Positions 1-64,000 of a DNA stretch of 64,000 nt are shown here, in pieces. Numbering within the stretch: position 1 is the first letter of the stretch; each line of letters opens with the position of its first letter. The stretch spans positions 62,001 through 126,000 of the forward strand of contig NZ_FQUM01000008.1 in NCBI RefSeq assembly GCF_900129025.1, in the 5' to 3' direction. The position numbers were made by a program, and so were the translations under genes. Under the pieces are notes generated by a model, which was not told the DNA's origin, ran no database searches, and was given only the letters and a program-made list of their open reading frames with translations. The stretch comes from Mariniphaga anaerophila (GTDB taxonomy: Bacteria; Bacteroidota; Bacteroidia; Bacteroidales; Prolixibacteraceae).

Positions 1-271
1 CTCCGTAATCAAGTAAGATCCATGTGGAGTTTTTGTAACCTTCTGCATGCCAAGATTTTTCACCTGTTTCTTCTGCAACTGTTTCCTCTACCGATTGTGC
101 AATGGCACTCACCTGTGTAGTGGATGTTCCGTGGCAAATAATAAAATAACCGCACTCTGTGTAATGAATTGTATTTAAGTCAATTATTGTTATGTCTTTT
201 CCTTTTGTTTTATCTATTCCTTCAAGAATCGCGTCTTTCAGGTTTTTTGTAATTTCTTCGTGTTTGTCCAT
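1..271 (-). CDS. rsfS: Ribosome silencing factor RsfS (Iojap family), 3' end cut by window
   Basis: The reverse strand reads from an ATG at 271 off the left edge, giving the first 90 residues of an Iojap/DUF143 protein. Recognisable segments are DITIIDLNTIHYTECGYFII and the downstream HGTSTTQVSAIAQSVEE, followed by GEKSWHAEGYKNSTWILLDYG, the family core with its typical WILLDYGD end. RsfS binds ribosomal protein uL14 and blocks subunit joining in starvation (family knowledge). It is divergent from birA; in Bacteroidota it is usually followed by ftsH, which would lie outside the window. Only the C-terminal tail is missing, so the assignment is firm. Confidence 0.9.
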   Translation of the reverse strand, partial: MDKHEEITKNLKDAILEGIDKTKGKDITIIDLNTIHYTECGYFIICHGTSTTQVSAIAQSVEETVAEETGEKSWHAEGYKNSTWILLDYG

Positions 272-289
272 AAATAATTTTTAACCCTA

Positions 290-297
290 CAAAGATA
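290..297 (-). promoter_or_regulatory. Bacteroidota -7 promoter element for rsfS
   Basis: Read on the minus strand the octamer is TATCTTTG, a full match to TAnnTTTG. It lies about 19 nt before the rsfS ATG, implying a very short leader. No clear -33 TTTG was found at the right spacing. Confidence 0.45.
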
Positions 298-427
298 TAT
301 TTTTTGCCTTACTTCTTTTTTTTATTTCCCAATTAGCCTTTTGTTTTTGCTGAATGCGATAAAAAAATCGTCAACTTTGTGTTTTTATAAACCAAAAAAT
401 TGGTACAAAGTTTCAAATTCAGAAAAA

Positions 428-1171
428 ATGCAGGCAGAAAACCAAAATTTTGTGGTATTAAGCGAAACCGATTCAACCAACAACTATGCCAACAGCCTTA
501 TTACGGCGGGTAAGGCAGTAGAGGGTGCTGTCGTTTTGTCACAATACCAAACGCGGGGCAGAGGCCAGCGGGGTAATTACTGGGAAAGCGACCGGGGAAT
601 GAACATGTTGTCGAGTATTATTTTGTTCCCGAAATTTCTCCCTCCGTGCAAGCAATTCTACCTTTCGAAAATTGTCAGCCTGGCGTTATTCAACTGGTTA
701 GATCCAAAGGTGTCAGGGGTTTCGGTTAAATGGCCAAACGATATCTATGTGGGAAAGCGGAAAATTGCAGGCATTCTGATTGAGACGACTATTCAGGGTA
801 ATTTTTTCCATTCGGCGGTTGCCGGAATCGGTTTGAATTTAAACCAGACCGTTTTTTCAAAGGAACTGCCAAATCCTGTGTCGTTGAAAGAACTGACAGG
901 GCTTGATTACAATCCGGAAACGGCAGTTGTTGAAATTCGGAACATTTTAATGGGGTGGTATGAAAAATTGCAGGCAGGATTGGTTTCAGAAATAGACGCT
1001 CAATATCTGCAGCATTTGTTCCGCAGGAACGAATGGTCGCAGTATGCAAAAGACGGAAAGCTTTTGGAAGCGCGTATTGCCGGAATCGGGGAATTCGGAC
1101 AGCTGATACTGAAAGACCGTTCAGAAAATTATTCGGAGCACCTGTTTAAGGAGATTGAGTTTGTGCTCTGA
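428..1171 (+). CDS. birA: Biotin--[acetyl-CoA-carboxylase] ligase (monofunctional BirA)
   Basis: Transfers biotin, through biotinyl-5'-AMP, to the biotin carrier domain of acetyl-CoA carboxylase and related carboxylases in the cytoplasm. The 247-residue protein opens with SETDSTNNYA, has the biotin-binding GRGQRGNYW motif near residue 40-50 and the KWPNDIYVGKRKIAGILIE segment typical of the catalytic domain. There is no N-terminal helix-turn-helix, so it should not act as a repressor. The reading frame extends upstream to a TTG at 341, but that extension is poorly conserved-looking and basic; the ATG at 428 sits directly before the conserved domain and is preferred. Divergent from rsfS, a common Bacteroidota arrangement. 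Confidence 0.92.
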   Translation: MQAENQNFVVLSETDSTNNYANSLITAGKAVEGAVVLSQYQTRGRGQRGNYWESDRGMNMLSSIILFPKFLPPCKQFYLSKIVSLALFNWLDPKVSGVSVKWPNDIYVGKRKIAGILIETTIQGNFFHSAVAGIGLNLNQTVFSKELPNPVSLKELTGLDYNPETAVVEIRNILMGWYEKLQAGLVSEIDAQYLQHLFRRNEWSQYAKDGKLLEARIAGIGEFGQLILKDRSENYSEHLFKEIEFVL

Positions 1172-1196
1172 CCCGGAAGGAGCTTTTTAGCTCCTG

Positions 1197-1646
1197 TTAT
1201 TTGTACGGCAGATTTTTTAACGTTTCAGCCAAATGGTTGACCCCTTCTTCCAGTTTGCTGCCTACCATCATTTTTATCATCATGCTTAATTCTGCATGCA
1301 ATGTTAAGCGCATTTTAGTTTGAAATGCCGTTGTGGGTATCAGTTGTATCCAGAAAGTGAAACTAAGTGGCAGTCCCCCCGAACTTTCAACCTTAATTGT
1401 TTTGTAAGGTTCGCGGTTTACAATGCGGATTTGTGCGACTCCCATGCCGGTAATTTTAAATTGACAGGAGTCGCGATCCGATTCAAAGTCCGTAATTTTT
1501 ACCTGAGGAATCTGTTTCGTAATTTTCTCAATCAGCCCCGAATTCAGGTATTCAGAAAGATTCTCGAAATTCGAAAGGTAATCGAAAACAATCTGTTGGT
1601 TGTGTTCTACTATTTTAGTTTCGCTTACGTATTTGGTGACTGCCAT
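1197..1646 (-). CDS. SRPBCC-fold protein of unknown role next to pyrE
   Basis: A 149-residue cytoplasmic protein. Its N-terminus (KIVEHNQQIVFDYLSNFENL) and later WIQLIPTTAFQTKMRLTLHAEL resemble the START/Bet v 1-like SRPBCC fold, which binds hydrophobic ligands in a deep pocket. The C-terminal helix (KLEEGVNHLAETLKNLPY) fits that fold. It starts 7 nt after the pyrE stop on the same strand, so the two are probably cotranscribed. No catalytic residues can be named and the ligand is unknown. Fold assignment is from pattern recognition only. Confidence 0.7.
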   Translation of the reverse strand: MAVTKYVSETKIVEHNQQIVFDYLSNFENLSEYLNSGLIEKITKQIPQVKITDFESDRDSCQFKITGMGVAQIRIVNREPYKTIKVESSGGLPLSFTFWIQLIPTTAFQTKMRLTLHAELSMMIKMMVGSKLEEGVNHLAETLKNLPYK

Positions 1647-1653
1647 AATTTTT

Positions 1654-2286
1654 CTATTTCCCCCAACTGGCGGGGTCTTTTCTCCACTTCATTAACGTTT
1701 CAACCTGGTCTTTCGAAATTTCACCGGTTTCCAGTGCTGTATCAATTAAAACCTGGTAGCGGCTGAGCGGAGTCAACTCAATGTTGGCTTTTGCAAATTT
1801 TTCTTTTGCTAAATCAAAATTATAGGTAAAAATGGAAAGCATACCTATTACTTCGCCTCCGAAATTATTAACAGCTTCGGCTGCTTTTAAACTGCTTTCG
1901 CCTGTAGAAACAAGGTCTTCAATAACCACTACTTTTTGTCCGGGTTTCAGATCGCCTTCAATCATGTTTTCCAGGCCGTGTCCTTTTGGTTTCGACCGGA
2001 TGTAGATAAATGGCAGACCCAGTTTGTCGGCAACCAAAACACCATGTGCAATTGCACCCGTGGCCACTCCGGCAATTACATCGGCCTGCGGATATTTTTG
2101 CCGAATGAGTTCAACAAATTTGTCGCGTATGTACGACCGGGTTTCCGGATACGACAAGATTTTGCGATTATCACAATATATGGGTGATTTCCATCCCGAT
2201 GCCCAGGTGAAAGGGCTCAGCGGTTGAATTTTTATAGTGTCAATCTCGAGGAGTTTTTTTGTAACTTCGATTTGTGTTTGTTCCAT
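1654..2286 (-). CDS. pyrE: Orotate phosphoribosyltransferase
   Basis: Converts orotate and PRPP to OMP, the fifth step of de novo UMP synthesis. The 210-residue protein has FTWASGWKSPIYCDNR near residue 25-40, the catalytic loop region around IRSKPKGHG, and the PRPP-binding signature VVVIEDLVSTGESS near residue 120-134. The length matches bacterial PyrE. The gene is divergent from the Nudix gene with a gap of 42 nt, so both promoters lie within or just upstream of that short region. The downstream SRPBCC gene follows after 7 nt. Confidence 0.95.
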   Translation of the reverse strand: MEQTQIEVTKKLLEIDTIKIQPLSPFTWASGWKSPIYCDNRKILSYPETRSYIRDKFVELIRQKYPQADVIAGVATGAIAHGVLVADKLGLPFIYIRSKPKGHGLENMIEGDLKPGQKVVVIEDLVSTGESSLKAAEAVNNFGGEVIGMLSIFTYNFDLAKEKFAKANIELTPLSRYQVLIDTALETGEISKDQVETLMKWRKDPASWGK

Positions 2287-2328
2287 AATCTGATGTATAT
2301 TTTAATCAAATATTGAATATTAAAGCAA

Positions 2329-2946
2329 ATGTATAAAGTTTTTCTGAATGACCGATTGATAAGAATTGGTGCTCCCGAGAATAGTTTAAAAAATAACCTG
2401 GTGGTAAAATTTGACGAAAAGGCCACCGCAGAAAACATAAAAAACTGGTTTTCTTCTTTTATTAACGAAGATTTAAAAGACGTATTTCTGGCCACTCCGC
2501 AGCCTGAGCTTTTTTTTAAGCTTTTTCGTTCTACGTTTTTGGAGTACCCTGCGGCAGGAGGGGTAATACTTTCCGAAAACCGGATGCTTTTTATTTTTCG
2601 AAACGGAAAATGGGATCTGCCCAAAGGTAAAATTGAAAAAGGAGAATTGCCACGCGACACTGCATTGCGCGAAGTAGGCGAGGAGTGCGGAATTTCAGGG
2701 CATCAAATTGAGCGGCAGTTGCCTTCTACTTTTCATATTTACCAGTCGCCTTATCCAAAAACAGAAGGGCAATGGGTAGTAAAAGAAACTTTTTGGTTTG
2801 AAATGCAATATGGCGATGGCGAGCTTGTTCCGCAGCAGGAAGAAGGTATTACCGAGGTGCGCTGGTTCCATCGGAACGAACTGGACGAAGTGCTGGCCAA
2901 TACTTATGAAAATTTGAAACAGGTAATTCTTTTTTACCGCGATTGA
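2329..2946 (+). CDS. Nudix hydrolase
   Basis: A 205-residue protein with a complete Nudix box: G-K-I-E-K-G-E, then seven residues, then REVGEECGI, within the stretch after WDLPKGKIEKGE (about residues 100-125). The Glu residues of REVGEEC coordinate Mg2+ in the family, which cleaves nucleoside-diphosphate-linked compounds. The first 80 residues form an N-terminal extension not recognised as a known domain. The substrate cannot be predicted. Its last 13 nt overlap the convergent downstream gene. Confidence 0.88.
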   Translation: MYKVFLNDRLIRIGAPENSLKNNLVVKFDEKATAENIKNWFSSFINEDLKDVFLATPQPELFFKLFRSTFLEYPAAGGVILSENRMLFIFRNGKWDLPKGKIEKGELPRDTALREVGEECGISGHQIERQLPSTFHIYQSPYPKTEGQWVVKETFWFEMQYGDGELVPQQEEGITEVRWFHRNELDEVLANTYENLKQVILFYRD

Positions 2947-4358
2947 TTTCGTTGGCGCTCAAAAAGCTCTTGCTGAAGAAATTTGCCAAACTGTTGTTCA
3001 AAACCATCCAGCGGAGCCTTTGTCTGCTGAAAAACAATTTCGTGATTTTCGTTCAGTAAAAAACAGGTGGGGAACGATTTTACCCGGTACTTTTCAATAA
3101 ACTCGCCTTTTTCATCCACAAGATGTATTCCGGGAACATTGGCTTTGTCGAGGAATATTTTCGTTTCAATGGGATCGGTTTTGCGCAGAACTACGATAAT
3201 TTGGAGGTGCTTTTGAAATTGCTCTTCGGTGCGTGCAAGGTATTTCAGGTGCTCGCGGCAGATTATCATTTCCGTATCAGCAAAAATCAGGTATTTAAAT
3301 TTTCCTTTTCCTTCCGGAATTTCGTTTGTGCAAACCCGGTTGCCATCTGTGTTTTTCAGGCAAATGACCGGAGCCTTGCTTCCTTGTTTCAGGAATTCCA
3401 GTTTTTCGAAAACCGCTTTTGCCGTTTCCCGAACAAAACTGTTTTTGTTTTCGAGGAACGTTGCCGAACCAGCCAGTTTCGAAATATCTTGTTGTGAAAA
3501 ATCGCCCGAATAAAAAGCATCGTGTAGCATTTTCAGTAAAGCAAGCTCTGAAAACGAACCTTTTACGTTGTATTTTTTCTCCAGAAAGTTTTTGAGGAAG
3601 GTGATGTTGCCAGATGCAACCGCCTGTCTGATTGAACTGCCCTCCAGTGTCCTCGCTTCGAAGCTGAGCTGGCTGCCAAATGTTTTATCAAAAAGCTGGA
3701 TAAAAGCCGGAAAGTTCCAGAATTGTGTTTCTATTCCCTGGAATACCGGAGCTGTTTTGTCGGCCTCTAAACGGAGTGCATCAGCTTCAACTGCCTTTAG
3801 TTTTAGCTTTTTATGCAATAAAAACAAAGGGTTTTTAATTTCTGCAAACTGGTTTTCCAGAGAGATTTGAATCGAATCAAAAACAGTTTTCGACCGGTTA
3901 AAATAGAGCGAATTGAAATGCTCGTCAGTAAGTTGGTTCAGCCGACTGTCGAATGCCGAAATGTGGTCGTTTAGTGTTTCCCCTGATTCTGAAGCAAACC
4001 AAAATTCTACCGGTTGAAAATAGGGATTTTTGCTATCGGCAAATGATTTTTCCCTGAGCGGCGGCAATAACAGATTGAATGTTTTTCCGGGTTCCAGAAA
4101 CAGCATGCCGTGGTAAACACCAAAGTCGGCAAAAACAAATGTGGTTTGTTCTACCAGCACATCGGTTGAGAAACTGCCGTTTTCGAGCACGTCCAGACTA
4201 AAAACCGGTACTTTTTCTTGTGTAACCGGATTGGAATATCTGAAAAACCGGAGCTGCCGCCCGGCGTATTCTTTTTGATTTCCTTTAATAATGGTTGGGG
4301 CCGCAGTGATTACAGAACCTGCAAAAATGAAACACGCAATTAAAATTGCTCTGAGCAT
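2934..4358 (-). CDS. Exported thioredoxin-fold (TlpA-like) protein with incomplete CxxC
   Basis: A 474-residue protein with an N-terminal signal peptide (about residues 1-19, ending around ITAAP), a long middle region rich in helices, and a C-terminal thioredoxin-like domain (about residues 330-470). The C-terminal part has a cis-Pro-like KSFPTCFL and a strand pattern typical of TlpA/AhpC folds. At the usual WCxxC site the sequence is EMIICREHL, so only the second Cys remains. It is therefore unlikely to act as a normal disulfide reductase. The 3' end overlaps the Nudix gene by 13 nt; coaD lies 8 nt upstream on the same strand. Confidence 0.65.
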   Translation of the reverse strand: MLRAILIACFIFAGSVITAAPTIIKGNQKEYAGRQLRFFRYSNPVTQEKVPVFSLDVLENGSFSTDVLVEQTTFVFADFGVYHGMLFLEPGKTFNLLLPPLREKSFADSKNPYFQPVEFWFASESGETLNDHISAFDSRLNQLTDEHFNSLYFNRSKTVFDSIQISLENQFAEIKNPLFLLHKKLKLKAVEADALRLEADKTAPVFQGIETQFWNFPAFIQLFDKTFGSQLSFEARTLEGSSIRQAVASGNITFLKNFLEKKYNVKGSFSELALLKMLHDAFYSGDFSQQDISKLAGSATFLENKNSFVRETAKAVFEKLEFLKQGSKAPVICLKNTDGNRVCTNEIPEGKGKFKYLIFADTEMIICREHLKYLARTEEQFQKHLQIIVVLRKTDPIETKIFLDKANVPGIHLVDEKGEFIEKYRVKSFPTCFLLNENHEIVFQQTKAPLDGFEQQFGKFLQQELFERQRNQSR

Positions 4359-4365
4359 TAAAACC

Positions 4366-4848
4366 TTATTTTTTGTTTTTCATTTTAAATTCGTCCATGT
4401 TTAATCCTTTGGGCAGAAACATGCTGGCGTCGCCGCCGTGGAAAACGATATCGCGAATGATGGTGGCATTTACCGGAGTGTGTTCCGGCAATGTTAGCAG
4501 GAAGAATGTTTCAATTTCCGGATGCATTTTTTTGTTCATCTGCGCAATGGCCCGTTCGTATTCAAAATCGGAAGACGTGCGCAATCCACGTAAAATGTAG
4601 TTGGCATTTACCTGTTTGCAAAAATCAACGGTGAGGCCTTCATAAACAGTTACTTCAACCCTGTCGTCATCTTTAAAAACCTGATTGATCCATTTTAGTC
4701 TTTTCTCCAAAGGGTAAAACGATTTTTTGTTGGCATTAAAACCAATCATTACAATAATTTTATCGAACATTGGCAGGGCGCGGCGCACAATCGATTCGTG
4801 TCCTATGGTAAACGGATCGAACGATCCGGGAAATATGGCTGTTTTCAT
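4366..4848 (-). CDS. coaD: Phosphopantetheine adenylyltransferase
   Basis: Adenylates 4'-phosphopantetheine to dephospho-CoA, the penultimate step of coenzyme A synthesis. The 160-residue protein starts FPGSFDPFTIGHESIVRRAL, containing the (T/H)xGH nucleotide-binding motif as TIGH, and has YILRGLRTSSDFEYE near residue 85-100, a CoaD hallmark. The ISST-type motif is replaced by VNATIIRDI, as in many Bacteroidota homologues. Followed by the thioredoxin-fold gene after 8 nt on the same strand. Confidence 0.95.
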   Translation of the reverse strand: MKTAIFPGSFDPFTIGHESIVRRALPMFDKIIVMIGFNANKKSFYPLEKRLKWINQVFKDDDRVEVTVYEGLTVDFCKQVNANYILRGLRTSSDFEYERAIAQMNKKMHPEIETFFLLTLPEHTPVNATIIRDIVFHGGDASMFLPKGLNMDEFKMKNKK

Positions 4849-4926
4849 TATTACGATTAACTAATTTCTTGTAAAAATAAGAACATATTTATTAAAACCT
4901 TGCTTGCCGACAAACGGCGTGTTGCA

Positions 4927-7146
4927 TCAGTTTATTGTTTTTACGCGGTTGGCGTTCACAAACAGAATGTTCCCAAGGTCTCCCCAACCATCTGTAAAAT
5001 AGTCGGTTTTTTCAAGCATTTCCGAAGTAAAGCCAATTAGCGTTAAGTCAGAATCTGCCGAGTAACGGGCAATTACTTCTTTTCGGTGGCCTTCTTCAAA
5101 CGAAATCATTGTTACATTAGACGGACTGATTGGAAGCCTGCCGGCTTTTATCAGCTCGAGTAACTGTTTCCGTTTTTCGTCCATCGTTTGTTTCGGGTAA
5201 AGGGCAAAAATTTTGATTTTTCCTTTTTTCCAGTCGGGATGGCCTAAAATAATGTACCCCAACAAAATCATCAGGTTGGCGTTTCGGTAATCATCCGGTC
5301 TGATCCAAATATGAATTTCGTTGTTGTACCCAAAGTTTTTGTACGACGAGTTGAGTATGCAGACGTCGAATCCGGCTGACTCAACAATTTTATAGTTGGC
5401 GGTAATCTCTTTCAGGTTTTGCGGATCTGTTCTCGAAAATTCAAATAAAATCAGGTTGTTCCCTTTGCCCGAGATGCCTGAAAGCTGGGCTACCTGGGCA
5501 ATTGCCGAGGTGTACGACGGAGAAATAATGGTATCGAGGTAAACTTTGTTCTTGCTTCCGTGTGCCAGTTGTATTAACCGGTTGAGTACTTCTTTAGACT
5601 CTCCCGTGGTTTTTGCATTCAGGTATCCTTTTATAAAATGAATATAAGTTCCAAATCCGTATTTGAAGGAAATCCACCGCATAATGTCGAAAGCAGACCG
5701 GCGGTTGAATGTATCCTGCGAAATGCAAACTCCAAACGGTCGCCAACTGTTTTGCTTGTCCGAACTATCGGCGCGTTGAAGTATTATTTGCAGTTGCCTG
5801 CTCATCTGGAAAATTACACCTTTGAAAAGCTTGTTCAAGCCCTGGTTGTCTTCGTTCCCAAGCATGATGATGTAGTAGATTATTCCCATAATTAGCAACG
5901 AAACAGCAGCGTAAGGCGCATTCATTTTAAACATGAGCCAGAACGAAAATAGTGCACCTACCAGAGAAAGCTGCCAATTGGATCTGAAGGTTGGCCGGTA
6001 CGCAGGGTCGGCGGCAAAATGCTCTAAAAACGAAACGAGGCAAATGGCGCCGTAGGTTACCATAAAAAACATAGAAATTATCTGGGCAACAAAGTCGACA
6101 TCGCCAACAGCGACAAACGCAAATGCAATTATTACGGTAATAAGAGACGCATTTACCGGTTCATTATCTTTTTTCTTCCCCCGCGCAAACCACGAGTTCA
6201 TATTGTTTTGCGGAAAAATATCGTCAAATCCGATCGCCTGGAGCGTTCGGGGCGCTACCATTATTGAGCCCAGAGCTGAACTCAACGACGCGGCAGCAAG
6301 TCCTACCGGAACAATCGGCCCCCACAGTGCGATTCGTTTCATTATCAGTTGGTCGCTAACCAAATCTTCCGGGCTGGCAGAAGTTGAAAATTTCCAGGCA
6401 ATTGCAATGTAAACAATCATGCCAACAAATGTGGCCCATAACGTTCCGCGTGGAATGGATTTTTGCGGATCTTTTAAATCGCCCGACAGGCCAAGTCCTG
6501 CGGCCAGCCCCGTAAATGCAGGGAAAATAATGGTAAATACGTAAAAGAAATTTTCGTGGTTTTCTACACGGGCATGTAAATTAACTTCCTGCGGTTTTAT
6601 TGGCGAATCGCCCAGAAAGAAGAAAAGAATTGAAGTAAATAAAATGACAACTACAACGTACAATGCTTTCATTCCAAAGTTCGCCCCTTTGGTGAGGATT
6701 ATTACTGAAAGGAGTGCCATTGTAGGGAGTGAAATCCATCGCCGGTCAGGAATAAAAAAACCGTACTGTTTCCCAATCCAGTCGATAAGCGGTTCAAACG
6801 CTTCGCCAAAAGCAATTACATAAAATGCAACGCTGATTGCCTGCGAAAGATAAAGCGCAATCCCGATTGCTCCGCCAATGTTCATTCCAAACGACCGGCT
6901 GATTATATAGTAAGCGCCGCCTCCCTGAACCCGCTGATTTGTTGCAATTTCTGCTACGGCAAAAGCCGTGGGAATAGTTACCACATGTCCGAGTATGATA
7001 ATTCCGATGATTCCTAAAAAACCAACCTGACCAACCGCCCAGCCAAACCGTAGAAACAAAATAGCTCCTAAAATGGTAGAAAGCGCAGTGAAAAAAACAG
7101 GTAAAGTCCCAAATTTGGCATGTGTATTTACAAGCGATTTAGCCAT
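4927..7146 (-). CDS. APC-superfamily permease resembling cation-chloride cotransporters (SLC12-type)
   Basis: A 739-residue membrane protein. The N-terminal half (about residues 15-430) has around twelve hydrophobic segments and the APC-fold start GTLPVFFTALSTILGAILFL, followed by QGGGAYYIISRSFG, which is typical of SLC12/amino-acid permease transport cores. The C-terminal third (about residues 440-739) is soluble and includes a USP/SLC12-C-like region. The family moves amino acids or Na+/K+/Cl- across the inner membrane; the substrate cannot be fixed from the sequence. The gene stands alone between coaD and the divergent GT39 gene. Confidence 0.82.
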   Translation of the reverse strand: MAKSLVNTHAKFGTLPVFFTALSTILGAILFLRFGWAVGQVGFLGIIGIIILGHVVTIPTAFAVAEIATNQRVQGGGAYYIISRSFGMNIGGAIGIALYLSQAISVAFYVIAFGEAFEPLIDWIGKQYGFFIPDRRWISLPTMALLSVIILTKGANFGMKALYVVVVILFTSILFFFLGDSPIKPQEVNLHARVENHENFFYVFTIIFPAFTGLAAGLGLSGDLKDPQKSIPRGTLWATFVGMIVYIAIAWKFSTSASPEDLVSDQLIMKRIALWGPIVPVGLAAASLSSALGSIMVAPRTLQAIGFDDIFPQNNMNSWFARGKKKDNEPVNASLITVIIAFAFVAVGDVDFVAQIISMFFMVTYGAICLVSFLEHFAADPAYRPTFRSNWQLSLVGALFSFWLMFKMNAPYAAVSLLIMGIIYYIIMLGNEDNQGLNKLFKGVIFQMSRQLQIILQRADSSDKQNSWRPFGVCISQDTFNRRSAFDIMRWISFKYGFGTYIHFIKGYLNAKTTGESKEVLNRLIQLAHGSKNKVYLDTIISPSYTSAIAQVAQLSGISGKGNNLILFEFSRTDPQNLKEITANYKIVESAGFDVCILNSSYKNFGYNNEIHIWIRPDDYRNANLMILLGYIILGHPDWKKGKIKIFALYPKQTMDEKRKQLLELIKAGRLPISPSNVTMISFEEGHRKEVIARYSADSDLTLIGFTSEMLEKTDYFTDGWGDLGNILFVNANRVKTIN

Positions 7147-7291
7147 AATAGTTTCTTTTCAGAGGGTAAATTTGGTGAAATATCGAAAATTATGCTACCA
7201 AAAACCGAATTTCTTTCAAATTAGATTTTTTTGCACAAGATGTCCGGTCAAATCGTTTATTTTGTTGTACTGATTTTTTTTGCACTAAAAT

Positions 7292-9388
7292 TTGAATTCA
7301 CTTTTAAAACGAAGTTTGTGGACGGTTGCTTTTCTTGTGGGATTTGCAGCGTGGTTTTTCGGTTTGTTTATAGACCTGACCGGGGATTCTGGTTTGTATG
7401 CAGCTATTTCGCGGCAGATGGTGGAATCGGGCGACTGGCTGAATCTAAAGATTAACGGGGAACCATACGAACAAAAACCACATCTTTTTTTCTGGCTGGC
7501 CGGTTTGGGTATTCAGTTGTTTGGCAATTCAAACTGGGCATTTAAATTGTTACCTTTCATTTTTGCGGTAAGCAGTGTTTATTTTTCGTATCGGCTGGCA
7601 AAGTTGTTATTCGGAAAGCATGCAGGAAATTTGGCCGCGTTAATTACGGGCACCTCTCAAATGTTTTTTCTTTACCTGCTGGATTTTCACACCGATTCGG
7701 TGTTGCAGGCAGCGGTTGTTTTTGCTGTTTGGCAGTTGGCCGAATACCTGAAAAAAGGCAATTCGATACATTTTGTTTTGGGATTTACGGGCGTTGGCCT
7801 TGCAATGTTAACCAAAGGACCGGTTGGTGCAGTTTTGCCTTTTCTGTTTGTGCTTTCTTATTTGTTGCTGAAAAAAGACTTCCGGCAGCTTTTTCATCCC
7901 AAATGGATTTTAGGCGTTTTGTTGGTCTTGATAATCATTTCGCCAACGCTGTACCATTTGTGGAAAAGTTTCGGAGCCGAAGGATTCCGGTTTTATTTTA
8001 TTGACAATAATATTGGTCGCGTTACGGGAAAAGTGGCCGGTTCGAGTACCGACCCGTTTTTCTATTTATACAATCTGCTTTGGGCATTTCTGCCGTGGAC
8101 GTTGTTTGTGATTTTTGCAATTGCAGGCGAAATAGAAAGTTGGTTCACCCAAAATACGATGAATAAAACTAATGCTGCCTTGTTGTGCAGCATACTTGTT
8201 TTACTGCTCGTTTTCAGCATTGCAAAAGGGAAAGCGCCTAATTATGTGCTCATGTTTGTTCCGCTTATTGCAGTAATAACAAGCGGACGGATGCAAGTAT
8301 GGCTGCAGCGCGAGGCACCGTTGCCAAAAGGGCTTTTTTATGTCCAGGTATCGGTATTAATACTCATTAGCGCGCTGTTGGTTTTTGCGGGTGTTACAAT
8401 TCTGGAAAGCGGTATTGTTATGTCATTGCTGTTTTTGCTGGCAATTGCTGTGCTTTTTGGGGTGTTTATGTTGGCAGAACGAAGCCGTCTGAAAAGGCTA
8501 TTATTTTCATCTGTTACGGTTATAGTGGTGTTCAATTTGTATTTAAACACGCAACTAATTCCTTTTTTGTACAGTTATCAGGGGCACCGGCAGGTACTGG
8601 AAATATTTGAGGGCAGGGGAGAGGCCGTCGGTCAACTTTACAGTTTCGGACTGGAGGAATATGAACTGTTTTTCAATGCAAAAGATTCGGTGATTAGTAT
8701 AGTTAGCTGGAGAGAGTTGTACGAAAGCCGGAATGAAGCCGGTAAGTGGGTTTACACGGAGGAAGATAAATTTGTTGAGATGTTGTTTTTGGGATTGCCA
8801 ATTGATACTGTTTACCAAATAAGGCAGAGGGGGATGAATCGGATTTCATTAGATTTTTTAACCCGGAAATCTAGAGATAAATCGCTTTCTGCAAATTATT
8901 TGGTGAGACTAAAAAGGAATGTAGAAGCAATGGGCAGTCAAAATGTTGATTCGTTGGCAAACTCTTTATCTCGAAAAATGGGATTTTTTTCTCCCTATTT
9001 TGATGAGTTTTTTTTCGGAAAGGAGATAAAATCTCTTCATATTAACAGGAAAGATGAGTACACTCCTCCTGTGATTATTCCGTTGGACGGATTGCGAAAA
9101 AGAAATCAACTTGAATTTAAGCTGGCACTGGAGTATCGCGGTCAGACTGATTTTGCTGAAAAAGATGTGGTTCTGGTCATGTCCGTCGAAAAAGAGAAGC
9201 AGAATTTGTTGTACCGGATTTTCCCTCTGCAATGGACAGGAAATAGCCGGAATTGGGAAACAGCTATTTTTACGGAAGAGTTTACCGCAGATTTACCTCC
9301 CGGAGCACTTTTGAGTTTTTACATCTGGAATAAAACCGGGAAGCAGGTGGAAATAAAATCAATGGATGTTAAAGTTACATCAGAATAA
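7292..9388 (+). CDS. GT39/ArnT-like membrane glycosyltransferase with C-terminal beta-sandwich domain
   Basis: A 698-residue GT-C enzyme. It has an early periplasmic loop with the acidic motif DLTGDSGLYAAISRQM (about residues 28-43), as in ArnT/PMT enzymes that transfer sugars from polyprenyl phosphates, and then EPYEQKPHLFFWLAG. About 11-12 membrane segments run to about residue 420. The remaining 270 residues are soluble and end in a beta-rich module with FYIWNKTGKQVEIKSMDVKV, similar in pattern to the domains at the ends of the proteins at 11422-13386 and 23564-25606. The start is a TTG: an in-frame stop lies 4 nt upstream at 7286-7288 and the next Met falls after the catalytic loop. Acceptor and sugar are unknown. 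Confidence 0.82.
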   Translation: MNSLLKRSLWTVAFLVGFAAWFFGLFIDLTGDSGLYAAISRQMVESGDWLNLKINGEPYEQKPHLFFWLAGLGIQLFGNSNWAFKLLPFIFAVSSVYFSYRLAKLLFGKHAGNLAALITGTSQMFFLYLLDFHTDSVLQAAVVFAVWQLAEYLKKGNSIHFVLGFTGVGLAMLTKGPVGAVLPFLFVLSYLLLKKDFRQLFHPKWILGVLLVLIIISPTLYHLWKSFGAEGFRFYFIDNNIGRVTGKVAGSSTDPFFYLYNLLWAFLPWTLFVIFAIAGEIESWFTQNTMNKTNAALLCSILVLLLVFSIAKGKAPNYVLMFVPLIAVITSGRMQVWLQREAPLPKGLFYVQVSVLILISALLVFAGVTILESGIVMSLLFLLAIAVLFGVFMLAERSRLKRLLFSSVTVIVVFNLYLNTQLIPFLYSYQGHRQVLEIFEGRGEAVGQLYSFGLEEYELFFNAKDSVISIVSWRELYESRNEAGKWVYTEEDKFVEMLFLGLPIDTVYQIRQRGMNRISLDFLTRKSRDKSLSANYLVRLKRNVEAMGSQNVDSLANSLSRKMGFFSPYFDEFFFGKEIKSLHINRKDEYTPPVIIPLDGLRKRNQLEFKLALEYRGQTDFAEKDVVLVMSVEKEKQNLLYRIFPLQWTGNSRNWETAIFTEEFTADLPPGALLSFYIWNKTGKQVEIKSMDVKVTSE

Positions 9389-9615
9389 CAGGCTGGTATT
9401 TTTTGCATGATAGGAAGTTTCTGGATGTGCCAAATTTTTAGTTCGTTGGTATTCAGCTAAAAAAACGATGAGCACTTTATATGATAAGATATTCAATGTT
9501 ATTTTGGTTCTGTTTTTTATCGGGTAATTTGAAATATAAACAATAAATTTGAGCACTTTTCTTGATTTGTGGTACTTTTGGAAATATCCTTCGGTATCAA
9601 TAACTAATTTAATGA
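9389..9615. other. Intergenic region before GT2 gene
   Basis: 227 nt without a gene. It contains one good promoter match (listed separately) and nothing else recognised. Confidence 0.5.
9548..9580 (+). promoter_or_regulatory. Bacteroidota -33/-7 promoter for the GT2 gene
   Basis: TTTG at 9548-9551, 21 nt spacer, then TACTTTTG at 9573-9580, matching TTTG / TAnnTTTG. It is about 35 nt upstream of the GT2 ATG at 9616, so the GT2 gene can be transcribed independently of the GT39 gene. Confidence 0.6.
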
Positions 9616-10338
9616 ATGAAACTTATGGTATTGTCCATTGTAATCCCGGTTTATAACGAAGAAAATACTATAAATTTAATTTTCGACCGAGTGCTATCTG
9701 TTTCGTTAAAGTACGGTTTCGAGAAGGAGATAATTGTTGTAAACGACTGCTCCACTGATAACTCGGGACATGTTATCGAACAATACATAAAAAGCCATCC
9801 GGAAGGAAACATGAAGCTTTTTCACCAACCTGTGAACATGGGGAAAGGCGCTGCTTTGCACCGTGGAATAAAGGAGGCAACCGGCGATTATGTTATTATT
9901 CAGGATGCAGATTTGGAATATGACCCGCGCGAATACAACGATATGTTAAAACCTGTTGCCGAGGGGAATGCCGATGTGGTTTACGGCTCCCGTTTTATGG
10001 GCGGAAACCCGCATCGCATTTTGTTTTTCTGGCACTCTGTAGGGAATAAGTTTCTGACTACTGTTTCCAATATGTTTACCAACCTGAATCTGACGGATAT
10101 GGAAACCTGTTATAAGTTGTTCCGGGCAGACATCATCAAAGGCCTTGACTTAAAGGAAAAACGTTTCGGATTTGAACCCGAAGTTACTGCTAAAGTGGCG
10201 CGCGTTAGCGGTGTTCGGATTTATGAAATTGGTATTTCCTATTACGGCAGGACCTACGATGAAGGAAAAAAGATTGGCTGGCGCGACGGGTTTCGTGCTT
10301 TCTGGTGTATCATTAAATATAATTTGTTAATATGGTAA
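9616..10338 (+). CDS. DPM1-like family 2 glycosyltransferase (polyprenyl-phosphate sugar synthase type)
   Basis: A 240-residue cytoplasmic GT-A protein. It has [20 protein letters not shown] at the N-terminus, [14 protein letters not shown], the nucleotide/metal motif [10 protein letters not shown] near residue 97-106, and later the GSRFMGG and METCYKLFR segments that mark the DPM1/DPMS-like clade. Members transfer a hexose from a nucleotide sugar to dolichyl or undecaprenyl phosphate. There is no C-terminal membrane pair, so it is the soluble type. It follows a GT39 gene, its likely downstream user. Confidence 0.88.
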
Positions 10339-10478
10339 TTTAGAGCAGTTGAATTTTGGGTGAAAATATTTTTTTCTGCACAGTCTCTTTTTTTTTTTGT
10401 GATTAAATAGGAGTCGTAAGTGCTTTTTGCAAAAAGTTTTTGTAGTCAAACTGTTAAATACATAATAGACCAATAAAA

Positions 10479-11373
10479 ATGCATATTGTAAATATAACGT
10501 GGATTTTTGTAATCTATATTTTTATTTTTAGGAGTGAGTCACTTTATGCCCAACCTGATACCATAAAATATTTTTTCGGAGGGCATACTTATCAGTGGCA
10601 TACGGCAGGAGATAAAGTAGATGAGCGGCTTGAGAAAATGGATTTTTTCGGAATACGAAGGCATTTGGTTGGGGGGTGATGTGTGTTCCGAATCATTACT
10701 TGAATACACCACGTTGGAGTATCTGCATCGTTTGTTTAACCTTAAACATCCAAATACACATTTTGCTTTGGGAAATCATGATGCCCGTAATGGCAACTGG
10801 ATATGGCTGGAGGAGATGACCGGCAGGAAAACATATTATACTAGTTATTACAAGGGAATTACATACATGATTCTAAATACAACACTCACTCCGTACGATT
10901 GTGAGCAACTTGACGACCAGTACCGAATAATCACCGATTTATGTGATACCATTCAAAATTCATCGCATTTAATTTTTTTGGCGCACCACTGTATTTGGGA
11001 AGATGTGCCAGATTTACCGCATCCTTATAGTTACGCACAGAGTAATCTGAAGTATTTCAGTTTTACTTGTGACGATAACGGGGCTTCATTTTTAAATGAT
11101 ATTTATCCGCGTTTGTTGGAAGTAGAAAAACGCGGTGTGGAAGTGATTCTGATAATGGGCGATATGGGGTCTCGACGCTTTGAGGTTACGAACAGAGATG
11201 GGATTACCTTTTTGGGAACCGGGCTGAATCGTAGCTATTATAAAGATCCGGTCGAACGGGAAAATTCTGCCCGCGATTGGGTTGTTGAGTTTAAACATGT
11301 ACCGGAGAATCGATGGCTCGACTGGAAATTCCATGATCTTGATTCAACTCTTAAAACGAAAGGAATTTACTAA
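10479..11373 (+). pseudogene. Metallophosphoesterase-like gene broken by a 1-nt frameshift
   Basis: Two overlapping frames together match the intact neighbour at 13576-14454 from end to end. The first frame (from ATG 10479) gives a signal peptide and FFGGHTYQWHTAGDKVDERLEKMDF; the second continues SEYEGIWLGGDVCSESLLEY to the stop at 11373. The switch falls in a run of six T at 10643-10648. Removing one T restores a frame whose length matches the paralogue exactly around this point. Phosphoesterase motifs GGDV, GNHDARNGNW and HH are kept after the break. It could be a true pseudogene, an expressed frameshift or a sequencing error; only the N-terminal 66 residues would be made without repair. 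Confidence 0.75.
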
Positions 11374-11421
11374 CAATGTTTGCATTTTGGGGAGCCTGTA
11401 TTGTTTCTGTTTCACTTTGGA

Positions 11422-13386
11422 TTATTTACCAACTTCCTTTTTTGTGACGAGCAAATCGTCATAATACACAGGTTGAGTTCCACTATTTACAAAATAGAAA
11501 GAACAGTCAGACTTGTTTTGAGTTTTTGGTACCCAAAATTTCAAGATCAGCCTTTTCCATCCGGCAGGATTTATCGAATCACACACGTTGCTATGAAAGC
11601 GGACCTCTTTTCCGTAATCTGCAACTATATTTAATTGTTTCTCTTCAGAACCGTAGTACCATGCACTAATTTCCAGATAATTTATCCGGTTTATATCGTC
11701 GATGTATATTCTTGTACTATACTTGTTTTTATTGGTAAGCTTAATGCTGTGCAATCCGCTAAGCGGTTTTTCTTCTGAGAGATACTTTTTTGTTTCTGTT
11801 TTTTCTTTCATTGAAAGAAGCGTATCACCCTCAGTTGAATTAAGCCCCTCGAAGCTACAGGAAAGAGAGTCAATGGTTGCAAATAAATTCTTCTTTTTAA
11901 AAGGTCTATTTGACAAGTCCTTTCGTTTCAACAAAAACACTGGGAATTCTTTGGCAATAATATCCCAGTTGGGATCTGATAAGTATTCGTTTCGTTTCTC
12001 TTCATTAAGAGAATGAGGATATAGATAGTTATTGTCGAATACAGAAAAAATGAGGTATTCAGCATCTTTAACAACTGGGAAAAAGTAGATATGTTGCCTT
12101 TGTGCAATATGAGGTAACAGAACATTAGATGCACTTACTTTTGCCTTTGGTGGAATTTTTTTTAGAAGTCTGTTTACCTCTTTTACATCAAAAGGAGGGA
12201 TGAAAAATTGTTTGTCATAGAATTTCACCTTCGCTGTATTTAGGAGTCTGGGAACTTGGTTGTTTTTTTTATCTAATTTATAAATTGTTGTTGTTACCGA
12301 TAAAAGGCATACCATTACAACAAGTATGTTTTGTATTGTTTTTGATTTAAATGAGGATAGAGCTAAAAATACAGCGAGAGGGAGTAGTGTCACCACTTCG
12401 ATAGAGTAATAAGTGGCAATTCCCCAGCGAGAAGGTAAATCGTTTAATACTTTTTGTGCAACTATCGGGATGAACCAAATAAGGTATTGTGGCCTGGTCA
12501 ATAGTACAAATCCACCGGAGATTAGATATACCCAGTAAAATTCAGTTTTTACACCATCGTATGCAGGGTTGTCAAGGTGATTGATGAAGAATAGCTTGAA
12601 TGCTTCGAGAGGATTTTTAATTGAAAACAACAATGCTTCGCCGGGACTTGAGCCCAATGCCGAATAATTGAACAGAGCATATTTTACTCCGGGAGTTTCA
12701 ATGGCAGGAATAAACACTTTAAATAGAAGTATAAAATAAACAGTCGAAATAGCGATTCCTGCCAGGCAATACAGAACTACCTTACTCTCTTTTCGGTGTT
12801 CGATAGCAAGAACTATGAAAATAAAAATGAACCATAAAGGAATATTTTCTCTTGATAGCAGGGAAAGGATCAGAATAACCAGCGATACAAGGTATTTCCT
12901 GATTTCAAAATAGTAGATAAATATTGGAATAAAACACGACGATATTATTGCCAGGTTGACATCACTTGAAAAAGCAGTGTATCTCCCCAGTAAAACGAAA
13001 TAGTAGATCAGTACTCCTGTATTCAACCATATATTATTGGTCTTAAGTTTGATTAGTTTATAGGTGTACCAAGCTCCTATTAAAATGAAAGAGCATTGAA
13101 TTATGATTAGTGTATAAGAACCCGTTAACCAGTTGAATAACCAGTATGTAGGTGCAAAATACATCAGCGTAAAAGAGAAATGGTCTTGCAAAAAATTTCC
13201 CCTGAATGTTGGAATGGGACTTAGCCTAAAATGAGAATAATCCCAGAATGCAAAATTGTAGTTACCGTAATCGTGGGTAAAAGTTCTGAAAAAATAGTGG
13301 TTCAAAATACCTATTGAAAGAAAAAGAATTCCAAATAAAGCTAATACTAAATACGGAATATGATTATTGCGGATTTTCATTTGCAT
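11422..13386 (-). CDS. DUF2079-type polytopic membrane protein with C-terminal beta-sandwich domain
   Basis: A 654-residue protein. The first part (about residues 10-380) has around ten membrane segments, with FTHDYGNYNFAFWDY and GNFLQDHFSFTLMYFAPTYW, which resemble the DUF2079 family (GT-C-like fold, function unproven). A soluble part follows; its last about 130 residues contain SGLHSIKLTNKNKYS and a terminal YYDDLLV, like the carbohydrate-binding-like modules in neighbouring proteins. The gene is flanked on both sides by the two metallophosphoesterase genes and runs opposite to them. The DNA here is visibly more A+T-rich than the core regions, which may indicate acquisition. Confidence 0.72.
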   Translation of the reverse strand: MQMKIRNNHIPYLVLALFGILFLSIGILNHYFFRTFTHDYGNYNFAFWDYSHFRLSPIPTFRGNFLQDHFSFTLMYFAPTYWLFNWLTGSYTLIIIQCSFILIGAWYTYKLIKLKTNNIWLNTGVLIYYFVLLGRYTAFSSDVNLAIISSCFIPIFIYYFEIRKYLVSLVILILSLLSRENIPLWFIFIFIVLAIEHRKESKVVLYCLAGIAISTVYFILLFKVFIPAIETPGVKYALFNYSALGSSPGEALLFSIKNPLEAFKLFFINHLDNPAYDGVKTEFYWVYLISGGFVLLTRPQYLIWFIPIVAQKVLNDLPSRWGIATYYSIEVVTLLPLAVFLALSSFKSKTIQNILVVMVCLLSVTTTIYKLDKKNNQVPRLLNTAKVKFYDKQFFIPPFDVKEVNRLLKKIPPKAKVSASNVLLPHIAQRQHIYFFPVVKDAEYLIFSVFDNNYLYPHSLNEEKRNEYLSDPNWDIIAKEFPVFLLKRKDLSNRPFKKKNLFATIDSLSCSFEGLNSTEGDTLLSMKEKTETKKYLSEEKPLSGLHSIKLTNKNKYSTRIYIDDINRINYLEISAWYYGSEEKQLNIVADYGKEVRFHSNVCDSINPAGWKRLILKFWVPKTQNKSDCSFYFVNSGTQPVYYDDLLVTKKEVGK

Positions 13387-13496
13387 AAATGGTATTCAAT
13401 AGATTAATTGTGTTGCAAACATAAAAATTTTTCTTATTCCTTTCTTTGAAATTTGTGCTGTTCTTCTTTCCATTCCTCATGATTAACGAAAAAACG

Positions 13497-13504
13497 TATC
13501 TTTG
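13497..13504 (+). promoter_or_regulatory. -7 promoter element for the metallophosphoesterase gene
   Basis: TATCTTTG, a full TAnnTTTG match, 71 nt upstream of the ATG at 13576. No clear -33 TTTG at proper spacing. Confidence 0.4.
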
Positions 13505-13575
13505 GAAATGAAAGTCAACTATTTGTTCTCGCAAGCGCTGATTTTGTAACCTGCAATGTATTAAATGATGATGTG

Positions 13576-14454
13576 ATGCTAAGGAATTCTTTTTTTCTTT
13601 TTTTCTTTCTTTTTAGAGTTTTAAATATTTCAGCCCAGGAAGATACAACAAAGTATATTTTTTTAGGGCATACTTATCAATGGTATGTGCCCGGTTATAA
13701 AGCTGATTTACGTTTGCATGAAATTGAATTGGAGCAATATGACGGAGTTTGGTTGGGGGGAGACGTTTGTTCTGAAAGCCTTTTAGAATACCGAATTCTA
13801 GAGTACATTGATAGTCTGTTTAATCTGACTCATCCAAATTCTCACTGGACTATGGGAAATCATGATGCAAGAAACGGGAACTGGATTTGGTTGGAAGAAT
13901 TAACAGGAAAGAAGACTTATAATACGAGTCATTACAAGGGAATTTCCTACATCGTATTAAATACAACACTTACACCATACGATTGTGAACAATTGGACGA
14001 CCAGTATCAAATGATTATGAATGTTTGCGATACTATCCAAAGCTCTTCACATTTAATAATGTTAATGCATCATGGTATATGGCAAAATGTTCCCGGATTG
14101 CCGCCATCTCCTTATTCCTACGCTCAAAGCAATCTCACCTATTTCAAATTCAATTGTTTTTCTGACGAAAGTTCTTTCCTCGATGAAATTTACCCGAAAC
14201 TGGTGAAGGTGCAAAACAGGGGAATTGATGTTATTTGCATTATAGGAGATATGGGAAACAGGAAAATCGATTATACTTCTGATGATGGCATTCGTTTTTT
14301 GGGAGCAGGGTTGCATAAAAGCTATTACAAAGACATGGAAGAAAGAAAAAAGGCAGATCCCGATTATGTATTAATCTTTAAACATGTTCCGGCAACAGGC
14401 AGTCTAACCTGGGAATTTGTCGACCTCGATATCCTTTCCGGATATCAATATTAA
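13576..14454 (+). CDS. Exported metallophosphoesterase-like protein (intact paralogue)
   Basis: A 292-residue protein with an N-terminal signal peptide ending near NISAQ. It shows a calcineurin-like metallophosphoesterase pattern: IFLGHTYQW (first metal motif, with Gly where Asp is usual), WLGGDVCSES, MGNHDARNGNW, a paired His in MLMHHGIW, and GAGLHKSYY as a possible last motif. Such enzymes use two metals to cleave phosphomonoesters or diesters; the substrate is unknown. It is closely related to the broken gene at 10479-11373, so the two arose by duplication with the DUF2079 gene between them. The ATG at 13576 is preferred to the GTG just before it. Confidence 0.75.
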   Translation: MLRNSFFLFFFLFRVLNISAQEDTTKYIFLGHTYQWYVPGYKADLRLHEIELEQYDGVWLGGDVCSESLLEYRILEYIDSLFNLTHPNSHWTMGNHDARNGNWIWLEELTGKKTYNTSHYKGISYIVLNTTLTPYDCEQLDDQYQMIMNVCDTIQSSSHLIMLMHHGIWQNVPGLPPSPYSYAQSNLTYFKFNCFSDESSFLDEIYPKLVKVQNRGIDVICIIGDMGNRKIDYTSDDGIRFLGAGLHKSYYKDMEERKKADPDYVLIFKHVPATGSLTWEFVDLDILSGYQY

Positions 14455-15908
14455 TTCTGAATAACTATTTTCCCGGCGTGCACAATGCCTGAATTCTCTA
14501 CAATTTTGTAAAAGTATAGTCCGCTTTCTTTTCTGACCTGAATTGTGTTTTTTTCATTCGCCTCAATTTGTTTCTGCATCACCACTCTTCCGAGCGGATC
14601 AAAAAGAGAAAAAGACAGCGGATTGTTGTTGTCTGAAGTTACTTCTACATTGATTGTCTGTCTGGCGGGGTTAGGATAGACATATACCAGGGTTTCTCTG
14701 TCGAGAGGAATATTTTCTGAAAATGTTTTTGCATCTCCTTCTTTGGTTATTTTATACAATACAATATCTTTTCTTCCGTAAGCTCCTTTGTCTGTCCAGC
14801 CCGTAAAAACACAGCCGGAGTCGTCTGTGCATACCATTGAACTGCTGTAATCAGAACCCTCTCCTCCGTAGGTGTTTTCCCAAATAACTTCCCCATCTAA
14901 ATCTGTTTTAACCAGAAAATGGTCTGGCTTTTTGTTGTCTGAATAACTTGCACTTGTTCCAAGTAAAAACAGTGTATTATCAGTACTTAGCTGAACGCTT
15001 TCTCCGTATTCAAAATTATTTCCTCCGAATGTTTTGAACCACAATTGGTTTCCGTCGTCATCAATTTTCATCAGGAACATATCAAAATTTCCGGCACCTT
15101 CGCTTTGGGTTGAGCCGCATATATAGTATCCTCCTCCGGGGGCATGAATAATTGATTTTGCCCAATCGTGTTTTTCTCCTCCGTAAGTTTTTTTCCAAAT
15201 CACTTGTCCTTCTGCGTCTGTTTTAATGATGTATATATCTGCATCCGGATTATGGTAGTCTGTGCTTGTCGGATTATAAAAACCGCCCATGGTGCCGGCA
15301 ATAATAAACTCCCCCAATTCATTTTCAATTACATCAAAACCGTGGTCTACATATTTATCTCCCATATGGTTTTCCCACAATAGTTCTCCTTGTTTATCGG
15401 CTATTACAAAATAAACATCGCCGGTTAAATCAACTCCTGTGCTAAATCCGATCATGGCAAAACCATTGTTTTTAGTCGTTATGAATTTGTGTCCCAAATC
15501 GTTGTTTTGCCCGCCATAAAATTTTGACCATTTTAGATTTAGATCAAAATCCAGTTTGTGCAAAAACATATCGTTGTTCGGATAGCCTCCATCCCAGGTT
15601 TTTCCCAGCAGATAAATTCCACTCTCATCTACAATTATATCTTTTCCTATGTCACCATGAACACCGCCAAATAAATATTCCTTTACCAAACGACCGTTCT
15701 CATCAAGTACAATAACAAAGTAATCTGTTGCGCTTTTACTGTTTTTTCTGGAAGTGCCCAAAATATAAAAGCTGTTTTCATACTGCACTATTGAATTTGC
15801 AATGTCTTCTTCGGTGCTGCCAACAAATATTGCATCTTGCCCATACAGGTTAAAAACTAAAGGCAGTACAAAAAAGACTGATAAAATGTGTTTAATCCTA
15901 TTTCTCAT
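14451..15908 (-). CDS. T9SS-secreted beta-propeller-like repeat protein
   Basis: A 485-residue protein with a signal peptide (about 1-23, ending at NLYGQ), about seven repeats of roughly 50-60 residues, each with a core such as ENTYGGEGSDYSSSM or KTFGGNNFEYGES and a following GxT/S element, and a C-terminal type A sorting domain (about residues 405-485) beginning YVYPNPARQTINVEV and ending in a short KIVIQN tail. The repeats suggest a propeller-type surface protein. The sorting domain directs export by the type IX system and anchoring or release at the cell surface. It overlaps the convergent metallophosphoesterase gene by 4 nt. No enzyme motif seen. Confidence 0.8.
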   Translation of the reverse strand: MRNRIKHILSVFFVLPLVFNLYGQDAIFVGSTEEDIANSIVQYENSFYILGTSRKNSKSATDYFVIVLDENGRLVKEYLFGGVHGDIGKDIIVDESGIYLLGKTWDGGYPNNDMFLHKLDFDLNLKWSKFYGGQNNDLGHKFITTKNNGFAMIGFSTGVDLTGDVYFVIADKQGELLWENHMGDKYVDHGFDVIENELGEFIIAGTMGGFYNPTSTDYHNPDADIYIIKTDAEGQVIWKKTYGGEKHDWAKSIIHAPGGGYYICGSTQSEGAGNFDMFLMKIDDDGNQLWFKTFGGNNFEYGESVQLSTDNTLFLLGTSASYSDNKKPDHFLVKTDLDGEVIWENTYGGEGSDYSSSMVCTDDSGCVFTGWTDKGAYGRKDIVLYKITKEGDAKTFSENIPLDRETLVYVYPNPARQTINVEVTSDNNNPLSFSLFDPLGRVVMQKQIEANEKNTIQVRKESGLYFYKIVENSGIVHAGKIVIQN

Positions 15909-16249
15909 GATGTGATGTAAAAGCTTTTACAAAGTTAAAATATTGTTTAAGATTTAAAATTTAAGCATATTGTTTTTGATGGGGTAGCTTGCTGTTACAA
16001 ACAAAACTGGCAAAGCTTAAGTATCTCTGATTTTTATGAGTATTGCAAAAAAGATATACAAATAACAGGACTTGAATTGCAGTATTGCAAAGAAGGCTGT
16101 TTAATGTTCGATTTTAATAAAAAGAAGGTGTTGAAGGAATCGGGGGGTAGTTGTGGATATATGCTCTATACTATTTTAGTTTAGACTGCGTTATTTCACT
16201 TAGCCAACGAATCTTTTTTGTTAAATTAGCCGCCTATTAATGGATTTGC
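15909..16249. other. 341-nt divergent intergenic region
   Basis: Separates the T9SS protein (minus) from the CotH-like operon (plus). It is A+T-rich; only a weak -7-like box near the CotH start was recognised. No coding potential was seen. Confidence 0.5.
16222..16229 (+). promoter_or_regulatory. Weak -7-like element before the CotH operon
   Basis: TAAATTAG, one mismatch from TAnnTTTG, 20 nt before the ATG at 16250. A very similar context (GTTAAATTTGCCG) precedes ftsK. Confidence 0.3.
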
Positions 16250-19222
16250 ATGATTGTTACGGATAAAAATATAATTGCACTAATTATATCTGTTATTGTT
16301 GTTTTTGGGTGTACTCCCGGCAACAATACAAAAGAAGATGATTTTGAAAATATTTTTAAGTGCAGCGCCGAGAAACTGGATAACAGCGGGAAAAAGTTTG
16401 TCGACGAAAAAAATCAATCCATGGAGTTCGGGAATGTTGAGACCCGCACTTCAGAACAAGCTTATTCCGGCGAATATGCCTCGAAATTGACTCCTCAAAC
16501 TCCCTATGGATTTACTACTGATTTTACTGCAGGAGCAGACGAGTATTTTAAAGTTACTGCCTGGCGAAAAAGCAATGATGATAACGGGGTTATTGTTATT
16601 GACTGTGGCGAAGGGTATTACCATGCCGGGAAATTTGTGGTAGAGGAGCGGAAAGACGGATGGCAGAAAATATACCTGGAAGCATATACTCCGCCGCACT
16701 TTCTTTTTGGGAAAGTAAGAATATTTGTCTGGAACAACAGTCAGGATACCGTTTATTTTGATGACCTTGAGATTGTTCATCGCCAGCACAAAGATTATCC
16801 GGAATATGATCGTTTTTCTGCATTGAGCATTTATGTGGAGGATAATAACCTGAACTATTTCAATAAAAAACGAATTGAAGCATTTGATAATGGTGTTCTG
16901 GTTAACGAAGATGAAGATTATGCCGGGGCTGTTATTTTTGACGGGAATGATTTTTTGAACGGTGAGGTCAGGTTAAAAGGCGATCTGATGGATCATATTC
17001 AGGGCGACAAATGGTCGTTCAGAATTAAGCTGAAAAGTGATTTTGCATGGAACCATGTTCGTACGTTTTCGGTGCATGACCCGGCAACCCGTAATTTTTT
17101 GCACGAATGGCTGGCTCATCAGATTTTTACCCGCGAAGACGTGCTTACCACCCGTTACGGTTTTGTTCCGGTGGTGCTGAACAACCGGTCGAGAGGTATT
17201 TATGCATGGGAAGAACACTTCGAAAAGCACCTGATAGAAAACAGAGACCGGCGTGAAGGCCCAATTGTGCGTTTCGACGAAACCCTGTTTTGGAACCGTG
17301 TTATGGAAGCCAACACAACAAAAAAGGCCTGGGATGTAGATTACTTCGGTGCTGCTAAAATTACTCCGTTTAAGGAAGGCTCGGTAACTTCCGATTCTTT
17401 AAAAACCAGGCAGGCCGAAGAAGCTCAAAAGCTGATGCTGCAATACAAAACCTGTTCGATGCCTGTATCGGAAATTTTCGATGTTGATGTATTGGCCAGG
17501 TATTACGCGTTAATGGATATTACCCAGGCTTACCACGGTTTTACATGGCACAACCAGCGGTTTTATTTTAATCCGGTAACCTGCCTGCTGGAACCGATTG
17601 CGTTCGATGGGTACATTGAAGGCGGTATTTTTAAGCGAATTGACGAGCCGATGATTTCGCTTTTGGATCCTGCCAAATTGAATACATTTCATAAAGAAGA
17701 GTTGATGCTTTACCAGGTTTTTACCGATAGTTCGTTTAATCGAAAATACCTGGAAAATTTGAAGGCGTATTCTGATCCCCTGTATGTTGAAAATGTGGTG
17801 CGGCAATATACTCATCAGGCCGATTCGTTGAGCGGATTAATCAGACAAGAGTTCCCGTATTATCATTTCAATTTTGATTTTATTCGCAGTCAGGCGCGAC
17901 TGGTCAGGGAGAACCTGTCGAATATTGAAAATAATGTTCAGCGACTGAACAGTGCGTTCAGGCAAATCAATTACGAGAAATTCAGAAACCAATATACTAC
18001 TGAAGTCGGTTCGAATATTACTCCGTGGCTGGTTCAGGCTTTTTACAACAAGGGGAACAGAACAATGGACGTTCTGAATTATCATGGCGGGGAAGTTTCT
18101 GTTGTTGGTGTTTTGGTCGCCGACAATCTGCCCGAGAGTTTTTCGCCTAATGTGAAACTGCCTGCTTACGACGGGGTTAACCCGGGAAAAGCAACTATTT
18201 CTGTGCAGGGCGAGCCTAATAAAATACTTTTTAATGCAGGCGGAAAGATGCTGGAATCTGATGTGAGCCACTGGGCATTTAGCGACGAAATCAGTTCGAG
18301 GCAACGTTTAATGAATAGTGCGAATGAGGCAAAATTGACCGAAAGTAGCGATTCCATCATTTTCGACGGCAAATATGTTTTTAACAGCGATGTTTATATT
18401 CCTGCCAATAAGAAAGTTGTTTTTTTGCCCGGAACACAAATTGATTTGGTAAACGGAGCCGGCTTTTTCTCCTTTTCAGCGTTTTATTCGATGGGAGAAG
18501 AAAAGCGTACGGTTGAGTTTTTCTCCAGCGACAAAAGTTCTCAGGGCGTTCATGTTTTGCAGGCGTCAGAACGGTCAATATTAAAACATACGCGTTTTTA
18601 CCGGTTGGGAAGCATTCGAAAAGGCGGCTGGCAAACGCCTTCGGCAGTTACTTTTTACGAGGCCGATGTAGATTTTTCTTATTGCACGTTTGAGGCGAAT
18701 GTTGATTGCGATGATGCACTAAATGTGGTTCGCTCCGACTTTTTTGCTAAAAACTGCCGGTTTATCGATACATTTGCCGACGCGTTCGATTCGGATTTTT
18801 GTACCGGAAGAGTACTGGATTGTGAGTTTGTGAATATGGGGAACGATGCCATCGACTTTTCAGGAAGCCGGGTTTTTATTTCGGGATGCACAATGTTTGA
18901 AATAAGCGACAAAGCAATTTCAGGTGGCGAAAATTCGCAGCTAACCGTGAAAAACTGTAAAGTGAATAAGGCTACAATTGGTGTTGCCGCCAAAGATCTT
19001 TCTTCGGTTGAAATAGAGGGCTCGGAGATTCGGAAAACAGTTTATGCTTTTGTGGCATTTAAGAAAAAGCCTGAATACGGGTCGGCAAGCATTTCAGCCG
19101 AGAATGTCAGGTTAAAAGGAAACCTGACCTTTCATAAAATTGAAGAAGGCTCGTTGCTTAAAGTGAATGGGACTGAAATATTTGGAAGAGAGAAAAAGTT
19201 AGCATTAAAATTATATCAATAA
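16250..19222 (+). CDS. Lipoprotein with beta-sandwich, CotH kinase-like and beta-helix domains
   Basis: A 990-residue predicted lipoprotein: hydrophobic N-terminus with the lipobox VVFGC (Cys about residue 21). Residues about 60-180 form a carbohydrate-binding-like sandwich ending VYFDDLEIV. Residues about 230-560 look like a CotH kinase domain, with RLKGDLMDHIQGDKWSFRIK, RNFLHEWLAHQIF, WHNQRFYFNP and an IAFDG segment that may hold the metal-binding Asp. Residues about 690-960 have repeating short strands (CTFEANVDCDDALN, CRFIDTFADAFD, CEFVNMGNDAIDFSGS) typical of a right-handed parallel beta-helix. CotH of Bacillus is a spore-coat protein kinase. DUF4956 and VTC genes follow after 15 and 3 nt, so this is an operon. 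Confidence 0.75.
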   Translation: MIVTDKNIIALIISVIVVFGCTPGNNTKEDDFENIFKCSAEKLDNSGKKFVDEKNQSMEFGNVETRTSEQAYSGEYASKLTPQTPYGFTTDFTAGADEYFKVTAWRKSNDDNGVIVIDCGEGYYHAGKFVVEERKDGWQKIYLEAYTPPHFLFGKVRIFVWNNSQDTVYFDDLEIVHRQHKDYPEYDRFSALSIYVEDNNLNYFNKKRIEAFDNGVLVNEDEDYAGAVIFDGNDFLNGEVRLKGDLMDHIQGDKWSFRIKLKSDFAWNHVRTFSVHDPATRNFLHEWLAHQIFTREDVLTTRYGFVPVVLNNRSRGIYAWEEHFEKHLIENRDRREGPIVRFDETLFWNRVMEANTTKKAWDVDYFGAAKITPFKEGSVTSDSLKTRQAEEAQKLMLQYKTCSMPVSEIFDVDVLARYYALMDITQAYHGFTWHNQRFYFNPVTCLLEPIAFDGYIEGGIFKRIDEPMISLLDPAKLNTFHKEELMLYQVFTDSSFNRKYLENLKAYSDPLYVENVVRQYTHQADSLSGLIRQEFPYYHFNFDFIRSQARLVRENLSNIENNVQRLNSAFRQINYEKFRNQYTTEVGSNITPWLVQAFYNKGNRTMDVLNYHGGEVSVVGVLVADNLPESFSPNVKLPAYDGVNPGKATISVQGEPNKILFNAGGKMLESDVSHWAFSDEISSRQRLMNSANEAKLTESSDSIIFDGKYVFNSDVYIPANKKVVFLPGTQIDLVNGAGFFSFSAFYSMGEEKRTVEFFSSDKSSQGVHVLQASERSILKHTRFYRLGSIRKGGWQTPSAVTFYEADVDFSYCTFEANVDCDDALNVVRSDFFAKNCRFIDTFADAFDSDFCTGRVLDCEFVNMGNDAIDFSGSRVFISGCTMFEISDKAISGGENSQLTVKNCKVNKATIGVAAKDLSSVEIEGSEIRKTVYAFVAFKKKPEYGSASISAENVRLKGNLTFHKIEEGSLLKVNGTEIFGREKKLALKLYQ

Positions 19223-19237
19223 AAGTAAATTTTTAAC

Positions 19238-19918
19238 ATGGATAAGTGGAACCTGTTTCAACGGTTTTTAATAACCGAAAACGCACAAATTTCCATTTGG
19301 GAATTTTTAATCAATGCCGTCATTATTTTGGTTTTGTCGTTTATTCTCGAATGGACCTATCGCAAATGCGCCAAAAGCCTTTCGGGTAGAAGAGCGTTTG
19401 CGGCCAACTTTTTTTTAATTGCATTTACCACCATGCTAATTATCTCCATTGTGAAATCGTCGTTAGCGCTGTCACTGGGGTTGGTAGGTGCACTGTCAAT
19501 TGTCCGTTTCCGTTCGGCAATAAAGGAACCAGAAGAGCTGGCTTACCTGTTTTTTACCATTGGAATTGGTTTGGGCTTTGGCGCAAATCAGCGGGTGGTA
19601 ACAGTTGTTGCCGCTTTAATTCTTTTGGCAGTAATATGGGGAAGATATTTAACTTCAAAAAAAACAAGAAAACAGAACTTGTTTCTTACCGTTAGCGGAA
19701 CGGGCACCGAAAAACCGTCTCTCGGTAAAATTGATGAGTTGGTGCAGCATGTTTTTAAAGCATCGAAACTGGTTAGGTTTGACGAAACTTCAGATTTAAT
19801 TGAAGCGGGTTTTTGGATTGAAATAAAAAGCTCAGATGACCTTCAGCAATTTAAAAACAGCCTTACCGAGATTAGCCCGGAGACGCGCGTTTCGTTTGTT
19901 GACAACAACTCCTTTTAA
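19238..19918 (+). CDS. DUF4956 membrane protein
   Basis: A 226-residue protein with about four membrane segments in its first 145 residues and a soluble C-terminal domain. The core MLIISIVKSSLALSLGLVGA followed by LSIVRFRSAIKEPEELAYLF is characteristic of DUF4956, often found beside VTC-domain and CotH genes. The conserved Arg/Lys/Glu patch after the glycine-rich helix (SIVRFRSAIKEPEE) suggests an ion- or phosphate-handling site, but no function is established to my knowledge. It starts 15 nt after the CotH-like gene and ends 3 nt before the VTC gene, so the three are very probably cotranscribed. Confidence 0.82.
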   Translation: MDKWNLFQRFLITENAQISIWEFLINAVIILVLSFILEWTYRKCAKSLSGRRAFAANFFLIAFTTMLIISIVKSSLALSLGLVGALSIVRFRSAIKEPEELAYLFFTIGIGLGFGANQRVVTVVAALILLAVIWGRYLTSKKTRKQNLFLTVSGTGTEKPSLGKIDELVQHVFKASKLVRFDETSDLIEAGFWIEIKSSDDLQQFKNSLTEISPETRVSFVDNNSF

Positions 19919-19921
19919 CAA

Positions 19922-20629
19922 ATGCAAGGATACACCCGGTTAGATACTTATCGTTACGAGCGGAAATTTGTGGCGGAGAAAGTGCCGCGACAGGTGGTCG
20001 AATCCATCGTAAAGCAAAACAGTGCATTTTTTGCAACTGCTTTTCCTGCCCGGCAGGTTAATAACATCTATTTTGACACGACCGGGATGGATTGCTATTT
20101 CGCCAATATTTTTGGAGTGGGACAGCGCTCGAAAGTTCGTGTAAGGTGGTACGGGAAACTGTTTGGCGAAGTGGTATCTCCTGTTTTGGAATTCAAAATA
20201 AAAAAAGGGTTCACCGGGACGAAGAAGTCGTTTAAGTTGCCTTCGTTTAAAATCGAAGAAAAGCAGTATAACGTAGATTTGTGGAAGGATTATTTTTCGG
20301 GTGCCGGCCTGCCCGACGACGTTTTGATAAAACTTTCAGGCCTGCAGCCGGTATTGCTAAATGCATACAAAAGAAGTTATTTCGAGTCGCATGACCGAAG
20401 GTTTAGAATTACGGTTGACGACCAACTGGAGTATTACAACCTGCGGCCAACCTGGAACCAATTTTTACACAAGCACAGTGAACACCGGAAATCGGTAATT
20501 GAATTAAAATACGATCAAACCTGGGAAGATGATGCGGAACAGATAACAAATCAGATTCCTTTCCGTTTGGATAAAAACTCTAAATATGTTTCCGGGGTGA
20601 GCTATTTCAGGCCGGAAATACCTGTTTAA
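19922..20629 (+). CDS. VTC-domain protein (predicted polyphosphate polymerase type)
   Basis: A 235-residue protein of the triphosphate tunnel metalloenzyme superfamily. It has YRYERKF near residue 10-16, NNIYFDT, the basic strand SKVRVRWYG, the acidic/basic strand PVLEFKIKKG, LNAYKRSYFES, RITVDDQLEYYN and a final VIELKYD, which together line the tunnel in yeast Vtc4. Vtc4 makes polyphosphate from ATP. In this family position the bacterial product is not proven. No membrane segment is visible, so it presumably works on the cytoplasmic face with DUF4956. A methyltransferase-GT2 fusion begins 9 nt after its stop, extending the operon to four genes. Confidence 0.85.
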   Translation: MQGYTRLDTYRYERKFVAEKVPRQVVESIVKQNSAFFATAFPARQVNNIYFDTTGMDCYFANIFGVGQRSKVRVRWYGKLFGEVVSPVLEFKIKKGFTGTKKSFKLPSFKIEEKQYNVDLWKDYFSGAGLPDDVLIKLSGLQPVLLNAYKRSYFESHDRRFRITVDDQLEYYNLRPTWNQFLHKHSEHRKSVIELKYDQTWEDDAEQITNQIPFRLDKNSKYVSGVSYFRPEIPV

Positions 20630-20638
20630 CTTAAAGCT

Positions 20639-22075
20639 ATGGATATTTACAAGGAAAAAAAACAACACCTGAAAGATTATTTCAACAAGGCGGCAGCAAC
20701 CCGAATAAAGTACCGTAGAAGTAAAAGCTATTACTGGGACAGTATTACCCGGTACGTGGATTTTTTTATCGACGACGAATCGTCAGTACTCGAAATTGGG
20801 TGCGGAACAGGTGAGTTGCTAAACAAAATAAAAGGAAAAGAGAAGACCGGAATTGATTTTAGCGAGAAAATGATAGAGGAAGCGCAGAAGCAGTTTCCCG
20901 AAATAAAGTTTGTTTGTTGCCCTGCTGAAAGCATTGAACTCGATAAAAAATTTGATGTAGTTGTTCTTTCCAATGTTATAGGTTATCTGGTTGATATACA
21001 ACAGGTATTTGAGGAGATACATAAAGTTTGTCATGCCGAAACAAAAATTGTAATTACTTATTACAATATTTTTTGGGAACCGCTTATTAAGTTCGCTGAG
21101 TTTATAGGAATTAAGAAAAGAGGCCCGAAACAAAGCTGGATTTCGAGAAAAGACCTGGCCAACCTGCTTTACCTTGCGGGTTTTGAAACTTACAAGCAGA
21201 ATTCGTCCATGCTGTTTCCATTTTATGTTCCGCTTTTGTCTTCGTTTCTGAACAAATTTTTGTCGCGGCTACCTGTGTTTAACTGGTTTGCGCTTAACCA
21301 GTACAGTTTTGCCCAGCCCGTTGCTAAGGTTAGTGAAGAAGAGGTACAGCGTAAGTATTCGACAACTGTGTTAATTCCGGCGCGTAACGAAAGCGGCAAC
21401 ATTGAAAACGCCATTTTGCGTATGCCTGATTTCGGGAACCACATTGAAATCATTTTTGTGGAAGGAAATTCTACCGATGATACCTGGGAGAAAGTTCAAC
21501 AGATTCAGCAAAAGTACAAAGATACCCACGACATAAAAATTCTTCAGCAGCCCGGAAAAGGAAAAGGAGATGCCGTTCGTGCAGGTTATGACGTTGCAAC
21601 CGGTGATATATTAATGATTTTGGATGCAGACCTGACAGTGCCGCCGGAACAACTGCCGAAGTTTTACAATGCCATTGCTGCCAACAAGGGTGGTTTTATA
21701 AATGGCACTCGGCTAATTTATCCGATGGAAAAAAATGCCATGCGGTTTTTAAATACGCTTGGAAACAAATTTTTTAGTCTGGCTTTTAGCTGGCTGTTGG
21801 AACAACCGGTAAAAGATACGTTGTGCGGTACCAAAGTGATGTTCCGTAAAGATTATCTGAGGCTGGCCGCAAACCGTTCGTACTTTGGGAATTTTGACCC
21901 GTTTGGTGATTTTGATTTGCTTTTTGGTGCGTTCAAGCTGAATCTCAAAATAATTGATATGCCCATCCGCTACCAGGAACGTATTTATGGCGATACCAAC
22001 ATTTCGAGGTTTAAACACGGTTTGTTACTGCTGAAAATGTGGTGGTTTGCTTTGTTTAAAATCAAATTCATGTAG
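20639..22075 (+). CDS. Fusion of SAM-dependent methyltransferase and DPM1-like glycosyltransferase
   Basis: A 478-residue protein with two enzyme domains. Residues about 45-150 are a class I methyltransferase with the SAM motif VLEIGCGTGELL, then GIDFSEKMIEEA and VVVLSNVIGYL. Residues about 238-465 are a GT2 domain with TTVLIPARNESGNIENAI, EIIFVEGNSTDDTWE, GKGKGDAVRAGYD, the metal motif ILDADLTVPPEQ and DTLCGTKVMFRKDY, as in polyprenyl-phosphate sugar synthases. The two halves are joined by about 70 residues. It closes the CotH-DUF4956-VTC operon (9-nt gap). The methyl acceptor is unknown; the sugar or a polyprenyl-linked product is one option. Confidence 0.85.
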   Translation: MDIYKEKKQHLKDYFNKAAATRIKYRRSKSYYWDSITRYVDFFIDDESSVLEIGCGTGELLNKIKGKEKTGIDFSEKMIEEAQKQFPEIKFVCCPAESIELDKKFDVVVLSNVIGYLVDIQQVFEEIHKVCHAETKIVITYYNIFWEPLIKFAEFIGIKKRGPKQSWISRKDLANLLYLAGFETYKQNSSMLFPFYVPLLSSFLNKFLSRLPVFNWFALNQYSFAQPVAKVSEEEVQRKYSTTVLIPARNESGNIENAILRMPDFGNHIEIIFVEGNSTDDTWEKVQQIQQKYKDTHDIKILQQPGKGKGDAVRAGYDVATGDILMILDADLTVPPEQLPKFYNAIAANKGGFINGTRLIYPMEKNAMRFLNTLGNKFFSLAFSWLLEQPVKDTLCGTKVMFRKDYLRLAANRSYFGNFDPFGDFDLLFGAFKLNLKIIDMPIRYQERIYGDTNISRFKHGLLLLKMWWFALFKIKFM

Positions 22076-22115
22076 AAACAAGTAACCTACTCAGAAAAAT
22101 TGTCTGCACGTAATA

Positions 22116-23534
22116 TTACTTCAGGGCTTTGTTGGTGTAAATCTCTCCCCACGCATGTTTTAGCTTGAATTCTTTTATAAGTTTATTTTCATTTTTAATC
22201 GTATCCATTTGCGCAGTAACTCCGTAGGATGTGCATTCGTTTAAAAAGATCTCAGCATCACGATATTTATTTAATATCATGACATTTTTAAAATTCTTTT
22301 CAGAAGAAAGGTATCCCAAATGGGGATTTCGTAAACAAAATATGAGGTTGAAGCTTGTTGCAATTGATTCATCGTGCCAGCCCTGTCCTTCGCAAAATTC
22401 AACCATCTGCTGGTGTGTTTTTACTACTTCTGCATAGCCTAAATCGCTGTCTGCATTTGTTTTCTGCGTAAATGTATAGACAAGAGGAATCGCTGTAATA
22501 ACCACAAGAATTATTCTGTTTGCAATTCTGTTTTCAAATTTAGATTGAGAGAGAATAACTCCGGCAATAACCATGAAGAGTGCTAAAAGGCTTAGCATGT
22601 ATCGCTGGGTGTAAAAATTTAGGGCCGAGAACAATACAAAAACAATAATTTGCAAAGTTGCTAATGCCAGTAATTTGCCATTCTCAATTTTTCTCTTCCT
22701 GATTAAAACAGAAGCCAGGGCAAAAATGACCGCTGCCAGTATTATAATTCTTCCATACCGGGTAAAAATAATTCCGGCAGCAATTTTCAATTTTCTAAGA
22801 ATAGTAGTAAAATCCGCCTGAACATAGTTAAGATGTTCATTAAAAAAGTACGAGCCAAATTCTTTTTTATGAAGGATTAGAAAAGCTCCGTAAATAAAAA
22901 TAGGAACGACCAACCACAAGCTTTCTTTTACAAATTTGGACAGATTCTCTTTTTGAATCAGTGAAATAATAAAATGAAAAAGGAGGAATCCTCCAATAAA
23001 AATAATGCTGGTCTCTTTGGTTAGTACCATCAGAGAAGCCAATAAAGCAAACAACGCTAATTTTTTATTTAAATAGGCATTTGTAGAAAGTAGCAGTAGC
23101 AGTGTAACTAACATTTCGGGAAGAAGCATAGTTGCCTGAGCCAGAAAAAGTGATTGTACGCTAAACAACATCACTGCAATATTGGCTGCCCACAAACCGG
23201 CGTGTTTTTTTACCAGGAAGAAAGTGGCAGTCAACGTTCCCAAAGAAATAAGTAAAGGCAATATATGCACTGCAAAAACAGAAGTGCCCACTAGTTTCAT
23301 CCAAAGTGATGACAGAAAGAAGAAGAATAGCGGGTGTCCTTTGGCGTCCCATAGGGGGAGTGCTCCTGGAAGCAATCCCGGTCCATTTTCATACATTTTA
23401 TATACTGCCGGAAAATAAGACCACGCTTCATCCCAAAAATATGGTAAATATAGATGGGGAAATTTTACAATTACCACAAAAAGCAGGGGAACAATAAATA
23501 GGTAGTTCTTGAGTTTTATAGCACTTATTTTCAT
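22116..23534 (-). CDS. GT39-like membrane glycosyltransferase
   Basis: A 472-residue polytopic GT-C protein, with the N-terminal periplasmic loop motif FPHLYLPYFWDEAWSYFPAV (Asp-Glu at the position used as base in GT39/ArnT enzymes) and then GALPLWDAKGHPLFFFFLSS. Around ten membrane segments run to about residue 365, with a soluble tail of about 110 residues. It probably transfers a sugar from a polyprenyl-phosphate donor to a periplasmic acceptor. Last gene of a three-gene minus-strand operon: GT2 (25612), GT39 with sandwich domain (23564), then this one after a 29-nt gap. Confidence 0.78.
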   Translation of the reverse strand: MKISAIKLKNYLFIVPLLFVVIVKFPHLYLPYFWDEAWSYFPAVYKMYENGPGLLPGALPLWDAKGHPLFFFFLSSLWMKLVGTSVFAVHILPLLISLGTLTATFFLVKKHAGLWAANIAVMLFSVQSLFLAQATMLLPEMLVTLLLLLSTNAYLNKKLALFALLASLMVLTKETSIIFIGGFLLFHFIISLIQKENLSKFVKESLWLVVPIFIYGAFLILHKKEFGSYFFNEHLNYVQADFTTILRKLKIAAGIIFTRYGRIIILAAVIFALASVLIRKRKIENGKLLALATLQIIVFVLFSALNFYTQRYMLSLLALFMVIAGVILSQSKFENRIANRIILVVITAIPLVYTFTQKTNADSDLGYAEVVKTHQQMVEFCEGQGWHDESIATSFNLIFCLRNPHLGYLSSEKNFKNVMILNKYRDAEIFLNECTSYGVTAQMDTIKNENKLIKEFKLKHAWGEIYTNKALK

Positions 23535-23563
23535 CGGTTTAATTCGTTTTGTGTATTTCGATT

Positions 23564-25606
23564 TTAGTTGTATGAAACGCGTTCAATCGATAAGTCGTCA
23601 AAATAAGCCTGTTTTTTGTCTTTGTTCCAAAGATAGACTTTAAGTGACGTTTTTTCCATTTCAGAAGTTACCTGAAAATTAATTCGTAGTAAATCCCAAC
23701 CGTCGCCAGAAGACGTAATATAGTCGTTTTGTGACTTGTAAAAAACATTGGGTGCGGTGGAGCCTATCACCAGACGTGCACTGTTATTATCAGATTTCCG
23801 CCAAATTTTCACCTCATATAATTCGTCTCTTTTTAAGCTGTCCATAAGGTATTCCATGGCAAATTCTGTATTGCTGTCCATTTTTATGGAATATTGCCCC
23901 GATTTTGCAACTTCGTTGGTTCGAGACAGAGCGCTACCAAATAATTCATTATTCAGACCTGAGAAGGTTTGGTTTTTATCCACTGTTTCAAATCCACAGG
24001 ACGCTATTTCTTCTGTTGTTTTTTTTCGCGCAATTTGCTGATATGCCAGGGTGTCGAGTTCATAAACTGCCTGAATACGCCCTTTGTAAATTTTTTTTAG
24101 AGGAAATCCTTTTTCTGTCATTTCTTCCGCCAATTTTTCATCCATCGGGCCACCAACCAGAATTATTTTAGAGCTGTTAAGCTGAATAATATCTTCCAAG
24201 AGTATCTCTGCATTCCAATGCTGAAAAAAATCATAATGAGAATTGTAGAAATATGTATTCGGATACAATTCTTTCAGGTAAGGCAGCATCTTGTTTTTTG
24301 TATAAACATCTCCAAAATTGAGGGCTGAGAATTTATTTAATGAATATGGATAATAGTATATCCGTGTGTAATCTGCATAATTTTTTGTCAGCATTAATTC
24401 GGTAGAGTCAATCTCTTCATTTGTTATTTTGTACCCATAATCTGCATATTCAATTTTTCCCGGTTGTCTGAACGAAAGAAATAGCAGTAGAGAGATTGTC
24501 ATTACCGGCAATACGATTTTTTGTGGTATCGTCAATACTTTCAGAATAAAAAGTATGGTTATACCTGTTAAAAGGAGCACCGGAATCAAATAGTGGTTTG
24601 GGTGAACAATATAATGTTTGGAAACAATTAAAACGCCCAGAATACTGGAAGCAACTAACCCAATAAGGATACGAACGTCAGAGTTGTCTTTATTTAGCTT
24701 TTTGCTTTCAGCTCGTTTTATATAGTACAGAACTACGGATAGTACACCAATTACGGTGACAACAAAAAATATCGGATTATTTTTGAATATTTCCAGCATG
24801 TTATGAAAATAGGAGGAAAAGTCAATTAATCCCTTTTCTCCGTGGCCATATTTTCCGGTTCTGTTTATTAAGTTTCTAAACCAGAAATACATATGTTTGT
24901 ATTCGGGAATTGCAGGAATTATGAACAATAGAAATGACAAAACAGTACTGCCTGAAAAAATCATTTTCTTTTTAACACCTTTGAATAGTATTAACGGAAA
25001 AAGTACCAGAGGAAGAAATGTGGCTTTTGTTGCCAGCCCGAAACCGGTGATTAAAGCGAACAGAAATACAAATTTGTATGAGCTTTTGTTCTCAGAAGCA
25101 GTGAAATAGAGTATTGTAATTACATATATGCAGGTGATAAAAAACAGAAGGGGTTCGGGCTCTACTTTTGTCCATATATGGTCAAGTGTATTCGCGCTGA
25201 TTAATGTTGTAGCTTGTAATAAAAGCGCAGCCCACAACGATCTTGTTTTTTTGTAGGCAATCCAGCCGAGCAGCAACAACACTAACGAGTTCAGGACTAC
25301 CAGTACATATTGAATGGCATCCATAAACTTGAGTGGATTTTTCAGAACATTTGTTACCAGGTCTACATTTTCTGGGTTTGAAAACAGGTGTTTAAACGAA
25401 ATAGTCAATGCTCCAATTTGCATGACAGTTGTTCCCGGATGATCGATATATCCCACGCTTTGTCCGTCGCAAATGGCGGTGGCGTTAGCCAGGTAAACGT
25501 AGTTAGGGTCGTTTCCGTATTTCGCATGCGTTATGTGGAATCCGCCCCACAAGAAAACAACAGGAATCAGGAGAATGCAATATCGCAAGTATTTCGCTAA
25601 TTTCAT
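23564..25606 (-). CDS. GT39-like membrane glycosyltransferase with C-terminal beta-sandwich domain
   Basis: A 680-residue protein. The membrane part (about residues 8-400) begins with a HITHAKYGNDPNYVYLANAT loop, in which the Asp-Pro-x-Tyr may replace the usual acidic catalytic motif, then IDHPGTTVMQIGAL. After a soluble segment, residues about 550-678 contain KSGQYSIKMDSNTEFAMEYL, VKIWRKSDNNSARLVIGS and a terminal QAYFDDLSIERV, strongly similar in pattern to the sandwich of the CotH-like lipoprotein (AWRKSNDDNG, VYFDDLEIV). The GT2 stop is 5 nt upstream of its ATG, indicating tight coupling with the donor-making enzyme. Confidence 0.75.
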   Translation of the reverse strand: MKLAKYLRYCILLIPVVFLWGGFHITHAKYGNDPNYVYLANATAICDGQSVGYIDHPGTTVMQIGALTISFKHLFSNPENVDLVTNVLKNPLKFMDAIQYVLVVLNSLVLLLLGWIAYKKTRSLWAALLLQATTLISANTLDHIWTKVEPEPLLFFITCIYVITILYFTASENKSSYKFVFLFALITGFGLATKATFLPLVLFPLILFKGVKKKMIFSGSTVLSFLLFIIPAIPEYKHMYFWFRNLINRTGKYGHGEKGLIDFSSYFHNMLEIFKNNPIFFVVTVIGVLSVVLYYIKRAESKKLNKDNSDVRILIGLVASSILGVLIVSKHYIVHPNHYLIPVLLLTGITILFILKVLTIPQKIVLPVMTISLLLFLSFRQPGKIEYADYGYKITNEEIDSTELMLTKNYADYTRIYYYPYSLNKFSALNFGDVYTKNKMLPYLKELYPNTYFYNSHYDFFQHWNAEILLEDIIQLNSSKIILVGGPMDEKLAEEMTEKGFPLKKIYKGRIQAVYELDTLAYQQIARKKTTEEIASCGFETVDKNQTFSGLNNELFGSALSRTNEVAKSGQYSIKMDSNTEFAMEYLMDSLKRDELYEVKIWRKSDNNSARLVIGSTAPNVFYKSQNDYITSSGDGWDLLRINFQVTSEMEKTSLKVYLWNKDKKQAYFDDLSIERVSYN

Positions 25607-25611
25607 TTTTG

Positions 25612-26358
25612 TTATTTGGGTTGAAAAATCTTATTCTTTATAAGCCCCCATTTTTGCAGCCTGAATTGCAACGACGTTTGCAAAACGCCAATGCCGTAAA
25701 TGCTGCTGTTTTTTATGTTAATGCTCGATGCGTCGTCGAAATATTTGGTGGGGCAGGTAACTTCTGCAATGTCGTATCCGGCGTACCAAATCTGGGCAAG
25801 CATCTGGTTGTCGAACACAAAATTATCGGAGTTGGCGTTGTAGTTTACATTTTCCAATACTTCGCGGGTAAACGCGCGGTATCCGGTGTGGTATTCCGAA
25901 AGTTTGGCATTCATTAATATATTCTGAATGAATGTTAGTCCACGGTTTGCAACGTATTTAACAAGCGGCATTCCGCCTCTGAGAGCGCCTTTCCCCAAAA
26001 TACGCGAGCCGAGAACAACATGGTACAGTCCGCTTCCTAATATGCTGGCCATGGCAGGAACAAGTTTCGGGGTGTATTGATAATCCGGGTGGAGCATAAT
26101 TACAATATCGGCACCAATTTCGAGAGCCTTGTTGTAACACGATTTTTGGTTTCCGCCGTAACCGGTGTTTTTTTCGTGAACGATGATGTGTTTTATCCCT
26201 AGTTTTTTGCCCACTTCTACGGTCTCGTCTTTACTAAGGTCGTCTACTAATATAACATCATCTACAATTGTAAAATCAATTTCGTTGTATGTAATTTCCA
26301 GTGTTTTGGCGGCGTTGTATGCTGGCAACACAACTACAACTTTTTTCCCGTTAATCAT
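25612..26358 (-). CDS. DPM1-like family 2 glycosyltransferase
   Basis: A 248-residue GT-A enzyme. Motifs are VVVVLPAYNAAKTLEITYNE, DVILVDDLSKDETVE, NTGYGGNQKSCYNKALEIGA and MLHPDYQYTP (the DxD-like metal site is HPDYQY here), followed by VLGSRILGKGALRGGMP and EYHTGYRAF. This resembles polyprenyl-phosphate glucose or mannose synthases. The ATG at 26358 directly precedes the conserved fold; the upstream extension is poly-Lys and low complexity and was not used. First gene of the operon with the two GT39 genes. Confidence 0.85.
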   Translation of the reverse strand: MINGKKVVVVLPAYNAAKTLEITYNEIDFTIVDDVILVDDLSKDETVEVGKKLGIKHIIVHEKNTGYGGNQKSCYNKALEIGADIVIMLHPDYQYTPKLVPAMASILGSGLYHVVLGSRILGKGALRGGMPLVKYVANRGLTFIQNILMNAKLSEYHTGYRAFTREVLENVNYNANSDNFVFDNQMLAQIWYAGYDIAEVTCPTKYFDDASSINIKNSSIYGIGVLQTSLQFRLQKWGLIKNKIFQPK

Positions 26359-26484
26359 TCCTTTTTTTTTAATGAGCGGTAAAAATAGCAAGAAAAAAGG
26401 AGAGCGTTTATATGAATGAAAAATATATCTGCTTTTACGCTAACCCGAATGGCAGAACATTTTAATGAAATAGTTTTTTCCTGA

Positions 26485-27417
26485 CTAAAAAACCGGATTG
26501 GCGTCAGATTCCATTAATTCAAACAGCACACCTTCTCGAAGGGCGAAATTCGTCTGGATAATTTGCGAAATGCCTGAGGCTTCAACCAACAACCCAATTA
26601 AAATCATTGCCGGGACAATGAGGTCGATGCGAACCGGATCCATCCCTTTTATGTTCATGCGTTGTTCCCGGGTTGATTCCACAAGCAAGTAGTACACCCT
26701 CCAAAAGTCTGCCATCCTTATTTCCTGTTTTTTTCGTGGCTTTTCTTCCGGATTAACCTGATCGATGATATCTGCAATTGTATCAAAAGTACCCGAGCAT
26801 CCAACAAGTGTTTTTACCTTGTGAAGGCTGCACTGCTCAAAGGCCGCTTTGTGCCATTCGAAATAAAAGTTTCTCAGGGTTTCAATTTCGTTCGGTTTTA
26901 TGGGGTCGGATATGGCAAGTTGTGTAACAACATGGAACATCCCCGCAGGCTGACTTTCTTTCCAGTTTAGCTCTTTTTTGTGAGCTATGATTAGCTCGTT
27001 GCTGCCTCCGCCAATGTCTAAAATGACAGACGGATTTCTTAAATTACCAAGGGCCAGCAGAACTCCCTTGAAAATGAGGTCGGCCTCCTTTTTCCCGGAA
27101 ACCACCCTTATTATCCATCCCGATTCTTCGCTTACTTCATCGAGAAACGGGATTTTGTTTACGGCGTCGCGAACGGCTGATGTTGCAAACACGCACACTT
27201 TTTCGACCCTATGTTCTTCTATAATTTTTTTTTGTGTTAAAATTGCTTTGGTAACACGAGCGGTGGCTTCTTCACTAATCTGATGGGATTTTATCTTGCT
27301 GTCGCCAATTTTTACCAATTGCTTGCTCTGATGCAATATGTTGAACCTCGGTTTGTTAACTTCCGCTATTAATAAATTGCAAGTGTTTGTGCCCAAGTCA
27401 ATAACAGCTACCCTCAT
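26485..27417 (-). CDS. Ppx/GppA family phosphatase (exopolyphosphatase type)
   Basis: A 310-residue ASKHA-fold protein. It starts VAVIDLGTNTCNLLIAEV (phosphate-1 motif) and has SAVRDAVNK, the phosphate-2 motif VILDIGGGSNELI near residue 135-147, and LVGCSGTFDTIADI near 220. Family members hydrolyse terminal phosphates of polyphosphate or pppGpp. Its 310 residues correspond to the short (domain I-II only) type. It is codirectional with the GT2-GT39 operon downstream (127-nt gap) and lies 6 kb from the VTC gene, which may make its substrate. Confidence 0.88.
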   Translation of the reverse strand: MRVAVIDLGTNTCNLLIAEVNKPRFNILHQSKQLVKIGDSKIKSHQISEEATARVTKAILTQKKIIEEHRVEKVCVFATSAVRDAVNKIPFLDEVSEESGWIIRVVSGKKEADLIFKGVLLALGNLRNPSVILDIGGGSNELIIAHKKELNWKESQPAGMFHVVTQLAISDPIKPNEIETLRNFYFEWHKAAFEQCSLHKVKTLVGCSGTFDTIADIIDQVNPEEKPRKKQEIRMADFWRVYYLLVESTREQRMNIKGMDPVRIDLIVPAMILIGLLVEASGISQIIQTNFALREGVLFELMESDANPVF

Positions 27418-28072
27418 CTCGTGCTTTTTAAGTGAAACAATACTTTAAAATTGAAAAATGTTCAAATGTAAGTTTTACCCTGATTCTTTTAAACGCAATG
27501 TTTGTCCAACGAGTGTGTGTGTTGATATGGGGAAGGCTTCTGTTTGTATTGAATGAAGCGTTATTTTTTTCGCTTCCTTCCGGATGTGTTTTCAAAAAGA
27601 AATGCTGTTCAATTGTTTGTATGGACTGAAAAAGACACCGCCGGGAAAGAATCGAGACTGCGGTTTCACCCCTCTGGATTTGAGTTTTAGAATTGCCCGA
27701 AAATTCATTGTCGGGCCACTTTTGTTTTGCAGGGTGTTGAAACTGTCTTGTGACTTTTTGATGAGAAAGTTGCGGTGATACCAAACGGAAAATATTTCCT
27801 GCAACAAGTGCGGGAAACATCTTTTTCGGGAGTTTTAGGATGGTTCTTAAAACTTCTATCCCCCATTTCATGCGCTAAAGGTAGAAAGAATTTTGTGAAC
27901 CAAATTCAAATTGCCAGGTTGTTTTTTACCCGGAGCATGAATTTTAAAAGAAGATTTACATTGTTCTTTTAATGCCGTTTTATAAGCGAAAAAAGCATAA
28001 CCCGTTCAAATACAAAAACGTCGGTTAATGCGTTGCTTTTAGGTGTTGTTTCTGTTTTTGCAGCAGAAGTTT
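27418..28072. other. 655-nt region without a supported gene
   Basis: Lies between the Ppx gene and the glucosaminidase gene. Short frames exist on both strands, the longest about 147 codons on the minus strand (27428-27871), but they are poor in recognisable motifs and have unusual composition for this genome. Only the Ppx promoter element was recognised. It may be a decayed gene or a non-coding RNA locus. Confidence 0.4.
27463..27470 (-). promoter_or_regulatory. -7 promoter element for the Ppx gene
   Basis: Read on the minus strand it is TACATTTG, a full TAnnTTTG match, 45 nt before the ATG at 27417. A TTTA at about 19 nt further upstream could be the -33 element. Confidence 0.5.
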
Positions 28073-29014
28073 CTAACGTGCAGGCCTTTTTTTGTGCAAA
28101 TAAATAACCTCTCCGGCTTGCGGTTGCTCTCCCGGTTTCATTCTGTTGCGGCGGTAAAGCGGCTTCAGTTTCAATCCATACATTTGCGAAATAAAGTGCA
28201 TCGTTTCGCCCTGGGACGCCGTGTGGTATAATTTATCTTTTGACGCCTTTCTGTGTTTTGTTTCAATGTAAACTACTTCATTGGGTTGCGGGCGGTATCC
28301 AGCTCCATGGTCGTTAAATTTGTACAGCTCCCATGTTTCAATTCCAAGCGATTGTGCCAGTATTTCGTAGGTGTCGCCTTCGCGGGCAACAACTGCTTTC
28401 AGGTCGTTTATTTTGATAATTTGGCGTCCTCCGTACGGATTGATAACCAACTTGTTTGAAATGCCCTTGTGAACCGGAGTATTCCGGGAGTTTACTGTTA
28501 ACGGACGAATTGTTTGTTTTAGATCGAGCTTGTAAAGCTGGTTGTCTTCAATTATTTTAATAAGCGACTTGTCGTAATGACGTGCGGTTGCGTACCCCGC
28601 TTCTTTCAGCCCTTTTGCCCAGCCTTTGTAATCGGTAGGCGGCAAGGTAAACAGGAATGCGTAACGCGGGTTGCTCATCAAAAAATTGGTGTGGTCGATG
28701 TACGATTCTTCAACCGATTTGTATTTGCGAAAGCATTCGCCTTTTTCATCATCATCGTAATAGACCCGTTTCCCCGTCCAGCTTCTTTTGCACTTTATGC
28801 CGAAATGGTTATTGGATTTTCGGGAAAGCTCGCTGTTTCCGTTTCCCGACTCAAGTACGGCCTGGGCCATTTTTATACTTGCAGGAATTCCGCTGCGACC
28901 CATCTCTTCAATGGCAAGTAGCTGATATCTTAGAATATACTGCTCCCTTGACATTTGAGCCTGTGCCGTAAAAACGATTGTAATAAATAGAAATATGATG
29001 AATCCCTGCTTCAT
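28073..29014 (-). CDS. Exported glucosaminidase (GH73-type) with LysM domains
   Basis: A 313-residue protein with a signal peptide (about 1-19, ending TAQAQ). Residues about 22-165 are a mannosyl-glycoprotein endo-beta-N-acetylglucosaminidase-like domain: GIPASIKMAQAVLESGNGNS (with the likely catalytic Glu), NNHFGIKC, and the YKSVEESYIDHTNFLMSNPR block. Two LysM-type peptidoglycan-binding segments follow (about 205-255 and 262-308), the second ending AGEVIYLHKK. It probably cuts peptidoglycan glycan strands during growth or division. Stands alone, divergent from cdd. Confidence 0.88.
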   Translation of the reverse strand: MKQGFIIFLFITIVFTAQAQMSREQYILRYQLLAIEEMGRSGIPASIKMAQAVLESGNGNSELSRKSNNHFGIKCKRSWTGKRVYYDDDEKGECFRKYKSVEESYIDHTNFLMSNPRYAFLFTLPPTDYKGWAKGLKEAGYATARHYDKSLIKIIEDNQLYKLDLKQTIRPLTVNSRNTPVHKGISNKLVINPYGGRQIIKINDLKAVVAREGDTYEILAQSLGIETWELYKFNDHGAGYRPQPNEVVYIETKHRKASKDKLYHTASQGETMHFISQMYGLKLKPLYRRNRMKPGEQPQAGEVIYLHKKRPAR

Positions 29015-29191
29015 TGCTACTTTGTTTTTCAGATTTTGATGCCTAAAATAGGCGGTTTCTGATTGCTGTGGTAGTAAAATGCCAATGTTTTATGAACATC
29101 TTTACGTGAATATCACTTTTGTGCTGCTTTTGTTTTGCTTTTTGCTCCTGCACTACATTATAAAATTGTACTTTTGAACAAAATCATTAAT

Positions 29192-29674
29192 ATGCGAACG
29201 AAAGAATTGCGGATTTTCGTATATGAATATTCCTCGGTTTCGGAGTTACCCGAGGCCGATCAAAAGCTTGTTTTGGCTGCACGCGAAGCTTCCGACAGGG
29301 CATACGCTCCGTACTCCCGCTTTAATGTAGGAGCAGCGTTACTTTTGGAAAATGGCGAGGTGGTTACCGGAAATAATCAGGAGAATGCTGCATTTCCGTC
29401 CGGACTGTGTGCAGAACGCGTTGCGCTTTTTTATGCGCAGGCAACTTTTCCTGATGTAGCTGTAAAAGCAATTGCTGTAACTGCATATGGCGACCGCGGA
29501 TTGGTAGATGATTCGGTAAAACCTTGCGGTTCCTGCCGCCAGTCAATGGTTGAGACGGAAATCAGGCAAAAACATTCCATCCGTATTATTTTAGACGGTA
29601 AGAAAAAAATTCAGATTTTCGACGGGATTGATAATTTACTTCCGTTTGCCTTTAAACCGGAATCACTGGACTAA
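29192..29674 (+). CDS. cdd: Cytidine deaminase
   Basis: Deaminates cytidine and deoxycytidine to uridine forms in pyrimidine salvage. The 160-residue protein has the zinc motifs CAERVALF (Cys-Ala-Glu, catalytic Glu) near residue 74-81 and PCGSCRQ near 112, plus YAPYSRFNVGAALL near residue 38-51, all diagnostic of the homotetrameric CDA type. The in-frame TTG at 29135 would add 19 non-conserved residues; the ATG at 29192 gives a typical length. Its last 23 nt overlap the convergent RluA-family gene. Confidence 0.94.
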   Translation: MRTKELRIFVYEYSSVSELPEADQKLVLAAREASDRAYAPYSRFNVGAALLLENGEVVTGNNQENAAFPSGLCAERVALFYAQATFPDVAVKAIAVTAYGDRGLVDDSVKPCGSCRQSMVETEIRQKHSIRIILDGKKKIQIFDGIDNLLPFAFKPESLD

Positions 29675-30368
29675 ACTGGTTTTCGCGAAAAAGCTTTACA
29701 AATTCGTTCCAGACTTTATCATCCGGCGGTTCTGCAATAATAGTTATCGGCGTTTTCTTTACCGGATGCATAAATTCCAGCTTCCGGGCATGCAAATGAA
29801 TTCCCTTGTCGTTGTTGGCACGTGGAAATCCGTATTTCAAATCGCCTTTTATTTTCAGATTTATTGTTCCCAGTTGCACCCTTATTTGGTGATGTCTGCC
29901 GGTAAATAAACTGATTTCCAGAAGATGGTATCGCTCGATGCTTGCCACATGGCGGTAGGTTAGTCGCGCATACTTTGCTCCCGGCACCGGCTTGGAATAA
30001 GCGTAGCTTTTGTTTTGTTCCTGATTTTTTTTGAGATAATGTTCCAGCGTGTCGGTGTGTCTTGGCGGACGTTTGTTTACCACGGCCCAGTATGTTTTGC
30101 TAATAGAATCACGTTCCGAAAACATCTTGTTGAGCCGTTCCAGTGCCTTTCCTGTTTTTGCCAGCAGCACAATGCCGCTGGTTGGCCTGTCGAGGCGGTG
30201 GGGAAGACCAACGAAAACATTGCCCGGCTTGTTGTATTTGTTTTTCAGGTAGTCTTTCATGTCATCCACCAGCGTTCGCTCCCGGGTAATATCAGACTGA
30301 ACCAGCTCTCCGCAGGCTTTGTTAACGGCAATGATATGGTTGTCTTCGTAAAGTATTTCCACCTTCAC
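29652..30368 (-). CDS. RluA-family pseudouridine synthase
   Basis: A 238-residue rRNA/tRNA-modifying enzyme. The catalytic motif HRLDRPTSGIVLLAKT (Asp in HRLD) lies near residue 57-72 and the family GRHHQIRVQL near residue 160-170. It converts specific uridines to pseudouridine; the target site cannot be told. It has no S4 domain, as in RluA and TruC-like proteins. It overlaps cdd by 23 nt at its 3' end and follows panB on the same strand after 33 nt. Confidence 0.9.
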   Translation of the reverse strand: MKVEILYEDNHIIAVNKACGELVQSDITRERTLVDDMKDYLKNKYNKPGNVFVGLPHRLDRPTSGIVLLAKTGKALERLNKMFSERDSISKTYWAVVNKRPPRHTDTLEHYLKKNQEQNKSYAYSKPVPGAKYARLTYRHVASIERYHLLEISLFTGRHHQIRVQLGTINLKIKGDLKYGFPRANNDKGIHLHARKLEFMHPVKKTPITIIAEPPDDKVWNEFVKLFRENQFSPVIPV

Positions 30369-30401
30369 AGTTTAAGCGCCGAGCACAAGGCTCAGGCGGA
30401 T

Positions 30402-31217
30402 TTAGTATTGTTCTTTTTCGTTGGGAAAATCCATCGACTTTACATCTTCAATGTAATTGCCAACCGCACCCTTAATTTCGGCTGCCAGGTTGTGGTAGCG
30501 ACGCAGAAAACGTGGCGAAAACTTTTGGGTGATCCCCAGCATGTCGTGGAGAACCAGTACTTGTCCGTCTACGCCTCCTCCGGCGCCAATTCCGATAACG
30601 GGAATTTTAAGTTCGCTGGCTACCTGTTTTCCCAGTGCTGCCGGAATTTTTTCCAGTACAATGGCAAAACAACCTGCCTCTTCCAGTAATTTGGCATCGT
30701 GCATTAACTTTTCAGCCTCTTCTTCTTCTTTGGCTCTTACTGTATAAGTTCCGTATTTGTGAATGGATTGCGGCATCAATCCGAGATGCCCCATAACCGG
30801 TATTCCTGCCGATAAAATTCGGTTTGTAGATTCAATAATTTCTGCCCCGCCCTCGAGTTTTACAGCATCTGCAGCAGTTTCTTTCATTATTCGGATGGCA
30901 GAATTGAGTGCTTCGCGTGAGTTTCCCTGGTATGTGCCAAAAGGAAGGTCAATTACAACCAACGCGCGTTTTACCGCCCGTACCACAGACGAGCCGTGGT
31001 AGATCATTTGGTCGAGGGTAATGGGTAATGTGGTTTCGTGCCCGGCCATTACGTTGGACGCCGAGTCGCCCACGAGAATAATATCGATTCCTGCTTCATC
31101 TACTAAACTGGCCATGCTGTAATCATAAGATGTCAACATGCTTATTTTTTCACCCCTCAGTTTCATTTCTGATAACCGGTGCGTGGTTACCCTTTTTATT
31201 TGGCTTTGTACTGACAT
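30402..31217 (-). CDS. panB: 3-methyl-2-oxobutanoate hydroxymethyltransferase
   Basis: Makes ketopantoate from alpha-ketoisovalerate and methylene-tetrahydrofolate, the first committed step of pantothenate synthesis. The 271-residue protein has [20 protein letters not shown], the metal motif [14 protein letters not shown] near residue 47-60, VKLEGGAE and [20 protein letters not shown] near residue 205-225, all PanB hallmarks. It is followed by the RluA-family gene after 33 nt. Confidence 0.95.
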
Positions 31218-31377
31218 TTTTCTTTAATTCAGAATTGGCTACAAAAATAGCCAAAGGATTTGCCACTGCAAAATAGTTTTTTTGCAATGAATTCTATTCA
31301 CTTAACTTTTATTAACCACAGCTGGTTTGGGATTGCAGGAAGTTTCTTTAATTTGTCTTTTAATAATGATTCAGAAT

Positions 31378-32670
31378 ATGAGAAAGTTTTTGGCAAGTGT
31401 TCTTTTGGTAATTATTGGTTCATTCATGTTTTTTGTGGAAACTCAGGCACAAAGTTTTGCTGACAGTTCTGCTTTGTACTTTTTTATTAAGCGTGAACTG
31501 AATACCGGTGCTGTTTTTTCCTTTGACTCCGGAAGGGAAGAGTACCGTACCGAAAAGTTTCGGAATTTTGAAGAACTCACAAAAGGAATGGCCAGTTTCC
31601 GGTGGGAGAGCCGCAATTGGATTTTTTTGCCATACCGTCAGGAGGCCTGGAACATTGCATTTGAAGCCGGCCCTTATTTGGGAAAAGGAGATTGGATTGA
31701 CAGTTCGGCTGTTCAGTCGATTGATGCGGAGCAAAAACTGGTAGGAGTGGGAACAAATGTTCAGGCAAATTATACCGCCCGATTTTATTTCGACCGAAAA
31801 AATTATACACTGGTGAGTGTGAACGCGTGGGGAACTTATGATTTGTTTAAACGGAAAACAGAAGGTTCTCTTACTGATACAAATCAGGCAATATTTCCAT
31901 ATAATCAGGAGTCAGAACTCTCGAAGTTACGGTATGGCCTTCGGGCAAAAGCCGGTTGGGGAATTGGACGGGTAGTGCCGATGAACCATTACATGACTGC
32001 CGCCTGGTTATTGGAAAAGTACTATCCGGGAAGGCTTTTTTCTGATGCCGAAATTATGAAAGTGGCTCGCGAAATTGCCCGGATTAAGCACCAACGCGAT
32101 GTGCGTGCAGGGCACTTTGCAGACCAGGAATGGGAGCAGTTTTCCGATTTTCTGAAAGAAAAACTGTTTTTGAAAAGACCCGAAGCCAGTTTGGCCGATT
32201 GGGAATTGTCGGAGATTCGAACGCGTTTCAGTGGTTCACGGGTTGAGTTTGGACCGTTTTTTAACTATTTCAACCGCGAACCCGATTTTGTTTACGGAGG
32301 TTACGTGAGGTACGAAAATCAGAAATATTGCAGCCATAAATGGAACAGGAATATAAGTGCCGGACTAAGCTATAACAGCTACAAAAGAACCGACTGGATT
32401 TTGCTGGAAACCGATTTGGGCTGGAGCTGGTATCCCAATCTCAGGGCAGAATACGGATTCGGATTGAAATATCTTCCGGGAGTGGCAGTTCCCAGTCTTG
32501 ATGAGATGGGGCCAATCAGGCATAATTTTATTCCTTATTTACAACACTTCAGCCAGGTCAATTCAAAAATTAGAATTGAAACAACACTGGCCTGGCGCAT
32601 TGCTTCCACTGAACAATTTATTCTGCCCGGGCCGGAGTTAAGTGTTTCGGTATACAGAAGCCGGTATTAG
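31378..32670 (+). CDS. Exported protein of unknown function
   Basis: A 430-residue protein with a signal peptide (about 1-25, ending ETQAQ) that I do not recognise. The mature part has many aromatic and alternating residues and ends in a run of beta-like strands with a C-terminal Tyr (VSVYRSRY), which could fit an outer-membrane or periplasmic beta-rich protein. The in-frame TTG at 31327 adds a non-signal-like extension, so ATG 31378 was chosen. It stands alone; the MNT gene is convergent 12 nt away. Confidence 0.55.
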   Translation: MRKFLASVLLVIIGSFMFFVETQAQSFADSSALYFFIKRELNTGAVFSFDSGREEYRTEKFRNFEELTKGMASFRWESRNWIFLPYRQEAWNIAFEAGPYLGKGDWIDSSAVQSIDAEQKLVGVGTNVQANYTARFYFDRKNYTLVSVNAWGTYDLFKRKTEGSLTDTNQAIFPYNQESELSKLRYGLRAKAGWGIGRVVPMNHYMTAAWLLEKYYPGRLFSDAEIMKVAREIARIKHQRDVRAGHFADQEWEQFSDFLKEKLFLKRPEASLADWELSEIRTRFSGSRVEFGPFFNYFNREPDFVYGGYVRYENQKYCSHKWNRNISAGLSYNSYKRTDWILLETDLGWSWYPNLRAEYGFGLKYLPGVAVPSLDEMGPIRHNFIPYLQHFSQVNSKIRIETTLAWRIASTEQFILPGPELSVSVYRSRY

Positions 32671-32682
32671 CTGCCTTGTTTG

Positions 32683-33066
32683 TTATTTTGAGCCTGTCAT
32701 CCGCAGGTTAATTCCGCTAATATCTGCGTACATAGAATAGGTAACCATCTCAAATTTGTCGCACTCGTAACTATTGCCAGAGTAAATTTGTTTTCCGGCT
32801 TTTAAAATTTCTGCCCGTAAAACAACAGATGCTTCTTTTAAATCTATCAGATCGATATTAATATCGATCAACGTTGCCAGTGCTTTTTGCATATCTCTGC
32901 GGTCTGCCACTGAAATTTTATCAGGGGACAGAAATGCCAATTCCAGGTCACTCTGAGAAGTGTGTAAATCTGTTGCGTAACTTCCAAAAACGTATAGTCC
33001 GGAAAGGTTATCAAACCTCTCTCGTAGAAAATCTATGATTTTTGTTTCTAACTCTCTGTCTAACAT
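32683..33066 (-). CDS. MNT-type nucleotidyltransferase (MntA antitoxin-like), orphan
   Basis: A 127-residue protein with the minimal nucleotidyltransferase signature GLYVFGSYATDLHTSQSD near residue 23-40, GSxAx9-10SDxE, then NIDLIDL near residue 68-74 carrying the third acidic residue. The second Asp of the SDxD pair is Glu (SDLEL). MntA-like proteins are antitoxins that AMPylate a paired HEPN toxin. No HEPN gene lies next to it: the downstream neighbour is convergent and the upstream one is an acyltransferase 26 nt away. It may be a solitary antitoxin or a regulator. Confidence 0.78.
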   Translation of the reverse strand: MLDRELETKIIDFLRERFDNLSGLYVFGSYATDLHTSQSDLELAFLSPDKISVADRRDMQKALATLIDINIDLIDLKEASVVLRAEILKAGKQIYSGNSYECDKFEMVTYSMYADISGINLRMTGSK

Positions 33067-33092
33067 ACTTGTCTAATTGTTAAATGTGCCTT

Positions 33093-34202
33093 TTAAACCC
33101 GTATGAAGATTTTCTTTTTGTACATAAAATAGAGCACCAGCCAAATTACCGCGAGGTTACCGACAATCAAAAGCACGTTGCCATTTTCGCCTAGTGGTTT
33201 TGCCAGCCATCCGAGGAAAAATCCTGTTATGCGTGAAACATCAACAATGCGGGCAAAAAGATAGACAAAGATAGAGTTCATTCCGATTACCTGGAAATAA
33301 AAAGCCCATTTTTTGAATCCCCAATGATCAATAATCAGATAAAATAAAGCCATCAGTAAAAAACTAATGCCACCTGTAAGCAGATTGAACGGGGAGGTCC
33401 AGCAGCTTTTTATAATCGGATAAAATGTAGACAGAATAAGCGCCAAAACAATACTTGTAACGCCGGCAGCAGATAAATATCCCAATTTCTGCCAGTCGTT
33501 GGTTTTTTTGCTGCGTAATATACTTCCGGCAAAAGTTCCCATCAAAGTAATTCCTGTTGCCGAGAGGCTGCAAAGAATCCCCTCAGGGTCGAAAGTTCCG
33601 CCGTGAAGCCGTCCCGGAAGAAGCATCCTGTCGATGTATCCGTTTATGCATCCTTCGGGCGTTAAAATTCCTGCTCCAACTCCCGGAACCGGAATGAGCA
33701 ACTGAATTATTCCAATGCCGGTTAAAATACTAGCCAGCCAGATTAATCGGCTGCGGATTGAACGGAAATAGATGACAATAACAGCTGCAAAAAAGTATGC
33801 AGTACCGATTTGTCCGAGCACACTTGCAATTCGTCCGTCTTCAAAACCATTACGAAAAGTTCCGTTATATAAAATACCCAAAACGATAAGCAGAATGAAA
33901 CGTTTAAATGTTTTGACAAGAAGCTTTCGCTGAGGAACATTTTTTTCCAGTTTTGAAATGATTGAAAATGGAATGGCCACGCCCGAGATGAACATGAACA
34001 GCGGGAAAATCAGGTCGTAGAAATGAAATCCGTCCCACTTAACATGGCGCATTTGACTTTCAAGCCAGTCGGCACCAGTTATTTGCGAGAGTGTTACTAC
34101 TAAAAGGCCTCCGCCTGTAATCCAAAACATGTCAAATCCGCGAAGAGCATCAAGAGAATGGAGTCGTTTCCGGGGTTCGGTACGTGTAGGTTTTGTTGTC
34201 AT
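33093..34202 (-). CDS. DUF5009/HGSNAT-like membrane acyltransferase
   Basis: A 369-residue polytopic protein with about ten membrane segments. The N-terminus has RLHSLDALRGFDMFWITGGG near residue 12-31 and then FHFYDLIFPLFMFISGVAIP, the marks of the DUF5009 / heparan-alpha-glucosaminide acetyltransferase group, which moves acetyl groups across the membrane to sugars. In Bacteroidota these often act with polysaccharide degradation, but no such genes are adjacent. Followed by the MNT gene after 26 nt. Confidence 0.82.
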   Translation of the reverse strand: MTTKPTRTEPRKRLHSLDALRGFDMFWITGGGLLVVTLSQITGADWLESQMRHVKWDGFHFYDLIFPLFMFISGVAIPFSIISKLEKNVPQRKLLVKTFKRFILLIVLGILYNGTFRNGFEDGRIASVLGQIGTAYFFAAVIVIYFRSIRSRLIWLASILTGIGIIQLLIPVPGVGAGILTPEGCINGYIDRMLLPGRLHGGTFDPEGILCSLSATGITLMGTFAGSILRSKKTNDWQKLGYLSAAGVTSIVLALILSTFYPIIKSCWTSPFNLLTGGISFLLMALFYLIIDHWGFKKWAFYFQVIGMNSIFVYLFARIVDVSRITGFFLGWLAKPLGENGNVLLIVGNLAVIWLVLYFMYKKKIFIRV

Positions 34203-34472
34203 ATTATTGATGATTGAAAGTCCGAAAATAGCAAACTTTTTTGTGTAATTGAAATAATAGGTCTGCTTTTCCGGCCAACGGGGTTAAAATACAATTCTGC
34301 CTTTTTGTCACCGGGTTTTGACAGAAGTTTTCGCTAATTTTTATCTGGTTGTGTCATATTTTCGGATCGTTTGTCAATTTCTCCGGTGGCACAGTCATTG
34401 ATATTCAGGGTTCAGTTTTTAGTGAAATTTCTGAAAAGAAAAATTTAAACAGTAACGAAATAAATTATTAAA

Positions 34473-36407
34473 ATGGGAAAAATAATTGGAATCGACTTAG
34501 GGACTACCAACTCATGTGTGGCAGTTATGGAAGGTAACGAACCTGTGGTGATACCCAATAGCGAAGGAAAACGCACGACACCTTCAATTGTTGCTTTTGT
34601 TGAAAATGGAGAACGTAAAATCGGAGACCCAGCAAAAAGGCAGGCGATTACCAATCCTACAAAAACGGTTTTTTCAATCAAACGTTTCATGGGCGAATCG
34701 TTTGACAGAATGAACAAAGAAGTTCAACGTATACCTTATAAAGTAGTAAAGGGAGACAATAATACGCCGCGTGTTCAGATTGACGACCGCAAATATTCGC
34801 CTCAGGAAATTTCTGCTATGGTTTTGCAGAAAATGAAAAAAACAGCCGAAGATTACCTGGGACAAGAAGTAAGTGAAGCGGTTATTACCGTTCCTGCATA
34901 TTTTAGCGATTCACAACGTCAGGCAACCAAAGAAGCCGGAGAAATCGCCGGATTGAAAGTTCGCCGTATCATCAACGAACCTACCGCTGCATCGTTGGCC
35001 TATGGTTTGGATAAGATGGACAAAGACATGAAAATTGCCGTGTTCGACCTTGGTGGAGGAACATTCGATATCTCTATTCTGGAATTAGGTGACGGTGTGT
35101 TTGAAGTGAAATCGACCGATGGTGATACTCACCTTGGTGGTGACGACTTTGACCACGTTATTATTGACTGGCTGGCAGACGAATTTCTGAAAGACGAAGG
35201 AGTTGATTTGCGACGTGACCCAATGGCTTTGCAGCGTTTGAAAGAAGCCGCAGAAAAAGCTAAGATCGAATTGTCAAGCTCAACTCAGACTGAAATCAAC
35301 CTGCCATATATTATGCCGGTTGACGGAATTCCAAAACACCTTGTAAAAACACTGACTCGTTCAAAATTTGAACAATTGGCTGATACATTAATTAACGCCA
35401 CCATCGAACCATGTAGAAAAGCGTTAAAAAATGCAGGTTTAACAGCCAGCGACATCGACGAAGTGATTTTGGTGGGTGGTTCTACCCGTATTCCTGCTGT
35501 TCAGGATAAAGTAAAAGAATTCTTTGGTAAAAGCCCGTCGAAAGGTGTAAACCCGGATGAAGTTGTTGCCGTGGGTGCTGCAATTCAGGGTGGTGTTCTT
35601 ACCGGTGAAGTTAAAGATGTTTTGTTGCTTGACGTAACTCCGCTTTCGTTAGGTATTGAAACCATGGGTGGTGTAATGACCAAATTGATTGAGGCCAATA
35701 CTACCATTCCTACAAAAAAATCTGAAACATTTACCACGGCTGCCGACAACCAGCCTTCAGTTGAAATTCATGTGTTGCAGGGTGAACGGCCAATTGCCTC
35801 GGGCAATAAAACCATCGGACGTTTCCACCTCGATGGAATTCCGCCAGCCCCACGTGGTATACCGCAAATTGAAGTTACATTCGACATCGATGCCAACGGT
35901 ATTTTGAATGTTCATGCTAAAGATAAAGCAACCGGCAAATCACAGTCAATTCGTATTGAAGCTTCTTCCGGCTTGTCAGAAGACGAAATCAAACGAATGA
36001 AGCAGGAAGCTGATGCCAATGCCGAAGCCGACAAACAGGCCAAAGAAAAAGCCGATAAAATGAACCAGGCTGACAGTTTGATTTTCCAGACAGAAAAACA
36101 ACTGAAAGAGTATGGCGATAAGATTCCGGCTGATAAAAAGAAACCAATTGAAGATGCTTTGGCAAAACTGAAAGAAGCACATAAAAGTCAGGATTTAGCT
36201 GCCATTGACACAGCAATGAATGAACTGAATACAGTGTTCTCGGCTGCATCGCAGGAAATGTACAATGCTTCGCAGGCTCAGGGTGGCGCACAACAAGGTG
36301 GTGCTCAGCAAGGCCCACAGGCTGATGCAAATGCCGGGCAGTCACAGAACAACGGTTCAAAAGACGATGGCGAAGTAACCGATGTAGACTTTGAGGAAGT
36401 CAAATAA
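34473..36407 (+). CDS. dnaK: Molecular chaperone DnaK (Hsp70)
   Basis: A 644-residue Hsp70. The ATPase domain (about 1-385) has [18 protein letters not shown] at the start, [18 protein letters not shown] near residue 190-207 and [14 protein letters not shown] near 332. The substrate domain follows (about 390-505), then a lid and a Gln/Gly-rich tail ending DVDFEEVK. It refolds client proteins with DnaJ and GrpE, neither of which is adjacent. The start ATG follows an A+T-rich leader of the 270-nt intergenic region; its 3' end is followed by a good terminator. Confidence 0.97.
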
Positions 36408-36438
36408 ATAGAGATTAACAACGTATTTAATACGTCAC

Positions 36439-36480
36439 AAAATCGCGGTGAAATACTTTTTTACCGCGATTTTTGTTTTT
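36439..36480 (+). terminator. Rho-independent terminator after dnaK
   Basis: AAAATCGCGGT (36439-36449) pairs with ACCGCGATTTT (36463-36473), loop of 13 nt, followed by T-rich sequence. 31 nt after the dnaK stop. Confidence 0.8.
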
Positions 36481-36772
36481 AGAAATGTGGCAAATGCTTT
36501 TTCGAAAGCTGTGTGTCGGAATCTGGAAAGCCGACTTTTGTTAGTGTGCCACTTTATTATTCTTATCTGTTTAGCGAGGCCGGTGCATGCAGGAATGTTT
36601 TATTGGGAAGAGGTTGTTTGTACAAAGAAATGTTTTTTTCGATGCAACCGCAAGAAGCTCATTAAAGCCATAAATAGGTGACCAATAGTTGTCGAACTTT
36701 CTTTTGCAGCAGATTTTTTTTATGCAATAACAGCATCGTATTTGAGCATTATTCCAAAAGTGTATAAAAAAA
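36481..36772. other. Intergenic region between dnaK and eno terminators
   Basis: About 290 nt between convergent genes. A 77-codon frame (36448-36681) is present but overlaps the dnaK terminator and has no recognisable features, so it is not called. Nothing else seen. Confidence 0.4.
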
Positions 36773-36806
36773 GCCGTCTCAAAACAAATTTTAAGACGGC
36801 CTTTTT
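36767..36806 (-). terminator. Terminator of eno (works in both directions)
   Basis: GCCGTCT (36773-36779) pairs with AGACGGC (36794-36800) and is flanked by A-run on the left and T-run on the right, so it can stop transcription on either strand. It lies just after the eno stop. Confidence 0.75.
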
Positions 36807-36843
36807 ATTTGGTAATCACACTATGCGTGTGAAGGAATATTCA

Positions 36844-38166
<1,323 letters not shown>

Positions 38167-38227
38167 TTAACTTCTACTTGTTTTAGTCAGAAAATCAATA
38201 AGTTGCATAGATTTTCAGAATGCCGTT

Positions 38228-38235
38228 CAAAGATA
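38228..38235 (-). promoter_or_regulatory. -7 promoter element for eno
   Basis: Read on the minus strand it is TATCTTTG, matching TAnnTTTG, 82 nt upstream of the eno ATG. No clear -33 box. Confidence 0.45.
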
Positions 38236-38338
38236 AGAAAAATGTTCTGTTTCCATTATCTTCTCGTTGCATAAGGTTTGTTATATTTCATATAGGGTTA
38301 ACCTGAATTTTGATAGAATAGTTAATAACCCTGTGTTT

Positions 38339-38698
38339 TTATTTTCTGTATTTTTGTCCTACCTCGTACCGGAGTACATCCAGCTTTTGTAAGGTAATCA
38401 GTCCGCCTTTTTGGCTTTCGTCCATCATTTCGTTTATTCGGACTGCAAAGTTGGTCAGCTTTTCAACCGAATCAACAATTTCTATGGCAACCGGCATGTC
38501 GCTCGAAAGTGCAAATATTTTCATGGTGTGTACCGAATGACTGGCGCCAAACGACATAATTCCTTTAAAAACAGTAGTGCCGGCCATGCCTGTTTTTCGG
38601 GCTTCAAACACAATCTCTTCGAACAACGGGCGCCCGTGTATTTTGTCTGATTCGCCTACGTAAATTTTTAGTATCCCGGCCTGGCTTTCTATTTTCAT
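38339..38698 (-). CDS. DUF190 protein, partner of CrcB
   Basis: A 119-residue soluble protein of the DUF190 family: KIYVGESDKIHGRPLFEEIV near residue 11-30, ARKTGMAGTTVFKGIMSFG and later MPVAIEIVDSVEKL. The family is often genetically linked to CrcB/Fluc fluoride channels and has a PII-like ferredoxin-type fold. It starts 10 nt after the crcB stop, an evident operon. Its role, perhaps regulating the channel, is inference. Confidence 0.85.
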   Translation of the reverse strand: MKIESQAGILKIYVGESDKIHGRPLFEEIVFEARKTGMAGTTVFKGIMSFGASHSVHTMKIFALSSDMPVAIEIVDSVEKLTNFAVRINEMMDESQKGGLITLQKLDVLRYEVGQKYRK

Positions 38699-38708
38699 AG
38701 TTTGAATT

Positions 38709-39089
38709 TTAAAAGATTAAACGAACGAGAATAACTCCAAGATATACGGCTAAAATTCCGAGGAATAAGTTTCCTCCCACATTCAGGAGCAGCGAGCCCC
38801 ACGCCTTATCGCTTAACATAGAGAAGTTATTGTAGGCAAAAGAAGAGAAGGTGGTAAAACCGCCACAAATTCCCACTGCCAGAAAAATCCGCCATTCAGC
38901 GCTCAGCAGGTTTCCTTTTTCGGCAAGGGCAAATACTACTCCTATTATAAAACTACCTGCAATGTTGGCGACAAAAGTTCCCCACGGAAAAGTGCTGGTA
39001 AGCGTTTTTTCTACGTAATACTGCACCAGGTAGCGCATCACACTTCCAATAAATCCTCCACTACCTACCAATAATATTGTTCTTAACAT
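38709..39089 (-). CDS. crcB: Fluoride ion channel CrcB/Fluc
   Basis: A 126-residue protein with four membrane segments. It has GSGGFIGSVMRYLVQYYV, the pore motif FPWGTFVANIAGSFIIGV (Asn in the pore) and GICGGFTTFSSFAYN, which contains the conserved Phe-rich TFSSF strip of the fluoride channel. It forms an antiparallel dimer that exports fluoride. The frame could extend to 39407, but that part is a shadow of the divergent dacB gene; the ATG at 39089 gives the normal length. No fluoride riboswitch was seen in the short 57-nt gap to dacB. Confidence 0.92.
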   Translation of the reverse strand: MLRTILLVGSGGFIGSVMRYLVQYYVEKTLTSTFPWGTFVANIAGSFIIGVVFALAEKGNLLSAEWRIFLAVGICGGFTTFSSFAYNNFSMLSDKAWGSLLLNVGGNLFLGILAVYLGVILVRLIF

Positions 39090-39146
39090 GCGGTTGTTTT
39101 TTGATCTCTCGTATTCTGTTATTTTTGGGTGGTAAAAGTAACAAAA

Positions 39147-40592
39147 ATGAAAGTACGTTTTTTTTTGGCCATTGGTTTTCTTTTTATCTGGGCTCCGGCG
39201 TTTACCCAGACATCGTTCGAAAAACAACTTCAGAATTTTTTGGAGCAACCAGCATACAGAAATGCTTCGGTTGGAATTCAGGTTGTTGAATCGGCTACCG
39301 GCAAAACCTTTTTTGAACACAACCCCGAACAGCTTTTTATCCCGGCTTCGGTATTGAAAGTTGTTACGTCGGCTGCAGCACTCGAAATTCTTGGCGCCGA
39401 TTACCATTTTAAAACCAAGCTCGGTTATTCCGGAAAAATTGAAAACGGAGTGCTGAAAGGCAATCTTGTAATTGTTGGCGGGGGAGATCCGAGCCTCGGT
39501 TCAGAATATTTTAGAAATTATTATCCGGCGTCGGGATTTTTGGAAACGTGGGCCGCGCAGGTGAGGGCTGCCGGCATACAAAAAGTTGAAGGGCACCTTG
39601 TTTTGGACTGCTCGTTGTACGACACCGAACCGGTTCCGCCAACCTGGATTTGGGAAGACATGGGAAATTACTACGGTGCAGGTGCCAGTGCACTTACGTT
39701 TTACGACAATCTTTTTCGAATCAGTTTTCGCTCGCAACCGAAAGCCGGTCTACCCACAGAAATTGTTGCAATGCGCCCTCAGATAAAAGGACTCACAATG
39801 CGAAACGAAGTTCTGTCGTCAGACAGCAACCGGGATTTGGCTTATGTTTTTGGAAGTCCGTTTGACGGAGACCGGGTAGTGAGAGGCACTATCCCCAAAA
39901 ACAGGAAAAGCTTTACAATACGAGCTTCAAATCCTTTCCCCGAAAAGCTTTTGGCCGATGATTTTCTGGCTCACCTGGCTCGCAAAGGAATTTTTGTGTC
40001 GGGAGATTCAGAAATAAATAAAGTTGAACCTGCAGATTTTAAGTTGATTTACGTGACGGAATCTCCTTCGCTTGCCGAGATTGTGAAAGTGTTGAATCAT
40101 GAAAGTGTAAATTTGTTTGCCGAACACCTGGTGAAGCAAGTTGCTGCAGAAAAAAACGGAACAGGCACGCGGGAATCAGGATTGAATCTCATCGTTGATT
40201 TCTGGAAAAGCAAAGGGCTGGATGTTTCACAGCTTATTATGGAAGATGGCAGCGGCTTGTCTCATTTCAATGCTGTTTCTCCTGCATTTCTTGTGTCAGT
40301 GTTGAATTATATGGATCAATCCGGAAGATATTCCGATGATTTTTGGAAGTCTTTGCCATCTGCAGGCAACGGAACTCTTCATTATTTCGACCCCAGGTTG
40401 TTTCCTCAAAATTCACTCCGCGCAAAAAGTGGTTCCATGACGCGTGTCCGTTGTTACATCGGTTACATTTCGCCCGAACCTGGAAAGCGGTATTCGTTTT
40501 CTGTTATGGTTAACCATTTTTCGGGCTCGCATTTAAACGCAATTGCTGAAATTGAAAAATTACTTTACGAAGTGTATCGTAATGGAAAATGA
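39147..40592 (+). CDS. dacB: D-alanyl-D-alanine carboxypeptidase/endopeptidase (PBP4, S13 family)
   Basis: A 481-residue exported penicillin-binding protein. A signal peptide (about 1-20) precedes the domain with the SxxK motif in FIPASVLKVVTSAAALEI near residue 70-87, an SxN motif in NHESVNLFAEHL near 312, and the KSG motif in LRAKSGSMTRVRCY near 425. It trims peptidoglycan crosslinks or pentapeptides in the periplasm. The frame also has a GTG at 39129; the ATG at 39147 starts the signal peptide and is preferred. Divergent from crcB. Confidence 0.93.
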   Translation: MKVRFFLAIGFLFIWAPAFTQTSFEKQLQNFLEQPAYRNASVGIQVVESATGKTFFEHNPEQLFIPASVLKVVTSAAALEILGADYHFKTKLGYSGKIENGVLKGNLVIVGGGDPSLGSEYFRNYYPASGFLETWAAQVRAAGIQKVEGHLVLDCSLYDTEPVPPTWIWEDMGNYYGAGASALTFYDNLFRISFRSQPKAGLPTEIVAMRPQIKGLTMRNEVLSSDSNRDLAYVFGSPFDGDRVVRGTIPKNRKSFTIRASNPFPEKLLADDFLAHLARKGIFVSGDSEINKVEPADFKLIYVTESPSLAEIVKVLNHESVNLFAEHLVKQVAAEKNGTGTRESGLNLIVDFWKSKGLDVSQLIMEDGSGLSHFNAVSPAFLVSVLNYMDQSGRYSDDFWKSLPSAGNGTLHYFDPRLFPQNSLRAKSGSMTRVRCYIGYISPEPGKRYSFSVMVNHFSGSHLNAIAEIEKLLYEVYRNGK

Positions 40593-40616
40593 CTTATTTG
40601 TTTTGAAGTCAGTTTT

Positions 40617-41771
40617 CTACAACGATCCCAAGCTGACACCCAGCGAAATCATGAAATAAAAATCACTGCCTCGCGTATGTTTCTTGCCCGAAAGGAATTG
40701 GTCGTATCCGATTTGCGGTCGGATAAACAGAAACCCGTCAGGTTCGTACGCAGACTTCGATTTCCATTCTATTAGCATAATGTCGCTTGCAGCACCAACC
40801 CCGGCAAGAAAGGAACTGGTTAGGTTGTTTTTCGTGTTGTTTGAATCGTTTTTATCGATTATGTCCGATTGAGAGTTCATCTGATAACCGCCGATAGTGA
40901 GAAACGGATAAACCACCAGCCTTTTATTTGAAAACACGGTGCGCCCGATTTTTATTCCGTATTTCAGGCTGCTTACTTTTTGGTCTTTTGTGTGGGTAAG
41001 GTCGGTGTCTTTTATTGGCAAATCGATGTTGGAAAACACGCGGTTTACACTTCCGTCGAGGAAAAGCGAAAGGTACAACTGGTTAATGAATCCGTCCATC
41101 TCCATGCTTAATACGTGCAGTCGGTTTGTGAATGTCTCGGAAATGTCGCCTGAAAGAAATTCGTTGCCATACCCAAAGGTAAAGTTCATCCTGCCGTTGT
41201 TTGTCGTTCTTTTTATACCATTTATAAAATAGGAGTATTCAGAATCAGGGTAGGTTTTCTGGTATTTTTTTACAGACTGGCGAAGCCCGGTTGGATCCTC
41301 GCCGGTGTAGTACCTGATGTACATGCTGATAACTTCCTTGTCATATTCCGCAAGCTGGGTATTATCCAAATCTTCTGAAATAAAGGGTATTTCGTTGGTA
41401 AGATATTCGTTCAGTCCGGGTGTTATATTTACGCCGGCTACTGTTTTTGTTTTGTCTTCGAGCAGTGTTTCAAAATTTTTCGCGTTGTACAAAAACAACT
41501 GGAAATTTCGTGTTGCCAAAGAAAATAGCAATTCCTCAACCGGAAATAGTACGACGTAGCTTTTGTCGGCATTCGATTTTATATAGTTAAGCGTGCTGTT
41601 GGCGCTCTGGTGATCTCCTGAAACGGTTTTTTCGAGAATGAGTTTTTTTCCGTTTCGAATCATCATTTCCGTACTGTCGGAGTAGGACATGATTTCTTTT
41701 AACAGATCGTTTTGCGAATAAACAACTGTTGCCACCAAAACAAGCAGCGAGGCAATTACAAATTTTTTCAT
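40617..41771 (-). CDS. Exported protein of unknown function
   Basis: A 384-residue protein with a signal peptide (about 1-20, ending VVYSQ) that I do not recognise. The first half is mostly helical and polar; the second half (about 205-384) has beta-like alternation, glycine-rich segments and a C-terminal GVSLGSL, which may form a small outer-membrane barrel. Located between dacB (convergent) and the ornithine carbamoyltransferase gene on the same strand. Confidence 0.5.
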   Translation of the reverse strand: MKKFVIASLLVLVATVVYSQNDLLKEIMSYSDSTEMMIRNGKKLILEKTVSGDHQSANSTLNYIKSNADKSYVVLFPVEELLFSLATRNFQLFLYNAKNFETLLEDKTKTVAGVNITPGLNEYLTNEIPFISEDLDNTQLAEYDKEVISMYIRYYTGEDPTGLRQSVKKYQKTYPDSEYSYFINGIKRTTNNGRMNFTFGYGNEFLSGDISETFTNRLHVLSMEMDGFINQLYLSLFLDGSVNRVFSNIDLPIKDTDLTHTKDQKVSSLKYGIKIGRTVFSNKRLVVYPFLTIGGYQMNSQSDIIDKNDSNNTKNNLTSSFLAGVGAASDIMLIEWKSKSAYEPDGFLFIRPQIGYDQFLSGKKHTRGSDFYFMISLGVSLGSL

Positions 41772-41815
41772 GCCTTAAGAACTGGATTTTTGAAGTGTTA
41801 TTACAATAGTTTATA

Positions 41816-42814
41816 TTATGCCAGCGTGGCAACCATAACTGCTTTTATGGTGTGAAGCCGGTTTTCTGCCTGGTCGAATACAACTGAAGCATCGCTTTCA
41901 AAAACCTCTTCGGTGACTTCCATGGCTTCAATGCCGAACTTCTGGTAAATCTCTTCGCCAAGTTTGGTGTCGCGGTTGTGAAAAGCCGGAAGACAATGCA
42001 AAAATTTAACGTCCGGATTTTTTGTGAGATCCATCACCGTCTGATTTACCTGGTAAGGTCTCAGTAATTCAATACGTTCTGCCCACACTTCTGCCGGTTC
42101 ACCCATCGAAACCCAAACATCGGTGTACAAAAAGTCGCAGTCTTTTACGGCTTCTTCCACGTTTTCGGTGATTGAAATTTTTGCCCCGGTTGTGGCTGCA
42201 ATCTGCCTGCATTGTTCCTGCAATTCTGCAGTTGGCTGGCATTCCTTTGGCGCAGCGGCCCTGAAATCCATTCCCAGTTTAGCTGCTCCCACCATTAATG
42301 AGTTTCCCATGTTGTTGTGCGCGTCGCCCAGGTAGCAGAATTTTATTTGAGACAGCGGCTTGTCCGAGTGTTCTTTCATGGTAAGAAAGTCGGCCAGAAT
42401 TTGGGTGGGATGGAATTCGTTTGTCAATCCGTTCCAGACCGGCACGCCTGCAAACCGGCCCAGCTCTTCCACAATTTCTTGTCCGAATCCGCGGTATTCA
42501 ATTCCGTCGTACATGCGCCCCAGAACACGCGCTGTGTCTTTCATGGTTTCTTTGTATCCTATTTGCGAACCCGAGGGCCCCAGGTAAGTCACATGTGCGC
42601 CCTGGTCAAGTGCCGCTACTTCAAAAGCGCACCGGGTACGGGTTGATGTTTTTTCAAAAATGAGGGCTATGTTTTTCCCTTTTAATGTTGGCTGCTCGGT
42701 GCCGGCATATTTTGCTTTTTTTAGCGATTCCGACAGGTCGAGTAAATAATTAATTTCTTTTGCTGAAAAGTCCAAAAGCTTCAGAAAATTCCGGTTTTTT
42801 AGATTGAATGCCAT
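41816..42814 (-). CDS. argF: Ornithine carbamoyltransferase (probably catabolic)
   Basis: A 332-residue enzyme with the carbamoyl-phosphate loop [16 protein letters not shown] near residue 53-68, the HPTQ motif in [15 protein letters not shown] near 135, SMGEP near 234 and the [12 protein letters not shown] motif near 271. It interconverts ornithine + carbamoyl phosphate and citrulline. Bacteroidota usually use acetyl- or succinylornithine carbamoyltransferase for arginine synthesis, and the carbamate kinase gene is directly upstream (12 nt), so I favour the catabolic direction. No arginine deiminase gene is near. Confidence 0.9.
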
Positions 42815-42826
42815 CGTATTTCAGTT

Positions 42827-43807
42827 TTAATATTTTTGTTTTTCAATGTCTTTTTGGTCGTAGTTCATGGTTATTTTGGAGCCGAACGATTTGTCTTCCA
42901 GTTTTTTTGCCTCTGTAATCACACTTTTGCTGCCTCCGTTTTTTATGAACTCCAGGCAAGCTTTTATTTTCGGTTCCATTGTACCTTCGGCAAATGTACC
43001 TATTTCGAGGTAATTTAAGGTGTCTGCGTAGTTCAGAAATTCCAGCTTTTTTTGAGTAGGTAACCCGTAATCTTTATAAATAAAAGGTACGTCGGTTAAA
43101 ATGTACAGCTCGTCGGCACCAATGTTTTTTGCCAGTAGCCCCGATGCCCGGTCTTTGTCTATTACTGCATCTACTGTTCGTACGTTGCCGTCTTCGTCGT
43201 AATAAACCGGGATTCCACCTCCTCCAGCTGCTATTACGATGTTTCCGTTGTTTACCAGCAGTTCGATGGTTTCTTTGTTGATAATATCGATTGGAACGGG
43301 GGAGGGGACAACCCGTCTGAATCCGTTTTTCTCTTTGGTCGACGGCTTAAATATCCAGCTTTTTTCTTCGGCCAAACGCTCAGCTTCTGCTTTGTTGTAT
43401 GTTTTTCCAACCCGTTTCGAAGGATTCTCAAATGCCGGGTCGTTTTGGTCTACTTCTACCAGGGTTACCATGGTAATCACATTCTTTTTTATGCCGTGTT
43501 TGTTCAGCACATTTCGGAGAATGCGCTCAATCATGTACCCGATTCCTCCCTGTGAATCTGCCACACAAATATCCAGTGGCATGGGTGCAATGCTGTACAT
43601 TTTTTCTCCGGCATCGTTTCGCATCAGAATGTTTCCAACCTGTGGCCCGTTGCCGTGTGTAATTACCAATTCGTATCCGTCTTTAATAAGGTGAACAAGG
43701 TTTTCAACCGTGTCGGCAGCATTTTGTTCCTGCTGCTCTATTGTCCCTTCTTCGTTGTTGCGTAACAGGGCATTTCCGCCCAATGCAACCACTGCCAGTT
43801 TATTCAT
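42827..43807 (-). CDS. arcC: Carbamate kinase
   Basis: A 326-residue amino-acid-kinase-fold enzyme that makes ATP from carbamoyl phosphate and ADP. It starts LAVVALGGNALLR and has VITHGNGPQVGNILMRND, CVADSQGGIGYMIERIL, VVPSPVPIDI and VIAAGGGGIPVYYDEDGNVR near residue 190-210, all typical of ArcC. The ornithine carbamoyltransferase gene follows after 12 nt, so the two form a citrulline-cleaving, ATP-generating pair. Confidence 0.93.
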   Translation of the reverse strand: MNKLAVVALGGNALLRNNEEGTIEQQEQNAADTVENLVHLIKDGYELVITHGNGPQVGNILMRNDAGEKMYSIAPMPLDICVADSQGGIGYMIERILRNVLNKHGIKKNVITMVTLVEVDQNDPAFENPSKRVGKTYNKAEAERLAEEKSWIFKPSTKEKNGFRRVVPSPVPIDIINKETIELLVNNGNIVIAAGGGGIPVYYDEDGNVRTVDAVIDKDRASGLLAKNIGADELYILTDVPFIYKDYGLPTQKKLEFLNYADTLNYLEIGTFAEGTMEPKIKACLEFIKNGGSKSVITEAKKLEDKSFGSKITMNYDQKDIEKQKY

Positions 43808-44039
43808 GGTTTTATGATTTGATAGGAAACAAACATAAAAAAAGGATAAAATAAATAGATGGATTTTAGTCAGCTTTTTTTGTTTTATATGTGGTTATAA
43901 AACAGTATCTTATAAATTTTAAAAATGAGTGGCAAACGGTTGTTAATCCGAAAGAAAAGAGCGGCTTTTGTTTTTAATTTTAATTTTTACCTGTTCCTTT
44001 TTTGAACGAGGAAGAAACCGGGAACCTCATTTTTTTGGT

Positions 44040-44047
44040 TAAATTTG
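44040..44047 (+). promoter_or_regulatory. -7 promoter element for ftsK
   Basis: TAAATTTG, a full TAnnTTTG match, 27 nt upstream of the ftsK ATG at 44075. The sequence upstream is A+T-rich, with no exact -33 TTTG at standard spacing. Confidence 0.45.
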
Positions 44048-44074
44048 CCGACTAATAAAAACAAGCGAAGCAAC

Positions 44075-46489
44075 ATGGCATTTAAAGCAAAAAAGCCCGG
44101 AAATTCGAAGCAGCAGAAGAAGAAACAAAAAACGCAGCCTTTTTTTCTGAATGAAAAGTTTAGATTTATTTTGGGAATTTTCATTTTGCTCATATCGGCT
44201 TATTTGCTGATTGCCTTTATCTCCTTTTTGTTTTTTGGCGCTGCCGACCAGAGCAAGCTCGACTTGTCGTGGAAAGAACTGGTTTTTAACTCCGATGTGA
44301 AAGTTGAAAACAAAGCCGGAAAAACCGGCGCATTTCTTTCTGAAAAATTAATGAATCGCGGTTTTGGCATAGCGTCGTTCCTGTTTATTTATCTGTTTGT
44401 GGTAAGCGGGTTTAAAATATTGGGAAGGAATTTGGTGAAATACAGGCGAACAGTAATTTATACACTGTTGACGGTCATCTGGTTTTCTGTGTTTCTAGGA
44501 TTCGTTTTTCCAAAAACCAGTGCATCCTCTTTTATCTATCCCGGGGGGCAGTACGGTTTTGTGTTAGGAAGCTGGCTAAGCACGCTGATCGGTAAAATTG
44601 GTTTATTGTTGCTGCTCTTTATTTCCGGTTTGTCGATTCTCGTCGTCCGTTTCGAAAAAGTATATTCTGCAGTAAAAAATATATTTAAAAGACGGGAGAA
44701 GATTGTGGCCGAAGAAGATTCAGAAGAAGACAGCCCGGCAGAAGAGCCTTTGATTTCTGATGATTCGATTTCAAAAGTGATTGACGAGGAAGATAATATA
44801 AAGGCGATATTTGAACCGGATGTGGCAGATGAAGAACCCATGGAAATTCAGCGCGCTGAAGAAGAGGAGGTTCATCAGGAAGTTAAGCCGGCGCCGGAAG
44901 AAAAAGAAGAGGAAGGTTTGGAGCTGACCGTTCACCATAAAAAGGAAGAGGAAGTTGAAGCGAATTTTACAGGCGAAGGAATGGAAGATTATGACCCGAC
45001 CCTGGAGCTTTCCAGATTTAAATTTCCTTCTTTGGAATTGCTTGAAGAGCACAGTTCGGGAAACGCGGAGGTGAGTAACGAGGAGCTGCTTGCCAACAAA
45101 AATAAAATTGTTGAAACCCTTCGGCATTATAAAATAGAAATTGTAAAAATCAGGGCAACCATTGGCCCTACCATCACGCTGTATGAAATTATTCCGGCGC
45201 CGGGTATTCGTATTGCAAAAATAAAGAACCTGGAAGACGATATTGCTTTAAGCCTTGCAGCGTTGGGAATTCGAATAATTGCACCTATTCCGGGGCGCGG
45301 AACAATTGGTATTGAAGTGCCAAACCGGAAACCCGAGGTTGTGTCCATGCGGTCTATTCTCAGCTCACGGAAATTTCAGGAAAGCACAGCTGACCTGCCC
45401 ATTGCTCTGGGGAAAACCATCTCTAACGAAACCTACATGTTCGACCTTACAAAAATGCCGCACATACTGGTGGCAGGTGCAACCGGGCAAGGTAAATCTG
45501 TAGGCATTAACGTAATTATTACGTCACTGCTTTATAAAAAGCATCCGTCGCAAATTAAGTTTGTTTTTATCGACCCGAAAAAGGTGGAACTGAACCTCTA
45601 TTCGGTGCTGGAAAAACATTATCTGGCTAAATTGCCCGACGAAGAGGAGCCGGTTATCACCGATATTCAGAAGGTAAAAAACACTCTGAACTCGTTGAAT
45701 GTGGAGATGGATCAGCGTTACGATTTGCTGAAAAAGGCGCATGCCCGTAACATAAAAGAATACAACAAGAAATTTATCGGCCGCAGATTGAATCCGGAAA
45801 AAGGGCATCGGTTTTTGCCATACATAATTGTGGTTATCGACGAATTTGCCGATTTGATTATGACTGCCGGCAAGGAAATTGAATTGCCGATTGCTCGTAT
45901 TGCACAGCTTGCAAGGGCAGTGGGTATTCACATGATAATTGCTACGCAGCGTCCGTCTACCAATATTATTACCGGGGTAATTAAGGCCAACTTCCCGGCG
46001 CGAATTGCGTTTAAAGTGGCTTCGATGATCGACTCCCGCACAATTTTGGACACGCCCGGTGCCAATCAGTTAATTGGTAAAGGAGACATGCTTATTGCCC
46101 AGGGAAGTAATATGACTCGTGTTCAGTGTGCTTTTATTGACACTCCCGAGGTGGAAAATATTTGTACGTTTATTTCGGAACAGCAAGGTTTCCCGAGCGC
46201 ATTTTTGCTGCCTGAGTATGTGAGCGAAGATGAGGTTGGTCCGGGTGAGGTGGATTTGAACCACCGGGACGAACTGTTTAACGACGCAGCACGAGTGGTA
46301 GTTGCAAATCAAATGGGCTCTACTTCCATGATTCAGCGGAAATTTTCCATTGGATATAACCGCGCCGGACGAATTATGGATCAACTGGAGGCTGCCGGAG
46401 TGGTAGGCCCCAGCGAAGGAAGCAAGGCTCGCCAGGTTCTGCTTCAGGACGAATACAGTTTGGAACAATTATTGAATAGCTTTAATTAA
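44075..46489 (+). CDS. ftsK: DNA translocase FtsK/SpoIIIE
   Basis: An 804-residue septal DNA pump. Four hydrophobic segments lie in the first 185 residues; a very acidic linker (about 210-320) follows. The motor domain has the Walker A motif VAGATGQGKSVGINVIIT near residue 465-482, the Walker B IIVVIDEFADLIM near residue 585-597, and LARAVGIHMIIATQRPS. The C-terminal gamma winged helix (about 735-800) has IQRKFSIGYNRAGRIMDQLE, which reads KOPS-type sequences. It clears chromosome dimers and activates XerCD; a xerD-type gene lies nearby. The ATG at 44075 is preferred to an upstream in-frame start at 44045. Confidence 0.95.
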   Translation: MAFKAKKPGNSKQQKKKQKTQPFFLNEKFRFILGIFILLISAYLLIAFISFLFFGAADQSKLDLSWKELVFNSDVKVENKAGKTGAFLSEKLMNRGFGIASFLFIYLFVVSGFKILGRNLVKYRRTVIYTLLTVIWFSVFLGFVFPKTSASSFIYPGGQYGFVLGSWLSTLIGKIGLLLLLFISGLSILVVRFEKVYSAVKNIFKRREKIVAEEDSEEDSPAEEPLISDDSISKVIDEEDNIKAIFEPDVADEEPMEIQRAEEEEVHQEVKPAPEEKEEEGLELTVHHKKEEEVEANFTGEGMEDYDPTLELSRFKFPSLELLEEHSSGNAEVSNEELLANKNKIVETLRHYKIEIVKIRATIGPTITLYEIIPAPGIRIAKIKNLEDDIALSLAALGIRIIAPIPGRGTIGIEVPNRKPEVVSMRSILSSRKFQESTADLPIALGKTISNETYMFDLTKMPHILVAGATGQGKSVGINVIITSLLYKKHPSQIKFVFIDPKKVELNLYSVLEKHYLAKLPDEEEPVITDIQKVKNTLNSLNVEMDQRYDLLKKAHARNIKEYNKKFIGRRLNPEKGHRFLPYIIVVIDEFADLIMTAGKEIELPIARIAQLARAVGIHMIIATQRPSTNIITGVIKANFPARIAFKVASMIDSRTILDTPGANQLIGKGDMLIAQGSNMTRVQCAFIDTPEVENICTFISEQQGFPSAFLLPEYVSEDEVGPGEVDLNHRDELFNDAARVVVANQMGSTSMIQRKFSIGYNRAGRIMDQLEAAGVVGPSEGSKARQVLLQDEYSLEQLLNSFN

Positions 46490-46498
46490 AATTTTAAT

Positions 46499-47149
46499 AT
46501 GAAGGGTATTTTTCTTTTTGGCCTGTTTCTGGCTTCTTTTCTTTTAAGTAACGCACAGAAAGATCTTCGGGCCAAACAAATTCTGGAAGAAGTAAGCGAA
46601 AAAACGCGCTCGTATAAATCAATTTCTGCTGATTTTGTTTTTTCTATGCAAAATGAGCAAATGGACATTGACGAACGAAACGAAGGTTCCATAAAACTGA
46701 AAGGGCAAAAGTATATGGTAGACTTGCCCGAACTTGGGGTGAAGGTTTTTTCTGACGGAAAAACAATATGGAATTATATGAAAGACGGGAACCAGGTTAC
46801 TATTTCGAACATGGAAGACGGGGGAAGCGACCTGATGGATCCTTCTACTGTGTTTACGATTTACGAGAAAGGATTTCAATCGAAATACATTGGAGAAAAA
46901 ACTGTAGGAAACAGCGCCTGTGAGCAGATAGAGCTTTTTCCTGACTCTGACGAGTTTCAGGTTTCCAAAATATTACTTTCTCTGGGTAAATCGGACAAGA
47001 TGATTAAATCGGCTCTTTTGTACGGAACCGACGGGAATATCTACGGAGTTGAAGTTAAAAAGATGGATACTCAAACCGAACTGCCCGATTCATTTTTTAT
47101 GTTTAACGCCAGTGATTACGACGATGTTGAAGTCATCGATTTCAGGTGA
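46499..47149 (+). CDS. lolA: Outer-membrane lipoprotein carrier protein LolA
   Basis: A 216-residue periplasmic chaperone that carries lipoproteins to the outer membrane. Signal peptide 1-19 (ending SNAQ), then KQILEEVSEKTRSYKSISAD, the typical VFSMQNEQMD strand, GQKYMVDLPELGVKVFSDGK and TIWNYMKDGNQV, all LolA-like. Starts 9 nt after ftsK and is likely cotranscribed. The last 8 nt overlap the convergent aroQ gene. Confidence 0.88.
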   Translation: MKGIFLFGLFLASFLLSNAQKDLRAKQILEEVSEKTRSYKSISADFVFSMQNEQMDIDERNEGSIKLKGQKYMVDLPELGVKVFSDGKTIWNYMKDGNQVTISNMEDGGSDLMDPSTVFTIYEKGFQSKYIGEKTVGNSACEQIELFPDSDEFQVSKILLSLGKSDKMIKSALLYGTDGNIYGVEVKKMDTQTELPDSFFMFNASDYDDVEVIDFR

Positions 47150-47561
47150 GCAAGTAACTTAAAACAGCCAACCGGTAAGAATCCAGTCCGAATCCCATAA
47201 TGCAACCACGGCACACGGGGCCAATAAGCGATTTGTGCCTGAAGTCTTCGCGTGTAAGCGTGTTTGATATGTGTACTTCTGTTGCAGGCGTTGTAACCCC
47301 GGCAATTGCGTCTCTTATGGCTACCGATGTATGTGTGTATGCTCCTGCATTAATTATAATGCCGTCAGCAGAAAAACCGTATTCGTGAATTTTATCAACC
47401 AATTCGCCTTCAATATTCGACTGAAAATAGCTGAAATTGACATCTGGAAAAAGAGTTTTTAACTTTTCATAATAATCCTCAAATTGCTCTGAACCATAAA
47501 TATTTTGTTCTCTTCTTCCGAGCAAATTTAAATTAGGACCGTTGATAATCAATAAATTCAT
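47142..47561 (-). CDS. aroQ: 3-dehydroquinate dehydratase, type II
   Basis: A 139-residue enzyme of the shikimate pathway converting 3-dehydroquinate to 3-dehydroshikimate by anti-elimination. It begins IINGPNLNLLGRREQNIYG (with the reactive Tyr/Arg loop), has FFQSN-like FSYFQSNIEGELVDKIHEYG, then IIINAGAYTHTSVAIRDAI and EVHISNTLTREDFRHKS. Length is right for the dodecameric type II enzyme. Overlaps lolA by 8 nt; divergent from xerD. Confidence 0.94.
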   Translation of the reverse strand: MNLLIINGPNLNLLGRREQNIYGSEQFEDYYEKLKTLFPDVNFSYFQSNIEGELVDKIHEYGFSADGIIINAGAYTHTSVAIRDAIAGVTTPATEVHISNTLTREDFRHKSLIGPVCRGCIMGFGLDSYRLAVLSYLLT

Positions 47562-47697
47562 TTTATTTCAATTTTAATATATTTTATAGTAACTTTAAGT
47601 TTATTTAAACGTAGTTTGATTTAAATTATCTATATTCAGGAATAGTTGTTTCAAAATTATTTAAATCACCGGATTTAAAAAATAAAAATTGAAAGAT

Positions 47698-48597
47698 ATG
47701 AAATGGGAGGAAAGCAAAAAGGGGTTTGAGAATTACCTTAAACTGGAAAAGTCGTTGTCGCAAAATTCCATTGCAGCATACATAAACGACATAAATAAAC
47801 TGATAGAGTTTCTGGGTAAAAACTTTAAACGAATAGGGCCGGAGAAAGTAAAGTTGAATCACCTGAAGAAGTTTGTGGAATGGCTCAACGAAAAAGGAGT
47901 GAGTCCACGTACTCAGGCGCGGACTATTTCTGGAATAAAATCGTTTTATAAATACTTGTTAATCGAGGAAAAAATTTCCAGCGATCCCACTGCATTGCTG
48001 GAGTCGCCAAAGATTGGACGCAAACTTCCGGACATACTGTCGATGGAAGAAATTGATACGCTTATTGATGCAGTTGATTTGGAGAAACCCGAAGGCCAGC
48101 GGAATAAAGCAATGCTGGAAACGCTTTACAGTTGCGGGCTGCGCGTTTCCGAACTTGTTAATTTGAAAGTGACTAACCTGTTTTTCGAACAGGGATTTAT
48201 CAAAATAGAAGGAAAAGGCGATAAAGAAAGGCTGGTGCCGGTTAGTAGCCGCGCAGTTGAAGAGATTGGAAAGTATATGAATGGCTATCGCAAACGGTTG
48301 AAGATTAGCAAAGAAAGTGAAAATGTTCTGTTCCTGAACCGGAGGGGGAAAAAGCTGAGTCGGGTAATGGTGTTTACCATAATTAAAAACTTGGCGCAGA
48401 AAATAAACCTCGATAAAAAGATTAGTCCGCATACTTTCAGACATTCGTTTGCAACCCACCTTATTAATGGCGGCGCCGATTTGCGTGCAGTACAGGAAAT
48501 GCTGGGGCACGAGTCAATTTTAACTACGGAAATTTATACGCATTTAGACCGTGATTACCTGAAAAGTACAATTCATCAATTTCACCCGAGATCATAG
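47698..48597 (+). CDS. xerD: Tyrosine recombinase XerD/XerC-type
   Basis: A 299-residue site-specific recombinase that resolves chromosome dimers at dif. The N-terminal core-binding domain spans about 1-90 (KGFENYLKLEKSLSQNSIAA); the catalytic domain has SCGLRVSELVNLKV (Arg), GKGDKERLVPVS (Lys), HTFRHSFATHL (His-x-x-Arg) and LGHESILTTEIYTHL (His and nucleophile Tyr). Followed by a strong terminator. The preceding TTG at 47689 is less likely than the ATG at 47698. No adjacent cassette suggests an integrase, so it is the housekeeping enzyme. Confidence 0.9.
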   Translation: MKWEESKKGFENYLKLEKSLSQNSIAAYINDINKLIEFLGKNFKRIGPEKVKLNHLKKFVEWLNEKGVSPRTQARTISGIKSFYKYLLIEEKISSDPTALLESPKIGRKLPDILSMEEIDTLIDAVDLEKPEGQRNKAMLETLYSCGLRVSELVNLKVTNLFFEQGFIKIEGKGDKERLVPVSSRAVEEIGKYMNGYRKRLKISKESENVLFLNRRGKKLSRVMVFTIIKNLAQKINLDKKISPHTFRHSFATHLINGGADLRAVQEMLGHESILTTEIYTHLDRDYLKSTIHQFHPRS

Positions 48598-48623
48598 TTT
48601 TTTTGAATATAAGAATTTTTAGG

Positions 48624-48649
48624 GGCTGGATTTTTCCAGCCTTTTTTTA
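48624..48649 (+). terminator. Rho-independent terminator after xerD
   Basis: GGCTGG (48624-48629), loop ATTTTT, CCAGCC (48636-48641), then a run of seven T. 27 nt after the xerD stop. Confidence 0.85.
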
Positions 48650-48760
48650 TGACTCGGAAAATATTGGCTTTTTTGGGCGAATCAAAAGGTAAAACGGGTT
48701 TTTATTATTGGGCGATTTTCGTATTAAAGTTGTTAATTTGTTTTTATTTAAAAGGTCGGA

Positions 48761-49516
48761 ATGCAACGCTACTTTGTTCAACTTAGTTTTAAAGGAACCA
48801 ATTATCATGGCTGGCAAATTCAGCCTAACGCGCTTTCTGTGCAGGAAACTGTTGAGAAGGCTTTTTCAACCGTTTTACGTGAAGATATATCTGTTACAGG
48901 CGCCGGCCGCACGGATACCGGAGTTCATTCTTCGTTTTACATTTTGCATTTCGACGCTTCGAAAAAGATTGAAGATACACAGAAACTGGTATTTCGGATG
49001 AACGGATTTTTGCCGCCGGATGTGGCCATTCAGAAAATATGGAGCGTGAACCGGGAAGCACATGCGCGTTTTAGCGCCCTTTCGCGCACATACAAATACT
49101 ATATTACAACGCAAAAAAGTCCGTTTCAAACCGAGACTTCTTTTTTCTTTCACGGAGAGCTGGATGTTAATAAGATGAACGACGCCGCAAAAAGCCTTTT
49201 TGAGTATTCTGATTTTACAAGTTTCAGCAGGTTGCACACAGATGTGAAAACCAATTTTTGCAAAATTTATCGGGCCGAATGGAAAAAGGAAAATGGTACG
49301 TTGTGTTTTGAAATTAAAGCCGACCGTTTTTTGCGGAATATGGTTCGCGCAATAGTAGGAACCCTGTTGGAAGTTGGCAAAGGGAAGCTCTCTCTGGAAG
49401 GCTTCAAAAAAATAATAGAACAAAAGGACAGAGGTGCTGCAGGCGCTTCGGCTCCTGCTCAGGGGCTTTTCCTTGTTGATGTGGAGTATCCCGAAGAAAT
49501 TCTTTTGGGAGAATAG
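48761..49516 (+). CDS. truA: tRNA pseudouridine(38-40) synthase TruA
   Basis: A 251-residue enzyme that makes pseudouridine at tRNA positions 38-40. It has FVQLSFKGTNYHGWQIQPNA near the start, the catalytic Asp in VTGAGRTDTGVHSSFYILHF near residue 50, LPPDVAIQKIW, ARFSALSRTYKYYI and FLRNMVRAIVGTLLEVGKGK near residue 190-208, all TruA landmarks. Monocistronic between the xerD terminator and the tRNA-Trp gene. Confidence 0.95.
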   Translation: MQRYFVQLSFKGTNYHGWQIQPNALSVQETVEKAFSTVLREDISVTGAGRTDTGVHSSFYILHFDASKKIEDTQKLVFRMNGFLPPDVAIQKIWSVNREAHARFSALSRTYKYYITTQKSPFQTETSFFFHGELDVNKMNDAAKSLFEYSDFTSFSRLHTDVKTNFCKIYRAEWKKENGTLCFEIKADRFLRNMVRAIVGTLLEVGKGKLSLEGFKKIIEQKDRGAAGASAPAQGLFLVDVEYPEEILLGE

Positions 49517-49645
49517 TTTCTGGGAATTCGGCTATTGTTTTTCTTTAAAATAGCTGTCATTCAGAATGAAATAATTTTTCTTTTTTCAGATGTTTTTCTA
49601 TTCAAAAGATAATTGCAGAAAATGGCCATTGCTATTCAAAAAAAG

Positions 49646-49678
49646 TTTTAGGTAATTTAGAATGAATTACTATATTTG
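49646..49678 (+). promoter_or_regulatory. Promoter of tRNA-Trp
   Basis: TATATTTG at 49671-49678 matches the -7 consensus, and TTTT at 49646-49649 sits 21 nt upstream where TTTG is expected. The tRNA begins 17 nt after the -7 element. Confidence 0.6.
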
Positions 49679-49694
49679 CACTCGCAAAATAAAC

Positions 49695-49767
49695 ACGGGT
49701 GTAGCTCAGTTGGCAGAGCACTGGTCTCCAAAACCAGGTGTCGGGAGTTCGAGTCTCTCCTCCCGTG
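49695..49767 (+). tRNA. tRNA-Trp (anticodon CCA)
   Basis: A 73-nt cloverleaf without a full encoded CCA end. The acceptor ACGGGTG pairs with CTCCCGT apart from one T-T mismatch at position 6-67; D arm GCTC-GAGC; anticodon stem CTGGT/ACCAG with loop CTCCAAA, anticodon CCA at 49728-49730; T arm GGGAG/CTCTC with TTCGAGT. It has its own promoter and a terminator. In many Bacteroidota tRNA-Trp sits next to secE-nusG; here it stands alone. Confidence 0.95.
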
Positions 49768-49775
49768 CAAGCGAA

Positions 49776-49814
49776 AAGCGAGGTTCAGCAATATGCAGAG
49801 CCTCGCTTGTTTTT
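49776..49814 (+). terminator. Terminator after tRNA-Trp
   Basis: AGCGAGG (49777-49783) pairs with CCTCGCT (49801-49807), followed by a T-rich stretch. It lies about 10 nt after the tRNA. Confidence 0.7.
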
Positions 49815-49870
49815 TGTGGTCGTATATAAAATGATGTACAGTTTTACTTCAGCCTGTCTCCGTAGAAAAA

Positions 49871-49900
49871 CAAAAAAAGCTGCATCTCTGCAGCCTTTTA
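49871..49900 (-). terminator. Terminator of the ABC exporter gene
   Basis: GCTGCA (49879-49884), loop TCTC, TGCAGC (49889-49894), with an A run on the left that is a T run on the minus strand. It ends transcription just after the ABC gene stop. Confidence 0.75.
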
Positions 49901-49908
49901 ACATCTTT

Positions 49909-51729
49909 TTAAAACATTTGCATTTTGTGCAACTTTCGGTAACGCCCATCTGAAGCCAGCAACTCGTCGTGGGTGCCTTGTTCCACAATTTCCCCTTTAT
50001 GCAGAACGTAAATAACATCTGCATTTTTGATGGTTGAAAGCCGGTGTGCAATTACCAGTGACGTCCGGTTTTTCATTAGCTTGACCAACGCATCCTGTAC
50101 AAGGCTTTCCGATTCGGTGTCGAGCGACGAAGTAGCCTCATCAAGAATAAGTATCGGCGGGTTTTTCATTACGGCACGTGCAATGGAAATTCGCTGCTTT
50201 TGTCCCCCTGAAAGTTTGTCTCCACGGTCGCCGATTGTGGTTTGATAACCATTTTCAGTATCCATGATAAAATCGTGTGCATTGGCAATTTTCGCGGCAT
50301 TTATCACCTGCTCCTCGGTAACATTTTTAAGTCCGAACGCAATGTTGTTGTAAAACGAATCGTTGAAAAGAATTGGTTCCTGATTTACATAACCAATGAG
50401 GTTGCGCAGGTCTTTCAGTTTCAGATCGCGTAAGTCTGTCCCGTCGAGCATTATTTTTCCGTCCGTTACTTCGTAGAAACGTGGCAGTAAGTCAACCAGT
50501 GTGGTTTTTCCGCTTCCAGAACGTCCCACAAACGCGGCTGTTTCACCTTTCTTAATATTCAGCGAGATGTTTTTTAAAACCGGAGTAGAATTGTATGCAA
50601 ATGATACATTTTGATAAGAAATATCTGAGTGAAAATCTTTAATTGGTGTTGCCTCTGGTTTTTCGACGATTGTTTCCTGCGTGTTCAGAATTTTGTCAAT
50701 TCGTTCCATCGAAGCCAGTCCTTTTTCTACACTGTACAGTGCCGTTGAAAAAGCTTTTGCCGGGTTTATTATGTTGTAGAAGAAAACAAGGTATCCGATA
50801 AATGCGGCTGCATCGAGCGAACTTTTATGGTTTAAAATAAGTTGGCCGCCATACCACAATACAATAATAATAACGGCTGTGCCAAGAAATTCACTCATAG
50901 GGTGAGCCAGAAAACGCCTCCACATCAGCTGGTTCATAATGTTGAAGTAGCTTTCGTTTTCCTTTTCGAATCGTTCTTCGGCTTTGTTTTCGGCGTTGAA
51001 TGCTTTGATAATTCGCAACCCGGAAAGGTCTTCCTCGATTACCGACAGAATTTCACCCATTTTATTTTGTCCTTTGCGGCTCTCTTTCTTCAGGCTTTTG
51101 CCAATGCGCCCGATAATGTAGCCGGCAATGGGAAACATCACAAACACAAACAGAGTGAGACTCCAGCTCATGTAAACCATAACCGCAACAGAAACAATAA
51201 TGAGAATCGGGTTCTTAATCATCATGTCCAGCGAGTTCATTATGGAATTTTCCACCTCGGTAACGTCGCCGGTCATGCGCGCCATTATGTCTCCTTTTCG
51301 TTCGTCAGAAAAGAATCCCAACTGCAACTTCAGTATTTTTTTATAAATTCTGGATCGAATATCCCGTACCACGCCATTACGAATAAAAACAATCATGTAA
51401 TTGGCCAAGTAATAAAAACCTGTTTTCAGAAAAACGGTGATGATAATGAAAATTCCGATGAAAATTAATGCTTTTTCATGGTTGTATTTTATTATCACCT
51501 GACTAATCAGGTAGTTCGCATATTCTGAAAACGAAGAAATGCTGTAAGTAAATTCCGGTTTAATTGTTACCAGTTCCTGCGTTCCGAAAAGAATCTGGAG
51601 CGAAGGGATGAGCAGCAAAAATGAAAAGGCTCCGAAAATGGCACTCAGAAAGTTGAAAACAATGTTCCATGCCAGTTTCCATTTGTAGGGCGGGATAAAC
51701 CGTCGAAGGAGATGTATAAAGTCTTTCAT
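49909..51729 (-). CDS. ABC exporter, fused permease and ATPase (MsbA-like)
   Basis: A 606-residue half-transporter. Six membrane segments lie in about residues 15-330. The ATPase domain has Walker A in GRSGSGKTTLVDLLPRFYEV near residue 400, the signature DKLSGGQKQRISIARAVMKN near residue 505, Walker B ILILDEATSSLDTES and the switch His in VIAHRLSTIKNADVIYVL. It works as a homodimer; MsbA-like members flip lipid A or other lipids, but the cargo cannot be told. It begins right after the purB stop (no gap), so the two are cotranscribed. Confidence 0.92.
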   Translation of the reverse strand: MKDFIHLLRRFIPPYKWKLAWNIVFNFLSAIFGAFSFLLLIPSLQILFGTQELVTIKPEFTYSISSFSEYANYLISQVIIKYNHEKALIFIGIFIIITVFLKTGFYYLANYMIVFIRNGVVRDIRSRIYKKILKLQLGFFSDERKGDIMARMTGDVTEVENSIMNSLDMMIKNPILIIVSVAVMVYMSWSLTLFVFVMFPIAGYIIGRIGKSLKKESRKGQNKMGEILSVIEEDLSGLRIIKAFNAENKAEERFEKENESYFNIMNQLMWRRFLAHPMSEFLGTAVIIIVLWYGGQLILNHKSSLDAAAFIGYLVFFYNIINPAKAFSTALYSVEKGLASMERIDKILNTQETIVEKPEATPIKDFHSDISYQNVSFAYNSTPVLKNISLNIKKGETAAFVGRSGSGKTTLVDLLPRFYEVTDGKIMLDGTDLRDLKLKDLRNLIGYVNQEPILFNDSFYNNIAFGLKNVTEEQVINAAKIANAHDFIMDTENGYQTTIGDRGDKLSGGQKQRISIARAVMKNPPILILDEATSSLDTESESLVQDALVKLMKNRTSLVIAHRLSTIKNADVIYVLHKGEIVEQGTHDELLASDGRYRKLHKMQMF

Positions 51730-53076
51730 TTAAAAAATTCCGGTATAATTTTGCGGTGTAATTTGCTTCAATTCCTTTTTAACAGCGTCATCAACGTTTA
51801 ATGTATCAATAAAGTTGTGAATGGACTGTTTGTTAATTACCTCATTTTTTCTGGTCAAATCTTTCAGCGCTTCGTATGGATTCGGGAAAAATTCGCGGCG
51901 CAAAATGGTTTGAATGGCTTCGGCCACAACCGCCCAGTTTTCTTCCAAATCTTTTTCAATGGTGTGCGGGTTCAGAAGCAATTTTCCCAGCCCTTTTAGT
52001 GTTGATTTTATGGCAATAATTGTGTGCCCGAAAGGAACGCCGATAAATCTGGTTGCAGTAGAGTCTGTCAGGTCGCGCTGCAGCCTCGATACCGGAAGCT
52101 TCGACGAGAGTTGTTCGAATCCGGCATTGGCAATTCCGATGTTTCCTTCGGAGTTTTCAAAATCGATGGGGTTTACTTTGTGTGGCATGGTGGACGAACC
52201 TACTTCGCCTTTTTTAATGCTTTGTTTAAAGTAATTCATCGAAATGTAACTCCACATGTCGCGATTAAGGTCGAGCAGAATATTGTTGATGCGTTTTATG
52301 GCATCGAAAATAGCTCCGTAATTATCGTAGTGCGCAATTTGAGTAGTAAACTGAGAGCGCTCGAGCCCCAGCTTTTCTTTGCAAAAAGAGTTGGCAAATT
52401 GTTGCCAGTCGATATTTGGGTATGCCACAAAATGTGCGTTGAAATTTCCGGTTGCGCCACCAAACTTTGCGTAACAGGGCAGACTTTTTAGCTGTTCCAA
52501 CTGAACCTGAATCCGTTCAATAAAAACCCTGATTTCTTTTCCCAACTTGGTTGGAGATGCCGGTTGCCCGTGAGTTTTTGCTAGCATCGGAATGTCTTTC
52601 CACTGTGCTGATAATTCTTCGAGCTTATTCGTTAGTTGCTGCAAAAGCGGATAATATTCTTCGGTTAAAGCATGATGAATGGTTAAAGGCAAAGCTGTAT
52701 TGTTGGCATCCTGCGAAGTGAGTCCAAAATGAATAAACTCTTTGTATTTGGCCAATCCTATTTTGTCGAACTGTTCTTTGATGAAATATTCAACAGCCTT
52801 AACATCGTGGTTGGTTACGCTTTCAATCTCTTTTATGCGTTCTGCATTTTCAATGGAAAACTGCTGGTGTATTTCCTTGAGTTTAAGGAGTTGTTCTTTT
52901 GTAATATCTTTTAACTGGGGCAGCGGAATTTCGCAAAGCGCCGTAAAATATTCGATTTCTACAAACACACGGTATTTTATCAGGGCATATTCGCTAAAAT
53001 ATTTCCAAAGGTTTTCTACTTTATTCTGATATCTGCCGTCAACCGGCGAAATGGCTGTCAAACTGTTCTGATTCAT
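51730..53076 (-). CDS. purB: Adenylosuccinate lyase
   Basis: A 448-residue enzyme of the fumarase/aspartase superfamily, acting twice in purine synthesis: cleaving SAICAR and adenylosuccinate, each releasing fumarate. It has AISPVDGRYQNKVENLWKYF near the start, FIHFGLTSQDANNTALPLTI, MLAKTHGQPASPTKLGKEI (catalytic His) and the signature GEVGSSTMPHKVNPIDFENS near residue 285-304. The ATG at 53076 matches the family N-terminus (MNQNSLTAISPVDGRY); an upstream start at 53100 is less likely. The MsbA-like gene follows without a gap. Confidence 0.95.
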   Translation of the reverse strand: MNQNSLTAISPVDGRYQNKVENLWKYFSEYALIKYRVFVEIEYFTALCEIPLPQLKDITKEQLLKLKEIHQQFSIENAERIKEIESVTNHDVKAVEYFIKEQFDKIGLAKYKEFIHFGLTSQDANNTALPLTIHHALTEEYYPLLQQLTNKLEELSAQWKDIPMLAKTHGQPASPTKLGKEIRVFIERIQVQLEQLKSLPCYAKFGGATGNFNAHFVAYPNIDWQQFANSFCKEKLGLERSQFTTQIAHYDNYGAIFDAIKRINNILLDLNRDMWSYISMNYFKQSIKKGEVGSSTMPHKVNPIDFENSEGNIGIANAGFEQLSSKLPVSRLQRDLTDSTATRFIGVPFGHTIIAIKSTLKGLGKLLLNPHTIEKDLEENWAVVAEAIQTILRREFFPNPYEALKDLTRKNEVINKQSIHNFIDTLNVDDAVKKELKQITPQNYTGIF

Positions 53077-53242
53077 TTTATTTTTTCTTAAAAAATGCAT
53101 CGCAAAGGTAGCAATTTAGGCGAATTAGGTTTTTTTTTGAAGGGCGTTATTTTTTCGCTTGATGTGGCTGATTTATTTATAACTTCGCTGCAGAACCTGT
53201 AATCAGGTTAAATCGTTTTGTCAATACGAAAGAACTTGAACA

Positions 53243-54646
53243 ATGAATAAATTTTGGAATTTACTATTTGTACTGATTTTTTTCCCGCTTTTTTTGTTTG
53301 CAGAAGGAGAGGAGAAGGCCGAAAAACTGGTGTATAAACTCAATATTAAACAAGAAATTACAAAAGCAACCTGGCGGCAGACAAAGCAGGCGTTTGAAGC
53401 GGCAGATTCGTTGGGCGCAGATGTGTTTCTGATTCATATGAACACCTATGGCGGAACAGTTTTGGATGCCGATTCCATTCGAACAAAAATTTTGCAGAGT
53501 TCGATTCCCGTATATGTTTTTATCGATAACAACGCCGCGTCGGCAGGGGCGTTAATTTCGGTTGCCTGCGACAGCATTTACATGCGCTCAGGAGGAAGTA
53601 TTGGAGCCGCAACTGTAGTTAATCAAACCGGCCAGGCCATGCCCGATAAATACCAGAGTTATATGCGCTCAACAATGCGCTCAACGGCCGAGTCGCACGG
53701 AAAGGATACAATTGTTTCGGAAAATGATACCATTTACAAGTGGCGTCGCGACCCCAAAATTGCGGAAGCAATGGTTGACCCTTCAGTTTTTATTGAAGGA
53801 ATTATCGACACGGGAAAGGTCCTGACTTTTACACCTCGCGAAGCGATTGAATACGGCTTTTGCGAAGGAGTTGCCGAGAATGTGCCGGAGGTATTGCAGA
53901 AAGTGGGAATCGATGAATACAAAATTGTGGAGTATGAGCCGAGCTGGATTGAAAAGATAATTGGTTTTCTGGTTCATCCGATGATTTCGGGGCTTTTAAT
54001 AATGGCCATTATTGGCGGTATCTATTTTGAGTTGCAATCACCCGGAATTGGATTTCCTCTGGGAGTCGCGATTCTTGCTGCTGTTCTTTATTTTGCCCCG
54101 CTTTACCTCGAAGGACTGGCCGAACACTGGGAAATTTTGCTTTTCCTTGTTGGTTTGATATTAATTGCCCTTGAAGTTTTTGTTATTCCGGGGTTTGGAG
54201 TTGCTGGCGTTTCCGGTGTTCTTCTTGTTTTTATAGGTTTGGTGTTGAGCCTGATTGAAAATGTGGTGTTCGATTTTGAACCGGTGAATACCCAGCGGCT
54301 TGGCGTTGCAATAATGACTGTTGTTGCAGGCGTTTTCGGCGGATTTATTTTGTCGTTGTATCTCGGCAATAAGTTGTTTTCTGCCCATTCCGGCCCGTTT
54401 AAAAATCTGGCATTAAATACTGTTCAGGATGTAGAAGATGGGTATCTGAATGTGGATTCGTCATTTATCGCCTTAAAAGGAAAAAAAGGAATCGCTCAAA
54501 CTGTCCTTCGTCCGGGAGGAAAAGTGCTCATCGAAGGCGAAGTTTACGACGCTGTTACCGAAGGTGGTTTTATTGATAAAGGCGACGAAATTGTTGTAAT
54601 AAAAGTGGAAGCGGCCCAGCTTTATGTGGATCGGCCGGAAAACTAA
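53243..54646 (+). CDS. NfeD-type membrane serine protease (ClpP-class)
   Basis: A 467-residue protein of the NfeD1 type. A signal peptide (about 1-21) precedes a ClpP/SppA-like protease domain (about 28-210) with NTYGGTVLDADSIRTKI and the nucleophile Ser in NNAASAGALISVACDSIYMR, followed by GSIGAATVVNQTG. Residues about 235-380 contain four to five membrane segments, and the C-terminal OB-fold NfeD domain (about 400-467) ends after LRPGGKVLIEGEVYDAVTEG. It likely cuts membrane-associated stomatin-like proteins (family knowledge); no stomatin gene is adjacent. Confidence 0.9.
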   Translation: MNKFWNLLFVLIFFPLFLFAEGEEKAEKLVYKLNIKQEITKATWRQTKQAFEAADSLGADVFLIHMNTYGGTVLDADSIRTKILQSSIPVYVFIDNNAASAGALISVACDSIYMRSGGSIGAATVVNQTGQAMPDKYQSYMRSTMRSTAESHGKDTIVSENDTIYKWRRDPKIAEAMVDPSVFIEGIIDTGKVLTFTPREAIEYGFCEGVAENVPEVLQKVGIDEYKIVEYEPSWIEKIIGFLVHPMISGLLIMAIIGGIYFELQSPGIGFPLGVAILAAVLYFAPLYLEGLAEHWEILLFLVGLILIALEVFVIPGFGVAGVSGVLLVFIGLVLSLIENVVFDFEPVNTQRLGVAIMTVVAGVFGGFILSLYLGNKLFSAHSGPFKNLALNTVQDVEDGYLNVDSSFIALKGKKGIAQTVLRPGGKVLIEGEVYDAVTEGGFIDKGDEIVVIKVEAAQLYVDRPEN

Positions 54647-54803
54647 TTCAATTATATTGCCGGCTGGCGCAATAATTACCTGCCGGATATAAAAACGAGA
54701 TTTTAATAGAGATTTCTTTTAAAATCCTTTTTGCATAGATTCGCTCCGGCGATTTTACTCTGTCTATTGGAAACTTTGTATTATTCTATAATTATTAATT
54801 GCG

Positions 54804-55793
54804 ATGAAAAAAAACAAAAACATTCTGTTACTTCTGGTTTTAACATTATTAGCTCCCGTTTTCGTGTCTGCGCAATCACCCGGCGATGGTTCTGAAGTGA
54901 TTGGCAGGTGGAATCTTACCGTGGTTATTGAAGATGATGACATGGAAGAGTTGGGACTTTTCCGCCACGGACTGATGGATGCCGATGGTTTTCCCGGATG
55001 GCTGGAAATAAAACGTTCCGGTTTTTCTACGCTTGTTGGCTACTATGTGGGGTACGAGGGAAGCGCCCGTCCGATTTCTAAAATTTCCTATTCTGCTAAA
55101 GACGGTAAATACCATTTCACCATTCCTCCACAGTGGATGGATATTGAAGATATTTATTTTGAGTTTTCTCTGGAGGATGACAAGCTGACCGGTTATGAAA
55201 TACTGGACGGCCATAAACTCTACTGGACAGGTGTAAGGGCGCCGAGCCTCGAACGAAAAGAACCTCCGGTGTGGGGAAATCCGAAAAATCTGCTGGACGA
55301 TAACTTGTCGCGCTGGATTGTCCCGGCAAAAAACGAGTTTCGCATGGTCGACGGAGTTTTGGTTAATGCGAAAGCCGGAGGAAATCTGGTAACAACCGAA
55401 AGGTACGACGACTTTAAACTCAGTGTCGAATTCAGGTATCCGGAAGGAAGCAACAGCGGAATTTATTTGCGTGGCAGGTACGAACTCCAAATTATGGACG
55501 ACTACGGAACTGACGTAAGCAGCACCGGCGTTGGTGGTATTTACGGTTTTATTGAACCTTCGGTAAACGTTGCAAAAAAGGCAGGCGAGTGGCAGAGTTA
55601 TGAAATAACGCTGGTAGGAAGGCATGTAACCGTTGTGTACAATGGAGTTGAAATTATTTCTAACCGGATTATTCCCGGAATAACAGGTGGTTCGCTCGAC
55701 AGTAAGGAAGGCAACCCCGGACCAATTATTTTGCAGGGAGACCATGGCCCGGTTGAATTTCGGAAAATTGTGATTACTCCGTCTGTGAATTAG
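54804..55793 (+). CDS. Exported DUF1080 (3-keto-disaccharide hydrolase type) protein
   Basis: A 329-residue protein with a signal peptide (about 1-24, ending SAQS). The C-terminal half (about 150-329) is a DUF1080 concanavalin-like domain: NLLDDNLSRWIVPAKNEFRM, GNLVTTERYDDFKLSVEFRY, GSNSGIYLRGRYELQIMDDY and PIILQGDHGPVEFRKIVITP, the family core. The first half (about 28-140) is a lipocalin-like small beta domain. Some DUF1080 proteins hydrolyse 3-keto-glycosides; here the substrate is unknown. Stands alone with a strong shared terminator. Confidence 0.85.
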   Translation: MKKNKNILLLLVLTLLAPVFVSAQSPGDGSEVIGRWNLTVVIEDDDMEELGLFRHGLMDADGFPGWLEIKRSGFSTLVGYYVGYEGSARPISKISYSAKDGKYHFTIPPQWMDIEDIYFEFSLEDDKLTGYEILDGHKLYWTGVRAPSLERKEPPVWGNPKNLLDDNLSRWIVPAKNEFRMVDGVLVNAKAGGNLVTTERYDDFKLSVEFRYPEGSNSGIYLRGRYELQIMDDYGTDVSSTGVGGIYGFIEPSVNVAKKAGEWQSYEITLVGRHVTVVYNGVEIISNRIIPGITGGSLDSKEGNPGPIILQGDHGPVEFRKIVITPSVN

Positions 55794-55813
55794 CCTATTT
55801 TTTAAATGATAAC

Positions 55814-55854
55814 AAAACAAGGGGGATGCTTAAATTAAGTATCCCCCTTGTTTT
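55814..55854. terminator. Bidirectional terminator between DUF1080 and beta-lactamase-like genes
   Basis: A 41-nt near-perfect palindrome with AAAACAAGGGGGAT on one side and ATCCCCCTTGTTTT on the other, continuing inward through CTTAA/TTAAG. Convergent genes end on both sides, and each strand presents a T run. Confidence 0.85.
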
Positions 55855-55873
55855 ATTATGGGCAAAAACCAAA

Positions 55874-57052
55874 TTATTTTTTGTCCGGCTGTGCCTCCTC
55901 TTCCTTGTTTTCGGCAGGCGTGTTTTCCTTAGATTGCTTTTCGTTTTCAGAAAAGAAGTGTTGTGCCATTGCAAAAACCGGATAATCGTCAGATAACGAG
56001 CCTACATTAACAGCGCATGCAACAACAAGGTTTTCGTCCGGATAAATTAGCAATGCAGCGCCTCCTCCGGTTACCGTGCCGCTTCTGCCGTATATTTTCC
56101 GTCCGCTGTTGTCGGTCATCAGAATCCAGCCGTTTGCCATGCGCGAAGGCGTGCTTCCTGAAATAAGAACCGGTTCAAACAGTTTTTCTTTAAACCCGGT
56201 TGTGAAATAATCAGAATAAAGTATTGCATTTCCAAGTTTAACCAAATCTTCGGCATTGGAGAGTAATCCTTCTGACGGCGCTTTGTAGCGCATGTCCCGG
56301 GTAGTTGCTTTTACAACCTGGGCAATAAAATTATGGTCGAAAAAATCGCTTCTCCCTTTTATGGTGGCAAGCGGATTGTCGGGTTCGGTAAATTTCAAAT
56401 TCAGCGTATCTGTAACATACTCTTCTAAAATGCTGTGAAATTTTTTATTGGTGGCTTTTTCCATAACTACCCCTAAAAGGTTGTAGTTGAACATGGAGGG
56501 AAGCATGTACATTCCGGGGGTAAACAACAACGAATCTGCTTTAAAACTATCCAGCCCCTGTTCTGACGAAATATTCAGTCCTCTCCAGTCTTTTTCGTTT
56601 TCATTCGGTTCCCTTATTCCGGAAGTTTGAGAAACCAGGTGATGAATTGGCAGCGGGAATTTTTTCTCTGGAAAACCCGGATAGTAGTATTGTACAACAG
56701 AGTCGGGTTGAAGCGTTCCTTCTTCTACCATTTTCTGGTAAATAAGAGCCGTAAAAACCTCAGAAACCTGTCCTATTCTGAATTTGGTATTGCGAGTTGC
56801 CGGAACGTTTAAATCTTCAGAGGCAAGTCCCATTCCTTCCGAATAAATAATTTTACCGTTTTTGGCAACGGCAAAATTGCCTCCCGGAACGAGATTAGCC
56901 GACAGGTAAAAACCGGCGTCAGTTCGCGCAGCTTTTATTTGGTCAATGTATTTCCGATCGTAAAGGACATCGGTTTTGGATTGTTTGCAGTTGGAAAGGG
57001 AAAACAGAATCGCAATTAAAATTGAATACCGTATAATTCTACTCACGTTCAT
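55874..57052 (-). CDS. Beta-lactamase-fold lipoprotein lacking catalytic residues (pseudoenzyme)
   Basis: A 392-residue lipoprotein (lipobox LSNC, Cys about residue 22) of the class C beta-lactamase/LACTB family. The fold is clear: FRIGQVSEVFTALIYQKMVE, HHLVSQTSGIRE, PGMYMLPSMFNYNLLGVVME and GRSGTVTGGGAALLIYPDEN. But the SxxK motif reads QVSE (nucleophile Ser replaced by Gln, Lys by Glu), the YxN/YSS tyrosine is Pro, and the KTG/HxG motif has Arg. The C-terminal tail is low-complexity Glu/Lys-rich. It probably binds rather than cuts its ligand. Confidence 0.82.
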   Translation of the reverse strand: MNVSRIIRYSILIAILFSLSNCKQSKTDVLYDRKYIDQIKAARTDAGFYLSANLVPGGNFAVAKNGKIIYSEGMGLASEDLNVPATRNTKFRIGQVSEVFTALIYQKMVEEGTLQPDSVVQYYYPGFPEKKFPLPIHHLVSQTSGIREPNENEKDWRGLNISSEQGLDSFKADSLLFTPGMYMLPSMFNYNLLGVVMEKATNKKFHSILEEYVTDTLNLKFTEPDNPLATIKGRSDFFDHNFIAQVVKATTRDMRYKAPSEGLLSNAEDLVKLGNAILYSDYFTTGFKEKLFEPVLISGSTPSRMANGWILMTDNSGRKIYGRSGTVTGGGAALLIYPDENLVVACAVNVGSLSDDYPVFAMAQHFFSENEKQSKENTPAENKEEEAQPDKK

Positions 57053-57132
57053 ATTGTTTTGGTTAAATAATAGCTGTTAAAAGGCGCAAAAATAGAGAAT
57101 CCTGAGAAAAACTTTCCATAAAAGTTAAAGAA

Positions 57133-58350
57133 TCAAATTGCTACATTTGTTTTTTCTTTTTCAGACCTTGCGATGGTTACGGCGCCGCAGCTGTCGCTCC
57201 AAACATTAACCGATGTGCGCAGCATGTCGAGAATCCTGTCAACCGCCAGTATCAGCCCGATTCCTTCCAACGGAAGCCCCACTGCAGAGAGGATGACGGT
57301 CATCATTACCAGGCCGGCCATTGGAATTCCGGCGGCTCCGATTGACGCAAGAAGTGCAGTGAATACAACCAGCATCTGTTGTCCAAAAGAGAGGTCGATG
57401 CCATATGCCTGTGCAATGAACATGGCCGCAACACATTCGTAAAGTGCGGTTCCGTCCATATTTATTGTCGCCCCCAAAGGCAAAGTAAAACTGGAAACTT
57501 TGTTGGAAATGCCACTGTTGTTTTCCAGTACTTCCATGGTTAGTGGCAGTGTTGCACTTGACGATGAAGTGGAAAAAGCAGTTAAAAGCGGCGCTGCCAT
57601 GTTTTTTAGGTGAGAATATGGTTTGGCTTTGCCGATGAAGCGAACAATAAGCGGAAGCGACACCAGCGCATGGAAAAGAAGCGCTATTACAACCGTGAGG
57701 CTGTAAACGGCAAGGCTGCCTGCAATACTGGCCAGCTCTTCAGAATTTCGACTGACTTCAGTAGCTACAATCCCAAAAATTCCCAGCGGTGTAAATTTGA
57801 TGATGAAGAGCGTAATTTTCATCATTACATCAAAAAAGGCATCGAAAAAGTTTGTTAGCAACTGGCGGTGTCCTTTTCCGGCTTTGGTAATGAAAAAACC
57901 GAGAAGAATGGCAAAAAATATTACAGGGAGAATGTCTCCGCGCGCCATTGAATCGATTACATTTTCAGGAATCAGCCGGTATAAAATATCTTTAACAGAG
58001 CTGGTGTTTTCAGTTAGTCCTTCCACTGTTTTCGAGAATCCGAGGTCGATTCCGACTCCGGGCCTAATTATGTTAACAGCTGCAAGTCCTGTTAGAATTG
58101 CCAGTGTGCTGGTTGCCAAATAGTAAAACATTGTTTTCACCCCAAGTCTTCCCAGGTTTTTTCCGTCGCCCATGCTGGTAACACCACTTACAATAGAGCT
58201 GAATACCAGCGGAATTATAACCATTTTTAGCGCTCTGAGAAAAATATCGCCAATCCACGAAATATATTGAACTCCGTGGGGAACAAAATAACCAAAAAGT
58301 ACAGCTATAATAAAAGCAATGAGGATTTGCCAGTGCAGTTTAATTTTCAA
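57133..58350 (-). CDS. Dicarboxylate/amino acid:cation symporter (DAACS, GltP/GltT type)
   Basis: A 405-residue inner-membrane transporter of the glutamate transporter family, with eight helices and two hairpins. It has FLRALKMVIIPLVFSSIVSG, the Ser-rich hairpin TAFSTSSSSATLPLTMEVLE, the LPLGATINMDGTALYECVAA motif with the Asn-Met-Asp-Gly core and AAGIPMAGLVMMTVIL near the end. It takes up glutamate, aspartate or C4-dicarboxylates with Na+ or H+. No ATG fits; the TTG at 58350 gives the usual N-terminus (MKIKLHWQIL) and has AAGG a short way upstream. A GTG at 58380 is an alternative. Confidence 0.88.
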   Translation of the reverse strand: MKIKLHWQILIAFIIAVLFGYFVPHGVQYISWIGDIFLRALKMVIIPLVFSSIVSGVTSMGDGKNLGRLGVKTMFYYLATSTLAILTGLAAVNIIRPGVGIDLGFSKTVEGLTENTSSVKDILYRLIPENVIDSMARGDILPVIFFAILLGFFITKAGKGHRQLLTNFFDAFFDVMMKITLFIIKFTPLGIFGIVATEVSRNSEELASIAGSLAVYSLTVVIALLFHALVSLPLIVRFIGKAKPYSHLKNMAAPLLTAFSTSSSSATLPLTMEVLENNSGISNKVSSFTLPLGATINMDGTALYECVAAMFIAQAYGIDLSFGQQMLVVFTALLASIGAAGIPMAGLVMMTVILSAVGLPLEGIGLILAVDRILDMLRTSVNVWSDSCGAVTIARSEKEKTNVAI

Positions 58351-58416
58351 AAGTCTCACTTTCCTTGTTTTTAGTAGCACTAAGATAGTTTTTCTGATTG
58401 TTTTGACAAGTGCTGA

Positions 58417-60060
58417 TTAAAATCTGACTCTTGTAATATCTCCGTAGACTCGTAGTTTTGGGTGGTCGGCAAATGCTCTGACCTGGTATTCTTTTCCTTT
58501 TTTCTGAATTTTTGGATTTACGGAAAACTCCATGGTTTCTGAAACTGAAATAGTTCCGGTTTCCTTCCACTCATCCGAATACAATTCTTCCACAAAGCCA
58601 GCGTATTCCCGATACTGAAAACCGGCTTTCAATAAGTTGGAATCACCTGTTTTTGCTATTTGGCCGTGAAAAGTCAGCTTGCTATTTCCTTCAGAAAAAG
58701 ATGCAGGTAGCGTAATTATTGCAGGCGGTTCAAGAGCGGGTTCCACATGAGTAATTTTTAAAACAATCGGGTTTGGCCACTTGTGGTTGTTGTAAATTCG
58801 CTGGGCGCGCACGCAGGAAATATGTAGTCCGTCCTTTTTTTGTTCGAAGTAGGTTTTTGCATCTGTTTTGGGCTGGTACTCTACCAGTTCTCCTGATTGT
58901 CCCAGCACACTCACCTCGCTTTTTTCTGTTGTTTTTACCGATTTGATAAGAAAATTTTTTCGTTCGCCTCTAGCCCAATCCGGAATTTTGGTAAGAAATG
59001 CGTACACTGTTTTTTCGCGGGGATTCCAGGTGAACCAAATGTTCTCTTCGTTGGGTAAAATCCACGGAGCCACGTTTTCAACAGCTTCGTGGTTAATGAA
59101 ATTCCACGCAGCTATTTCCCGCAGATTGGCTTCCTGCTGTTCGGGCAATTCGCCGTTTGGTTTCGGCCCGACATTCAGAAGCAGATTCCCTCCTTTTGCG
59201 CGGGTTTCAATTAAAATTTCGATGAGCCGATTCCCGGTTTTGTACGCTTCGTTTGTTGGTTTGTATGCCCATTGCGTTCCCATGGTGATGCACGATTCCC
59301 ATGGCTCGTCAGACGAAATTCCCAAAACGGTTTGCTCCGGCGTTTTTATGGCGCCGCGCGTTACAACAATATCGGGCTGAAGTTCCCACACCACTTTTTT
59401 GCATTTTTCCTGCAACGGTCCTTCTCCGCCATCAAAAAAAATGATGTCAATATCGCCGTACTGAGCCATCAGTTCCATGCACTGAAGCTCTAACAATTCG
59501 AGGTATTTCAACATTGTGCTGTCGGGCAACGGATTTGGAAACCTTCTGCGAACCTGCAGTCCGTTTTCGTACAGAAAATTGAAATCTTCCGGAGAATAGT
59601 AAAATCCAACTGCCAATCCTGCTTCCCGCGTTGCATCGACATACTCGGCCAGCATGTCTTTCCCGTACGGAGTATTCATAATGTTTAACGAAGTGGTTTG
59701 GGTATCCCACATGCAAAAACCGGAGTGGTGTTTGGTTGTGAATACAATGTATTTCATGCCGGACAGTTTTGCGAGGGCGGCTATTTCTTTTGCCGAATAG
59801 TCTTTCGGATTGAAGGTTTTGGGCAATTCGTTAACAAACCGGTTGAGATAATCATCGGATGCACCGGCCATCGAATGGCTGATTACAACCCCAAGCTGGC
59901 TGTCGAAACTGAAATGGATGAACATTCCGAATCCTAAAGTCCGAAACCACTCCAGTCGCTCGGGTTTGTTCAGGTTTAAAAAGTTTTCAGAATTGGTTTC
60001 CTGCGCCCCGGCGGAGAAAAAAATGAAAAGGAGGGAAATGGCAAAGAATAGTTTTTTCAT
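58417..60060 (-). CDS. Exported alpha-L-fucosidase (GH29)
   Basis: A 547-residue protein with a signal peptide (about 1-19, ending SAGAQ). The GH29 domain (about 30-365) has WFRTLGFGMFIHFSFDSQLG, YIVFTTKHHSGFCMWDTQTT, EAGLAVGFYYSPEDFNF and the nucleophile Asp in DIDIIFFDGGEGP. It then has GGNLLLNVGPKPNGELPEQQ. A C-terminal beta-sandwich (about 445-547) may bind carbohydrate. It would release fucose from host or algal glycans in the periplasm. A perfect palindrome 36 nt upstream suggests repression or induction by a regulator. No other fucose genes are adjacent. Confidence 0.88.
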   Translation of the reverse strand: MKKLFFAISLLFIFFSAGAQETNSENFLNLNKPERLEWFRTLGFGMFIHFSFDSQLGVVISHSMAGASDDYLNRFVNELPKTFNPKDYSAKEIAALAKLSGMKYIVFTTKHHSGFCMWDTQTTSLNIMNTPYGKDMLAEYVDATREAGLAVGFYYSPEDFNFLYENGLQVRRRFPNPLPDSTMLKYLELLELQCMELMAQYGDIDIIFFDGGEGPLQEKCKKVVWELQPDIVVTRGAIKTPEQTVLGISSDEPWESCITMGTQWAYKPTNEAYKTGNRLIEILIETRAKGGNLLLNVGPKPNGELPEQQEANLREIAAWNFINHEAVENVAPWILPNEENIWFTWNPREKTVYAFLTKIPDWARGERKNFLIKSVKTTEKSEVSVLGQSGELVEYQPKTDAKTYFEQKKDGLHISCVRAQRIYNNHKWPNPIVLKITHVEPALEPPAIITLPASFSEGNSKLTFHGQIAKTGDSNLLKAGFQYREYAGFVEELYSDEWKETGTISVSETMEFSVNPKIQKKGKEYQVRAFADHPKLRVYGDITRVRF

Positions 60061-60095
60061 TGTCTCGGTTTTAATTCTTTTGGTTTTTTAAACTA

Positions 60096-60117
60096 ATTAT
60101 TTGTTACGACAAATAAT
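60096..60117. promoter_or_regulatory. Operator candidate (palindrome) upstream of the GH29 gene
   Basis: ATTATTTGT, spacer TACG, ACAAATAAT: a perfect 9-bp inverted repeat over 22 bp, 36 nt upstream of the alpha-fucosidase ATG and 75 nt before the aminopeptidase ATG. Its size and symmetry fit a dimeric repressor or activator site. No terminator-like T run follows. Confidence 0.55.
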
Positions 60118-60191
60118 ACTGCAAATTAAAAAATAAACAGGTTAAAAATTATATATTCGTAGGTTATTAAGGTAATTAAAATAAGAAAGAT

Positions 60192-61580
60192 ATGTTTAAT
60201 AAAGAAGTTTACACAAGCAGAAGAAATAGCCTTAAAAGTAAGATGAATAAAGGCGTAGCCCTATTTTTGGGGAATGTTGATTCTCCCATGAATTGTACGG
60301 ACAATACGTTTTATTTCAGACAGGATAGTTCTTTTTTATATTTTTTCGGACTCGATTTTCCGGGACTGGCAGGTGTAATTGATTTTGACAATGGTGAAGA
60401 TTACATTTTTGGAAATGATGTGGACATGGACGACATCATTTGGATGGGGCCACAAGTTTCCATTCAGGAAAATGCTGAAAAAGTAGGTGTTGTAAAAACT
60501 GCTCCGCTGGCAAAACTGAATGACTTTATTTCCGGAGCAATTAAACAAGGCAGGAAAGTACATATTTTGCCCCCGTACCGCGCCGAAAATAAAATCTGGC
60601 TGGAACAACTACTGGGGATTTCTTCGCTGAGAATTGGCGATTATGCTTCGGTTGAACTGATAAAAGCCGTAGTGGATTTGCGCTCAGTTAAAGGTCCGGA
60701 AGAGCTTGAAGAGATAAAAAAAGCTTGTGCAACCGGTTACGAAATGCACGTTACTGCCATGAAAATGGCTCAACCCGGCGCCTGGGAACAAAAAATAGCA
60801 GGAACCATCGAAGGCATTGCGGCCGCAGGTGGCGGTATTATTTCATTCCCGGTAATTTTGTCGCAAAATGGTGAAACACTGCACAACCACGACCATTCAC
60901 AAATTTTGCGTGAAGGCGGATTGATGCTGGTGGATGCCGGCGCAGAATCGTTGTTGCATTACGCTTCAGATTTCACCCGAACCATTCCGGTTGGCGGAAA
61001 GTTTACGCAGAAGCAGCGTGAAATTTATGAAATCGTGCTTGCTGCAAACAATAAGACAACAGAACTCTCCCGCCCGGGTGTAACATATAAATCGGTTCAT
61101 ATGGCAGCCGCTGAGGTAATTGCTTCCGGTTTAAAAGAATTGGGACTTATGAAAGGCGATGTTAAGGAAGCTGTTAAAAACGGGGCTCACGCTTTGTTCT
61201 TCCCTCACGGAATAGGCCACATGATGGGGCTTGATGTACACGATATGGAAGACCTGGGACAGGTTTATGTTGGATACGACGATGAGGTTCGTCCTTCTAC
61301 TCAGTTTGGGACTTCTGCATTGCGTATGGGGCGTAGGTTACAGCCCGGATTTGTAGTTACCAACGAACCCGGAATTTATTTTATCCCAGCACTTATTGAC
61401 CAGTGGCAACGCGATAAAACCAATGCTGATTTCATTAATTTCGATAAAGTAAATGAATACCGTGATTTTGGGGGAATCAGGCTTGAGGACGACATCGTGA
61501 TAACAGAAACAGGTAGCGAAGTTATTGGAAAGAGGGTTCCGATTGATCCGGAAGAAGTGGCAAAAGTTGTTGCTGGTTAA
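60192..61580 (+). CDS. Aminopeptidase P-family metallopeptidase (M24B)
   Basis: A 462-residue cytoplasmic enzyme that removes the first residue from peptides with Pro in second position. The N-terminal domain (about 1-170) has FRQDSSFLYFFGLDFPG. The pita-bread domain carries the metal ligands Asp in MLVDAGAESLLHYASDFTRT, His in FFPHGIGHMMGLDVHDM, and the two Glu residues in VVTNEPGIYF and GGIRLEDDIVIT. All five metal ligands are present. Its 3' end overlaps the ArsC-like gene by 4 nt. Confidence 0.93.
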   Translation: MFNKEVYTSRRNSLKSKMNKGVALFLGNVDSPMNCTDNTFYFRQDSSFLYFFGLDFPGLAGVIDFDNGEDYIFGNDVDMDDIIWMGPQVSIQENAEKVGVVKTAPLAKLNDFISGAIKQGRKVHILPPYRAENKIWLEQLLGISSLRIGDYASVELIKAVVDLRSVKGPEELEEIKKACATGYEMHVTAMKMAQPGAWEQKIAGTIEGIAAAGGGIISFPVILSQNGETLHNHDHSQILREGGLMLVDAGAESLLHYASDFTRTIPVGGKFTQKQREIYEIVLAANNKTTELSRPGVTYKSVHMAAAEVIASGLKELGLMKGDVKEAVKNGAHALFFPHGIGHMMGLDVHDMEDLGQVYVGYDDEVRPSTQFGTSALRMGRRLQPGFVVTNEPGIYFIPALIDQWQRDKTNADFINFDKVNEYRDFGGIRLEDDIVITETGSEVIGKRVPIDPEEVAKVVAG

Positions 61581-62014
61581 GCGGATTTGTCAATCTGTTT
61601 TTTCAAAATCCGATAATAGAAATAATCCATCTCGGTTTTTATTTCATCCCTTATCTCCCGGCATTTTTGTTTTATTTCTTCTTTGTCGTTGGAGCATTGG
61701 TAGGGGTTATGAAAGCCGAGATGCATTTTTCGCTTGCATTTAATGGGCGGAACCTGCAGTTGTTCCACTGTCCCGTCGCCTACCGTAATCAGGTAATCGA
61801 ATTCCATATCATCGAATTTTGAATAGTGCTGCGGAACTTGTGGTTTCAGACTGATTCCTATTTCTGCCATCACCTCAATTGCAATCGGGCTAACATGATC
61901 TGTCGGCTTGATTCCCGCAGAATAAATTTCAATATTTTTATTGTAACTGCGAAGGATTGCCTCGGCCATTTGGCTTCTGCAGGAATTTTGATTACTTAAA
62001 AAAAATATTTTCAT
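61577..62014 (-). CDS. ArsC/low-molecular-weight phosphatase-like protein with Ser for catalytic Cys
   Basis: A 145-residue protein of the LMW protein tyrosine phosphatase/thioredoxin-linked ArsC fold. The P-loop is FFLSNQNSCRSQMAEAIL: C-x5-R is expected but the first position is Ser, while the later Cys of NSCRS is kept. The second functional region reads DYLITVGDGTVEQLQVPP with Gly where ArsC has the redox Cys. MHLGFHNPY matches the family HWGFxDP region. It is thus unlikely to be a normal arsenate reductase or phosphatase. Convergent with the aminopeptidase gene. Confidence 0.8.
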   Translation of the reverse strand: MKIFFLSNQNSCRSQMAEAILRSYNKNIEIYSAGIKPTDHVSPIAIEVMAEIGISLKPQVPQHYSKFDDMEFDYLITVGDGTVEQLQVPPIKCKRKMHLGFHNPYQCSNDKEEIKQKCREIRDEIKTEMDYFYYRILKKQIDKSA

Positions 62015-62344
62015 CAGACCGCGGTTTTTGGTTTATAGTTCTATTGGCTATTCTTTCACATTTCTGCCGATAAAGTATAATTAAAAACGGATTTTTCAAA
62101 ATTTAAGGTTGATTGATTTTGTTGAAAACTAAAGTTTTACAGATGTTTTTCAGCATAATTTTTGGTTGTGGGTTTTCTTTGAAAATGCAGATACAACGGA
62201 TTATATTAAATATTTTCCCAAAAATGTCCCGAATAATCCACTTAAATTGATTTTAAATTCTTTGAGTATTAAGGTGTAATTCCCTATTTTCGTAGTCTGT
62301 TATTTTATGCACACCATGAATTTATGGTATTTAAAATTTTGTAA
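62015..62344. other. 330-nt divergent intergenic region
   Basis: Between the ArsC-like gene (minus) and the DUF349 gene (plus). A+T-rich; holds the DUF349 promoter listed below. No coding sequence or RNA gene recognised. Confidence 0.45.
62262..62293 (+). promoter_or_regulatory. Promoter of the DUF349 gene
   Basis: TTTG at 62262-62265, 20 nt spacer, TATTTTCG at 62286-62293 (one mismatch from TAnnTTTG). The start codon is 51 nt downstream. Confidence 0.5.
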
Positions 62345-64000
62345 ATGGAACCTAAAGATCTAAAAAAACCTGAAGGGTTGGAGAGCAGTCAGAATGCCAA
62401 CGACGAAAAATCAGGCAATTCTGTTGCTTCGACTGAGCAAACTGAAAATCTTGAAAAAACTGAAAAGTCAGAAGAGAGCAATCAGTTAAATGAGCCTGAA
62501 ACCAATGAGGTTTCTGATAGCAATGAAACGGTATCTGCAGAAAATCAGGATGCAGCAGAATCATCTGTTCCTGAGGTGAAGCAGGAAGCACCTGTTGATG
62601 CTCCTTCCGAAGAAGAAACTGATGATGAAAGCGAAGAGCCTGCAGAAGAAACTACGGTTTCCGAACAGTCTGAATCATTGGTAGAAGAAGCCGAATCAGA
62701 TTCGGAAGTAGAGCCTAAAAACGAAGAAGTTTCAGAAGAAGAGGATCTTAGTGAGGAAACAGAAAGTTCTCAGGAAAAAGCTGAGGTTGTTGCCGAAGCA
62801 GAGGAAGAACCGGAGAACGACGAAAAGGCAGATGCTGCAACCGAATCTGCCCCTGAAGTGAAGGAAAAAGCTGAACCTGCCCCTGCTCCTCCAAAAAGGG
62901 AAAAGGTTGATTATAATACATATAAACAGATTGAGCTGGTAAACGCTCTGCGCGATGTTCTCGAAAAAGATGAGGAATACGATATCCGTGATGAGGTGGA
63001 AGCCATTAGAAGCGCTTTCTATAAACAGGTGAAAGAAGAACACGAGCAGCAGAAAAAACAGTTTCTGGAAGAAGGTGGAAACGAGGAAGAGTTTGTTCCG
63101 GAGGAGAATCCTTATGAACAGGACATTAAAGATTTACTGAAACGCTACCGTCAAATCAGGCACGAATTCAATAAAAAACTGGAGCAGGAAAAAGAGACGA
63201 ATCTCCAGATTAAATACGATATTATTGAGGAGATTAAAGGGCTGATTCATAAAGAAGAGTCCATTAATAAAACATTTCAGGAATTTAGAGACCTACAGCA
63301 GCGCTGGCGCGAAATTGGCCTGGTTCCGCAAGGCAAAATGAAAGATTTGTGGGACACCTACCATTTTCATGTAGAGAATTTTTACGACTACATAAAAATC
63401 AACAAAGAGCTTCGCGACCTTGATTTGAAGAAGAACCTTGAGATGAAAATCAGGTTGTGCGAGCAGGCCGAGGAGTTGCTTTTGGAAACCAATACCATAA
63501 AAGCGTTTAATCATCTTCAGAAGTTGCACGAGCGTTGGCGTGAAATTGGTCCTGCTCCGCGTGAAAACAAAGATGATATTTGGGAGCGCTTTAAAGCCGC
63601 AACTGCCAAAATCAACAAAAAACACCAGGAGTATTTCGAAAGCAGGAAGACTGAGCAGAAGAAAAATCTGGAAGCCAAGCGGGCGCTTTGTGAGCAGGTA
63701 GAGGAAATAAATGAAACGGAGTTTGAGTCTCACAAAGATTGGGGCGAAAAATCGAAGGAAGTAGTCAACCTGCAAAAAGTATGGCGCACAATCGGTTTTG
63801 CCTCGCGTAAAGAGAACAACAAAATTTACACGCGGTTTCGCGAAGCCTGCGATAAGTTTTTCGATGCAAAACGCGATTTTTATTCAAAGAATAAAGAACT
63901 TCAGCAAAATAACCTTCAGCTGAAAATTGATCTGTGCATGCAGGCCGAAGCATTAAAAGACAGTGACGACTGGCGTAAAACAACGCAGGATCTTATTAAT
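62345..64000 (+). CDS. DUF349-repeat protein with acidic N-terminus, 3' end beyond window
   Basis: The frame is open from ATG 62345 to the right edge, 552 codons. Residues about 1-190 are low-complexity and strongly acidic (Glu, Ser, Ala, Pro). The rest is helical with repeated DUF349 units of about 75 residues, each with a core such as LQQRWREIGLVPQGKMKDLW, LHERWREIGPAPRENKDDIW and LQKVWRTIGFASRKENNKIY. DUF349 proteins are common in Bacteroidota; their function is poorly known. At least four repeats are visible and more may follow. Confidence 0.85.
   Translation, partial: MEPKDLKKPEGLESSQNANDEKSGNSVASTEQTENLEKTEKSEESNQLNEPETNEVSDSNETVSAENQDAAESSVPEVKQEAPVDAPSEEETDDESEEPAEETTVSEQSESLVEEAESDSEVEPKNEEVSEEEDLSEETESSQEKAEVVAEAEEEPENDEKADAATESAPEVKEKAEPAPAPPKREKVDYNTYKQIELVNALRDVLEKDEEYDIRDEVEAIRSAFYKQVKEEHEQQKKQFLEEGGNEEEFVPEENPYEQDIKDLLKRYRQIRHEFNKKLEQEKETNLQIKYDIIEEIKGLIHKEESINKTFQEFRDLQQRWREIGLVPQGKMKDLWDTYHFHVENFYDYIKINKELRDLDLKKNLEMKIRLCEQAEELLLETNTIKAFNHLQKLHERWREIGPAPRENKDDIWERFKAATAKINKKHQEYFESRKTEQKKNLEAKRALCEQVEEINETEFESHKDWGEKSKEVVNLQKVWRTIGFASRKENNKIYTRFREACDKFFDAKRDFYSKNKELQQNNLQLKIDLCMQAEALKDSDDWRKTTQDLIN

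Follow-up and report, generated by a model that had tools for sequence, protein, structure and literature searches.

The cotH, poly-phosphate polymerase and DUF4956 genes are known as an accessory set of pel clusters in Gram-positive bacteria (PMC7112168). In Streptococcus intermedius, where the trio corresponds to SIR_1592-1594, loss of the CotH or DUF4956 genes alters the Pel level and aggregation (PMC12345266). The trio was published together with pel in 2020 and 2025, and the literature states that it is not found outside pel. The claim of the initial annotation that the trio has no defined function is mostly right, except that its presence in pel clusters and the deletion effects in S. 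intermedius had already been reported. In the Mariniphaga anaerophila genome herein analyzed, PelG has no match and no pel genes were detected among the scanned neighbours of the trio, indicating that the published statement is too narrow.

Within the window, that is, the whole stretch of 64,000 nucleotides under analysis, the CotH, DUF4956 and VTC genes are real, all lie on the + strand and are tightly packed, the previously noted coordinates and gaps of 15 nt and 3 nt agreeing exactly with the ORFs. The family assignments also hold, all with Pfam scores above the cut-offs: CotH with 31.7 bits (cut-off 23.8) and Beta_helix with 34.4 bits (cut-off 25.9) for P0001, DUF4956 (PF16316) with 52.6 bits (cut-off 30.6; profile positions 17-107 of 169) for P0002, and VTC with 87.8 bits (cut-off 23) for P0003. 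The trio and the gene following it are:

16250 to 19222, + strand: CBM-CotH-beta-helix surface lipoprotein P0001, 990 aa (Pfam CotH and Beta_helix; AlphaFold model)
19238 to 19918, + strand: DUF4956 membrane protein P0002, 226 aa (Pfam)
19922 to 20629, + strand: VTC-domain protein P0003, 235 aa (Pfam; profile against yeast Vtc4)
20639 to 22075, + strand: methyltransferase and GT2 fusion P0004, 478 aa (Pfam)

P0004 starts 9 nt 3' of the VTC gene and a gene of its type holds the same position in two other loci (L103 and L104); it probably belongs to the operon as its fourth gene. The ORF at 27428-27871 is probably not a gene. Absent from the initial annotation were P0004, the CBM-like module and the beta-helix of P0001, and the loss of the canonical CotH catalytic Asp.

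The neighbourhood, on whose conservation the earlier proposal had been staked, is present in relatives, and the gene order CotH>DUF4956>VTC is identical in 12/12 loci initially retrieved for the window's type, the window included. In a sample of 198 Bacteroidota genomes, for which raw co-occurrence was counted with kinship ignored, VTC was found in 37 and DUF4956 in 59, and every VTC genome (37/37) carries DUF4956 no more than 4 kb away and CotH somewhere in the genome; among the 161 genomes without VTC, DUF4956 is present in 22 and CotH in 44. The trio layout is not due to chance, since the order is kept in all 12 loci and the three families co-occur phylum-wide. All three families also have matches in the genome of the laboratory species Corynebacterium glutamicum, which served as a control. 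Their linkage is supported not only by the 37/37 co-occurrence but also by the 24 genomes with a beta-helix CotH locus without VTC, of which 21 carry VTC and 23 carry DUF4956 elsewhere, compared with the 37 and 59 among the 198 sampled genomes. An HlyD-type adaptor is encoded near VTC-DUF4956 in 20/38 loci and a DUF2490 protein in 12 others, one locus (L069) having the order CotH-DUF4956-HlyD-OEP-VTC, and DUF4956 without VTC adjoins HlyD genes (L125-L127) or an OEP gene (L131). These usual partners suggest export, against which we count that HlyD and DUF2490 are both missing at the locus in the window. At VTC loci, almost every CotH protein has a signal of the lipoprotein-like or T9SS type, supporting an action outside the cell.

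As the best explanation, we tentatively propose as plausible that polyphosphate made by VTC and exported via DUF4956 modifies a surface glycan through P0001. VTC would be a cytosolic ATP-dependent polyphosphate polymerase working on DUF4956, an inner-membrane protein that would form or gate the exit through which the nascent polyanion leaves. The polyphosphate would arrive in the periplasm or on the cell surface, where the lipoprotein, with its CBM-like module, CotH fold and beta-helix, would use it to modify a polysaccharide, either as the phosphoryl donor in place of ATP, which is lacking there, or by attachment of polyphosphate to the glycan. The polyprenyl-sugar GT2s and membrane glycosyltransferases encoded nearby would synthesize the target polysaccharide. 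The glycan gene context noted at the outset is supported, and the neighbouring genes are:

11422 to 13386, - strand: DUF2079 membrane protein P0010 with CBM-like module (Pfam; BLASTP)
13573 to 14454, + strand: calcineurin-like phosphoesterase P0006 with N-terminal signal-like segment (Metallophos 26.4 bits, cut-off 21.5)
14451 to 15908, - strand: T9SS-tailed secreted protein P0005, a conserved divergent neighbour (Por_Secre_tail)
22116 to 23534, - strand: PMT_2-type membrane glycosyltransferase P0007 (Pfam)
23564 to 25606, - strand: membrane glycosyltransferase-like P0008 with C-terminal CBM-like module (no Pfam family above cut-off)
25612 to 26391, - strand: GT2, polyprenyl-phosphate sugar synthase-like P0009 (NCBIfam similarity below model cut-offs)

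Relatives of P0005 were found in 26/79 related loci and those of P0006, also a recurrent neighbour, in 21/79. The CBM-like module of P0001, for which Foldseek matches include the porphyran CBM 8xmz, CBM16 and CBM22, recurs at the C-termini of P0008 (BLASTP E 7e-13) and P0010 (E 1e-4), and a CBM_4_9 match was found in a neighbour gene at another locus (L158). The shared module, the glycan genes and the secreted phosphoesterase support a glycan as the target.

The signal peptide of P0001 (AlphaFold model mean pLDDT 86.6) ends in the lipobox VVFGC, in agreement with its designation as a lipoprotein, and the following parts were recognized:

16361 to 16783, + strand: CBM-like jelly-roll module, residues 38-178 (BLASTP; Foldseek)
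16811 to 17941, + strand: CotH kinase-fold domain, residues 188-564 (VIA-align; hhalign)
17528 to 17536, + strand: A427-Y428-H429 at the canonical CotH catalytic Asp site (WDxY), Asp lost and His nearly invariant
18329 to 19201, + strand: parallel beta-helix, residues 694-984 (VIA-align to AlgG; conservation)

A PDB search with the single P0001 sequence and a profile search with A1 gave no credible match, and the fold assignment needed the canonical CotH profile (hhalign, E 1.8e-13) and structure comparison (VIA-align against 5jd9: Z 24.4, rmsd 3.7, 328 aligned, 15% identity). The earlier designation as a CotH kinase is confirmed as to the fold, but none of the 92 aligned CotH members of the P0001 type has the catalytic Asp, which is replaced by A, S, T, G, V or E (in one alignment behind this count, the dipeptide holding the canonical Asp is gapped out). 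H429 is kept in 90/92 sequences, and the metal-binding Asp, D251 in B. subtilis CotH, is retained as D453 in 89/92. Since the replacement D228Q at the catalytic Asp inactivates B. subtilis CotH (PMC7821199, from which the residue roles were taken), phosphorylation by this CotH lineage is not a safe inference and phosphoryl transfer by the domain is doubtful, a point counted against our proposal. The beta-helix resembles AlgG most closely (4nk6; Z 27.3, rmsd 2.5, 270 aligned), followed by AlgE4 (Z 25.5). Its twelve nearly invariant polar residues (D822, N825, R828, D844, D847, D849, N865, D866, D869, D887, K888 and E894) are each kept in 88-90/92 sequences, and its core, with 65% mean identity, is among the best-conserved parts of P0001; judged from this conservation, the beta-helix is under no weaker constraint than the CotH domain. 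It is possible, though on the unlikely side, that the beta-helix is the working enzyme, an epimerase, lyase or hydrolase of a surface glycan, with CotH as a pseudokinase scaffold or ligand sensor, and that VTC-DUF4956 independently adds polyphosphate to the matrix as a divalent-ion-binding polyanion. The conserved polar core, the loss of Asp in all CotH members, the fold closest to AlgG and AlgE4 and the CBM-like module all agree with such an arrangement, but the CotH fold keeps K254, R281, E322, N435 and D453 in 88-91/92 sequences, exceeding the need of a dead scaffold, and Pfam and profile searches gave no sequence match of the beta-helix to AlgG or a known enzyme family.

The polyphosphate synthesis that our proposal assigns to VTC is in line with the P0003 sequence, of which the profile matches yeast Vtc4 with E 1.1e-15. 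The tunnel residues, the loss of which had been regarded as fatal to the polyphosphate idea, are present as R73, R75, E90, K92, R151, R162, E194 and K221 and are invariant in 20/20 relatives. Among these, K92, R151 and R162 correspond to Vtc4 K281, R361 and R373, which we take to be tunnel positions, while R73, R75, E194 and K221 align with Vtc4 R264, R266, E426 and K458. The joint replacement of R264, R266 and E426 inactivates the yeast enzyme (PMC9911596), and K458 is catalytic (PMC4641920). In Vtc4-type enzymes, four basic residues replace four glutamates of tripolyphosphatases (PMC4641920); at these positions, P0003 carries the basic R11 and K196 together with E13, acidic as in the N-terminal motif of tripolyphosphatases, the fourth position being placed without confidence. 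Polyphosphate as the product is supported by the invariant Vtc4 residues and by R11 and K196; we count against it that E13 is kept, that K105, at the position of Vtc4 K294, is not conserved, that no aggregation change was reported for the S. intermedius mutant lacking SIR_1593, its VTC gene (PMC12345266), and that no polyphosphate activity of any bacterial VTC was found in the literature searched.

P0002 (model mean pLDDT 76.6) consists of a helical membrane part followed by a C-terminal ferredoxin/ACT-like domain (residues 142-225), for which VIA-align matches only common ferredoxin-like folds. No sequence relative of DUF4956 was found in PDB, nor any sequence match to Vtc1. Kinship to MgtC or to a channel is not claimed, the Foldseek and VIA-align hits being many unrelated ferredoxin-like proteins matched mainly by the C-terminal domain. 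R90 and R92, next to a hydrophobic helix, are invariant, and by comparison with the Lys/Arg-lined channel of yeast VTC (PMC9911596) they support outward export, together with the HlyD, OEP and DUF2490 partners. It is unlikely that VTC instead acts as a triphosphatase or as a tunnel domain that binds a ligand, with DUF4956 as a sensor through its ACT-like domain, the two jointly setting glycan output by phosphate or nucleotide state. Such regulation would suit the ferredoxin/ACT-like cytosolic domain, the retained E13, and the increase and decrease of Pel upon deletion of SIR_1592 and SIR_1594, respectively (PMC12345266). It is opposed by the recurring transport-type partners and by the Vtc4-characteristic basic residues. 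Eukaryotic VTC complexes produce storage polyphosphate and the trio has a Ppx/GppA gene some 6 kb away, but general phosphate storage by a second polyphosphate synthase, incidentally placed among glycan genes, is very improbable because the genome also encodes PPK1 away from the trio, suggesting a dedicated role of VTC, and because of the linkage and the strict co-occurrence with surface CotH proteins; around the trio of the other initially retrieved loci, no Ppx relative was found. The Ppx/GppA gene was dropped as a part of the polyphosphate system, since it is not conserved near the trio.

These genes are widespread, and we know of no donor or target for the CotH-type bacterial surface proteins. 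The trio, which is not confined to Pel, touches the question of how bacteria phosphorylate targets outside the cell without ATP, and one CotH lineage has lost the catalytic Asp with a strongly conserved beta-helix. The strict CotH-VTC-DUF4956 link plus the export-type partners make the idea of polyphosphate synthesis, export and use on glycan testable. A wider generalization, which we consider quite unlikely as it stands, is that VTC-DUF4956 might be a widespread bacterial exporter of polyphosphate as the energy-rich phosphoryl donor for extracellular kinase-fold enzymes where ATP is lacking, represented here by a kinase fold without the catalytic Asp, fused to a beta-helix that would act on the same surface glycan.

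In comparison with the known systems, this locus shares with the pel accessory set the same three families beside exopolysaccharide genes, a secreted CotH protein and DUF4956 with an ACT-like domain, but it differs in the absence of PelG, the lack of catalytic Asp in CotH, the added CBM-like and beta-helix parts, the Gram-negative host, and the polyprenyl-sugar and membrane glycosyltransferase context. The yeast VTC complex (Vtc1/3/4) is similar in the key residues of the tunnel domain and in a membrane partner whose conserved basic residues lie close to a hydrophobic helix, whereas here the SPX domain is absent, the catalytic and membrane parts are separate proteins and the activity is putative. 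The Bacillus CotH spore-coat kinases (5jd9, 5jda) share the fold and several active-site residues, in contrast to P0001 with no catalytic Asp, extra modules and the location as a surface lipoprotein instead of the spore coat. The VTC/'tubulin'/CotH genes of Clostridium perfringens NELoc-2 (PMC2879425) also place VTC near CotH in a surface-related locus, but in another context and with a neighbour annotated as 'tubulin'. With the mannuronan C5-epimerases AlgG and AlgE4 and other right-handed beta-helix polysaccharide enzymes, P0001 has in common the parallel beta-helix and the polysaccharide gene context; with 12% identity and an invariant-residue set of its own, the likeness lies in the fold.

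The initial annotation had placed a CotH, a DUF4956 and a VTC gene in a row, 15 and 3 nt apart. Both the positions, on the + strand, and the family assignments were reproduced, each of the latter exceeding the Pfam curated cut-off. The trio holds up as a genuine, conserved gene set whose families and clustering are already known. Since a methyltransferase-GT2 fusion gene starts 9 nt past the VTC gene, the operon is probably composed of four genes:

16250-19222, + strand, CotH and Beta_helix gene (both domains over cut-off)
19238-19918, + strand, DUF4956 gene
19922-20629, + strand, VTC gene
20639-22075, methyltransferase-GT2 fusion gene

The genome carries one VTC, two DUF4956 and one CotH gene, with a PPK1 gene elsewhere; the window lies in contig G000:C30. 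The second DUF4956 gene (locus L124:6878-7501, contig G000:C32) is followed by a DUF2490 gene, with neither VTC nor CotH in the fetched stretch. A Ppx/GppA phosphatase gene (26485-27417, - strand, 170.9 bits) lies about 6 kb from the VTC gene; in the remaining loci of the initial set, no relative is encoded close to the trio.

In 198 evenly drawn Bacteroidota genomes, VTC was detected in 37, all of which carry CotH and also DUF4956, the latter within 4 kb of VTC by coordinates; among the 161 genomes without VTC, DUF4956 is present in 22 and CotH in 44 (Fisher p values, which ignore phylogeny, 5e-25 for DUF4956 and 8e-18 for CotH). At least 13 of 38 loci have CotH no more than 6 genes away from VTC, and the order CotH>DUF4956>VTC is identical in all 12 loci of the window's type first fetched, so the neighbourhood proposed earlier is indeed conserved. 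For CotH of the window's beta-helix type, VTC and DUF4956 are found within 4 genes in 27 of 60 loci with sufficient flanking DNA. As 21 and 23 of the 24 genomes without the local pair hold VTC and DUF4956, respectively, elsewhere, the link appears to be functional and not mere neighbourhood. Three loci (L054, L061, L120) combine one VTC-DUF4956 pair with two nearby CotH genes, the products bearing T9SS-type tails and some of them LTD and Fn3-associated domains. In loci L197, L208, L212 and L215, with record titles naming Deltaproteobacteria, uncultured bacterium and Ignavibacteriales, beta-helix CotH is flanked by DUF4956 and VTC, which hints at cross-phylum transfer, although the records are metagenome assemblies.

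The CotH protein, with an N-terminal signal peptide and lipobox, was modelled (mean pLDDT 86.6) as a jelly roll, a CotH kinase fold, a beta-sandwich and a parallel beta-helix:

residues 33-178, jelly-roll module resembling carbohydrate-binding modules by structure comparison
residues about 188-564, CotH kinase fold (5jd9, Z 24.4, rmsd 3.7, 328 aligned)
residues 694-984, parallel beta-helix (AlgG 4nk6, Z 27.3, rmsd 2.5, 270 aligned)

The annotated kinase-like domain thus stands as a fold, but not safely as a function. Canonical relatives hold the catalytic Asp in a WDxY-type motif, and B. subtilis CotH is inactivated by D228Q (PMC7821199); none of 92 aligned sequences of the window's lineage carries this Asp, which by the alignment has been lost. 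H429 (90/92), K254 (88/92), E322 (91/92) and D453 (89/92) are kept in the CotH fold, as are twelve polar residues of the beta-helix in 88-90 of the 92. Because the Asp is missing throughout and these polar residues are strongly kept, a plain protein-kinase reading is unsafe, and the active part of the lipoprotein may equally well, or more probably, be a beta-helix that acts on glycan.

For the VTC protein, a profile of 20 relatives matched yeast Vtc4 at E 1.1e-15. Triple replacement of R264, R266 and E426 inactivates the yeast enzyme (PMC9911596), and K458 is its catalytic residue (PMC4641920); the counterparts R73, R75, E194 and K221 are invariant in 20/20, as are K71, E90, K92, K94, R151, R162 and D166. 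The basic tunnel residues implied by the annotated polyphosphate function are thus retained (R73, R75, K92, R151, R162, K221). Tripolyphosphatases of the same superfamily carry four glutamates at the basic positions of Vtc4 (PMC4641920); with R11 and K196 basic but E13 acidic there, the window protein has a mixed signature. Polymerase activity is likely. Locus L066:7812-10136 contains an unusually long 774-aa ORF holding VTC, adjoining DUF4956 and CotH matches, either a fusion or a frame problem.

In the DUF4956 model (mean pLDDT 76.6), helices make up the membrane part and a ferredoxin/ACT-like domain forms the C-terminus; R90 and R92, placed where a hydrophobic helix ends, are invariant in 20 sequences. 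The VIA-align structure comparison covered the C-terminal domain only. This domain agrees with the ACT domain described for Streptococcus intermedius SIR_1592 (PMC12345266).

HlyD and OEP are parts of Gram-negative envelope export systems. Of the 38 phylum loci, 20 encode an HlyD-type adaptor next to VTC-DUF4956 and a further 12 encode a DUF2490 protein there (representatives L052 and L069 reach gathering scores, L064 is sub-threshold), and locus L069 reads CotH-DUF4956-HlyD-OEP-VTC. DUF4956 genes without VTC also have an HlyD-type (L125-L127) or OEP (L131) neighbour. The DUF2490 proteins look secreted, some with weak outer-membrane barrel scores. The window's own locus has no HlyD, OEP or DUF2490 gene. 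Nearly all CotH proteins of VTC loci bear export marks (lipoprotein or T9SS-type tail).

Two proteins encoded nearby, a membrane glycosyltransferase-like protein (23564..25606, - strand; E 7e-13) and a DUF2079 membrane protein (11422..13386, - strand; E 1e-4), have C-termini homologous to the CBM-like module found in the CotH protein. In the first 58 fetched loci and the window this module is confined to beta-helix-type CotH proteins and adjacent membrane proteins of this kind; in a further locus, L158, a neighbour matches CBM_4_9. From this shared module we infer that the lipoprotein is tied to the products of neighbouring glycosyltransferases. The glycan gene context noted for the trio is supported: GT2s and module-bearing membrane proteins are conserved neighbours of beta-helix CotH, together with a calcineurin-like phosphoesterase (21 of 79 loci) and a T9SS-tailed protein (26/79), and genes of MBOAT, AlgX-like, deacetylase or O-antigen ligase type appear in individual loci. 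Most neighbours fit synthesis and modification of a surface polysaccharide. In the window the phosphoesterase and T9SS-tailed genes (13573-15908) are convergent with a 4-nt overlap, a pair that recurs beside beta-helix CotH in related genomes. As the likeliest reading we tentatively propose that VTC would synthesize polyphosphate at the cytosolic face of DUF4956, that the polymer would pass outward through DUF4956, and that the lipoprotein might then act with it on a glycan of the cell surface; of these steps, the last, between polyphosphate and glycan, is the least well supported. Three rival readings rank lower: a beta-helix enzyme with polyphosphate serving independently of it is rather unlikely, a regulatory system is improbable, and polyphosphate storage is very improbable.

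Among the papers searched, none was found to describe a CBM-CotH-beta-helix protein lacking the catalytic Asp, the strict co-occurrence, the export partners or occurrence outside Pel. The trio has been reported beside pel clusters of Gram-positive bacteria (PMC7112168). Streptococcus intermedius mutants that lack the DUF4956 or CotH gene show an altered Pel level and aggregate less, an effect not reported for loss of the VTC gene, and the authors saw no synteny of the trio outside Pel (PMC12345266). No PelG match was found in the window's genome. Unlike the Gram-positive pel accessory genes, the trio is thus encoded here by a genome that lacks PelG, and many further Bacteroidota loci carry it too.
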